Of a stretch of DNA of 37,118 bases, positions 1 to 37,118 are shown one piece after another. The position numbers and the translations under genes are program-made. The stretch spans positions 1-37,118 of the forward strand of contig JAFSLV010000023.1 of the NCBI GenBank assembly GCA_017448245.1, written 5' to 3'. The DNA comes from Lachnospiraceae bacterium (GTDB lineage: Bacteria; Bacillota; Clostridia; Lachnospirales; Lachnospiraceae). Within the stretch, counting starts at the first letter, position 1. Each line of letters begins with the position of its first letter. Below the pieces are notes generated by a model. It saw only the letters and a program-made list of their open reading frames with translations. It did not search any database and was not told the origin of the DNA.

Positions 1-2
1 AC

Positions 3-257
3 AATAACAATAACAACAGCGACATCATTCAGGGAAATGTGCCGGGACACAATGTCTACGTCGACACGCCGGCGGGCGCAAGGCTCTACGTGGACGGCAA
101 TTACGTCGGATTTGTACCGGCCTCCTTTGAAAAGGTCAGGGGCATTCATACGATCACGCTGGCCAGAGAGGGATACAAGACCATCAGCTACAACATCGAA
201 CTGGATGCGGCACCGACCGACAAGACGTTCCGCTTCGGGGATCTGATCCCGCAGTAG
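3..257 (+). CDS. PEGA-domain protein, C-terminal fragment
   Basis: This is the 3' end of a gene whose start lies upstream of the window. The visible part opens with a run of asparagines (a low-complexity linker) and continues into about 70 residues with the PEGA pattern: VYVD, then GARLYVDGNYVG, then a G-HTITL-REGYK segment. PEGA domains are short beta-rich modules, usually extracytoplasmic and often at the C-terminus of surface or envelope proteins. The GTG at 39 could serve as a start, but the frame stays open to the left edge, so a longer protein is more likely. Only 47 bases separate it from the first glycosyltransferase, so it may share that transcript. Its role in the locus cannot be told from this fragment. 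Confidence 0.8.
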   Translation, partial: NNNNNSDIIQGNVPGHNVYVDTPAGARLYVDGNYVGFVPASFEKVRGIHTITLAREGYKTISYNIELDAAPTDKTFRFGDLIPQ

Positions 258-304
258 ACAGACCGGCGAAAGCGCCCGGCGCAATATACGGAAGGAAACA
301 GACC

Positions 305-1237
305 ATGCAGACACTCAATGTCATCGTGCCCTGCTATAACGAGGAAGAAAATGTCCGGGATTTCTATACGGAGTTGCGCAAGGTGGCGCCCTTTTTCAGG
401 GAAAAGGACGTAAGGATCGAGATCACCTATGTCGATGACGGTTCGACGGACGCGACGTCGGCGGCGGTCAAGGCGCTGCATGAGGAAGACGAAAACGTGC
501 ATCTGATCCGCTTTTCCCGCAATTTCGGCAAGGAGGCGGCGATCTATGCGGGGCTGACCAGGACGGACGGCGACTATGCGGTGATCATGGACTGCGACCT
601 GCAGGATCCGCCCTCGCTCCTCCCCGGGATGTTTACGGCGATCCGCGAGGAGGGCTATGATTCCGTCGCGACCAGGCGCGTCAACCGCAAGGGGGAGCCC
701 GTGATCCGCTCCTTTTTTGCCAGACGCTTCTACCGTCTGATCAATCGCGTGAGCGGTATCACGATCGTGGACGGCGCAAGGGATTTCCGGATGATGACGA
801 GACAGTTTGCCCGGGCGATTACGCAGATGAAGGAATACAACCGTTTTTCCAAGGGGATCTTTTCCTGGATCGGTTTTGACACCAAATGGATCGAATATGA
901 GAATATCAAACGCAACAAGGGCGAGACGAAGTGGTCCTTCTGGAAGCTCTTCGTCTATGCGATCGACGGGATCGTCGCCTTTTCGAGCGCACCGCTCGCG
1001 GTCGCTTCCGTCATGGGCATCGTGTGCTTTGTGCTGGCGGTGGTGTTTCTGCTTGTGATTTTCGTGCGGGCGCTCATCTACGGGGATCCGACGCCGGGCT
1101 GGCCTTCGATGGTCTGTATCCTGCTGCTGGTGAGCGGCGTGCAGATGTTTTTTATCGGGGTCGTCGGACAGTACCTGGCAAAGACATATCTGGAGGTCAA
1201 AAACAGGCCGATCTATATCGAAAAGGAATCGGTCTGA
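305..1237 (+). CDS. GtrB/DPM1-like GT2 polyprenyl-phosphate glycosyltransferase
   Basis: The 310-residue protein has a cytoplasmic GT-A domain followed by two membrane segments (about 232-257 and 266-290), the architecture of GtrB, ArnC and YkoT. DDGSTD (44-49) and DCDLQD (96-101) are the nucleotide-sugar and metal-binding motifs. The family transfers a hexose or aminosugar from an NDP-sugar to undecaprenyl phosphate, giving a lipid-linked donor used outside the membrane. GGAAGG lies upstream of the ATG. A GtrA domain (at 18704) and a polytopic GT-C-like protein (at 16971) lie further along the same strand, so this may be the first step of a three-component side-branch system split across the locus. 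The sugar cannot be read from the sequence. Confidence 0.88.
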   Translation: MQTLNVIVPCYNEEENVRDFYTELRKVAPFFREKDVRIEITYVDDGSTDATSAAVKALHEEDENVHLIRFSRNFGKEAAIYAGLTRTDGDYAVIMDCDLQDPPSLLPGMFTAIREEGYDSVATRRVNRKGEPVIRSFFARRFYRLINRVSGITIVDGARDFRMMTRQFARAITQMKEYNRFSKGIFSWIGFDTKWIEYENIKRNKGETKWSFWKLFVYAIDGIVAFSSAPLAVASVMGIVCFVLAVVFLLVIFVRALIYGDPTPGWPSMVCILLLVSGVQMFFIGVVGQYLAKTYLEVKNRPIYIEKESV

Positions 1238-1247
1238 CGGGTGAGGA

Positions 1248-2000
1248 ATGACGAGTATCGTAATACCGGTATATAATGCGGCACCGTATATCGCAAGAAC
1301 CATCGCCTCCGTCCGGGCCCAGACCGACAGGGAATGGGAGCTCATTCTGGTCGATGACGGTTCGACTGACGCAAGCGTGGAGATCATCCGGGACATCATC
1401 TCGACCGGCGGCGAGATGATGAGCCTGATCGAGCTGGAAAAGGGCGGGGGCGCCGCCGCCGCGCGCAACGCGGGGATCGAAGCGGCAAGAGGGAGATATC
1501 TTGCCTTTCTCGACGCCGACGATCTGTGGAGCAAAGACAAGCTCGCGCATACCCTTTCCTTTCTCAGGGAAAAGGACGCCGCCTTTGTCTTTACGTCCTA
1601 CGCGTTCGGGGACGAGGAGGCGCGTCCGACGGGAAAGGAGGTCCGCGTACCGGAGACGCTGACCTTTCGCGAGGCGCTTTCAAGGACCGTGATTTTTACC
1701 TCCACCGTGATCTTTGATACCAACCGGATCGCCAAAAAATGGATCCGGATGCCGGAGATCGAAAGCGAGGATACGGCGACCTGGTGGAGGATACTGAAAC
1801 AGGGTGTTACGGCCTACGGGCTTGACGAGGTGCTGACCGTCTACCGGCGGCCGAAGAAATCGCTTTCTTCCAACAAGCTGCACGCGATCCGCAGATTCTG
1901 GCATCTTTTGCGCGATCCGTCCGTTGCGGATTGTTCCGTGGTCGAGGCGCTGCCGCATTTTGCGGGATGGGCCATACATGCGACGATGAGGAGACTGTAG
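1248..2000 (+). CDS. GT2 family glycosyltransferase
   Basis: This 250-residue soluble glycosyltransferase of family 2 begins with the typical strand IVIPVYN, has DDGSTD at 36-41, an ARN-G-ARG segment near 72-82, and the metal-binding DADD at 89-92. No membrane segments are evident, so it should act on the cytoplasmic face, adding one sugar to the lipid-linked oligosaccharide. At 250 residues it is a short family member with little beyond the GT-A core. It starts 10 bases after the preceding stop, with a GGTGAGGA ribosome site very close to the ATG. Donor and acceptor are not predictable. Confidence 0.88.
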   Translation: MTSIVIPVYNAAPYIARTIASVRAQTDREWELILVDDGSTDASVEIIRDIISTGGEMMSLIELEKGGGAAAARNAGIEAARGRYLAFLDADDLWSKDKLAHTLSFLREKDAAFVFTSYAFGDEEARPTGKEVRVPETLTFREALSRTVIFTSTVIFDTNRIAKKWIRMPEIESEDTATWWRILKQGVTAYGLDEVLTVYRRPKKSLSSNKLHAIRRFWHLLRDPSVADCSVVEALPHFAGWAIHATMRRL

Positions 2001-2007
2001 AAGAGAC

Positions 2008-3420
2008 ATGTCCGGCAAACTGGAATCGGTCAAACGGGTCGTGGTACTCCATATGGATTTTCTGGGTCTTCTTTTGCAGATCGCCGTCTACGCTTATGCG
2101 TGGTTTACGTCATACTATCCGGTGCTGCATGCGCCGCGCTATACGGCGGAGGGGTATTATCTGGGCGAAGGTCTCAGGCTCTATTTCCGCGGACATCTTT
2201 TGGTGATCCTTGTGTATTTTGTGCTGCTTGTCTTTTTTGCCCGCACGTACGCAGGCACGGAGGCCGGCTACCGCAAGGCCCTTGCGGTATTTCTCTCGCA
2301 TGTCTTTGCGCTGTTCATGACCAATGTGCTGACGTATTTCCAGCTGTCTTTGATGCGCAACTGGCTGATTCCGGTGCGTCCGATGGTATGGTGTTCGCTG
2401 GTGCAGCTGGCGGCGGGATTCCTGTGGACGCTTGTCTCCGACAAGGTCTACAACGCGGTCTTTCCGGTACGGAGACTCCTGTTGTTGTCGGGGAGCGACG
2501 ATACGTCGCAGGTGCGGCGCAAATTTGAATCGCGCGCAGACCGCTACGTGATCGAAAAGACGGTACTGCTGTCCGGGGGAAAGGAAGCGGTAAGCCAGGC
2601 GCTGGAAGAGGGCTTCGGAGGCGTCATCCTGTGGGAGGTACCCACGGCCGAACGCAACGACCTCTTAAAGGAATGCTACGCAAGGATGCTGCGCGTCTAT
2701 ATCCTGCCCAAGATCACCGACGTTCTCATCAAGGGCGCGGACGAGATGCATCTGTTTGATACGCCGCTCTTTGTCGTGCGCGAATACGCGATGCGCGTCG
2801 AGCAGCGGCTGATCAAGCGTCTGATCGATCTCGTCTGTGCGGTATTGCTCATCGTGATCACCTCGCCCGTGATGCTCGTTACGGCGATCGCGATCAAGCT
2901 GTGCGACAAGGGACCGGTTCTCTATTCGCAGGTAAGATGCACGATCAACCGCAGGGAATTCCGGATCTTAAAATTCCGCAGCATGCGGGTGGATGCCGAG
3001 GAGGACGGCGTCGCGCGCCTCGCGCAAAAAAGCGATGCGCGGATCACGCCGGTCGGAAGGATCATACGGCCCGTCCGGATCGACGAGCTGCCGCAGCTCT
3101 TCAATATCTTAAAGGGCGACATGAGCTTTATCGGGCCCCGCCCCGAGCGCCCGGAGATCATCGATGCGTATCTGAAGGAGATGCCCGAATTTGCCTACCG
3201 GTTGCGTGTCAGGGCGGGACTTGCGGGATACGCACAGGTCTACGGCAAATACAATACGACACCCTATGACAAGCTCAAGCTCGATCTCACCTATATCGAG
3301 AATTATTCCGTATGGCTCGACCTCAGGCTCATGCTGCTGACACTGAAGATCCTCTTTACGCCGGATGCGACGGAAGGAGTTTCCGAAGACCAGATCACCG
3401 CGATGAAAAAGGACGATTAG
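2008..3420 (+). CDS. Polytopic phosphoglycosyl transferase (WbaP/WcaJ type)
   Basis: The 470-residue protein has an N-terminal block of about four membrane helices (residues 13-145), a soluble linker domain (about 155-250), a hydrophobic hairpin (about 270-297) and a C-terminal bacterial sugar transferase domain. The catalytic Asp-Glu dyad is D359-E360 in the DELPQLFN motif, followed by the conserved KGDMSFIGPRPERPE segment. The family moves a sugar 1-phosphate from a UDP-sugar to undecaprenyl phosphate and starts the repeat unit of capsules and exopolysaccharides. A second, small PGT is encoded at 27847, so the locus has two possible initiators. The product ends LTLKILFTPDATEGV and is followed after 3 bases by the Wzz-like gene. 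Confidence 0.92.
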   Translation: MSGKLESVKRVVVLHMDFLGLLLQIAVYAYAWFTSYYPVLHAPRYTAEGYYLGEGLRLYFRGHLLVILVYFVLLVFFARTYAGTEAGYRKALAVFLSHVFALFMTNVLTYFQLSLMRNWLIPVRPMVWCSLVQLAAGFLWTLVSDKVYNAVFPVRRLLLLSGSDDTSQVRRKFESRADRYVIEKTVLLSGGKEAVSQALEEGFGGVILWEVPTAERNDLLKECYARMLRVYILPKITDVLIKGADEMHLFDTPLFVVREYAMRVEQRLIKRLIDLVCAVLLIVITSPVMLVTAIAIKLCDKGPVLYSQVRCTINRREFRILKFRSMRVDAEEDGVARLAQKSDARITPVGRIIRPVRIDELPQLFNILKGDMSFIGPRPERPEIIDAYLKEMPEFAYRLRVRAGLAGYAQVYGKYNTTPYDKLKLDLTYIENYSVWLDLRLMLLTLKILFTPDATEGVSEDQITAMKKDD

Positions 3421-3423
3421 ACA

Positions 3424-4437
3424 ATGGAAGAACTCAGAAACGAACCGCTCAATCTGCGTCTGTTTTATCTGCGTCTTACGCGACGCCTGTGGCTCATCGG
3501 CATCGGGGTCCTTCTCGGTGCCGTGATCGGAGGCATTCTATATACGGCGGTCACAAAAGTAACAAGACCCGAGATGTACCGGGGAGAAGCCCGCTTTTAT
3601 CTGCATTTTGTGGAAAACGGCACGCAGGATACGGTCTATGATTATTACAATGCCTATACGTGGCACGAGCTGATCGAAGCCGATACGATGATGGGGCTCC
3701 TTACGGAGCGCCTTGCGGAAGCGGGCGTAAGCCTTTCCGAAGAGGAGATAAAGGCTGTACTCGATACGGAGCTGCCCTCGGATACGAGGCTTTTGCATGT
3801 CTTTGCCGTCAGCAGTAACCGGGAGACCGTCACCGCACTGATCGAAGCGGTGGAGGAAGCGATGCCCGTCTATGGAGAGATCAACGAGGTCTTCCGCTCG
3901 ATTGAGGTGACGGAGACGATCGAACCCTTCCGCGTGACGTATCCGGAGCGGTTTGGGACGGCGGTTTTTTGCGGTGCGGTCCTGGGAGGGATTGCCGCGC
4001 TCTTTGCGATCTCGCTCATGCTGCTGTTTGACGATGCGGTCTATGTGCCGGAGCAGATCCGGCTGCGTCATGACCTGCACGTGCTCGGGATCCTCAACAG
4101 CACGGTCTTTGCGGAAGAAAAGAAAGAAAATCTCGCGCGCTTTTGCCGGGGCGCAAAAAGCGTGCGTCTTCTTGCGGACCCCAAGGAGGTCAACGTTCAT
4201 GAGGCCGGGGAAGAGATCCGCGCCCTTCTTCCCGACGAGATCAAAAACCATCTCGATTTTGTATCGGACGGGAGCGACGCGGACTGCGTGATCGTCCTCA
4301 TGGGACAGGGCAAGGAAAACGGCACGATGCATTTTCATCTTACGGACGAGGCCAGACAGATTGCAAATGACAGATGCGCCGCCATGCTGAGCGGTGTCAG
4401 CGACGCGTTTTTGAGGCGTTATTACAGGATCAGGTAG
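3424..4437 (+). CDS. Wzz/YveK-type chain-length determinant protein
   Basis: The 337-residue protein has the two-helix layout of polysaccharide copolymerases. Helix 1 is about 22-43, an extracytoplasmic region of about 135 residues follows, and helix 2 is about 179-202. Such proteins set polymer length and in Firmicutes activate a tyrosine kinase (BY-kinase). Here helix 2 is followed by about 135 cytoplasmic residues. They begin like the start of a fused kinase domain (VPEQIRLRHDLHVLGIL), but I see no Walker A, Walker B or tyrosine-rich tail. No separate kinase or phosphatase is present in the window. The tail may be a degenerate kinase or a binding domain. Co-transcription with the PGT (3-base gap) fits a role in polymer assembly. 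Confidence 0.82.
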   Translation: MEELRNEPLNLRLFYLRLTRRLWLIGIGVLLGAVIGGILYTAVTKVTRPEMYRGEARFYLHFVENGTQDTVYDYYNAYTWHELIEADTMMGLLTERLAEAGVSLSEEEIKAVLDTELPSDTRLLHVFAVSSNRETVTALIEAVEEAMPVYGEINEVFRSIEVTETIEPFRVTYPERFGTAVFCGAVLGGIAALFAISLMLLFDDAVYVPEQIRLRHDLHVLGILNSTVFAEEKKENLARFCRGAKSVRLLADPKEVNVHEAGEEIRALLPDEIKNHLDFVSDGSDADCVIVLMGQGKENGTMHFHLTDEARQIANDRCAAMLSGVSDAFLRRYYRIR

Positions 4438-4441
4438 GGGA

Positions 4442-5326
4442 ATGTCGGATCAGATGCAGAAGGAACCGCATACGGAGGAAAGGGAGCGCGACTCCGCAAG
4501 CCGCGTGGAGACGCTGATCAGCGCTCTCAACGAAAACGTGACGCTCATTGCGCACCGCATGCGCCTGGAGACCGACGCGGTGATCGTCAACCAGTGCAAC
4601 GAGAACGCGAGGAGCCAGTATTTCTACGGCCCCTGTCTCATCCGCTGTATCCATGTCCATGAGCGCGGCGTCGGCCGCTCCAGAAACCGTGCGCTCGACG
4701 AGGCGCGGGCGGAGATCGTCCTTTTTTCCGATGAGGACATCGTGTATGACGAAGGATATGCGGAGCGCGTTTCGGGTGCCTTTGACACCTATACGGATGC
4801 CGATCTGATTCTTTTTAATGTCAGACAATCCACGGGACGGCATACCTACCATATCGAAAAGGCGGGACGCGTGAACGGATTCAATTACGGCAGATATCCG
4901 ACCTATGCCATCGCCGCGCGTCTTGCACGCATCCGCCGCGCGGGAATCCGGTTTTCGCATGATTTCGGGGGCGGTGCGACCTATATGAACGGCGAGGACT
5001 CACTCTTTTTGCATGACTGCTTAAAGGCCTCCTTAAGGATCTACAAGGTGCCGGCCATGCTCGGCAGGGAAAGCGAGGGAGAGTCCACCTGGTTTGAAGG
5101 ATATACGGACACATTTTTCTTTGACCGGGGCGTTTTGTATCATTATCTGTACGGGAAGGCGGCCGTGCCGTGCGCCATCCGCTTTCTTTTAAAGAATAAA
5201 AGAGAAATGTGCAGGGAAAAGAGCTTTCGCGAATGCCTGCAAAAGATGAAGGAAGGAATCGCACATGGTGCTGTATCTTCTGGTCACGGCTCTGACGATT
5301 CTGCTATCGACACTCACCAGGGTTAG
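4442..5326 (+). CDS. GT2-like glycosyltransferase
   Basis: The 294-residue protein looks like a divergent GT-A glycosyltransferase. The first 20 residues are charged. The domain then has a beta strand AVIVNQCN, the ERGVGRSRNRALDEA helix, a DXD-like SDED at 96-99, and a GED (184-186) in a position typical of the acceptor-site acid. CAGGTAGGGGA precedes the ATG. The 3' end overlaps the next gene by 62 bases, much more than other junctions here, so the last 20 or so residues (rich in Ser, Gly, Asp, His) come from a second reading of the start of that gene. Donor and acceptor are unknown; family-level confidence is good, specificity is not known. Confidence 0.78.
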   Translation: MSDQMQKEPHTEERERDSASRVETLISALNENVTLIAHRMRLETDAVIVNQCNENARSQYFYGPCLIRCIHVHERGVGRSRNRALDEARAEIVLFSDEDIVYDEGYAERVSGAFDTYTDADLILFNVRQSTGRHTYHIEKAGRVNGFNYGRYPTYAIAARLARIRRAGIRFSHDFGGGATYMNGEDSLFLHDCLKASLRIYKVPAMLGRESEGESTWFEGYTDTFFFDRGVLYHYLYGKAAVPCAIRFLLKNKREMCREKSFRECLQKMKEGIAHGAVSSGHGSDDSAIDTHQG

Positions 5327-6359
5327 GGTGAAGGCCGGCAGCAGACAGCAGGCGATCAATGTGTGCGCACTGATGGCCATCTTTCTTGTGCTCTTTTTTG
5401 TGAGCGCGCTGCGCGTGCGCACGGGCAACGATTACTGGTGGTACACCAACATCATGCACGAAGCGTCCGTCGGGGGACACGTGCCGACGGAGGCGGGCTT
5501 CAATCTGATCGTGCGTGCGGTCTATACGGTCTTCGGTTATGAGAACTATCTCTTTGTTTTTGCGCTGATGAGCTTTGCGACGGTTACGCTCTTTCTCTTT
5601 TCGATCTGGCGCATGACCGAGGATTTTGCGATGAGCTTTGCGATGTTTCTGCTGCTGGGCTATTATCTGCAGTCGTTTTCGACGGTGCGTTACTACGCGG
5701 TGCTGCCCTGTGCGCTGCTTGCGCTCTACTATTGCGACCGCGGGGACTGGCCGCGTTTTGTGCTGATCGTTTTGTGCGCGGCGCTCGTCCACAAGTCGAT
5801 CCTCGTCATTCTCGTTTTCTATCCGCTTTGCCGGATGCGCTGGCGCGTGTGGATGGCGGCGCTGATGGGGGCGGTGAGCGCCGCGGTCTTTTTACTGCCT
5901 GCACAGGTGATGCGCCTTGCGCTGCTCGTCTATCCGACCTATGCCAACGCGACGGACAGGGGAGATTCCGGTTTCAGCCTCTTTAACGTGGCCAGATGCG
6001 TGCTCGTCATCGGTTTTGTCTGGTGGAATACCAGAGGCTACCTCTACCTGACGGAGGAGGACTCTGTCGAACTGCGCAGGATGCGGACCTGGTCCAAGAT
6101 GACCGTCATGGCGTTATGTGTCTATATCGGCGGTGCGCGTCTGCCGCAGATCTCGCGGATTGCGTATTATCTGACGCTGCCGCAGATCCTGCTTTTGCCG
6201 TCTGTCTGCATGCGCATTCCGGAGCGGGAGACGCGCAGACTGATGCGGGGGATCGTGCTGGTGGCCTGTGTACTGGTATTTATGCGGTATCTTTTGCATG
6301 CGGCGGACGACGGGATCCGCGTGCTGCCCTACAGGACGTTTTTATTTTATGAAGGATAA
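5265..6359 (+). CDS. epsG-like: EpsG-family membrane protein, probable polysaccharide polymerase
   Basis: The 364-residue protein has about ten hydrophobic segments and the EpsG signature RTGNDYWWY at residues 52-60, after two N-terminal helices. EpsG proteins are thought to act as Wzy-type polymerases, joining repeat units on the outer face of the membrane. GGAAGG lies just before the ATG, which supports this start although it sits 62 bases inside the preceding gene. A matching MATE-type Wzx flippase is not visible; the only large transporter is the ABC protein at 14107. A second polymerase/ligase-like protein is encoded at 19744. Confidence 0.85.
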   Translation: MVLYLLVTALTILLSTLTRVRVKAGSRQQAINVCALMAIFLVLFFVSALRVRTGNDYWWYTNIMHEASVGGHVPTEAGFNLIVRAVYTVFGYENYLFVFALMSFATVTLFLFSIWRMTEDFAMSFAMFLLLGYYLQSFSTVRYYAVLPCALLALYYCDRGDWPRFVLIVLCAALVHKSILVILVFYPLCRMRWRVWMAALMGAVSAAVFLLPAQVMRLALLVYPTYANATDRGDSGFSLFNVARCVLVIGFVWWNTRGYLYLTEEDSVELRRMRTWSKMTVMALCVYIGGARLPQISRIAYYLTLPQILLLPSVCMRIPERETRRLMRGIVLVACVLVFMRYLLHAADDGIRVLPYRTFLFYEG

Positions 6360-7242
6360 GTCGTTTTTCTACATCATCATCGTCGCAAGGGATGCGGGGG
6401 ACAAGCTTGCCGGGACCGTTGAGGCGGCGCTTGCACAGTCCTATCCGCAGCGGCATGTCATCGTCAAGGACGGAGCTTCCACGGACGGCAGCTTTGGGCG
6501 CTTAAAGGAGACGTACGGCAGCGACAAGCGCCTGACGCTGATGAGCGGTCCGGACGAAGGGATCTATGACGCGATGAATATCGCGATCGATGCCGCGCTT
6601 TCGCACGCAAAGGATTTGAGCGAGAGCGAAAACGCGTGGTGCCTTTTTCTCAACTGCGGGGACCTCTTCCATGACAGGGACGTGCTGAAAAAGGCGGACG
6701 CGAGGATCCGGCAGGTGCGGGTGAGGAGAGCCGCGCGTGCGCATGTCGCGCCCGACGAATACGGCGTATCCTTATGCTACGGCGATACCTTTGAGCGCAA
6801 GACCGGGCAGATCGTGAGCGCCAATCCCGTGATCGATGATTTTGCGTGTTACAGGAACCTGCCGTGCCACCAGTCGATCCTGTATGCACTGTCGCTCCTC
6901 GAAAAAGAGCGGTATAATACCAAATGGAGGATCCGTGCGGACTACGAGCATTTTCTCAGGCTCCGTTACGTGCGCCATACGGAGCCGGCCTATCTCAAAA
7001 TGGTGATTGCCGATTACGAGGGAGGCGGCTACTCCGAGGTCAATGAGGACAGGAGCGAAAAGGAAAGGCAGGCGATCATCCGCATGTATCTGCCGCGGAA
7101 AAAGGTCTTTGCTTACGACATGTACCGGGCACTTTCGCTGCAGCCCTTAAGGGCGTATCTTGCGGAAAACGAAAAGACCGCGGCGCTCTACCAGAAAATC
7201 AAGCGCGCCGTGTACAAAAACAGGGAAGATATGGGAATATGA
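6349..7242 (+). CDS. GT2 glycosyltransferase (WcaE-like)
   Basis: The 297-residue protein starts at the ATG at 6349, overlapping the EpsG-like gene by 11 bases. The frame is open further upstream, but the glycosyltransferase fold begins right after this ATG (FFYIIIVARDAG). Motifs are DGASTDGS (41-48), SGPDEGIYDAMN (66-77) and LNCGD (101-105) in place of the usual DXD. That combination is typical of the colanic-acid WcaE-like branch of GT2. It should be cytoplasmic and add one residue to the repeat unit. The gene ends in an ATGA overlap with the next one, indicating translational coupling. Sugar specificity is unknown. Confidence 0.85.
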   Translation: MKDKSFFYIIIVARDAGDKLAGTVEAALAQSYPQRHVIVKDGASTDGSFGRLKETYGSDKRLTLMSGPDEGIYDAMNIAIDAALSHAKDLSESENAWCLFLNCGDLFHDRDVLKKADARIRQVRVRRAARAHVAPDEYGVSLCYGDTFERKTGQIVSANPVIDDFACYRNLPCHQSILYALSLLEKERYNTKWRIRADYEHFLRLRYVRHTEPAYLKMVIADYEGGGYSEVNEDRSEKERQAIIRMYLPRKKVFAYDMYRALSLQPLRAYLAENEKTAALYQKIKRAVYKNREDMGI

Positions 7243-8567
7243 GAGTCTTATGGGTCGTCAACATCATGCTCCCCGCGTATGCCTTAAAAAAGGGCATCGC
7301 CTCCTCCGTGCGCGAAGGGTGGCTCACCGGGATCTATGAACAGATCGTCTCCGCGGGCAGTAAGGGAGAGGATCTGACGCTCGGTGTCCTCTTTCCCGCG
7401 CCCAAAAAGGGAAGGGCGGAGGTCGTGGACGGTGTGACGTTTTATCCGTTTAAGGAGGATCTTGCCCACCCCGAGCGCTATGACAAGTCGCTCGAAAAGA
7501 AGTTTTTTGATATCATCGAACAGTTCCAGCCGGACATCGCGCATATCTTCGGAACGGAATTTCCGCACGCGCTCGCCTTTGTGCGGGCATTCCAGTCGCC
7601 GGAGCGCACGCTGATCGGCTTACAGGGGATCTGTACGGAGATCGCCAAATACTACCGTGCGGATCTGCCGGATACCGTCTTTTCGCATGCGACGATACGC
7701 GATGCGGTGAAGAGGGATTCGCTCGAGCAGCAGCGGGACAAGATGGAGATCCGCGGCGTGCGCGAGCGGGGCGCGATGCTTCTTGCGGGGCATATCACGG
7801 GACGCACGTCCTTTGACCGCGAATTTGCAAAGAAGCTGTGTCCCCGCGCGATCTATCATCCGCTGAACGAGACGATGCGTCCTGCCTTCTATGAGGGGGC
7901 GTGGTCTTTGGAGCGGGCCGATCGTCATACGATCTTTGTCGCACAGGGGGATTATCCCCTGAAGGGTCTGCATTTCCTTTTGCGTGCGATGCCGCAGCTC
8001 ATCCGGCGTTTTCCGGATCTGCGCCTCAAAATTGCGGGGATTCCCGTGTTTGACCACCGGAAGGAGGGGGGGCGCAAGGAAGGCTCCGGGAAGAGAAGGG
8101 CCTTTCTTGCCGTCAAAAAAAGACTCCCGCAGGATGTCAGAAACGGCGCCTACGGCGAATATCTCAGACAGATCATCACCGCGGGCTCTTTCTGGGACCA
8201 TGTGACGCTGACGGGCGTGCTCGACGCGGAGCAGATGCGCGAGGCCTACCTGTCCGCGCATATCGTCCTGTGCCCGTCGATGCTGGAAAATTCGCCCAAT
8301 TCCGTCGCGGAGGCGATGCTGCTCGGCGTTCCCTGCGCGGCATCCAGGGCCGGCGGCATCCCCTCGATGATCGAGGATCATCAGACCGGGCTTCTCTTTA
8401 CCGCGGGTGACAGCAAGAGCCTTGCGCTCGCCGTCAACGAGCTCTTTGAGGATGATACGCTCTGCCGCACCCTTTCCGAAAACGCAAGAGAGGTCGCGCG
8501 CATCCGTCACGACCCGGAGACCAACGGGAACAGACTCCTTGCTATCTACAGGGAGATGCTTGCATGA
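7239..8567 (+). CDS. GT4 family glycosyltransferase
   Basis: The 442-residue protein has the two-domain GT-B layout. The N-terminal domain begins RVLWVVNIMLP and contains PDIAHIFGTEFPH. The C-terminal domain has a GVLDAEQMREAY stretch, then ENSPNSVAEAMLLG near residue 350, the nucleotide-sugar binding motif with the paired glutamates of GT4, followed by ASRAGGIPSMI. These retaining enzymes use NDP-sugars on the cytoplasmic face. A positively charged insert (Arg/Lys/Gly-rich, around residues 270-290) lies between the domains. It is coupled to both neighbours by ATGA overlaps. Donor and acceptor are unknown. Confidence 0.88.
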   Translation: MRVLWVVNIMLPAYALKKGIASSVREGWLTGIYEQIVSAGSKGEDLTLGVLFPAPKKGRAEVVDGVTFYPFKEDLAHPERYDKSLEKKFFDIIEQFQPDIAHIFGTEFPHALAFVRAFQSPERTLIGLQGICTEIAKYYRADLPDTVFSHATIRDAVKRDSLEQQRDKMEIRGVRERGAMLLAGHITGRTSFDREFAKKLCPRAIYHPLNETMRPAFYEGAWSLERADRHTIFVAQGDYPLKGLHFLLRAMPQLIRRFPDLRLKIAGIPVFDHRKEGGRKEGSGKRRAFLAVKKRLPQDVRNGAYGEYLRQIITAGSFWDHVTLTGVLDAEQMREAYLSAHIVLCPSMLENSPNSVAEAMLLGVPCAASRAGGIPSMIEDHQTGLLFTAGDSKSLALAVNELFEDDTLCRTLSENAREVARIRHDPETNGNRLLAIYREMLA

Positions 8568-9760
8568 GGATCACCTTCGTCTCCAATTTTATCAATCATC
8601 ACCAGATCCCCTTGTGTAACGCGCTGTATGCGGCGGAGGATGTCGATTTTTGCTTTATCCAGACGCAGGCGATGACGGACGAGCGTCTGCGCGGCGGCTG
8701 GGCCGTCGATGAAAGGATGTTTCAGTATGTGAGGTTCTATGACCGGGAAAAGGAAGAATGTAAAAAACGCTTCCTGGAAAGCGAGGTCGTATTGCTCGGC
8801 TGGAGCATGCTGCCGGCATCCCTGATCGAAAAGCGGCTGAAGAGTCACCGTCTGACCTTCCGGATCAGCGAGCGGATCTATAAGGAAGGACGCTTCAAGG
8901 CCGCCTCCCCCCGGGGACTTTTCACCAAATACAAAGAACACATACGTTATCGAAAGAGTCCGGTCTATATGCTCTGCGCCGATGCCTATGCGGCGGGAGA
9001 CTTTCATCTGATCGGTGCCTACCCGGGCAAGCTCCTCCGGTGGGGGTATTTTCCGGAGACAAGGAGGCAGGCACCGAAGAAATGGATAACACCCGATCTG
9101 AAAAAGAAGATCTGCTGGGCAGGCCGCATGATCGACTGGAAGCATCCGGAGTATGCGGTCAAGGCGGCCCGCGCGATGCGTAACAAGGGTTATGATTTCA
9201 CCCTGGAGATGATCGGGGACGGTCCTTTGCGCAAGGCACTGGAGCAATTTACGATCCGGGAGGGGCTGATGAAGGAGGTACTGTTCCGGTCAACACTCAC
9301 GCCCTATGAAGTCCGGGCGGCGATGGAATCATCGCATCTGTTTTTATTTACGAGCAACTTCCTGGAGGGCTGGGGTGCGGTATTGAACGAGGCGATGAAT
9401 GCGGGATGTGCCGTCGTGGCATCGGCGGAGGCGGGCAGCGTCCCCTACTTAATGACCGACAAGGTCAACGGATTCGTCTATAATAACGGACGATATGATG
9501 ATTTTGAGGCCCGTGTGCTGCGTCTCATCAACAATGAAAAGACCCAGATCCGTCTCGGGAATGCCGCCTATGATACCATCCTGGACCTGTGGAACGCGGA
9601 GGTTGCCGCAGAACGGTTGTTATCCTTCAGCAGGACCTTTTTGGAAAAGGGGGAGGCGGCGCCCTTCCCCGATGAGGGTCCGATGAGTGCGGCCCCCCTC
9701 CTTCGGGGGGTCTCGTTCCGGAGGACGAGGGAGGAGCCCATGCGGCAGGATCACGTATGA
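8564..9760 (+). CDS. GT4 family glycosyltransferase with unusual C-terminal tail
   Basis: The 398-residue GT-B protein has a GT4 C-terminal domain: CWAGRMIDWKHPEYAV, MIGDGPLRKALE, and EGWGAVLNEAMNAG near residue 268 with the two conserved glutamates. The N-terminal half begins ITFVSNFINHHQ, as in a group of capsule GT4 enzymes. After the natural domain end (around residue 362) a tail of roughly 35 residues, rich in Pro and Arg, is encoded by a GC-rich stretch with two stem-loops. This looks like extension into a palindromic element rather than folded protein. Base composition is visibly more AT-rich than in the flanking genes (TTA, AAC, GAT and TAT codons more frequent), which may reflect separate acquisition. 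Confidence 0.86.
   Translation: MRITFVSNFINHHQIPLCNALYAAEDVDFCFIQTQAMTDERLRGGWAVDERMFQYVRFYDREKEECKKRFLESEVVLLGWSMLPASLIEKRLKSHRLTFRISERIYKEGRFKAASPRGLFTKYKEHIRYRKSPVYMLCADAYAAGDFHLIGAYPGKLLRWGYFPETRRQAPKKWITPDLKKKICWAGRMIDWKHPEYAVKAARAMRNKGYDFTLEMIGDGPLRKALEQFTIREGLMKEVLFRSTLTPYEVRAAMESSHLFLFTSNFLEGWGAVLNEAMNAGCAVVASAEAGSVPYLMTDKVNGFVYNNGRYDDFEARVLRLINNEKTQIRLGNAAYDTILDLWNAEVAAERLLSFSRTFLEKGEAAPFPDEGPMSAAPLLRGVSFRRTREEPMRQDHV
9693..9729. repeat. Two adjacent GC-rich stem-loops at the 3' end of the GT4 gene
   Basis: The first stem-loop is six C, a TCCTTC loop and six G (9693-9710). The second is CTCGT, an 8-base loop and ACGAG (9712-9729). They lie inside the reading frame that extends the preceding glycosyltransferase. 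The arrangement resembles a small palindromic repeat that landed near a gene end. It could also reduce read-through or stabilise the RNA. No T-run follows, so it is not a convincing intrinsic terminator. Confidence 0.5.
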
Positions 9761-10770
9761 TAACAGATGATACACTGACAATTGTCGTTCCGGCATATAA
9801 TACCGAAGGTTATCTAAAGGATTGCGTCCTGAGCCTTTGCGCCCAGACCTATCCCTTGGAGAAGCGCGAGATCCTCATCATTGATGACGGCTCGACCGAC
9901 CAGACGGGGAACCTTGCGGACTTCCTTGCCAAGACGAGGGAGGGCGTGCGCGTCATTCATCAGGAAAACAGAGGGTTATCCGGTGCGCGCAACCGGGGGA
10001 TCCGTGAGGCAAAGGGCGCGTATATCGGCTTTGTCGACAGCGACGACAAGGCAGAACCGCAGATGTACGAGATGCTGATGGACGCGGCGCTGGCAAACGG
10101 CGATGACATCGTGCAGTGCGGACGCACCGAGCAGTCCGTGGACGGGCGCGTGCTTGACGACGTCGTGCGGCCTCCGGAGGAGGAGGTCGTGATCCATCCG
10201 GAGGATTTTCTCGAGAGCCTTCTGATGCACGAGGGGGAGGCGTCTTTTTGTACCAAGATCGTGAAAAGGGAGCTCTTTACCGACGATCTCCTCTTTGCGG
10301 AAGGGCGCCTCAATGAGGATTTTGAGCTGCTTTTGCGCATGCTGCCGAGGGCAGGCGCGATCCGTTCTCTTCCCGAGCGCCTCTATATCGCAAGGCACCG
10401 CGAGGGCTCCATTTCGCGCAAGCGGAGTCAAGACGCGGAGTTTTTCCCGCCGGTCTTTGAGGACATCATCGTCCATGCCGACGAAGCACAACAAACGGTG
10501 GACACGCACTATCCGCAGCTGGCGGAAACCGCGATGCGTTTTGCGCTCGCGCAGCGTCTCGATTATCTGCTGCATATCCCGATTCCGATGATGAATGATG
10601 CGCATCCTTCCTATCCGGAGGTCTGCCGTTTTTTGAGGGAACACCGCCCGGATATCCGCAAAAACAGGCTTTTGACCAAGAAAGAACGCAGAAATCTGCT
10701 GATTTTGTCTTACGCTCCCCGGCTTGCCCGCCGTCTCCATGTACTTTTGAAGGGAAATCATGTAAAATAG
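9757..10770 (+). CDS. GT2 family glycosyltransferase
   Basis: The 337-residue protein belongs to the GT2 family: TIVVPAYN at the N-terminus, DDGSTD at 43-48, GLSGARNRGI near 73-82 and the metal-binding DSDD at 94-97. A LNEDFELLLRML segment provides the likely catalytic acid (the ED after the DXD domain). The C-terminal 100 residues are helical and basic, as in capsule GT2 enzymes that associate with the membrane surface. The start is an ATGA overlap with the preceding gene. The first 80 or so codons share the more AT-rich style of the gene before it, after which composition returns to the local norm. Sugar specificity is unknown. Confidence 0.87.
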   Translation: MITDDTLTIVVPAYNTEGYLKDCVLSLCAQTYPLEKREILIIDDGSTDQTGNLADFLAKTREGVRVIHQENRGLSGARNRGIREAKGAYIGFVDSDDKAEPQMYEMLMDAALANGDDIVQCGRTEQSVDGRVLDDVVRPPEEEVVIHPEDFLESLLMHEGEASFCTKIVKRELFTDDLLFAEGRLNEDFELLLRMLPRAGAIRSLPERLYIARHREGSISRKRSQDAEFFPPVFEDIIVHADEAQQTVDTHYPQLAETAMRFALAQRLDYLLHIPIPMMNDAHPSYPEVCRFLREHRPDIRKNRLLTKKERRNLLILSYAPRLARRLHVLLKGNHVK

Positions 10771-10814
10771 GTAGGGTTAGCGTCCAAAAAAACAAACAGG
10801 GGAGGCATTCACCT

Positions 10815-11816
10815 ATGCTGGAAAATAAAACGATACTCGTCACCGGCGGCACGGGTTCCTTCGGACACCGCTTTACGGAGTATCTGCTCAAACACGAAAA
10901 TCCGGGGAAAATCATCATCTATTCCAGGGACGAGTACAAGCAGTTTCTGATGTCAAAGGAAGAGACCTTTGCGAAAAACGCAAAAAAGATCCGCTTCTTT
11001 ATCGGGGACGTGAGGGACGGGGCCCGTCTTGAGCGCGCGATGGAGGGGGTTGACTATGTCGTGCATGCCGCGGCCCTCAAGCAGGTGCCGACCTGCGAAT
11101 ACAATCCGACGGAAGCGATCCGCACCAACGTGAACGGCGCGGAAAATGTCATCAACGCGTCGCTCAATACGGGCGTGAAGCGCGTCGTTGCGCTCTCGAC
11201 CGACAAGGCGGTCGGTCCCGTCAATCTGTACGGTGCGACCAAGATGGTGAGTGACAAGCTCTTCATCGCCGCCAATGCCTACGCCGGCAACAAGGACATC
11301 AATTTTTCGATCGTGCGCTACGGCAATGTCGCGGGCTCGCGCGGCTCCATCATCCCGTTTTTCAGGGAGCTGATCGACGCGGGAGAAAAGGAACTGCCGA
11401 TCACGGACTACCGGATGACACGCTTCTGGATCTCTCTGCCGGAGGGCGTGCGTCTCGTGATGAAGGCGCTCACGGAGGCGACGGGCGGAGAGACCTTTAT
11501 CTCCAAGATCCCTTCCTTTCATGTCAAAGACCTGGCGGAGGCGATGTGTCCCGGTATCGGCACCAGAGAGGTCGGCATCCGTCCCGGGGAAAAGATCGAC
11601 GAGGTGATGGTGACGGCGGAGGACGCGCCCTATACGAGGGAGTATGACAAGCATTTTATCATCTATCCGCAGGTGACCTTCAACGAGAGACAGCGCATCG
11701 ACGAGAGCGGGAAGAAGGTGCCGGAAGGCTTTGTATACAGCTCCGCCAACAATACGGAGTGGATGGACATGGAAGAGATCCGCCGCAGACTCCCCGAGGC
11801 CTTTGAGGGACACTGA
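10815..11816 (+). CDS. pseB-like: PseB/FlaA1-like UDP-GlcNAc 4,6-dehydratase (inverting)
   Basis: The 333-residue extended SDR has the NAD-binding GGTGSFG at 11-17, the STDKA motif at 128-132 and the YGATK pair Y139/K143. It has no membrane segment. The soluble form, the YSRDE-KQ segment and the C-terminal SSANNTEW motif match PseB rather than the membrane-bound PglF type. PseB turns UDP-GlcNAc into a 4-keto-6-deoxy-L-arabino intermediate, the first step to pseudaminic acid and related L-sugars. GGGGAGG precedes the ATG. The 44-base gap before it is one of the few real intergenic gaps in this part. PseC, PseG and PseI homologues are not visible here, so the end product is not pseudaminic acid from this window alone. 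CapE-type enzymes are the main alternative. Confidence 0.87.
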   Translation: MLENKTILVTGGTGSFGHRFTEYLLKHENPGKIIIYSRDEYKQFLMSKEETFAKNAKKIRFFIGDVRDGARLERAMEGVDYVVHAAALKQVPTCEYNPTEAIRTNVNGAENVINASLNTGVKRVVALSTDKAVGPVNLYGATKMVSDKLFIAANAYAGNKDINFSIVRYGNVAGSRGSIIPFFRELIDAGEKELPITDYRMTRFWISLPEGVRLVMKALTEATGGETFISKIPSFHVKDLAEAMCPGIGTREVGIRPGEKIDEVMVTAEDAPYTREYDKHFIIYPQVTFNERQRIDESGKKVPEGFVYSSANNTEWMDMEEIRRRLPEAFEGH

Positions 11817-11821
11817 AAAGA

Positions 11822-12871
11822 ATGCGCCTGAGTGTCATCGTGCCGGTCTATAACGGGGCGTCCGGCGGGACGCTTGTCCATTGCCTGGATTCGCTTTTGT
11901 CCCAGACGATTCCGAAAAGCGACTATGAGGTCATCGCAATCGACGACGCGTCGACGGATGATACGCTCTCCCTTCTGAGAGACTACGAAAAGCGGGAGGG
12001 CGGCAACCTCCGGGTGTTGCATTCGGAGGTCAATCTCCGTCAGGGCGGCGCCAAGAATATGGGACTCGGCATCGCGCGCGGAGAGTGGATCAGCTTTATC
12101 GACGCGGACGACTGGGTGCGCACGGACTTTTACGAAAAGCTGCTTACGCTTGCGGACGAAAGAGGCGCGGATGTGTGCGGCTGCGATCTGACGCGGGTGA
12201 CGGAGTATACGACCAGGGTCGCGGAGCGCATCCCCAATCACACAAAAGAGCAGGAGGGCGTGCTCGATGACGAAAAGAAAAGGAGCCTCGTCCTCGATGC
12301 CGGCGCGCTCGTCGTCAATATCTACAAGCGCCATGTCGTCTACGGCGAAGAGGAAGGAAAGGAACATCCCGAAGTCTTTCCGGAGCACATGTTTTATGAG
12401 GACAACGCGGCCGGAAGCTCCTTTATGATGCGCGCGACCTGCTTTGCCTATCTGCCGGAGGCGATGTATTTTTACTACCAGCATGAGGACTCGACGACCC
12501 ATACGGTGACATATGAGCGCCTTAGGGACCGCCTTCGTGCCGCGCGGATTCTCCTTGAGAGGTCAAAAGAAAACGGCGCCCTTGCCCGTTTCCGCGAGGA
12601 AATCGAGTACAAATATACGCGCCTTTTTTATATCAATACGTTGTTCAGCGCGATGCAGCAAAAAAAACTCCCCGGGGTATACGCGTTTACGCGCGGGGTC
12701 GCAAGGGAGATGAAGGAGACATTTCCGGACTTTGAAAAAAATCCCTATTATGAAAGAGAGGTGCATCCGGAAGAAAAGAAGCTGATCGCGATGCAGATGC
12801 GCTCACATTTTTTGTTTTATGTATATTACCGCGCACTGCACGCCTACCGGAGCGTCCGCTATGGGAAATGA
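11822..12871 (+). CDS. GT2 family glycosyltransferase
   Basis: The 349-residue GT2 enzyme begins SVIVPVYNG, with DDASTDD at 41-47, a RQGGAKNMGLGIARG helix, and the metal-binding DADD at 94-97. A FYEDNAAGSSFM segment carries the probable catalytic acidic residues. The C-terminal third is helical and charged. It starts 5 bases after the PseB-like gene and overlaps the next gene by 11 bases. The position next to a 4,6-dehydratase suggests, but does not show, that it may use the deoxysugar made from it. Confidence 0.86.
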   Translation: MRLSVIVPVYNGASGGTLVHCLDSLLSQTIPKSDYEVIAIDDASTDDTLSLLRDYEKREGGNLRVLHSEVNLRQGGAKNMGLGIARGEWISFIDADDWVRTDFYEKLLTLADERGADVCGCDLTRVTEYTTRVAERIPNHTKEQEGVLDDEKKRSLVLDAGALVVNIYKRHVVYGEEEGKEHPEVFPEHMFYEDNAAGSSFMMRATCFAYLPEAMYFYYQHEDSTTHTVTYERLRDRLRAARILLERSKENGALARFREEIEYKYTRLFYINTLFSAMQQKKLPGVYAFTRGVAREMKETFPDFEKNPYYEREVHPEEKKLIAMQMRSHFLFYVYYRALHAYRSVRYGK

Positions 12872-13988
12872 GAGGATCTACGTCTGTCATACGTTTTATC
12901 ATGTATACGTGACCTGTTTAAAGGAGCTGCATCTTTTGCACCGCGCGTCGCTTTCCCGTAAGAAGGCGGGTAAGGGAAGCGGTGAGGCGGGGCGGGCGAC
13001 GCTTGTGCTCTCCAAAATGAGCAATGATTTTTCGCCGATCCTCGAAAGGGCAAAGAAGTGTCCGCTCTTTGCGGAGGTCATCGAATATGACGAAAAGCGC
13101 GATACCTTTTTTGAGGAGCTTTTGCCGCTACGGAAGGATACGGGCAATATCTTCAAAAACATGATCAACCGCATCCGCTTTTGCAGAAGGTTTCCCGAGC
13201 TGCAGGAGCCGTACGTGCCGGTGGATTTTACCAAATACGACGATATCTACGTGTTTTGCGATATCGATCCGGTCGGCTATTACTTAAACGGCAAAAGGAT
13301 CCCGTTCCACGCGGTCGAGGACGGGCTCGATACGCTGGCGGACGGGGACGACGCGATCCGCGACAACAGGCCGTTTTTTGCGATCAAAAAATGGATGGCA
13401 CAGGCGGGGCTGATCTATATCCGGCACGGTTATGCCAGATACTGCATCGACATGGAGGTCAACGATCTTACGAAACTCAAGCACCGCCATAACAAGATGA
13501 TCGGGGTGCGCAGGGACGCGCTCGCCGCGGAGTTGACGCAGACGGACAAAGAGCTGCTGCTCGATCTCTTTCTTGCGGATGCCGGTGAGATCAGGAAGCA
13601 TTTTGCAAAAGCAAAGGACGACACACCGCAGGTGCTGATGCTGACGGAGCCGGTCTGCGAGGACCGCACGATGCGAAAAAAGCTCTTCCTTGACATGGTT
13701 GCGCAGTACGGCACGGTCGGAGAAAAAAAGGCGAGGATCTATGTCAAACAGCATCCGCGCGATGACGTCGACTATACGGATGTCTTTGATGAGGACGTGA
13801 TACTGCTTGATAAGAATTTTCCGATGGAGATGCTCTATTATATCGAGGGCATACATTTTGAGAGAGTGGTGAGCGTCTATACGCATCTGGACGAGATGGA
13901 GATCGCCGACGAAAAGATCAGGCTCGGCGACGCCTTTATGGACGCCTATGAGGATCCGGAGAAACACTGGAACAGCAGGAAGCTGTGA
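12861..13988 (+). CDS. GT52/sialyltransferase-like glycosyltransferase
   Basis: The 375-residue protein resembles the GT52 and polysialyltransferase-like group. It opens with IYVCHTFYHVYVTCLKEL, has KQHP at 296-299 (the HP motif of these GT-B enzymes) and a late VVSVYTHLDEM segment in the region of the conserved Ser/Thr. The ATG at 12861 was chosen over an upstream in-frame ATG at 12819 because the conserved strand begins directly after it and it gives the usual short overlap. No CMP-sialic-acid genes are present, so the donor may be another sugar or a nucleotide-activated nonulosonate made elsewhere. The last residues, EKHWNSRKL, form the first copy of the tandem repeat that follows. A polyol-phosphate transferase is an alternative I consider less likely. 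Confidence 0.65.
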   Translation: MGNERIYVCHTFYHVYVTCLKELHLLHRASLSRKKAGKGSGEAGRATLVLSKMSNDFSPILERAKKCPLFAEVIEYDEKRDTFFEELLPLRKDTGNIFKNMINRIRFCRRFPELQEPYVPVDFTKYDDIYVFCDIDPVGYYLNGKRIPFHAVEDGLDTLADGDDAIRDNRPFFAIKKWMAQAGLIYIRHGYARYCIDMEVNDLTKLKHRHNKMIGVRRDALAAELTQTDKELLLDLFLADAGEIRKHFAKAKDDTPQVLMLTEPVCEDRTMRKKLFLDMVAQYGTVGEKKARIYVKQHPRDDVDYTDVFDEDVILLDKNFPMEMLYYIEGIHFERVVSVYTHLDEMEIADEKIRLGDAFMDAYEDPEKHWNSRKL

Positions 13989-14118
13989 GAAAGATTACGG
14001 AGAAACACCGGAACAGCAGGAAGCTGTGAGAAAGATTACGGAGAAACACCGGAACAGCAGGAAGCTGTGAGTAAGATCCGCAGAAACACCGGAACAGCAG
14101 GAAGCTATGAATAAGATT
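13957..14118 (+). repeat. Tandem repeat of about 41 bp, four copies
   Basis: Four head-to-tail copies start at 13957, 13998, 14039 and 14079. Copies 1-3 keep a 41-bp period. Between copies 3 and 4 the period is 40 because one base is missing. The unit contains CGGAGAAACACYGGAACAGC, then AGGAAGCTGTGA and GAAAGATTA. Copy 1 lies in the 3' end of the GT52-like gene and the last copy runs into the ATG of the ABC transporter gene (AGGAAGCTATGAATAAG). The array thus repeats a gene-gene junction with its ribosome site, stop and start. Confidence 0.95.
13985..14114 (+). other. Three overlapping mini-ORFs formed by the tandem repeat
   Basis: Each repeat carries AGGAAG followed by GTG, and each GTG opens a short frame that ends just past the next GTG. 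The frames are 13985-14029 and 14026-14070, both coding for 14 residues (MRKITEKHRNSRKL if GTG is read as Met), and 14067-14114, coding for MSKIRRNTGTAGSYE after the one-base deletion. The first two junctions are 4-base GTGA overlaps; the last stop lies inside the start of the ABC gene. The peptides are probably not functional proteins. The arrangement would let ribosomes pass from the upstream gene to the ABC gene by successive re-initiation. Confidence 0.6.
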
Positions 14119-15861
14119 CTGAAAAAACTCAATGTGCTGCTCAATAAAAAGCAAAAGGCGCAGATGGCGGGGATCGTATGTCTCATGCTCGTCAGCGGCC
14201 TTTTGGAGTCGCTCGGCGTCGGGCTCATCGTTCCCATGATGCAGGTCGTGATGGATCCGGAGAGCATCCGCGGAGACGGCTTTGTCTCGCGCTTTTTCCG
14301 GGCCTTTCATTTTGCGGACGCAAGGCAGATGGCGTTCTTTTTCATGATCGCGCTGATTGCGGTCTTTGTCGTCAAGAACGTCTTTCTCTTTATCGTCAAC
14401 AAGGTGCAGCTGAGATTCATCTATACCAACCAGTTTGCGACCTCAAGGCGCGTGATGATCGGCTTTATGAAGCGTCCGTATGAGTATTATCTCAATGCCA
14501 ACACCTCCGTCATCCAGCGTTCGATCACCTCGGACATCAATTTCATGTATGCGCTGATCCTGAACCTGCTGATGCTGCTGAGCGAGATCATCGTCTTTGT
14601 GTCGCTCGTCATATTGCTTCTGATCAATGATTTCGCGATGACGGTGACGATCGCCTCGGTGCTGCTGGTGACGCTTCTCGTGATCCGTTTTTATATCAAG
14701 CCCGTGATGGTAAAGGCCGGCAAGGACAATCAGGACTATTACAGCGATCTGTTCAAAAAAATCGATTCCGCGGTCGAAGGCATCAAGGACATCAAGATCA
14801 TGGGCAAGGAGGATTATTTTATCAACGACTACGCGGACTGCGGCTACGGTTATGTGCGTGCCGTGCAGCGCTATACGCTCTTTTCCGCAACGCCGAGGCT
14901 CGTGATCGAGACGGTCGCGATCGCCTCGATGGTCGGCTACATGCTCTTTGTGCTGTCCAAGGGGACGGACATCAAGGATCTGATGCCGCAGCTCACGGTC
15001 ATGGCTGCGGCGGCCGCAAGGCTTCTGCCGAGCGCCAACCGCGTAAGCAGCTATCTGACGTCGATCGCCTTTTACGAGCCGGTCTTTATGAGCGTGAGCG
15101 ACAATCTCCAGGAGGAGATCCACGACGAGAGCATCGTGTATGAAGAAGGCTTTTACCGGGCAAGAAGACATATCGAAAAGCTGCCCGTGACCAAAGAGAT
15201 CGCAATGAAGGGCATCACGTACCACTATCCCGGGAGCGAGATGCGCGTCCTGCAGGACGCGGACATGACGATCCCCGTGGGGAAGAGCGTGGGCATCGTC
15301 GGTCCCTCGGGTGCCGGAAAAACGACCCTCGTCGATATCCTGCTCGGTCTCTTAAAGCCGGAAAAGGGCGAGATCCTCGCGGACGGCGTCAATGTCATGG
15401 AGCATTACCAGGGATGGCTCAAAAACATCGGCTACATCCCGCAGATGATTTTTATGCTCGATTCCACCATCCGCAAAAACGTCGCCTTCGGCGTGCCGGA
15501 TGACGAGATCGACGAGGACAAGCTCTGGGCCGCCCTGAAGGAAGCGCAGCTCGATACCTTTGTGAAGGGACTGCCCGACGGTCTCGATACGACGATCGGC
15601 GAGCGGGGCATCCGTCTCTCCGGCGGACAGCGCCAGCGCATCGGCATCGCCAGGGCGCTCTATGACGATCCGGAGGTGATGGTGCTCGACGAGGCGACGA
15701 GCGCGCTCGACAACGAGACGGAGGCGGCGATCATGGAATCGATCAACCGCCTGCACGGAAAGAAGACCCTCATCATCATCGCGCATCGTCTGCAGACGAT
15801 CGAAAAATGCGACAGGGTCTATCGCGTACAAGGCGCAAAGGTAGAGGAGACACATGACTGA
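14107..15861 (+). CDS. ABC transporter, fused permease/ATPase, probable lipid-linked glycan flippase
   Basis: The 584-residue half-transporter has six membrane helices in the first 320 residues and a nucleotide-binding domain after about 370. Walker A is GPSGAGKT (399-406), the signature is LSGGQRQR (504-511), and Walker B is VMVLDEATSALD (about 527-538). A homodimer is expected. The overall look matches PglK/Wzk and MsbA-type exporters, which flip undecaprenyl-linked oligosaccharides. It is the only obvious flippase for complete oligosaccharides in the window. The ATG lies in the last unit of the tandem repeat, with AGGAAG 2 bases before it. Export of another lipid or peptide cannot be excluded. 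Confidence 0.88.
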   Translation: MNKILKKLNVLLNKKQKAQMAGIVCLMLVSGLLESLGVGLIVPMMQVVMDPESIRGDGFVSRFFRAFHFADARQMAFFFMIALIAVFVVKNVFLFIVNKVQLRFIYTNQFATSRRVMIGFMKRPYEYYLNANTSVIQRSITSDINFMYALILNLLMLLSEIIVFVSLVILLLINDFAMTVTIASVLLVTLLVIRFYIKPVMVKAGKDNQDYYSDLFKKIDSAVEGIKDIKIMGKEDYFINDYADCGYGYVRAVQRYTLFSATPRLVIETVAIASMVGYMLFVLSKGTDIKDLMPQLTVMAAAAARLLPSANRVSSYLTSIAFYEPVFMSVSDNLQEEIHDESIVYEEGFYRARRHIEKLPVTKEIAMKGITYHYPGSEMRVLQDADMTIPVGKSVGIVGPSGAGKTTLVDILLGLLKPEKGEILADGVNVMEHYQGWLKNIGYIPQMIFMLDSTIRKNVAFGVPDDEIDEDKLWAALKEAQLDTFVKGLPDGLDTTIGERGIRLSGGQRQRIGIARALYDDPEVMVLDEATSALDNETEAAIMESINRLHGKKTLIIIAHRLQTIEKCDRVYRVQGAKVEETHD

Positions 15862-16978
15862 GGTAATGGAGGCGGCCGGAAAAAGAAATACGGGGCTCGA
15901 TCTTCTGCGCGCGCTGTGCATGCTTGCGATCGTGATGCTGCATTATCTTTACAGCGCGGATGCCCTCCTCTGGTCGGAGCCCGCACAGGGGGCGTTTCCC
16001 CCTTCGGAGACGGTGCGGACGCTCGGCACGCTTCTCTATTGCTTTGCGATCTGCCTCGTCAATCCCTTTGTCATCATGAGCGGCTATCTCCTGTATGACA
16101 GGGCCTTTTCCCTGCGGAGATTTTTCGAGCTGCTCTGCACGGTCGTCTTCTTCGGCATCGGCGTACAGCTCGTCATGACGCTTGTGACGGGAGAGGGTCC
16201 CTCCGGAGCATACGAATGGGTCCAGGCGCTCTTCCCGGTGTCTTCGAGACACTACTGGTTTATGACAAGCTATCTCTTCATGTATCCCTTTGCGCCGCTT
16301 GTCGTCACCGGCACGAAGGCCTTTGACAAAAAGCAGCTGCGGATGCTGATCGCGATCGCCGTGGTTTTTTTGAGTCTCATCAAGAGCATCGTTCCCGTGC
16401 GCTTTGTCACGGACGAGGGCGGCTACAACGTGGCATGGTTTCTTTTGCTCGTCCTGATCGGCGCGTATCTGCGCAAATACGAGGACGACGGCTTCCTTGC
16501 CGGTGCGCGCTCCCTGTTCTGGTATGTGATCTGCGCGCTTGCGATCTTTGTGCTGACGGTCGGCGTGCGCACGCTGACGATTTCGGGCGGCGGGTTTTTG
16601 ACGCTCTTTGAGATTCTGAGGGACTATAATTTTATCCTGTGTCTTGCGGCGGGCGTAGGGATCTTTGTCTTTTTCAAGGATCTGCCGCTGCGCGCGGATA
16701 CGGCACCGGCCGGATTTCTCGCCGCGCTTTCCGCGCACACGATCGGCGCCTATCTCCTGCACGCGCATCCCGCGCTCTTTTATGTGTGGCTCTCGTACGT
16801 GTGCCTGTTACTCGGCAACGTGCCCGACAAAAACCCCGCGCTCTTTTTGCTGCATTGTGCGGGGAGCGTGCTCATCGCGTTTTTTGCGGGAGTCGCCACG
16901 GACTGTGTGCGCGCGCTCCTCTTTCGCGCGGCCGCGCATCTGACGGGAAAAGGAAAGGAAAAAGAAAAGGGTGACTGA
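15854..16978 (+). CDS. Acyltransferase-3 family membrane protein
   Basis: The 374-residue protein has about ten hydrophobic helices and the family signature near the N-terminus: GLDLLRALCMLAIVMLHYLY, with the catalytic histidine in LHY. Members (OafA, WecH) transfer acyl groups, mostly acetyl, to hydroxyls of surface glycans from the cytoplasm or across the membrane. The gene overlaps the ABC transporter gene by 8 bases, with GTAGAGGAG just before the ATG, and its own end overlaps the next gene by 8. Together with the MBOAT/SGNH pair at 34319-36880, it makes two separate O-acylation systems in the window. The substrate position is not predictable. Confidence 0.88.
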   Translation: MTEVMEAAGKRNTGLDLLRALCMLAIVMLHYLYSADALLWSEPAQGAFPPSETVRTLGTLLYCFAICLVNPFVIMSGYLLYDRAFSLRRFFELLCTVVFFGIGVQLVMTLVTGEGPSGAYEWVQALFPVSSRHYWFMTSYLFMYPFAPLVVTGTKAFDKKQLRMLIAIAVVFLSLIKSIVPVRFVTDEGGYNVAWFLLLVLIGAYLRKYEDDGFLAGARSLFWYVICALAIFVLTVGVRTLTISGGGFLTLFEILRDYNFILCLAAGVGIFVFFKDLPLRADTAPAGFLAALSAHTIGAYLLHAHPALFYVWLSYVCLLLGNVPDKNPALFLLHCAGSVLIAFFAGVATDCVRALLFRAAAHLTGKGKEKEKGD

Positions 16979-18707
16979 CACACTCCGCGAAAAACTGAAG
17001 GCCTTTCAGCCCGCGGCGGAAAAACGGCTATTTCCGTTCGTTTTGTTTTTCTATCCTTTTTTCGGTGTATGGACCGGCGTCGACGTGACGGATACGATGT
17101 ATGCGCTGACCTACTACGCGCACGGGAACACGCTCGATCGGATGTGGTATTTTGCGACCTATCTTCCCAATCTCACCGGCAGACTCCTGATGCACCTGCC
17201 CTTTGGCGGCACGATGCTGGGGATCGGCATCTACTGTACGCTGTTCGTCTCGCTGACCGCGCTTTTTACGTACTACATGCTGCAGTTTTTTGATCTGCCG
17301 GGCTGGATGGTCTTTGCGGGACTCTTCCTTGCGGAGAGTCTTTGCTGGGCACCGGAGGTCATCCTCTATCACTATCTGAGCCATATCTTTTTTACGGCCG
17401 GCACGCTCATCCTCGTTCGCGCGCTCAGTGCGCCCGTCGCACAGAAACGTCTGCTCTTTTTGTCGGGAGCGCTCTTCGGACTCAATATCATGGTGCGCAT
17501 GCCCAACGTATTGCAGATCGCGATTCTCATCGTGATCTTCGGATACGGCATCTGGGCGCACAAAAACAAGCTGACGATGTGCAGGGAGGCGGGCGTATTC
17601 CTCGGCGGATACATCACGGGATTTTTCATCCCCTTTGCCTCGATCAGTCTCCTCTACGACCGGGAGGCCTACGTGCGCATGACCAGGGACCTCTTTTCGA
17701 TGACGTCGGGGTCGCCCTCGCACTCGGCGGCGGGGATGCTTGCGCTGATCGGCGGCGCCTACAAGGGAACGATCCTGCACATGGCAATCATGATTCCCTG
17801 CATCGCGGCCGGCTGCGTGATGTTTTTCCTGTGGAAGGATAAGTTTATCAAACAAAAGATCGCGCTCTACCTCGCGGGTGTCGTCGTGCTGATGGTCTAT
17901 TTCTTCCGGCGCGGCGTCTTCACGATGAATTACTGGTACTACGACAGCATCTTCCAGGCGTCGATGATGTTTCTGATCTGCGCGATCGTGTTATTTGTTC
18001 TCGATATCGCGGGGGTCCTGCGCGGACACGAGCACGAGCGGATGCTCTCGCTTGCCGCGCTCGTCATATTGCTGATCACGCCGCTCGGGTCCAACAACTA
18101 TACGTATCCGGCGATCAACAATCTCTTCTTCGTTGCGCCCGTTGCACTCTGCGTCCTGCGCCGCGCGATGCGCAGGGCTTCAAAGAGCGCTCTTGCGAGA
18201 GAGCATTTTACCTGGGAGTCGATCGTGCTGGCGATCACCGCGGTGCTCTTTGTGCAGGGAATCCTCTTCCATGCGATCTTTTCTTTCCGCGACGGAACGG
18301 ACGGTACGCCGCGCAACGTGCGCATCACACAGATCCCGAGGCTTGCGCACATGGTGACGACCGGGGAAAACGCGAACCGTCTCACGGGTCTGTATGTCTT
18401 TTTGACGCAGGGCGGCTTTTCCGGGCGGGAAGCGATTACTTTCGGCAACATCCCGGGGGTTGTGTATTTCTGTGATCTGACGCCGGCGATCTTTACGACG
18501 TGGCCGGATCTGCCGTCCAATACGACACAGCGCTTCAACGACGCGCTCGACGCGCTGGAGACTCCGCCGCTCATCATCATCGGCAGGACCGAGGATACCG
18601 ACGTGACGGTCGAGCGCAAGTCCACCTACCTGCAGATGTACCGGATGCAGCATACATATGAAAAAATCTACGATGACGGATATTTTGAGGTATACGAGGC
18701 ACAATGA
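16971..18707 (+). CDS. Polytopic membrane protein, GT-C-like glycosyltransferase candidate
   Basis: The 578-residue protein has about 11-12 membrane helices over the first 440 residues and a C-terminal extracytoplasmic domain of about 130 residues. The first outer loop carries GVDVTDTMYALTYY, which resembles the acidic motif of GT-C enzymes that use polyprenyl-phosphate sugars. It starts with GTG, in an 8-base overlap with the acyltransferase gene, and AAAGGAAAAAG upstream serves as ribosome site. The next gene encodes a GtrA domain, and a GtrB-like enzyme is at 305, so this is the best candidate for the third component (GtrC role) that moves the sugar to the polymer outside the cell. The family was not recognised with certainty; a polymerase or unknown transport role remains possible. 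Confidence 0.6.
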   Translation: MTDTLREKLKAFQPAAEKRLFPFVLFFYPFFGVWTGVDVTDTMYALTYYAHGNTLDRMWYFATYLPNLTGRLLMHLPFGGTMLGIGIYCTLFVSLTALFTYYMLQFFDLPGWMVFAGLFLAESLCWAPEVILYHYLSHIFFTAGTLILVRALSAPVAQKRLLFLSGALFGLNIMVRMPNVLQIAILIVIFGYGIWAHKNKLTMCREAGVFLGGYITGFFIPFASISLLYDREAYVRMTRDLFSMTSGSPSHSAAGMLALIGGAYKGTILHMAIMIPCIAAGCVMFFLWKDKFIKQKIALYLAGVVVLMVYFFRRGVFTMNYWYYDSIFQASMMFLICAIVLFVLDIAGVLRGHEHERMLSLAALVILLITPLGSNNYTYPAINNLFFVAPVALCVLRRAMRRASKSALAREHFTWESIVLAITAVLFVQGILFHAIFSFRDGTDGTPRNVRITQIPRLAHMVTTGENANRLTGLYVFLTQGGFSGREAITFGNIPGVVYFCDLTPAIFTTWPDLPSNTTQRFNDALDALETPPLIIIGRTEDTDVTVERKSTYLQMYRMQHTYEKIYDDGYFEVYEAQ

Positions 18708-19765
18708 ATACGAAAGATGACAGCCGGCAGCGGCCTGGGCCTGTTCCTGAACAACAAGAAACCGTAAGCGCACCCGCGCCAAAGGGAGGACTTCTCGCAC
18801 AGATCGCCAAATTCGGTCTGGTCGGCGTCTTTTGCTTTGTCGTCGACTACGTGATCTACCGCGTCTGCAACGGGGTCTTTGAAGGCACGGGGCTTGCCGC
18901 ACGGATTCCTTCCTACTATCTGGTCTCCGCGGCGTGCGGCTTTACCGTTTCGGTGGTGGTCAATTATCTGCTCTCGATGCGCTTTGTCTTTACGAGAAGA
19001 CAGGACATGAGCCGCGGGAGAGAATTTGTCATCTTTGTGATTCTCAGCATCATCGGTCTTGCCGTCAACGAGATCTGCATGTTTGTCGGGATGGATCTGA
19101 TCTACGCGGGATGGGCATGGATCAGGGGTCTGATGAGTTATGACTTTGCCAAGGACGTGTTCTTCAAATTCGGCGCAACCGGCGTCGTGATGGTCTATAA
19201 CTTTATCACGCGCAAGCTCTTTCTCGAGGGCGGGAACAGGACGCTTGAGACGACGGATCCCGTCACACTCACACCGGTCACGGAGCAGGATACGGAGGAT
19301 ATCCTGCGCTGGCGCAACGCCTCCTTTGTGAAGGAGCATTTTATTCTGCGAGACGATCTGACCGCGGAGGGACACGCGCGGTGGCTCACAGAACAGATCG
19401 GAACGGGAAAGGCCGTGCAGTTTGTGATCAGAGAGCCTTCGGGACGCGGCATCGGAAGCGTCTATCTGCGCGATGTCGACCATGAAAAAAAGCAGGCGGA
19501 ATACGGCGTCTTTATCGGTGAACAGGATGCCCTCGGAAAGGGATACGGCGCTTGGGCCTGCAAAAAAATGCTGTCGTACGCCTTTGACACGATGGGACTT
19601 AAAATCGTGTATCTGAGGGTCTATGCGGACAATGACGCCGCGATCGGCTCCTACAAAAAGGCAGGCTTTGTCGAAAAGGAGATCTTAAAGGACGTGGAGA
19701 GTACGGACGGGGAGATCAAGGACATGATACGGATGGAGGTGCGATGCGAAAAACCGTCTGTCTGA
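18704..19765 (+). CDS. GtrA-like membrane domain fused to a GNAT acetyltransferase
   Basis: The 353-residue protein has two parts. Residues 33-173 have four helices and the GtrA pattern: KFGLVGVFCFVVDY, then VNYLLSMRFVF, then KFGATGVVMVYNFITRK. GtrA proteins are thought to flip polyprenyl-phosphate sugars. Residues 186-345 form a RimJ/RimL-type GNAT domain: LTPVTEQDTEDILRWRN, the acetyl-CoA loop GKGYGAWACKKML (278-290) and DNDAAIGSYKKAGF (309-322). The WRN and GHARWL segments recall PseH, which N-acetylates an amino sugar. The 32-residue N-terminus is Pro/Gln-rich and disordered. The fusion is continuous with no frameshift sign. It may acetylate a cytoplasmic sugar before flipping. It starts in an ATGA overlap with the GT-C-like gene. 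Confidence 0.85.
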   Translation: MNTKDDSRQRPGPVPEQQETVSAPAPKGGLLAQIAKFGLVGVFCFVVDYVIYRVCNGVFEGTGLAARIPSYYLVSAACGFTVSVVVNYLLSMRFVFTRRQDMSRGREFVIFVILSIIGLAVNEICMFVGMDLIYAGWAWIRGLMSYDFAKDVFFKFGATGVVMVYNFITRKLFLEGGNRTLETTDPVTLTPVTEQDTEDILRWRNASFVKEHFILRDDLTAEGHARWLTEQIGTGKAVQFVIREPSGRGIGSVYLRDVDHEKKQAEYGVFIGEQDALGKGYGAWACKKMLSYAFDTMGLKIVYLRVYADNDAAIGSYKKAGFVEKEILKDVESTDGEIKDMIRMEVRCEKPSV

Positions 19766-22275
19766 GACATCTGATCGGCGGCGCGATCCTTGCCTGCACG
19801 GTGCTGCTGATCCTTGCGATCTATCCCGCGAGGATCTTCAGGAAGGAGCAGGTCTTTTCTCCCCGCACGCAGTTTGCCCCGCTTCCCGCGGAAGCGGTGA
19901 ACAAGGAGAGGAATCTCCGGCAGGCCTTTTTGCCGCAGTATGACCGCCTCTCTTCGCTCGAGGTATGGGTGGAGAGCCTCGACGCGGGGCGCTATATGAT
20001 CGCGACGCTCTATAACGAAAAGGAGGTCGCGATCGCGCAGCGCTATATCGATCTGGGCACATATGAACTCCCGGGCTTTGTGTCGATTCCTCTCGGCGTC
20101 GGCTGCCATGTGGGAGAGCGGCATGTATTGCTGCTCGAAAACCGCTTTTCGACCTATCGCACGGGCATCGTCTTTACGGACAGCGAAAGCGCGCAGGTCC
20201 TGCAGGGACTCTTCTACGGATGGGATCCCGTGCCAGGCATGCAGCTGCGGATGATCCTTCATTATGATCTGCCGGTCTCCAAAAAGGCATCGCTCCTCTT
20301 CATGGGACTGGCCGGCATCCTCGGCGCGGCACTCTTTCTTGCGGTGCGGAGATTTTTTGCAAAGCATCCGGAAAAGGACGCGATCCTTCTTCCCGCACGG
20401 GTTTTGGGATACGGACTCACGGGGGCGTCGGTGGTCTTCTATACGGCCCTCTTTGTCTGCAACCTGCCGTTTCGGCTCTTTGACTTACGGCCCGTCGAAT
20501 GCAGCTTTTATGCGCTCGGCATCGTGATCGCGGCGCTCATGACGCTCGGTGCGATCCGGCGATGCTTCTTTGAGGACGCGGAAGCGCTCCCTCTGATGAA
20601 AGGGGAAACGGACGACATGCCCGGAGCGGTATCCGCGGGGGGTGAAGCACCCTGCGGCATCAGAGAGCATCTGGTGAGCGTGCTGTTAGCGCTTGCCCTG
20701 CAATATACCTGCAACTATGTCAACGGCATCGTCGACGCGATGCATACGGACGCGAGACGCGGGATGCTTGTCTGTCTCTTTGCGGCCTGTGTGCTGCTGC
20801 TCATCGGTACGCATCCGCTGAAGAGACTGTCCGCACTCTTCCGGAGGATGAGCGTCTACGCGTATCTGACGGCACTCACCGGAATCGTGCTCCTGATCTT
20901 TCGTAACGGCAGGATGTGGATCACCTGGATGGTTGTACTCTGTGCGGTTCTGTTTTTTGCGGCGGCACCGTACGCAAGTAAGGGGCAGTGGGGGACGATC
21001 TTCCGGAACGCGGCGATGCTGCATTTTCTGTTATCGATGGTCTACTGCCTGCTCTTTCGCGCGTACCAGGCCTACGGTTATACGCGGTACGGATTTGTCT
21101 TCAGCACGGCGACGGTGACGGGAGAGTACATGAGCGCCATGTGTGCGCTGTGTGCGGTACTCGTGCTTTCCGCACTTGAAAGAACGCGGGGAGAGGCGCT
21201 TATCGTGCGGATCAAAAAGGCATGGATTCCTCTTTGCCTCTTCGGTCTGACGGCCTCCTATACGCTCTTTACGATCTCCCGCATCGGTTATGTGACGGCG
21301 GCCGCCGCGGTATGCGTGCTTGTCCTTGTCGCATCGTGCGGCAGACGGATGATCGTGCGCGCGTTTTGCGGTGCCTGCGCGCTGCTCCTTGCGGCGTGTG
21401 CGGTCTTTCCCGCGGCCTTTACGATGCAGCGCACGCTCCCCGCGCTCATCGGGCGCCACCATGTGTACGAGGGACCGGAGGAGACGACGACGCAGCCGAT
21501 GATCCTCGGAAGGACGGACCCCGGCAGTTCCTTTTATATCAGCATCGAGCGCTTTGCGGTGCTCTTCGGGGAGAGGATCCTCGGACTTCCCGCCCCCTTT
21601 TACTTTTATCCGTATGACGAGATCGAAAATTATTATGACGATTATTCCTTCCGCTATGTCGACAGCGGCTTTTCTCCGGAGAAAGGGCATCTCTATCCGC
21701 CGGGCATGAAGGTGCCGGTTGAGGAAGCGGCACCCGCGGAAGAAGAAGCGGCACCGGCGCATGAAGAGGGGGCATCCGGCGAAGAAGTGACCGCGGAGGA
21801 AGAGGCCGCACCGGGCGGAGAAACGTCCGCGGAGAAGGCGCCTGCGGAAGGAGAACCCCCCGCGGAGGAGAAAGAGGCGCCCGCGGAGGAGGAAGCAGAT
21901 GTCTCGAACGGCCGCCTCGACATCTGGAGATCCTATATCGCGGAGCTCAACATGACGGGACATCCGGGCATGTCGGGGGAAAACACCAAAGGGATCCACG
22001 CGCACAATATCTATCTGCAGACCGCCTTTGACTGCGGGATTCCGGCCGGCGTGTTGTTTTTTGCATGGATCGGGATTACAATGTGTGTGGGCATCTTCCG
22101 CTATTTCAGGGACGGCAGGAAGACACAGGATCTCCTCGCGCTTGCGGCTGCGGCATCTTTTGCGCTTGTTGGCCTCGGGGAATGGAGCTTTCATCTGTGC
22201 AATCCTGTGACGCTTCTGTTTTTGTGCGGCATCGCACCCTGGATGACAAGACGGGAACGGTCTGGCAATGAATAA
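19744..22275 (+). CDS. O-antigen ligase/Wzy-like membrane protein with N-terminal extracytoplasmic domain and acidic insert
   Basis: At 843 residues this is about twice the usual length. After a first helix (9-28) comes an outer domain of about 145 residues that looks beta-rich, then about ten helices. The O-antigen ligase region is near the C-terminus, with GRLDIWRSYI and HAHNIYLQTAFDCGIPAG (about 746-763), the loop that carries the catalytic histidine in WaaL/PglL. Between a YPPGMKVP stretch and that motif lies an insert of about 60 residues (659-719) made almost only of Glu, Ala, Pro and Gly. It starts inside the preceding gene (22-base overlap), with GGAGG before the ATG. It either polymerises repeat units or transfers glycan to an acceptor; sequence alone does not decide. 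Confidence 0.83.
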   Translation: MRKTVCLRHLIGGAILACTVLLILAIYPARIFRKEQVFSPRTQFAPLPAEAVNKERNLRQAFLPQYDRLSSLEVWVESLDAGRYMIATLYNEKEVAIAQRYIDLGTYELPGFVSIPLGVGCHVGERHVLLLENRFSTYRTGIVFTDSESAQVLQGLFYGWDPVPGMQLRMILHYDLPVSKKASLLFMGLAGILGAALFLAVRRFFAKHPEKDAILLPARVLGYGLTGASVVFYTALFVCNLPFRLFDLRPVECSFYALGIVIAALMTLGAIRRCFFEDAEALPLMKGETDDMPGAVSAGGEAPCGIREHLVSVLLALALQYTCNYVNGIVDAMHTDARRGMLVCLFAACVLLLIGTHPLKRLSALFRRMSVYAYLTALTGIVLLIFRNGRMWITWMVVLCAVLFFAAAPYASKGQWGTIFRNAAMLHFLLSMVYCLLFRAYQAYGYTRYGFVFSTATVTGEYMSAMCALCAVLVLSALERTRGEALIVRIKKAWIPLCLFGLTASYTLFTISRIGYVTAAAAVCVLVLVASCGRRMIVRAFCGACALLLAACAVFPAAFTMQRTLPALIGRHHVYEGPEETTTQPMILGRTDPGSSFYISIERFAVLFGERILGLPAPFYFYPYDEIENYYDDYSFRYVDSGFSPEKGHLYPPGMKVPVEEAAPAEEEAAPAHEEGASGEEVTAEEEAAPGGETSAEKAPAEGEPPAEEKEAPAEEEADVSNGRLDIWRSYIAELNMTGHPGMSGENTKGIHAHNIYLQTAFDCGIPAGVLFFAWIGITMCVGIFRYFRDGRKTQDLLALAAAASFALVGLGEWSFHLCNPVTLLFLCGIAPWMTRRERSGNE

Positions 22276-24151
22276 CAGGAACGCAGCAAAAAACAATCAG
22301 AATTTCGGGATGCTTCTGCGCCGCAGGATCGCACTCGTCATCGTGGACGTTGCGAGCGTGATCATTGCGTCCTTTCTCGGACTCCTGATCCGGTTTGAGC
22401 TCTCCTTTTCCTCGATCCCCGCGTATTTCCTCACGCCCGTCGAGAAGGCGCTTCCGCTGACGGTGGTCGTGACGCTCGTCCTCTTCTATGTCTTTCGTCT
22501 GTATCATTCGATCTGGGCGTTTGCGGGAGAAAAGGAGATGCAGAATCTCGTGATCGCCGGATTTTGCTCGGGAATGGCCGATGCGCTGATCCTGCAGTTT
22601 TTCAAGGTCGAGAGCATCGCGGTGCCCAAGAGTTTTTACTTTTTATATACCTTTGTGCTGATCTCCCTTGTCTTTGTGACGCGCTTCAGCTATCGTTTCC
22701 TGCGCGGCGTCCGTCACCGGCAGGGCAATAAGGATAATGAAACGGCCGTGATGATCGTGGGCGCGGGAGAGGCCGGCAATACGATCACCAAGGAGATCGT
22801 GACGAGCGGCTATTCCACGATGACGATCCGCTGCATCATCGACGACGATCCCGGCAAGTGGGGACGCTATATCCAGGGCATCCGCGTCATCGGAGGCAGG
22901 GACAAGATCATCGAGTGCGCCGATCTCTACAGCATCGAGGAGATCATCATCGCGATACCGTCGCTCGGCAGCAAACAGATGTCGGAGCTCCTCAATATCT
23001 GCAAGGAGACCAACTGCCGTCTGCGCGTCCTGCCCGGCGTCTACCAGCTCGTCAACGGCGAGGTCGACATGAGCAAGCTCCGCGAAGTCGACGTCGAGGA
23101 TCTGCTCGGGAGAGATCCGGTGCAGGTCGATATCGACTCGATCATCGATTACGTGAGCAAAAAGACGGTGCTCGTGACGGGCGGCGGCGGCTCCATCGGG
23201 AGCGAGCTGTGCCGGCAGATCGCCTCGCACCGGCCCGCCCATCTGATCATCCTCGATATCTACGAGAATAATATCTACGAGTTGCAGCAGGAGCTCGAGC
23301 ATCTCTATCCCGATGTGCGGATCACGATCCTGATCGCGTCGGTGCGGGACAAAAAGCGCATCGGGCATCTGTTTGAGATGTACCGTCCGGACATCGTCTA
23401 TCACGCGGCGGCACACAAGCATGTGCCGCTGATGGAGGCGTCCCCCTCGGAGGCCGTAAAAAACAATATCTTTGGCACGTGGTCCTGCGCGCTGGCCGCC
23501 GCCATGCACGGCACGAAACGTTTTGTGCTGATCTCGACCGACAAGGCGGTCAATCCGACCAATATCATGGGCGCTTCGAAGCGCGTCTGCGAGATGATCG
23601 TACAGACCTTAAACCGCATGCACGATACGGAATTTGTCGCCGTGCGCTTCGGCAATGTTCTGGGGTCTTCGGGGTCCGTCATCCCGCTCTTTAAAAAGCA
23701 GATCGCACAGGGCGGCCCCGTCACCGTCACCGACAAGGACATCATCCGCTACTTTATGACGATCCCCGAGGCGGTGTCGCTGGTGCTGCAGGCGGGCGCC
23801 TATGCCAAAGGCGGAGAGATCTTTGTCCTCGACATGGGAGAGCCCGTGCGGATCCTCGATCTTGCGGAAAATCTCATCAAGCTCTCCGGCTACCGCGTGG
23901 GAACGGACATCGAGATCGTCTTTACGGGTCTGCGCCCGGGAGAAAAGCTCTTTGAGGAGATGCTGATGGATGAAGAGGGACTGCAGGAGACCGATAACAG
24001 GCTCATTCATATCGGACATCCGATTCCGGTGGAAGAGGACCGCTTCTTTGTACAGCTCGAAGCACTGAAGGAAGCCGCCACGGCGGAGGACGCGGAGGAG
24101 ATCTGCCGCATCATGAAGGAGATCGTGCCGACCTATCACAGCGAGGTATGA
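22268..24151 (+). CDS. pglF-like: PglF/WbpM/CapD-like membrane UDP-HexNAc 4,6-dehydratase
   Basis: The 627-residue protein has four N-terminal helices (about 15-140), a first Rossmann-like domain (VMIVGAGEAGNTI near 160), then a long SDR domain with VTGGGGSIGSEL near 300. The catalytic region is STDKA at S423-A427 and NIMGASK, with M434 and K438: the tyrosine of normal SDRs is methionine, as in PglF and WbpM. The enzyme removes water from UDP-GlcNAc to give UDP-4-keto-6-deoxy-GlcNAc (D-series), precursor of bacillosamine, QuiNAc or FucNAc. A PglE-like aminotransferase and a PglC-like PGT lie at 26573 and 27847, beyond a two-gene inverted island. This is the last plus-strand gene before the island. 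Confidence 0.93.
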   Translation: MNNRNAAKNNQNFGMLLRRRIALVIVDVASVIIASFLGLLIRFELSFSSIPAYFLTPVEKALPLTVVVTLVLFYVFRLYHSIWAFAGEKEMQNLVIAGFCSGMADALILQFFKVESIAVPKSFYFLYTFVLISLVFVTRFSYRFLRGVRHRQGNKDNETAVMIVGAGEAGNTITKEIVTSGYSTMTIRCIIDDDPGKWGRYIQGIRVIGGRDKIIECADLYSIEEIIIAIPSLGSKQMSELLNICKETNCRLRVLPGVYQLVNGEVDMSKLREVDVEDLLGRDPVQVDIDSIIDYVSKKTVLVTGGGGSIGSELCRQIASHRPAHLIILDIYENNIYELQQELEHLYPDVRITILIASVRDKKRIGHLFEMYRPDIVYHAAAHKHVPLMEASPSEAVKNNIFGTWSCALAAAMHGTKRFVLISTDKAVNPTNIMGASKRVCEMIVQTLNRMHDTEFVAVRFGNVLGSSGSVIPLFKKQIAQGGPVTVTDKDIIRYFMTIPEAVSLVLQAGAYAKGGEIFVLDMGEPVRILDLAENLIKLSGYRVGTDIEIVFTGLRPGEKLFEEMLMDEEGLQETDNRLIHIGHPIPVEEDRFFVQLEALKEAATAEDAEEICRIMKEIVPTYHSEV

Positions 24152-24190
24152 GGCGCGTCAGACTGCGGGAAAAGAGCGCGGGATGCGGGA

Positions 24191-25150
24191 TTATGAGGCG
24201 AGGTCTTTTGCCTGCTGCATGAGCGATGCCTGACGCAGGATGCCGCGGGCGGTCTCTTCGCGTAACGAAGCGTCTTTCGTGCATCGGAGAAAATGCCTTA
24301 TGGAATTGGCAAAGGAAGGATCCGGGGAGAGCGCAACGCGCTCTTCTTTATTTTGTAATGAAATCAGGGCTTCCGGCGTATGGTCGTCCGGCGCCGTGAA
24401 AATCCTTCCGGTCGTGAGCATCCCTTTTGAGCCTTCCGCTTCGAGCGCGCAACGGTAGAAATGGTCCATGCCGAAGGCAAGCTGTGCGGTGAGGCCTTCG
24501 TCATTTTGCATGACGGCCGTGCCGCCGGTGTCGACCGCGGAGTCCGCGGGCCTGTCGAGTGCGCAGTGCACGATACGTGCGCTTTCTCCGAGGAGACGCA
24601 ATCCCAGACGTATCGTATAGCAGCCGGCATCCAGAAAGGCACCCCCGCCGTCCTCCTTGCGGTAGCGGAAATCGCCCGCGGGTCTTCCGGGAAAACAAAA
24701 AGCAAGACGGTAAAAGCGGATATCGCCGATCCGGCCCTCTTTCAGAATCTCTTCGATCTCCCGCAGCTGCTTATGATACAAAAACGTGAAATTTTCATGC
24801 AGCGCAAGACCTTTTGTACGGGCGGTGTCCGCAAGGAGCGCTGCCTGTTCGTATGTGACGGTAAAGGGCTTTTCCATCATCACGTGTTTGCCCGCGGCAA
24901 GCGCCTTCATCGCCCAGGTATAGTGCTGTGCGGGCACCGCGGGGATATAGACGGCATCGACTTCGGGAGAGGTGACGAGTGCGTCCGGGTCGTCAAAGAG
25001 CATGCCTCCGAAATCCTTTGCGAGCCGGGCGGCTTCTTCTTTTTTGGTATGATACGAGATGCCCGCAAAGGAAGCTTCTTCGATATGCGCGAGGGAAGGT
25101 AAGAATCTTCTGTTTGCAATCTCTGCGGGACAAAGAATGGCGATCTTCAT
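24191..25150 (-). CDS. Gfo/Idh/MocA-family oxidoreductase, probable NDP-sugar 3-ketoreductase
   Basis: The 319-residue protein has the N-terminal NAD(P) domain and the family signature EKPF with catalytic K94, followed by the substrate-side D174 and Y178 in DAGCYTI. In deoxysugar pathways, members such as KijD10 reduce the 3-keto group left by the 2,3-dehydratase, and that enzyme is encoded directly upstream on the same strand. That pairing is the main argument for function. An oddity is the nucleotide-binding loop, which reads LCPAEIANRRF where GXGXXG is normal, so the glycines are replaced. GGAGG precedes the start. It converges on the PglF-like gene with 39 bases between stops and no clear terminator. 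Confidence 0.85.
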   Translation of the reverse strand: MKIAILCPAEIANRRFLPSLAHIEEASFAGISYHTKKEEAARLAKDFGGMLFDDPDALVTSPEVDAVYIPAVPAQHYTWAMKALAAGKHVMMEKPFTVTYEQAALLADTARTKGLALHENFTFLYHKQLREIEEILKEGRIGDIRFYRLAFCFPGRPAGDFRYRKEDGGGAFLDAGCYTIRLGLRLLGESARIVHCALDRPADSAVDTGGTAVMQNDEGLTAQLAFGMDHFYRCALEAEGSKGMLTTGRIFTAPDDHTPEALISLQNKEERVALSPDPSFANSIRHFLRCTKDASLREETARGILRQASLMQQAKDLAS

Positions 25151-25178
25151 GGAGGGACCTCCGTGGTCGCGCGGCGCG

Positions 25179-26525
25179 TCAGATCGGAATCAGGGAAATC
25201 AGGTTGCGCAGCTGGATATTGAGGCAGTTGGACGACATGATCAGCGCGCACAGCGTCGACAGATCGACCCACATGTATTCCGCGGGAAGCGCTTCGCGCG
25301 GCAGCGCGTCGTACGGGATGCGGACGATGACGTTGCGGTTTTGCTCGTGATAGAAGCGCCCGCCCTCCTCGGAGAGGATGATGTCGACGATGACGTCCTT
25401 ATCCGGCATCTTTTTTAACAGTCCGGAGACATAACGCTCGACCGGATTGTCCCTGTCCGCCACATGCGTCGATTCCCACTGGATCGCGGGTCCCATCTCG
25501 AGCGAGTCAAAGGAGCCGATCTCCGGCGTTGCTTTGATGAGATATTCGGTGATGCCTTCTTTTTCCCTCGCGGGCAGCACGAAGAGTCCCGTGCCCGTCG
25601 CCTTTAAGAGCGGCTGCGTCCAGTGTCCGACCTCGCGTCCCGCGATCTCGATGTCGAAAAAGCGGATCTCGAAGGGGGCTTCTTTTTTGGAGACGATCCC
25701 GTACTCGTCCGCGCGCCAGTCGATCAGCTGGTTGAGCGGGGAAAAGACGGATTTGGTATCGTGCAGCATTTTGTAATTGTTGAGCGTCAGAAAAACGTCC
25801 GCGAGATAATGCCGGTCCGTGATCGGATGCTCCTTTTGCATGATGAGATAGGGCAGGCCCGAGAGCACGGTGCGGGAGGACATGTTGACGAGATTTTTGA
25901 GCTTTAACATCTCCTTTAACTGACCGAGCGTCATCCATTTGAAATTGGGCAACACCTCGATGTCCTCGTCGATCAGGAGGATGATGTTGCGGTTTCTCTT
26001 TTTGTAGAAGCGTGAGGCCTGCTCGGTCTGGATCTGGTCGTAGATGATCCGGTAGCGGTGCGCGTTTTCGAAATAGTCAAAATAGGGCGGAAGCACCCCT
26101 CCGTGCGCGCGGGTAAAATTGCTCTTGGTCGCCTGCAGGGTCGGGGAGAGCTGCACGTAATTGACGTTGCCGGGCTCGATCTTGGCCTGCATGAGAAAGT
26201 GGAGCCGCCCGTCGATGACCTTGCCGATGATGCCGAGGAATCCGATCTCCTGCTGCGCGATGACGGGCTGTTCGTGGAGGAAATTGTCGTCCACAAAAAA
26301 GCGCGCGCCGCGCACGGCAAAAAACGAGCGTTTGCGGTTTAAGACCACGCCGTCGACGTCGTCATAGAACCAGAACGTATCCTCCGCAAGGGAGATCTCG
26401 CGGATGTGGACAGTGGTGGTCTTATTGATCTCGTCGATCCAGTCCGTGATCTCTTCCATCGAATGTACGCCGCCCGAACGGTCGCGGATGGAGGATAATA
26501 ACAACTCGGGAAGATGGTCTGTCAT
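25179..26525 (-). CDS. NDP-hexose 2,3-dehydratase (EvaA/TylX3 family)
   Basis: The 448-residue protein is built of two related halves: QTEQASRFYKKRNRN in the first and SEEGGRFYHEQNRN in the second. The motifs LQATKSNFTRAHGG and KLKNLVNMSSRTVLSG are characteristic of NDP-4-keto-6-deoxyhexose 2,3-dehydratases. These remove the C2 hydroxyl to give a 3,4-diketo sugar, which a 3-ketoreductase (the next gene) then reduces. The family is best known from antibiotic 2,6-dideoxysugars and is less common in polysaccharide loci. The usual substrate maker, RmlB, is not in the window. The ATG at 26525 has no Shine-Dalgarno sequence but sits 7 bases after an extended -10 element; an internal ATG at residue 23 is the alternative start. 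Confidence 0.9.
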   Translation of the reverse strand: MTDHLPELLLSSIRDRSGGVHSMEEITDWIDEINKTTTVHIREISLAEDTFWFYDDVDGVVLNRKRSFFAVRGARFFVDDNFLHEQPVIAQQEIGFLGIIGKVIDGRLHFLMQAKIEPGNVNYVQLSPTLQATKSNFTRAHGGVLPPYFDYFENAHRYRIIYDQIQTEQASRFYKKRNRNIILLIDEDIEVLPNFKWMTLGQLKEMLKLKNLVNMSSRTVLSGLPYLIMQKEHPITDRHYLADVFLTLNNYKMLHDTKSVFSPLNQLIDWRADEYGIVSKKEAPFEIRFFDIEIAGREVGHWTQPLLKATGTGLFVLPAREKEGITEYLIKATPEIGSFDSLEMGPAIQWESTHVADRDNPVERYVSGLLKKMPDKDVIVDIILSEEGGRFYHEQNRNVIVRIPYDALPREALPAEYMWVDLSTLCALIMSSNCLNIQLRNLISLIPI

Positions 26526-26532
26526 ACTGATA

Positions 26533-26541
26533 AGTTTACCA
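26533..26541 (-). promoter_or_regulatory. Extended -10 promoter for the 2,3-dehydratase gene
   Basis: On the minus strand TGG precedes TAAACT, and 7 bases later comes the ATG. This fits a TGN-extended -10 element with transcription beginning at or next to the start codon. No good -35 hexamer is seen at the usual distance. Confidence 0.4.
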
Positions 26542-26556
26542 CAGGTCGGGCATTTG

Positions 26557-26565
26557 TGATATACT
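26557..26565 (+). promoter_or_regulatory. Extended -10 promoter for the PglE-like gene
   Basis: TGA directly precedes TATACT (26560-26565). The ATG of the aminotransferase follows after 7 bases, and no ribosome-binding sequence lies between. TTTACC at 26535-26540 could be a weak -35, but the spacing of 19 is long. The layout suggests a leaderless or nearly leaderless transcript. Confidence 0.45.
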
Positions 26566-26572
26566 GTTTATT

Positions 26573-27847
26573 ATGAAAAATGAGAGGATTTATCTGTCTT
26601 CCCCGACCATGCACGGGGAGGAAATGACCTATATCCGTCAGGCCTACGAGACCAACTGGATGTCGACGGTGGGGGAAAACTTAGACGCCGTCGAGGAGCT
26701 GTGTGCCGAGGCGTGCGGGACACGGTATGCGGTCGCGCTCGCCAACGGGACGGCGGCGCTGCATCTGGCGATCCGTCTTGCGGGAGAAGAGCTCTATGGC
26801 AGGAAGGAAGCGTACGCGGGGACGCTTTCGGGGCAGAGGGTCTTTTGCTCCGACATGACATTTGACGCGACCTGCAATCCGATCGCCTACGAGGGCGGGG
26901 AAGCCGTCTTTATCGATACGGAATCCGATACCTGGAACATGGACCCCGAAGCGCTCGAAAAGGCCTTTGCGGCCTTTCCCGACGTGCGGATGGTCGTTCT
27001 TGCCCATCTCTACGGGACGCCCGCAAAGATCGACGCCATCCTCGATGTCTGTAAACGCCACGATGCCGTTCTGATCGAGGACGCGGCGGAGTCGCTCGGC
27101 GCTTCCTTTGACGGAAAGAAGACGGGCGGCTTTGGCAGACATAATATCATCTCCTTTAACGGCAACAAGATCATCACGGGCTCCGCGGGCGGCGCTTACG
27201 TCACGGACGATGCGGAAGCGGCGAAAAGGATCCGCAAATGGTCGACGCAGGCAAGGGATGACGCGCCCTGGTACCAGCATACGGAGCTCGGTTACAACTA
27301 CCGGATGAGCAATGTCATCGCCGCTGTCATCCGCGGACAGTTTGCGTATCTTACGGAACATATCGAACAGAAAAAAGCGATCTATCTGCGATACAGGGAA
27401 GCCTTTGCCGATCTGCCGCTTTCGATGAATCCCTTTGACGCACAGAGGGCGAAGCCCAACTACTGGCTCTCCTGCATCCTGATCGACCGCGCAGGCATGT
27501 GTGAGCAGACGCGGACGGATCATCAGGCGACCTTTGTCCCCGCGAAGGGCAAAAGCTGCCCCACGCAGATCATGGAGGCGCTTGCCGGAGAAAATATCGA
27601 ATCGCGCCCGATCTGGAAGCCGATGCACCTGCAGCCGGTCTACGCGGGACATCCCTTTGTGACGAGGGAGGGGGTGTTTGCGGCGGACGCGGCGACTGTC
27701 ACGGCCGACACGGTGGCGGACGGCGCCATGCAGCGTCCCGTCGATGCGGATATCTTTGAGCGCGGTCTTTGTCTTCCGAGTGACAACAAGATGACACCGG
27801 AACAGCAGGACAGGGTGATCGATATCATCCGCGGGTGTTTTGACTGA
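26573..27847 (+). CDS. pglE-like: PglE-like DegT/DnrJ/EryC1 aminotransferase
   Basis: The 424-residue PLP enzyme has SFNGNKIITG with the PLP lysine K199, the ALANGTAALHLAIRLAG cofactor loop, EDAAESLGAS, and WSTQARDD followed by GYNYRMSNV. These match PglE, which adds an amino group at C4 of UDP-4-keto-6-deoxy-GlcNAc, the product of PglF. The substrate could come from the PglF-like gene upstream. An alternative is use on the 2-deoxysugar made by the divergent genes. It is the first gene of a plus-strand operon, and the stop overlaps the ATG of the PglC-like gene by one base (TGATG). The start lacks a Shine-Dalgarno sequence. An insert rich in Ala, Thr and Val near residues 370-385 is not seen in the Campylobacter enzyme. 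Confidence 0.9.
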   Translation: MKNERIYLSSPTMHGEEMTYIRQAYETNWMSTVGENLDAVEELCAEACGTRYAVALANGTAALHLAIRLAGEELYGRKEAYAGTLSGQRVFCSDMTFDATCNPIAYEGGEAVFIDTESDTWNMDPEALEKAFAAFPDVRMVVLAHLYGTPAKIDAILDVCKRHDAVLIEDAAESLGASFDGKKTGGFGRHNIISFNGNKIITGSAGGAYVTDDAEAAKRIRKWSTQARDDAPWYQHTELGYNYRMSNVIAAVIRGQFAYLTEHIEQKKAIYLRYREAFADLPLSMNPFDAQRAKPNYWLSCILIDRAGMCEQTRTDHQATFVPAKGKSCPTQIMEALAGENIESRPIWKPMHLQPVYAGHPFVTREGVFAADAATVTADTVADGAMQRPVDADIFERGLCLPSDNKMTPEQQDRVIDIIRGCFD

Positions 27848-28506
27848 TGGGAAAGCCAGGACGCGTGCACCGGAAAGGCTTTTATGAATTTTGCTTCAAG
27901 CGCCCGCTGGATCTGGTCTGTACGACTATTGCGCTGGTGCTGCTTTCCCCCGTGATGGGCGTGACGGCGCTGCTGGTGCGGCTGAAGCTCGGAAGCCCCG
28001 TGATCTTTGCGCAGGACAGGCCCGGCCTGATCGATCCGAAAACGGGGAAGGAGAGGATCTTTAAGCTGTACAAATTCCGCTCGATGAATGACAAAAAGGA
28101 CGCGGAAGGAAATCTGTTGCCGGATGAAGAACGCCTTACGTCCTTTGGAAGAAAGCTGCGCGCGACGAGCCTCGACGAGCTGCCGGAGCTCGTCAATATC
28201 ATCCGGGGCGATATGTCGCTCGTGGGTCCGCGCCCCCTGCTCGTGCGCTATCTTCCGCGCTACAGCGCACGACAGCGCAGGCGCCATGAGGTGCGCCCGG
28301 GCTTTACCGGCCTCGCACAGGTCAACGGGCGAAACGCGATCTCCTGGGAGCGGAAATTTGATTATGACGTGCGCTATGTCGATCATGTCACCTTTGCGGG
28401 GGATGTCAGGATCCTCCTCGAAACGGTTCGGACGGTACTTTCGCGCGACGGGATCAGCTCCGCGACGAGCGCGACGATGGAAGAGTTTATGGGGAACGGG
28501 GAATGA
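27847..28506 (+). CDS. pglC-like: PglC-like small phosphoglycosyl transferase
   Basis: The 219-residue monotopic PGT has a re-entrant hydrophobic segment (about 22-45), GSPVIFAQDRPG, and the catalytic dyad D110-E111 in SLDELPELVN. It continues with GDMSLVGPRPLLVRYLP and the LAQVNGRNAISWERKFDYDV segment typical of PglC. It transfers a diamino-trideoxyhexose 1-phosphate to undecaprenyl phosphate in the bacillosamine pathway. The gene order pglE-pglC-(ATP-grasp) suggests it acts on the aminated, acylated product. It is much smaller than the PGT at 2008 and lacks that enzyme's N-terminal helices. It is coupled to both neighbours by overlaps. Confidence 0.92.
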   Translation: MGKPGRVHRKGFYEFCFKRPLDLVCTTIALVLLSPVMGVTALLVRLKLGSPVIFAQDRPGLIDPKTGKERIFKLYKFRSMNDKKDAEGNLLPDEERLTSFGRKLRATSLDELPELVNIIRGDMSLVGPRPLLVRYLPRYSARQRRRHEVRPGFTGLAQVNGRNAISWERKFDYDVRYVDHVTFAGDVRILLETVRTVLSRDGISSATSATMEEFMGNGE

Positions 28507-30161
28507 AAAAGACGACGATCCTTTTTACCGGCGCGGGACGCCGGATCGAACTCATCACGGCCTTCCGGGAGGCGTCTCTTACGGAAGGCATCCCGCTTTC
28601 GATCATCGGCGCCGACATGGCAAGGGAAGCGCCGGTGCTTTCTTTTTGCGACAGGGTGCGGCAGGTCGTTCCGATCAGCGATCCATCTTATATCGAAGAG
28701 CTCCTTGCGATCTGCGGGGAGGAAGCGGTCGATCTGCTGATTCCGACGATCGATACGGACCTGCTCCTTCTTTCACAAAACAGGGAGCGGTTTCTCGCAC
28801 AGGGCACGAGGGTACTGATCAGTGAGGAAGAAAAGATCAGGCTCTGCCGTGACAAGAATCTTACGGGAGATTTTTTTGCAGGCTGCGGCTTAAAAGCACC
28901 CGCGACCGTGCATGACATCGCGGCGTATGCGGGTCCCTTTCCCGCCTTTATCAAACCAAAGGACGGATCGAGCTCGATCGGCGCACACCGCGCGGAGACA
29001 GAAGAAGCACTTGCGCATTACGCAAGGGAACTCGATGATTATGTCATACAGCCCCTGATCGAAGGGGAGGAGTATACGATCGATATCTGCTGCGATTTTG
29101 AGGGCCATACGATCTCGATCGTGCCGCGCATCAGACAAAGAGTCCGCGCGGGAGAGGTGCTGCAGACAAAGATCGTCATGGACGACGCACTGATCCGCGC
29201 TTCCGAAGCGGTCATCCGCGCGTTTCGTCCCTGCGGTCCTATCACCGTGCAGGCGATCCGTCATAAGGAAACGGGTGAGGATTATTTCATCGAGATCAAT
29301 CCCCGCTTTGGCGGTGGCAGCCCCCTTTCGATGGCGGCAGGCGCCGACAGCGCACGGGCGATCCTCAGACTCCTTGCGGGTAAGGAACCCGAACGCTATC
29401 CCTTTATCGAGGACGGTGCGGTCTATAACCGCTTTGACCGCTCGGTGAAGGTCACGGCGGGCGTAAAAAGACCGAAGGTCGAAGGCGTTATCTTTGATCT
29501 CGACGATACGCTCTACAGGGAAAAGGATTTTGTCAGGAGCGGTTACGCGGCGGTCGCGTCCTACCTCGGGGAAGAAGCGTATGCGGAGGTGATGTGGCGC
29601 TATTTTGAAGCAGGCCTTCCCGCGATCGACCGTCTCCTTTCCGAGATCGGGAAGGACCATGAAAAGGAAGCCTGCCTGCGCGTCTACCGCACGCATGAAA
29701 AGGGATACCGGATGTATCCGGGCGCGGAGGAGATGCTTTTGACACTGCGCGATCTCGGGATCCGCACCGGCATCATCACGGACGGCAGGGAAGAAACACA
29801 ACAGGCCAAGATCCGTGCCTTTGATCTGAGGGACAGGGTCGACGACGTGATCATCACGGACGCGCTCGGAGGAGAACAGTTCCGCAAGCCCTGCGACATC
29901 GCCTATCGCATCCTGCAAAGAAAATGGCGGATTCCTTTTTCGCGGATGATGTATGTGGGAGACAACGCGGACAAGGATTTCGGCGCGGTCTTTACGCTTT
30001 CGATGCAGGGGATCTTTTTGCGCAACAAGGACGGCGTGCATGACAGGGACAGCTTTGATGACTGGACGCAGTCCCATGCGGGAGGCCGCGTGATACGGAT
30101 CGATCACACGGAGGGCGCCTTTGGCGCCGTGCTGCGGCACATACTCGGGGAGGATATGTGA
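28503..30161 (+). CDS. ATP-grasp ligase fused to HAD-superfamily hydrolase
   Basis: The 552-residue protein has an ATP-grasp part (about 1-315) of the carbamoyl-phosphate-synthase-like type, with FIKPKDGSSSIG (149-160) and YFIEINPRFGGGSPL (261-275), which bind ATP and metal. The HAD part (about 327-552) has all four motifs: DLDDT (332-336), ITDG (425-428), K462 and GDNADKDF (486-493). ATP-grasp enzymes join a carboxylate to an amine through an acyl phosphate. The place right after pglC is the same as the fused ATP-grasp domain of Neisseria PglB2, which is tied to a glyceramido sugar. The HAD part could supply the free acid by removing a phosphate; that is inference. No frameshift sign at the domain junction. 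It starts in an ATGA overlap. Confidence 0.88.
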   Translation: MKKTTILFTGAGRRIELITAFREASLTEGIPLSIIGADMAREAPVLSFCDRVRQVVPISDPSYIEELLAICGEEAVDLLIPTIDTDLLLLSQNRERFLAQGTRVLISEEEKIRLCRDKNLTGDFFAGCGLKAPATVHDIAAYAGPFPAFIKPKDGSSSIGAHRAETEEALAHYARELDDYVIQPLIEGEEYTIDICCDFEGHTISIVPRIRQRVRAGEVLQTKIVMDDALIRASEAVIRAFRPCGPITVQAIRHKETGEDYFIEINPRFGGGSPLSMAAGADSARAILRLLAGKEPERYPFIEDGAVYNRFDRSVKVTAGVKRPKVEGVIFDLDDTLYREKDFVRSGYAAVASYLGEEAYAEVMWRYFEAGLPAIDRLLSEIGKDHEKEACLRVYRTHEKGYRMYPGAEEMLLTLRDLGIRTGIITDGREETQQAKIRAFDLRDRVDDVIITDALGGEQFRKPCDIAYRILQRKWRIPFSRMMYVGDNADKDFGAVFTLSMQGIFLRNKDGVHDRDSFDDWTQSHAGGRVIRIDHTEGAFGAVLRHILGEDM

Positions 30162-31273
30162 TGCGGGTGCTGATGCTGTGCAAAAACGCGGAGATCGGCG
30201 GCCTTACGATGTGCACCGGCAATCTCGCAAGGAGCCTTGAGTCCTATTGCGGCATCCGGACGGTCATCGCGATCTGCGAGGGAGAGAGCGTACACAGCAC
30301 GCTTGCGGATCTCGAGACGCATATCGTGCCCTTTGATACAAAGAATCCGTTGCGGATCATCCGCAATTACAGAACCGTCGCAAGGCTGGTGCGCGAAAAG
30401 GAGATCGACGTCCTCCACGCGCAAAACAGGATTCCCGCATTGTACGCGGCTCTCTATCATTTTTTTCACCGCAGGGTCCCGTATCTCTGGGCCAATCACC
30501 AGACGCCGATCCCCGCGGGATTTTTTCACCGGCGGATGACGCGCTACGGATATAAGGCCGTCGCCGAGGGAGAAAACGGGAAAAAGCTCCTGATCAGGGA
30601 TCTGAAGATCCCCGCAAGGGATGTGGAGGTGATTAACCTGGGCGTCGAGCTCGGCGCCATCCGAAAAACAAGCGATGAAGAGCAGCGGGCGCTGAAAGCC
30701 CGATACGGCATCGGAGAGGACGAAAAGGTGCTTCTGCTCTATGGCAGGCTCGACCGCTCGAAGGGACATCTGCATCTTCTCAGCGCGCTGGAGGGACTGA
30801 CGGAGTATCCGTTCAGGGTCGTCTTCCCGGGCGAGGACGATGTCTATAAGAAAGAGATCATCGAGGACGCAAAAAAACGCAACATGGAAGACCGCCTGAT
30901 CTTCCCGGGCTTTATCCGGGGCAATTCCTGGCTTTCGATCAGCGATCTGATGGTGCTGCCCTCGCGCCAGGAGGGCTTTGGCATCGCCAACATCGAAGCC
31001 TTTGCGCTGCATGTGCCGGTCATCCGCTCAAAGACCGGAGGCTATGCGGAGATGCGGGATCTGTGCTTTGGCATGGAGTACGGCGATGTGACGTGTCTGA
31101 AGGAGCTGCTTGCACGCTTTTTTGCGGGGGATCCCGCCTTTAAAGAAAAGGCGGATCTCGCGGAGAAGGAGGTATCGCGCTTTTCAACGGAAAAGGAAGC
31201 AAGTGCCTATGCGGACCTCTATATGAGAGCCGTGCGCGACAGCGCGGGAAAGTATGTGGGGGTAAGCGCATGA
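30161..31273 (+). CDS. GT4 family glycosyltransferase
   Basis: The 370-residue GT-B enzyme begins VLMLCKNAEIGGLT, with the glycine-rich loop of the N-terminal domain. The C-terminal domain has LLYGRLDRSKGH and PSRQEGFGIANIEAFALH, the GT4 donor-binding motif with the paired glutamates. The ATG at 30161 is preferred over the GTG at 30158: both overlap the previous stop, but the GGGGAGG site is 7 bases before the ATG and only 4 before the GTG. It probably adds an early sugar in the glycan begun by the PglC-like enzyme. Specificity is unknown. Confidence 0.88.
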   Translation: MRVLMLCKNAEIGGLTMCTGNLARSLESYCGIRTVIAICEGESVHSTLADLETHIVPFDTKNPLRIIRNYRTVARLVREKEIDVLHAQNRIPALYAALYHFFHRRVPYLWANHQTPIPAGFFHRRMTRYGYKAVAEGENGKKLLIRDLKIPARDVEVINLGVELGAIRKTSDEEQRALKARYGIGEDEKVLLLYGRLDRSKGHLHLLSALEGLTEYPFRVVFPGEDDVYKKEIIEDAKKRNMEDRLIFPGFIRGNSWLSISDLMVLPSRQEGFGIANIEAFALHVPVIRSKTGGYAEMRDLCFGMEYGDVTCLKELLARFFAGDPAFKEKADLAEKEVSRFSTEKEASAYADLYMRAVRDSAGKYVGVSA

Positions 31274-32379
31274 AGGTGCTCATCCTTGCCAATAACGATA
31301 CGGGCCTTTATCTCTTCCGGAAGGAGCTCCTAGCGAGACTTACGGGTGAGGGACATACGGTCTATGTGTCGGTGCCTTCCGGTACGATGATCCAGCGCCT
31401 GAAGGGTCTCGGTTGTAAGGTCACGACCTGTGATCTGCTCGAGCGCCGCGGAAAGAACCCGGTAAAGGATCTGTCACTCCTGCATTATTATGACCGGCTT
31501 CTTTTGCATGTGCGGCCGGACTGCGTCCTGAGCTATACGGTCAAGCCCAATGCCTACGGCGGGATGGCCTGCGCAAGGAGAAGGGTGCCCTTCATCGCCA
31601 ATGTCACGGGACTCGGCGACGCGATCATGCGGGGCGGGATGCTCGCAAAGGTCACGCTCCTCCTCTACCGGCAGGGGTTGAAGAAGGCAGACTGCGTCTT
31701 CTTTCAGAATGAAGAGAACCTCTCCTTTTTCAGGGAGCGCGGAATCACAAGAGGCAAGACCAGGCTCCTTCCCGGGAGCGGCGTCAATACGCGGGAGTAT
31801 CCCCTGATGCCTTATCCCGCGGACGAAGGAGAGATCCGTTTTCTCTATGCGGGCAGGATCATGAAGGACAAGGGGATCGAAGAGCTGCTCACCGCGATGC
31901 GCAGACTCCGTAAGGAAACGCGCATCCTTCTCGACATCGCGGGCGCATGCGACGAGGACTATGAAGAGGCGCTGCGCACAGCGGAAAAAGAGGGACTGCT
32001 TTTCTGGCACGGCATGGTCGAAGACGTCCGTCCCCTCTACGCGCGGGCACACTGCGTGGTGCTTCCGAGTTACCACGAGGGGATGAGCAACGTGCTGCAG
32101 GAAGCGGCGTCCTGCGGCAGGGTCACCATCGCGAGCGATGTGAGCGGCTGCAGGGAGATCATCGACGACGGCAATACGGGATTTTTGTGCAAGCCGCACG
32201 ACGCGGAGAGCCTCTACCGGGCGATGGTGCGTTTTTTACAGATACATCCTTCCGTGCGGGAAGAGATGGGAAAGGCCGCAAGGAAGCGGATGGAAGAGAG
32301 ATTTGAACGTGGGCGGGTCATCGATGCCTATCTCGAAGAGACGGGAGAGATCTTTGACCGCGCGCGTAAGGAACGATAA
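31270..32379 (+). CDS. pglA-like: GT4 glycosyltransferase, PglA-like
   Basis: The 369-residue GT-B protein has VLSYTVKPNAYGGMACARR and PFIANVTGLGDA in the N-terminal domain and LYAGRIMKDKGIEELL, then PSYHEGMSNVLQEAASCG in the C-terminal domain. This pattern is that of PglA and related capsule GT4 enzymes, which add an N-acetylhexosamine to undecaprenyl-linked bacillosamine. Presence in the same operon as the PglE and PglC homologues supports that reading. It starts in an ATGA overlap and ends one base before the NusG-like gene. The donor is most likely a UDP-HexNAc, but this is not proven. Confidence 0.85.
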   Translation: MKVLILANNDTGLYLFRKELLARLTGEGHTVYVSVPSGTMIQRLKGLGCKVTTCDLLERRGKNPVKDLSLLHYYDRLLLHVRPDCVLSYTVKPNAYGGMACARRRVPFIANVTGLGDAIMRGGMLAKVTLLLYRQGLKKADCVFFQNEENLSFFRERGITRGKTRLLPGSGVNTREYPLMPYPADEGEIRFLYAGRIMKDKGIEELLTAMRRLRKETRILLDIAGACDEDYEEALRTAEKEGLLFWHGMVEDVRPLYARAHCVVLPSYHEGMSNVLQEAASCGRVTIASDVSGCREIIDDGNTGFLCKPHDAESLYRAMVRFLQIHPSVREEMGKAARKRMEERFERGRVIDAYLEETGEIFDRARKER

Positions 32380-32380
32380 A

Positions 32381-32887
32381 ATGTGGTATGTGATCCAGGT
32401 CAGAACCGGCAAGGAAGAGGACGTGCGAAAGGCGCTGCAAAACGTCGTGATGGAGGAGGGCGAAGAGGTCTTTATCCCGACATATATCAGGGAGCGCAGA
32501 TACCGGGGAGAGAGCCGCTTTGTCGAAGCGCATCTTTTTCCGGGCTATGTTTTTTTCGATTCGGAGGATCCGATGGGACTGCGCAAGAGACTCTGGCGCA
32601 CGCCGCTCCTCACCAAGCTCTTGAAGGCGGATAACGATTATCTGCCGCTCTATGAAGAGGAAGAAAAGATGCTCAAGCGCCTGGGAGGTCCCGTGCACCG
32701 GGTCGAGCCCTCGAAGGGATTTATCGAGGGAGAGGAGGTGCGCGTCTTTGTGGGGCCGCTGTCCGGAATGGAAGCGCAGATTACGCATATCGACCGGCAC
32801 AAAAGGGTTGCGACCGTGAGCGTGATGCTCTGCGGGAGAGAGACGGAGATGAAGGTCGGACTGGAAATCGTGGATAAGAGAAAGTAG
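32381..32887 (+). CDS. loaP-like: LoaP/NusG-paralogue transcription antiterminator
   Basis: The 168-residue protein has an N-terminal NGN domain (MWYVIQVRTGKEEDV at the start, AHLFPGYVFF near 50) and a C-terminal KOW domain (FIEGEEVRVFVGPLSG, then ITHIDRHKRVATVSV). It resembles LoaP, the Firmicute NusG paralogue that binds RNA polymerase and suppresses termination in long polysaccharide or antibiotic operons. The ATG at 32381, one base after the preceding stop, begins directly at the NGN strand; the in-frame ATG at 32303 would add 26 residues outside the domain. It sits two thirds of the way through the locus rather than at its head, before the longest gap of this operon. Confidence 0.88.
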   Translation: MWYVIQVRTGKEEDVRKALQNVVMEEGEEVFIPTYIRERRYRGESRFVEAHLFPGYVFFDSEDPMGLRKRLWRTPLLTKLLKADNDYLPLYEEEEKMLKRLGGPVHRVEPSKGFIEGEEVRVFVGPLSGMEAQITHIDRHKRVATVSVMLCGRETEMKVGLEIVDKRK

Positions 32888-32903
32888 GGAAAAACGGAAA
32901 GAA

Positions 32904-32919
32904 CCGGCAGGAAAGCCGG
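32904..32919 (+). promoter_or_regulatory. Leader hairpin between the LoaP-like gene and the dehydrogenase gene
   Basis: CCGGC, an AGGAAA loop and GCCGG form a perfect 5-bp stem in the 75-base gap. LoaP is known to act with an RNA hairpin in the leader of its target operon, so this could be such a site. The assignment rests only on position and pairing; no T-run follows, so it is not a terminator. Confidence 0.35.
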
Positions 32920-32962
32920 AGCGGAAGAAGGAAAATGAAGGAAAACGAGAAGGGAGCAGGTA

Positions 32963-34279
32963 ATGTCACTCTATCAGGATCTGAAGGACAAAAAGGAAAC
33001 ACTCTCCGTCATCGGGCTTGGCTACGTCGGGATGCCGATCGCGGTCGCTTTTGCAAGGGAGGTCAGCGTCATAGGCTTTGACGTCAATGAAGCAAAGGTC
33101 GCTCTCTATAAGGAAGGAAAGGATCCGACCAAGGAGGTCGGGGATGACGTGATCGCACAGACGAGCGTGCATTTTACGTCGGACGCCAAAGAACTCGAAA
33201 AGGCAAGATTCCATATCGTTGCCGTGCCGACGCCCGTCGCAAGCGACCATACACCGGACCTTGCGCCGGTCGAGAGCGCAAGCAGGATCCTCGGCGCGCA
33301 TCTGACGAAGGGATCGGTCGTCGTCTATGAATCGACGGTCTATCCCGGCGTCACCGAAGAGATCTGCGTGCCGATCCTCGAAAAGGAAAGCGGCCTTACG
33401 TGCGGCGTGGATTTCAAGGTCGGCTATTCGCCCGAGCGCATCAATCCGGGCGATAAGGTGCACCGCTTAGAGACCATCGTGAAGATCGTCTCCGGGATGG
33501 ACGAAGAGACACTCGATACGGTCGCGAAGGTCTATGAGATCGTCGCAAAGGCCGGCGTCCACCGGGCGGAATCGATCCGCGTCGCGGAGGCCGCCAAGGT
33601 CATCGAAAATTCACAGCGCGACATCAATATCGCTTTTATGAACGAGCTCTCGATGATCTTTCACAGGATGGGGATCGATACCAAGCATGTGCTTGAGGCC
33701 GCGGGAACCAAGTGGAATTTTCTTCCCTTTTCTCCGGGGCTTGTCGGCGGACACTGCATCGGCGTCGATCCGTATTATCTGACCTACAAGGCAGAGGAGC
33801 TCGGATATCATTCGCAGATCATATTGTCCGGGCGCAGGATCAATGACGACATGGGCGGCTATGTCGCGAGGGAGCTCGTCAAGAACCTGATTGCACAGGA
33901 TGTGCCGGTCAAGCACGCACGCGTCGCGATTCTCGGATTTACGTTTAAGGAAAACTGTCCCGATACGCGCAATACCAGGGTGATCGATATCTGGAACGAG
34001 CTGAAGGATTACGGGATCCTGCCGATCGTATGCGACCCGGAGGCGGACGCACAGGAAGCAAAGGCACTCTACGGGATCGATTTTGTGGAGGCTTCCGGGA
34101 TCCGCGACATGGACGCGGTGCTCGTTGCCGTCTCGCATGACGCGTTCAGGGCGCTCGGCAAAGAGGAGATCGAAGCCTTTTATGACAAGGAGCTAAGGAC
34201 CAAGGTGTTCTTTGATCTGAAGGGGATGTATCACAGGGAGGATTTTGCATCGCCCGCATGGGCGTACTGGCGGATGTAA
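32963..34279 (+). CDS. UDP-N-acetylhexosamine 6-dehydrogenase (WbpO/TviB-like)
   Basis: The 438-residue nucleotide-sugar dehydrogenase has VIGLGYVGMPIAVAFA (NAD loop, near 16-31), the YESTVYPGVTEE segment, the linking helix with GYSPERINPGDK, and the catalytic cysteine C265 in VGGHCIGVDPYYL. It oxidises C6 of a UDP-sugar to a uronic acid with two NAD. The sequence style is that of WbpO/TviB (UDP-GlcNAc or UDP-GalNAc) rather than UDP-glucose dehydrogenase. The product would give the polymer a negatively charged HexNAcA residue. No epimerase of the TviC type is present. AGGGAGCAGGT precedes the ATG. Confidence 0.9.
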   Translation: MSLYQDLKDKKETLSVIGLGYVGMPIAVAFAREVSVIGFDVNEAKVALYKEGKDPTKEVGDDVIAQTSVHFTSDAKELEKARFHIVAVPTPVASDHTPDLAPVESASRILGAHLTKGSVVVYESTVYPGVTEEICVPILEKESGLTCGVDFKVGYSPERINPGDKVHRLETIVKIVSGMDEETLDTVAKVYEIVAKAGVHRAESIRVAEAAKVIENSQRDINIAFMNELSMIFHRMGIDTKHVLEAAGTKWNFLPFSPGLVGGHCIGVDPYYLTYKAEELGYHSQIILSGRRINDDMGGYVARELVKNLIAQDVPVKHARVAILGFTFKENCPDTRNTRVIDIWNELKDYGILPIVCDPEADAQEAKALYGIDFVEASGIRDMDAVLVAVSHDAFRALGKEEIEAFYDKELRTKVFFDLKGMYHREDFASPAWAYWRM

Positions 34280-34318
34280 TCATCCGGCCGTATACGGGCA
34301 CACCGGGGGGAGCGGCGT

Positions 34319-35833
34319 ATGTCCTTTTCATTGGAGACAATTTTATTTTTGGGGGGCACCATCCTCATCTACTACCTGCTGCATCGCAGGATGCGGCCGT
34401 ATGTGCTGCTTACGGCGAGCATCCTCTTTTTGTGGAGACTCTCTCTCCGGGCGCTTGTGATCGTTCTCGTCACCGGTATCGTCGTATGGCTGCTCGGAAG
34501 GGCGATTGAAGGATTGACGGGCGATGCTTCCGGCGAACGGGAGACGGGGAACGCAGGGGCCGTGCAGGCCGCATCGGATGCGCGGGCCGCAAGGGGTCTG
34601 ATGATCGCGGGAGTCGCACTGATCGTCTGCGCGCTTCTTGTCTTTAAATATGTGCCTGTCTTTTTTGCGCAGTCTTCCGCGGCTGTAGCGGATGGCGAAG
34701 AGGCCGTTGTCTCTCCCTTCGTGCGGATGTTTCTCTTACCGGTCGGTTTTTCTTATTACAGCTTCCAGTCGATCGGCTATCTCATCGATGTATATCAGGG
34801 GCGGATACGGGCGGAGAGGAATCCCTTTTTCTTTCTTTTGTATCTGATGTATTTTCCAAAATTCATCTCCGGTCCGATCGAGCGGCCAAAGGATCTGCTC
34901 ACGCAGATCCGTGACCTTCCTTCTGTGCGGCTCCTGAAGGAGGAGAGACTCTCTCTTGCCGCTTCGGACCTCCTCTACGGATATTTTATGAAGAGCGTGG
35001 TGGCGGACCGCCTCGCGCTCTGTACGGGACCGGTGTTTGCGAGCTGCGGCTGGCATTCGAGCGCGGGGCTCCTCCTCAATCTCTTCTTCTACGTGATGCA
35101 GCTCTATTGTGACTTTGCGGGATATTCCGCGATCGCGGTCGGGACATCGAGGATCTTTGGCATCACGCTCGTCAACAATTTCCGCGCACCGTATCTCTCC
35201 CTCGGTATCACGGAGTTCTGGCGCCGATGGCACAGGTCTTTGAGCTCGTGGCTGAGAGACTACCTCTATATCCCGCTTGGCGGAAACCGCAGGGGGACGG
35301 CGAGGAAGTGCCTGAATACGATGATCGTATTTTTCGTCTGCGGGATCTGGCACGGCAGCAGTCTCACGTTTGTGATCTGGGGACTTCTGCAGGGGATTTT
35401 TTCCGTGATCGAGACGCTGTTACGTAAAAAGGATAAGGCGGTTTCTTTCTTCTGGCAAATCGCAGGCCGTGTTTTGACATTTGCGGGCATCTTTTGCAGC
35501 TGGTTTTTCTTCGGGATCCATACGCTTTCCGATGTCCCGAAATACATACAGCGGATGTGGACGGCAAGGGATCCCGGTTTTACGTTTGAAGCGGAGATGA
35601 TCGAGATCGGAATGGGGATGACGGAGCTGAAGCTCGCCCTCCTCTTCCTCGTGCCGGTCGTTGTCTTTGACATCCTGATCTACCGCGCGGATACTTCTTT
35701 TGCGGAGGCCATCGCGCGGTGGCCGTATGTCTTCCGGTATCTGCTGTTCTATGTGCTGATCGTCGTGATACTGGTCTTTGGGATCTACGGAGCGGGCTAT
35801 GACGCCGCGGGATTCATGTATATGGACTTTTGA
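34319..35833 (+). CDS. MBOAT-family O-acyltransferase (AlgI/DltB-like)
   Basis: The 504-residue membrane protein has about ten helices and the MBOAT core: PISG-like SGPIERPKDLL, then TEFWRRWHRSLSSWLRDYLY with H305, and FFVCGIWHGSSL with the catalytic histidine H345. AlgI-type proteins pass acetyl groups across the membrane to a periplasmic or surface partner. The next gene encodes a GDSL-like SGNH protein, the usual partner (AlgJ/AlgX or DltD role). GGGGGGAG precedes the ATG. The 39 bases before it hold no clear signal. A region of about 30 residues rich in Gly, Ala and Glu near residues 65-90 is an unusual insert in an early loop. Confidence 0.92.
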   Translation: MSFSLETILFLGGTILIYYLLHRRMRPYVLLTASILFLWRLSLRALVIVLVTGIVVWLLGRAIEGLTGDASGERETGNAGAVQAASDARAARGLMIAGVALIVCALLVFKYVPVFFAQSSAAVADGEEAVVSPFVRMFLLPVGFSYYSFQSIGYLIDVYQGRIRAERNPFFFLLYLMYFPKFISGPIERPKDLLTQIRDLPSVRLLKEERLSLAASDLLYGYFMKSVVADRLALCTGPVFASCGWHSSAGLLLNLFFYVMQLYCDFAGYSAIAVGTSRIFGITLVNNFRAPYLSLGITEFWRRWHRSLSSWLRDYLYIPLGGNRRGTARKCLNTMIVFFVCGIWHGSSLTFVIWGLLQGIFSVIETLLRKKDKAVSFFWQIAGRVLTFAGIFCSWFFFGIHTLSDVPKYIQRMWTARDPGFTFEAEMIEIGMGMTELKLALLFLVPVVVFDILIYRADTSFAEAIARWPYVFRYLLFYVLIVVILVFGIYGAGYDAAGFMYMDF

Positions 35834-35842
35834 GGGACGGGG

Positions 35843-36880
35843 ATGAAAAAGACAGTCGCAAAGAGAATCGTACAGCTTATCTTTATCGCACTCACGCTCT
35901 GGACGCTGTGGTATCTCAATCTGGTCCTGAGTGTCAAGAGCTGGCACGGCATCGACCAGACGAGGGCACTCTATTACCAGCCGCGCAATACGATCGATGT
36001 CGTGATGCTGGGTTCGAGCCGGATCCATTGCGGTGTCAATACGGCGACGTTGTGGGAAGAATACGGCATTGCCGCTTATGACTATTCATCCGCGGAACAG
36101 CCGATGTGGAACAGCTATTATTATCTGCGGGAGTTTTGCAAATATCAAAAACCTAAGGTCGTGGTCGTTGATCTGTTTATGGCTGCATATATACACGGCG
36201 ACTATCACTATGACTGGATTCACCAGAATCTCTACGGTGTGCGTTTTTCGCCGAACAAGGTACGGATGCTTTTTGCCGCGGCGGAGCCGGCAAGAATCCC
36301 GGAGTATTTTCCGTCGTTTTTCAATTATCATGACCGCTATGACGAGGCGACGAAAGAGGATTTCCTCTATCCTTTTACCGCGCGCAGGGAGCTTGCGGCG
36401 TTTAAGGGCTATACGCCGTATCTCAACCGTGTGCCACAGGAAAGGCCCGTGATCACCGCAGGAGAGACGGCACAGATCGGTGTCAAAACGGAGCACTATC
36501 TGATGCGGATCATCGACTATTGTAAGCAGCATGACATCGGACTGGTGCTGATGGTCACGCCCTATATCACCAATGCGCAGGATCAGGCGGTCTTTGAACG
36601 GATCGGGGCAATCGCCGCGGAAAAGGGCGTGCCGATGATCAACGGTTGTGACAGGTATGACGAGATCGGTCTTGATTTTGAGACGGACTTTAACGACGGA
36701 TCGCATCTCAATTACTGGGGCGCAAGTAAATATACCTCCTATCTCGGACGGGAGCTCCTTACACACTTTGCGCTCGAAGACCACAGAGGCGATCCCCGCT
36801 ATGCGTCCTGGGACGACAACGCAAGTGAGATCCGGGCCTATGTGGAGGAGCATGAGGGCGAGGAAGTGATTGTGTGGTGA
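35843..36880 (+). CDS. SGNH/GDSL-like protein, AlgJ/DltD-type partner of the MBOAT
   Basis: The 345-residue protein has one N-terminal membrane anchor (about 8-31) and an outer domain. The nucleophile serine is S58 in VVMLGSSRIHCG, and the acid/base pair is D285 and H288 in DGSHLNYWGA. The fold is that of SGNH acyl-transfer proteins such as AlgJ, AlgX and DltD. With the MBOAT just upstream it should complete an O-acetylation system that modifies the polymer outside the membrane. It is the last gene of the operon: two stem-loops follow the stop within 55 bases. The C-terminus is acidic (EEHEGEEVIVW). Confidence 0.87.
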   Translation: MKKTVAKRIVQLIFIALTLWTLWYLNLVLSVKSWHGIDQTRALYYQPRNTIDVVMLGSSRIHCGVNTATLWEEYGIAAYDYSSAEQPMWNSYYYLREFCKYQKPKVVVVDLFMAAYIHGDYHYDWIHQNLYGVRFSPNKVRMLFAAAEPARIPEYFPSFFNYHDRYDEATKEDFLYPFTARRELAAFKGYTPYLNRVPQERPVITAGETAQIGVKTEHYLMRIIDYCKQHDIGLVLMVTPYITNAQDQAVFERIGAIAAEKGVPMINGCDRYDEIGLDFETDFNDGSHLNYWGASKYTSYLGRELLTHFALEDHRGDPRYASWDDNASEIRAYVEEHEGEEVIVW

Positions 36881-36886
36881 TCGGAG

Positions 36887-36907
36887 CATCCGCCCTGACG
36901 GCGGATG
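36887..36907 (+). terminator. Stem-loop terminator after the SGNH gene
   Basis: CATCCGCC pairs with GGCGGATG around a 5-base loop, starting 6 bases after the stop codon. It is followed by TTTG, a short T-tract. A perfect 8-bp GC-rich stem directly after the last gene of an operon is good evidence for intrinsic termination, though the T-run is short. Confidence 0.65.
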
Positions 36908-36918
36908 TTTGAATGAAA

Positions 36919-36934
36919 GCCCGCCGGAGCGGGC
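36919..36934. terminator. Second GC-rich stem-loop
   Basis: GCCCGC pairs with GCGGGC around CGGA. An A-rich stretch follows on the plus strand, and TTT follows on the minus strand. It may act as a back-up or as a terminator for the other direction. Confidence 0.4.
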
Positions 36935-36956
36935 GATAAACAAAAAATAAAACATC

Positions 36957-36986
36957 TTGACAAACAATAAACAATCAGTTTATAAT
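36957..36986 (+). promoter_or_regulatory. Strong sigma-A promoter
   Basis: TTGACA (36957-36962) and TATAAT (36981-36986) are both perfect consensus hexamers with an 18-bp spacer, in an AT-rich block unlike the rest of the window. Transcription should begin near 36993 and run into the partial gene at 37086, giving a leader of about 90 bases. The leader contains a small hairpin (GGAC-ATTC-GTCC, 37014-37025). Confidence 0.88.
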
Positions 36987-37085
36987 ATCTTTATCAATCG
37001 GGCAGATTCTTTTGGACATTCGTCCGTATGAAATCCCTCGTTGATGTAACCGCAGACAAAATATGATACAATAAGGAGGACACAT

Positions 37086-37118
37086 ATGGACAATGTGCAG
37101 GTCAGAAGAGACCACAAG
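37086..37118 (+). CDS. Start of the next gene, cut by the window edge
   Basis: Eleven codons are visible, MDNVQVRRDHK. A strong AGGAGG (37074-37079) precedes the ATG by 6 bases, and a consensus promoter lies about 100 bases upstream, so this is a real gene start. The fragment is too short to name. It belongs to a separate transcription unit, since terminator hairpins and the new promoter lie between it and the polysaccharide operon. Confidence 0.75.
   Translation, partial: MDNVQVRRDHK

Follow-up and report, generated by a model that had tools for sequence, protein, structure and literature searches.

The window (the whole stretch of 37,118 nucleotides that was analysed) carries genes for a PglF-like 4,6-dehydratase and for a PglE-type (DegT) aminotransferase adjoining PglC, as in the pathway to diacetylbacillosamine (diNAcBac). 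According to the ORF list of the window, positions 26573-30161 of the plus strand hold a tight operon consisting of a pglE/legC-like PLP aminotransferase gene (26573..27847; DegT, 258 bits), the product of which is predicted to make the 4-amino group, a pglC-like phosphoglycosyl transferase gene (27847..28506; 219 aa; Bac_transf, 191 bits), and an ORF in which an ATP-grasp and a HAD domain form one polypeptide (28503..30161). Its genes overlap by 1 nt (stop of pglE, start of pglC) and by 4 nt (pglC and the fusion), so that the coupled gene order claimed in an earlier note on this DNA was found as described. The same note placed a PglF-like dehydratase just upstream; a gene for a membrane UDP-GlcNAc 4,6-dehydratase (627 aa; Polysacc_synt_2, 402 bits; CoA_binding_3), the predicted first enzyme, does lie at 22268..24151 (plus strand), but "just upstream" was loose because two minus-strand genes (24191-26525) separate it from pglE. 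Further genes on the plus strand encode a GT4 glycosyltransferase (30158..31273), a second one, here called GT4b (31270..32379; Glycos_transf_1, 112 bits) and presumed to transfer the next sugar, a syntenic UDP-sugar 6-dehydrogenase (UDPGDH, 32963..34279; 71-73% identical in the genus loci compared), and a GtrA domain fused to a PseH-like GNAT (18704..19765; PF04138, PF13302; TIGR03585, 69.8 bits). The recurrence of the window's gene order in many genomes indicates that the arrangement did not arise by chance.

The ATP-grasp part of the fusion (28503..29447, about residues 1-315) is a predicted carboxylate-amine ligase with matches to PylC-like_N, ATPgrasp_Ter and ATP-grasp_3 within residues 6-300. 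It has the fold of the ATP-grasp superfamily (PRK12767/PylC-like branch) and retains K118, K151, E264 and N266, which we take to be its ATP/Mg residues. The closest solved fold and sequence is 2pn1 from Exiguobacterium, a 331-residue chain named 'carbamoylphosphate synthase large subunit (split gene)' which, unlike the window protein, has no HAD part. The predicted structure was sound overall (pLDDT 84.3, pTM 0.75), with residues 270-275 below 50. The profile scores do not pin down exact substrates, since the ATP-grasp part fell below every PRK12767 cut-off (257 bits against 390 for the NCBIfam equivalog) and the pglE product below that of its best NCBIfam model, the LegC family TIGR04181 (296 bits against 420).

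The HAD part (29478..30161, about residues 326-552) matches PF00702 with 68 bits at residues 327-492. HAD class IA phosphatases are defined by four catalytic motifs, and all four that had been claimed for this protein were located (D332/D334, T426, K462, D487/D492). Among 94 aligned HADs, K462 and D492 were kept in 94, D487 in 93, D334 in 92 (2 gaps) and D332 in 91 (3 gaps), which supports an active-looking domain, predicted to be a class IA phosphatase. The ATP-grasp and HAD domains coevolve: their distances were correlated with r = 0.884 (partial correlation 0.86 given PglC), and none of 999 permutations gave a value as high.

Relatives were collected as 80 named loci, chosen because they resemble the fused protein, and the frequency of HAD among them is therefore not a rate. 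ATP-grasp and HAD were fused or adjacent in 76 of the 80, as fusions in 38 and as separate adjacent genes in another 38. The possibility that the fusion is unique to the window genome was thus rejected, and the search proposed earlier for other genomes with the same fusion near pglC was productive. The "single-protein route" suggested at the time corresponds to a real fusion, but is too strong as a claim of novelty because separate adjacent genes are equally common. Two loci (L189 and L197) have PglC-ATPgrasp fusion ORFs followed by HAD, the HAD fusions in both including LicD (Pfam); no unbroken PGT-ATPgrasp fusion was listed in the class-level (17) and phylum-level (395 genomes) samples around G498 at the thresholds used. 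The concern that the ATP-grasp domain might group with enzymes of unrelated pathways was largely but not wholly removed, as most members of its clade stand beside PglC or NeuB, while 22 of the 97 tree rows are HAD-linked and showed neither gene nearby. ATP-grasp genes occurred in stretches with NeuB in 11 of 18 phylum regions fetched, with HAD in 10 of those 11. One nonulosonic-acid operon (L103) reads legB-legC-ATPgrasp-HAD-neuC-neuB; none of the genes in that stretch was labelled as PglD- or GNAT-type, and by analogy the operon would follow the same logic as the window in a nonulosonic acid pathway.

Searches beyond these loci yielded little. Two scan patterns derived from the N-terminal part of an alignment of two rows, a weak test, returned no relative from viral contigs, and none of the 12 plasmid records listed of 1,309 held an annotated fusion (H22, among the 12, is unannotated). 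Clusters of 411 unlabelled neighbour genes, judged by eye, resembled LicD, nucleotidyltransferases and glycosyltransferases, and none of them stood out as an enzyme that makes the acid for the HAD lineage. An ATP-grasp/HAD N-acylation step was not found in the titles or abstract starts of a literature search whose coverage left out most subscription journals.

The earlier note also claimed that the acetyltransferase PglD is lacking, and a profile search of the whole genome agreed: no match to TIGR03570 exceeded the cut-off, the best (52.9 bits against 160.8) being a 179-aa acetyltransferase-like ORF. TIGR03570 was over the cut-off in 22 of 79 genomes of the window's genus; in the 20 PglD-positive regions read (19 genomes), NeuB was present in 13 and an ATP-grasp beside PglC in none. 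Twelve of the 14 HAD-linked genus genomes had no TIGR03570 match at E<=1e-20. The other two have PglD-family genes elsewhere, namely G466 (one over the cut-off, on the same contig at a distance of about 150 kb, plus one below it) and G485 (two, both below the cut-off). In some loci the picture was less simple, as PglD lies between PglC and the ATP-grasp/HAD fusion in L121 and L129 and just before the ATP-grasp in L148, so that in those loci the ligase is no simple replacement of PglD. As a separate observation, the 179-aa ORF of the window genome sits between two GDP-sugar-type genes (neighbours named by eye).

The genus includes Butyrivibrio strains, and 59 of its genomes were typed for the ATP-grasp gene between PglC and a GT4, a position hereafter referred to as the slot. 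Three ATP-grasp lineages alternate in the slot, one linked to HAD, one to a PLP enzyme (13/24) and one standing alone. In most other genus loci GT4b follows it directly, unlike in the window genome with its extra GT4. In 58 of the 59 typed genomes, PglC and the ATP-grasp were no more than 1.5 kb apart; this, together with PglC near the ATP-grasp in 57 of the 80 named loci (with PglE as well in 49), upholds the proposed tie of the ligase to PglC and an amino sugar. None of the 59 had PglD at 3 kb or less from the slot ligase. HAD was fused to or beside 13/13 ligases of the HAD lineage and 0/46 others, counts which rest on lineage models seeded from groups already differing in HAD. A pglF match at E<=1e-180 was present in 75 of 79 genomes, and where the locus lacked pglE, in four genomes, a copy with 62-65% identity was present at another site; no close pglE was found in G488 (HAD lineage, 83% complete). 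Three genus genomes (G014, G025, G477) had no ATP-grasp between PglC and GT4. When slot type was mapped on gene trees of 37 loci, it changed 3 times on each of the trees of PglC and GT4b, against 11 for PglE, 11 for PglF and 12 for UDPGDH and about 15.8 expected after shuffling. Slot lineage hence follows PglC and GT4b, and not PglE, PglF or UDPGDH, as if slot type altered the sugar which these two transferases recognise; since both flank the slot, co-inheritance could also be mere block transfer.

We consider it probable that the product of the cluster is an undecaprenyl-linked amino sugar of the Bac type, whose unusual N-acyl group is added by a ligase in an exchangeable slot. As judged by their families, PglF and PglE would convert UDP-GlcNAc to a UDP-4-amino-4,6-dideoxy sugar. 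The ATP-grasp domain would then form an acyl phosphate from a carboxylic acid and couple the acyl group to the 4-amino group, thereby standing in for PglD, which uses acetyl-CoA; this ligation step is suggested by the gene order, by co-inheritance and by precedent. The HAD domain would remove a phosphate, either from the acyl donor before ligation or from the acylated sugar afterwards. Comparative genomics gives good support to 4-N-acylation as the role of the ATP-grasp/HAD protein, and the earlier proposal that an ATP-grasp ligase has replaced N-acetylation is strengthened by the lack of a PglD above the cut-off, the gene order and the co-inheritance. The most likely single acid, which we infer weakly, would be of the glycerate type and derived from phosphoglycerate. 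Across the genus the slot would hold different ATP-grasp lineages and helper enzymes with matching PglC and GT4.

The order of the last two reactions may be the reverse of donor dephosphorylation followed by ligation, the ATP-grasp using a phosphorylated acid such as 3-phosphoglycerate and the HAD acting on the acylated sugar. This sub-model of the preferred reading, with which its probability overlaps, is plausible and falls somewhat short of an even chance. The coevolution and frequent fusion of the two domains agree with it, as do basic residues of the ligase: across 94 HAD-linked sequences R209, R211, Q250 and R310 are fixed, where 25 others have K, K, D and M/K, and lone ligases of the same slot have K, K and M/K at the three arginine sites. 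Arginine in place of lysine at 209 and 211 is nevertheless a mild change, and the HAD-linked and lone lineages are distinct clades, so that these sites may mark ancestry only. It is unlikely, in our view, that the HAD acts on sugar phosphates or nonulosonate phosphates in the wider polymer pathway and only rides along with the ATP-grasp. A 9-phosphate phosphatase could be needed in the NeuB stretches with ATP-grasp, 10 of which have HAD, but a phosphorylated sugar intermediate is not expected in Bac-type operons, where the HAD is yet kept and often fused, and the correlation with the ATP-grasp persists after PglC is accounted for.

Other readings move the ligase away from the 4-amino group. 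The PseH-like GNAT (18704-19765) could acetylate that group to give an ordinary diNAcBac-like sugar, with ATP-grasp/HAD modifying something else in the polymer, which we regard as improbable. PseH is the best match of the GNAT domain, albeit below the TIGR03585 cut-off of 93.1 bits, and GNATs of this kind are present in five related loci of the genus (L043, L044, L086, L089, L090), in two of which (L043, L090), however, the GNAT is one gene downstream of a WecE-type dTDP-4-amino sugar transaminase (over its cut-off), pointing to another likely substrate. The GNAT is unlabelled in other genus loci, many stretches of which start at PglF and would miss it, and the ATP-grasp lineage is tied to the PglC and GT4b trees, in a comparison that covered PglC, GT4b, PglE, PglF and UDPGDH. 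Amidated glucuronic acid occurs in Campylobacter capsules, and the ATP-grasp might likewise amidate the carboxyl of a uronic acid from UDPGDH with an amine dephosphorylated by the HAD. UDPGDH does follow GT4b in most genus loci with ATP-grasp, but its tree requires 12 changes of slot type against 3 for PglC, and none was seen in loci that combine PglE, PglC, ATP-grasp and HAD, for example those of Paenibacillus (L095/L185) and a Priestia plasmid (L116). These observations weaken UDPGDH as the maker of the ligase substrate and leave amidation very unlikely.

The preferred reading, a Bac-type sugar acylated by the slot ligase, can be extended to a broader model which we offer tentatively and hold to be rather doubtful as a whole. 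The priming sugar would be varied by exchanging an N-acylation cassette in a constant PglF-PglE background, the cassette comprising PglC, a matching GT4 and an ATP-grasp of one of at least three lineages with its own enzyme to make or finish the acid (HAD, a D-cysteine-desulfhydrase-type PLP enzyme, or none); the HAD lineage would ligate a phospho-acid such as 3-phosphoglycerate and then take the phosphate off the product, and legionaminic and pseudaminic acid pathways would use this ligase-phosphatase pair as well. N-acyl groups of the first sugar set its recognition by phosphoglycosyl and glycosyl transferases, phages and immune systems, and lineage swaps at the ligase step would change the surface sugar among relatives. 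If the reading is true, a widespread pair annotated just as 'ATP-grasp' and 'HAD hydrolase' acquires a function that can be tested in two large families of sugars, the chemistry of the priming sugar can be predicted from the ligase beside PglC, and the example of Neisseria PglB2 extends to other phyla.

Relatives of PglF, PglE and PglC follow in the window in the same order as in the diNAcBac pathway of Campylobacter and Bacillus (PglF, PglE, PglD, PglC), from which the window differs in having an ATP-grasp in the place of PglD. Mutants in the ATP-grasp genes CDR20291_0245 of C. difficile and sfmE of Shewanella changed the flagellin glycan or its mass; the other genes of these flagellin loci differ from those of the window, and the available text of both sources does not describe a HAD partner (PMC5207246, PMC3765264). 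Neisseria PglB2 is described as a PGT fused to an ATP-grasp in a glyceramido-acetamido trideoxyhexose system (PMC11130364, PMC6959607), with ORF8 inserted together with pglB2 (PMC11130364), and the PglC-ATPgrasp fusions of L189 and L197 match the architecture given there. By these published descriptions, a PGT and an ATP-grasp act on a 4-amino sugar in the acetyltransferase's place in Neisseria and, as predicted, in the window, where PGT and ligase are separate genes and it is the HAD to which the ligase is fused.

On the plus strand of the window, genes for a PglE-like DegT aminotransferase (26573-27847), a PglC-like bacterial sugar transferase (27847-28506) and a protein with a PylC-like_N/ATP-grasp part followed by HAD (28503-30161), all assigned by Pfam and NCBIfam, overlap by 1 nt (pglE/pglC) and 4 nt (pglC/fusion), confirming the ordered coupling described in an earlier note. 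The PglF-like gene that the note placed just upstream is present (22268-24151, plus strand) but not adjacent, as two minus-strand genes (24191-26525) for a Gfo/Idh oxidoreductase and an NDP-hexose 2,3-dehydratase (PF03559, 387 bits) part it from pglE; unlike in the window, pglF and pglE are mostly neighbours in other loci of the genus. PseB (10815-11816) scored over its cut-off (511 bits), and no DegT aminotransferase besides the PglE-like protein at 26573 was seen in the window.

For 76 of the 78 other genomes of the genus (G002 and G481 left out), the DNA surrounding the PglF module or the ATP-grasp gene was read. Using profile models seeded with tree groups, the ATP-grasp was typed in 59 genomes as lineage one (22), lineage two (24) or HAD-linked (13), with PglC within 1.5 kb in 58 of the 59 and a GT4 glycosyltransferase (GT4b; 31270-32379, plus strand, in the window) likewise in 58. 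This swapping of ligases in one slot between PglC and GT4b was unexpected. A HAD was fused to or beside 13/13 HAD-linked ligases vs. 0/46 others, a split that arises partly by construction because the seed groups already differed in HAD. Beside 13/24 lineage-two ligases vs. 0/35 others stood a PLP enzyme of the CuyA/D-cysteine desulfhydrase family (a call based on two scanned examples scoring below the cut-offs), located between PglC and the lone ATP-grasp in loci L269, L264 and 11 further lineage-two loci; perhaps it makes an amino acid that the ligase joins. For the other 17 genomes the stretch ended or the slot was missing; PglC and GT4b stood together with ATP-grasp absent in G014, G025 and G477. 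Counting against the scheme inferred below, the locus lacked pglE in G008, G015, G485 and G487, each with a 62-65% identical copy elsewhere, and no close pglE was found in G488 (83% complete). PglC and GT4b formed one open frame at L043:6731-8461 and L090:10254-12083.

All five genes compared were present in 37 loci, of which 6 are HAD-linked and 13 and 18 belong to the two other lineages. Across these loci, the type of ligase requires 3 changes on the PglC tree, 3 on GT4b, 11 on PglF, 11 on PglE and 12 on that of the UDP-sugar 6-dehydrogenase (UDPGDH; 32963-34279, plus strand, in the window), compared with a mean of ~15.8 and minima of 10-12 over 200 label shuffles. In most loci the segment from PglC to GT4b is directly flanked by PglE and UDPGDH, which makes the boundary sharp. 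In a larger, unequal set the changes numbered 3 for PglC (54 rows), 4 for GT4b (52), 9 for PglE (41) and 15 for PglF (48), all under the lowest of 200 shuffles, and PglE and PglF therefore retain some signal. The pattern fits a common amino sugar from PglF and PglE and a ligase that alters what PglC and GT4 must recognise; movement of PglC, ligase and GT4 as one block, without any recognition need, would fit it too.

Ligase and HAD form a pair. In 58 loci carrying ATP-grasp, HAD and PglC, ATP-grasp distances correlated with HAD at 0.884 and with PglC at 0.478, and the partial correlation with HAD given PglC (0.86) was reached by 0/999 permutations. P208, R209, R211, Q250 and R310 occur in 98-100% of 94 HAD-linked ligases, while in 25 lone ligases from this slot the residues are S/L/A, K, K, D and M/K. 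A quick ATP-grasp tree of 97 rows (SH-aLRT only, every second row of large Bac groups omitted) separated 21 HAD-less rows from 76 mostly HAD-linked ones (SH-aLRT 98); the latter mix Bac-type, NeuB and other contexts and include six HAD-less rows; L161, for one, lies at the end of its contig.

In the search for further fusions proposed in the earlier note, 14/79 genomes of the genus had the HAD-linked ATP-grasp, fused in 12 and as adjacent genes in two (G456, G466). An even phylum sample gave matches at E<=1e-60 in 19/398 genomes; in the 18 regions besides the window, a same-strand HAD lay near the ATP-grasp in 15, and the fetched stretch held PglC in 4 and NeuB in 11. Eighty named loci, partly the same records as the genus and phylum loci, were chosen by similarity to the query among the matches listed from the genome collection. 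Among these listed matches, HAD was part of a fusion in 38, a neighbouring gene in 38 and missing from 4; PglC lay within 2.5 kb in 57, PglC and PglE co-occurred in 49 (30 with PglF as well), NeuB occurred in 4, PglD accompanied both PglC and PglE in 2, and PGT and ATP-grasp formed a single ORF in 2 (L189, L197). The fusion itself recurs in many named Lachnospiraceae loci among the matches listed; other features are more telling. On Priestia filamentosa plasmid p3, aminotransferase, sugar transferase, ATP-grasp and HAD are consecutive. Adjoining the ATP-grasp, HAD-LicD fusions occur at L189:8957-10417 and L197:4790-6256, and a HAD fused to a PIG-L de-N-acetylase at L148:8961-10274.

The absence of PglD, noted earlier for the window, extends to its whole genome (2.54 Mb, 99.47% complete), where the PglD model TIGR03570 had no match at cut-off, and none lay within 3 kb of the slot ligase in the 59 typed genomes. 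Within the genus, 22 genomes had a match over cut-off; of 20 PglD/NeuD regions read from 19 of them, 13 contained NeuB and one, at a contig end, had a weak PglC. Locus L103 has the order legB-legC-ATPgrasp-HAD-neuC-neuB, with legB, legC, neuC and neuB each over the NCBIfam cut-off; no PglD- or GNAT-type gene was labelled in this stretch. The pair thus occupies LegH's place in the known pathway, and L103 is a legionaminic-type operon with ATP-grasp and HAD at the position of the N-acetyltransferase. Against a ligase standing in for PglD count the PglD genes between PglC and the fusion in L121 and L129 and before the ATP-grasp in L148, together with PglD-family matches in two of the 14 HAD-linked genomes, G466 (one TIGR03570 match over cut-off ~150 kb from the ligase, plus one below) and G485 (two, both below). 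The same amine could also be acetylated by a PseH-like GNAT fused to a GtrA membrane domain (18704-19765), which scores 69.8 bits vs. a cut-off of 93.1; the same kind of GNAT occurs in five related loci of the genus, and two of these, L043 and L090, have it one gene downstream of a transaminase of the WecE type.

Alongside the observed gene order, protein families, conserved catalytic residues and co-inheritance, we infer a scheme in which PglF and PglE would make a common amino sugar and an ATP-dependent amide bond would form at its 4-amino group. More tentatively, the acid may be of the glycerate type, and the point at which HAD would act is equally tentative. In literature listings, no glycan of these organisms matching this prediction was found. 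As precedents, mutants in ATP-grasp genes of C. difficile and Shewanella have a changed flagellin glycan or flagellin mass (PMC5207246, PMC3765264), and Neisseria PglB2 is described as an ATP-grasp/PGT protein that makes the glyceramido sugar (PMC11130364). The module is real and conserved, probably serves N-acylation, and is regarded here as a variant of the PglB2 kind.
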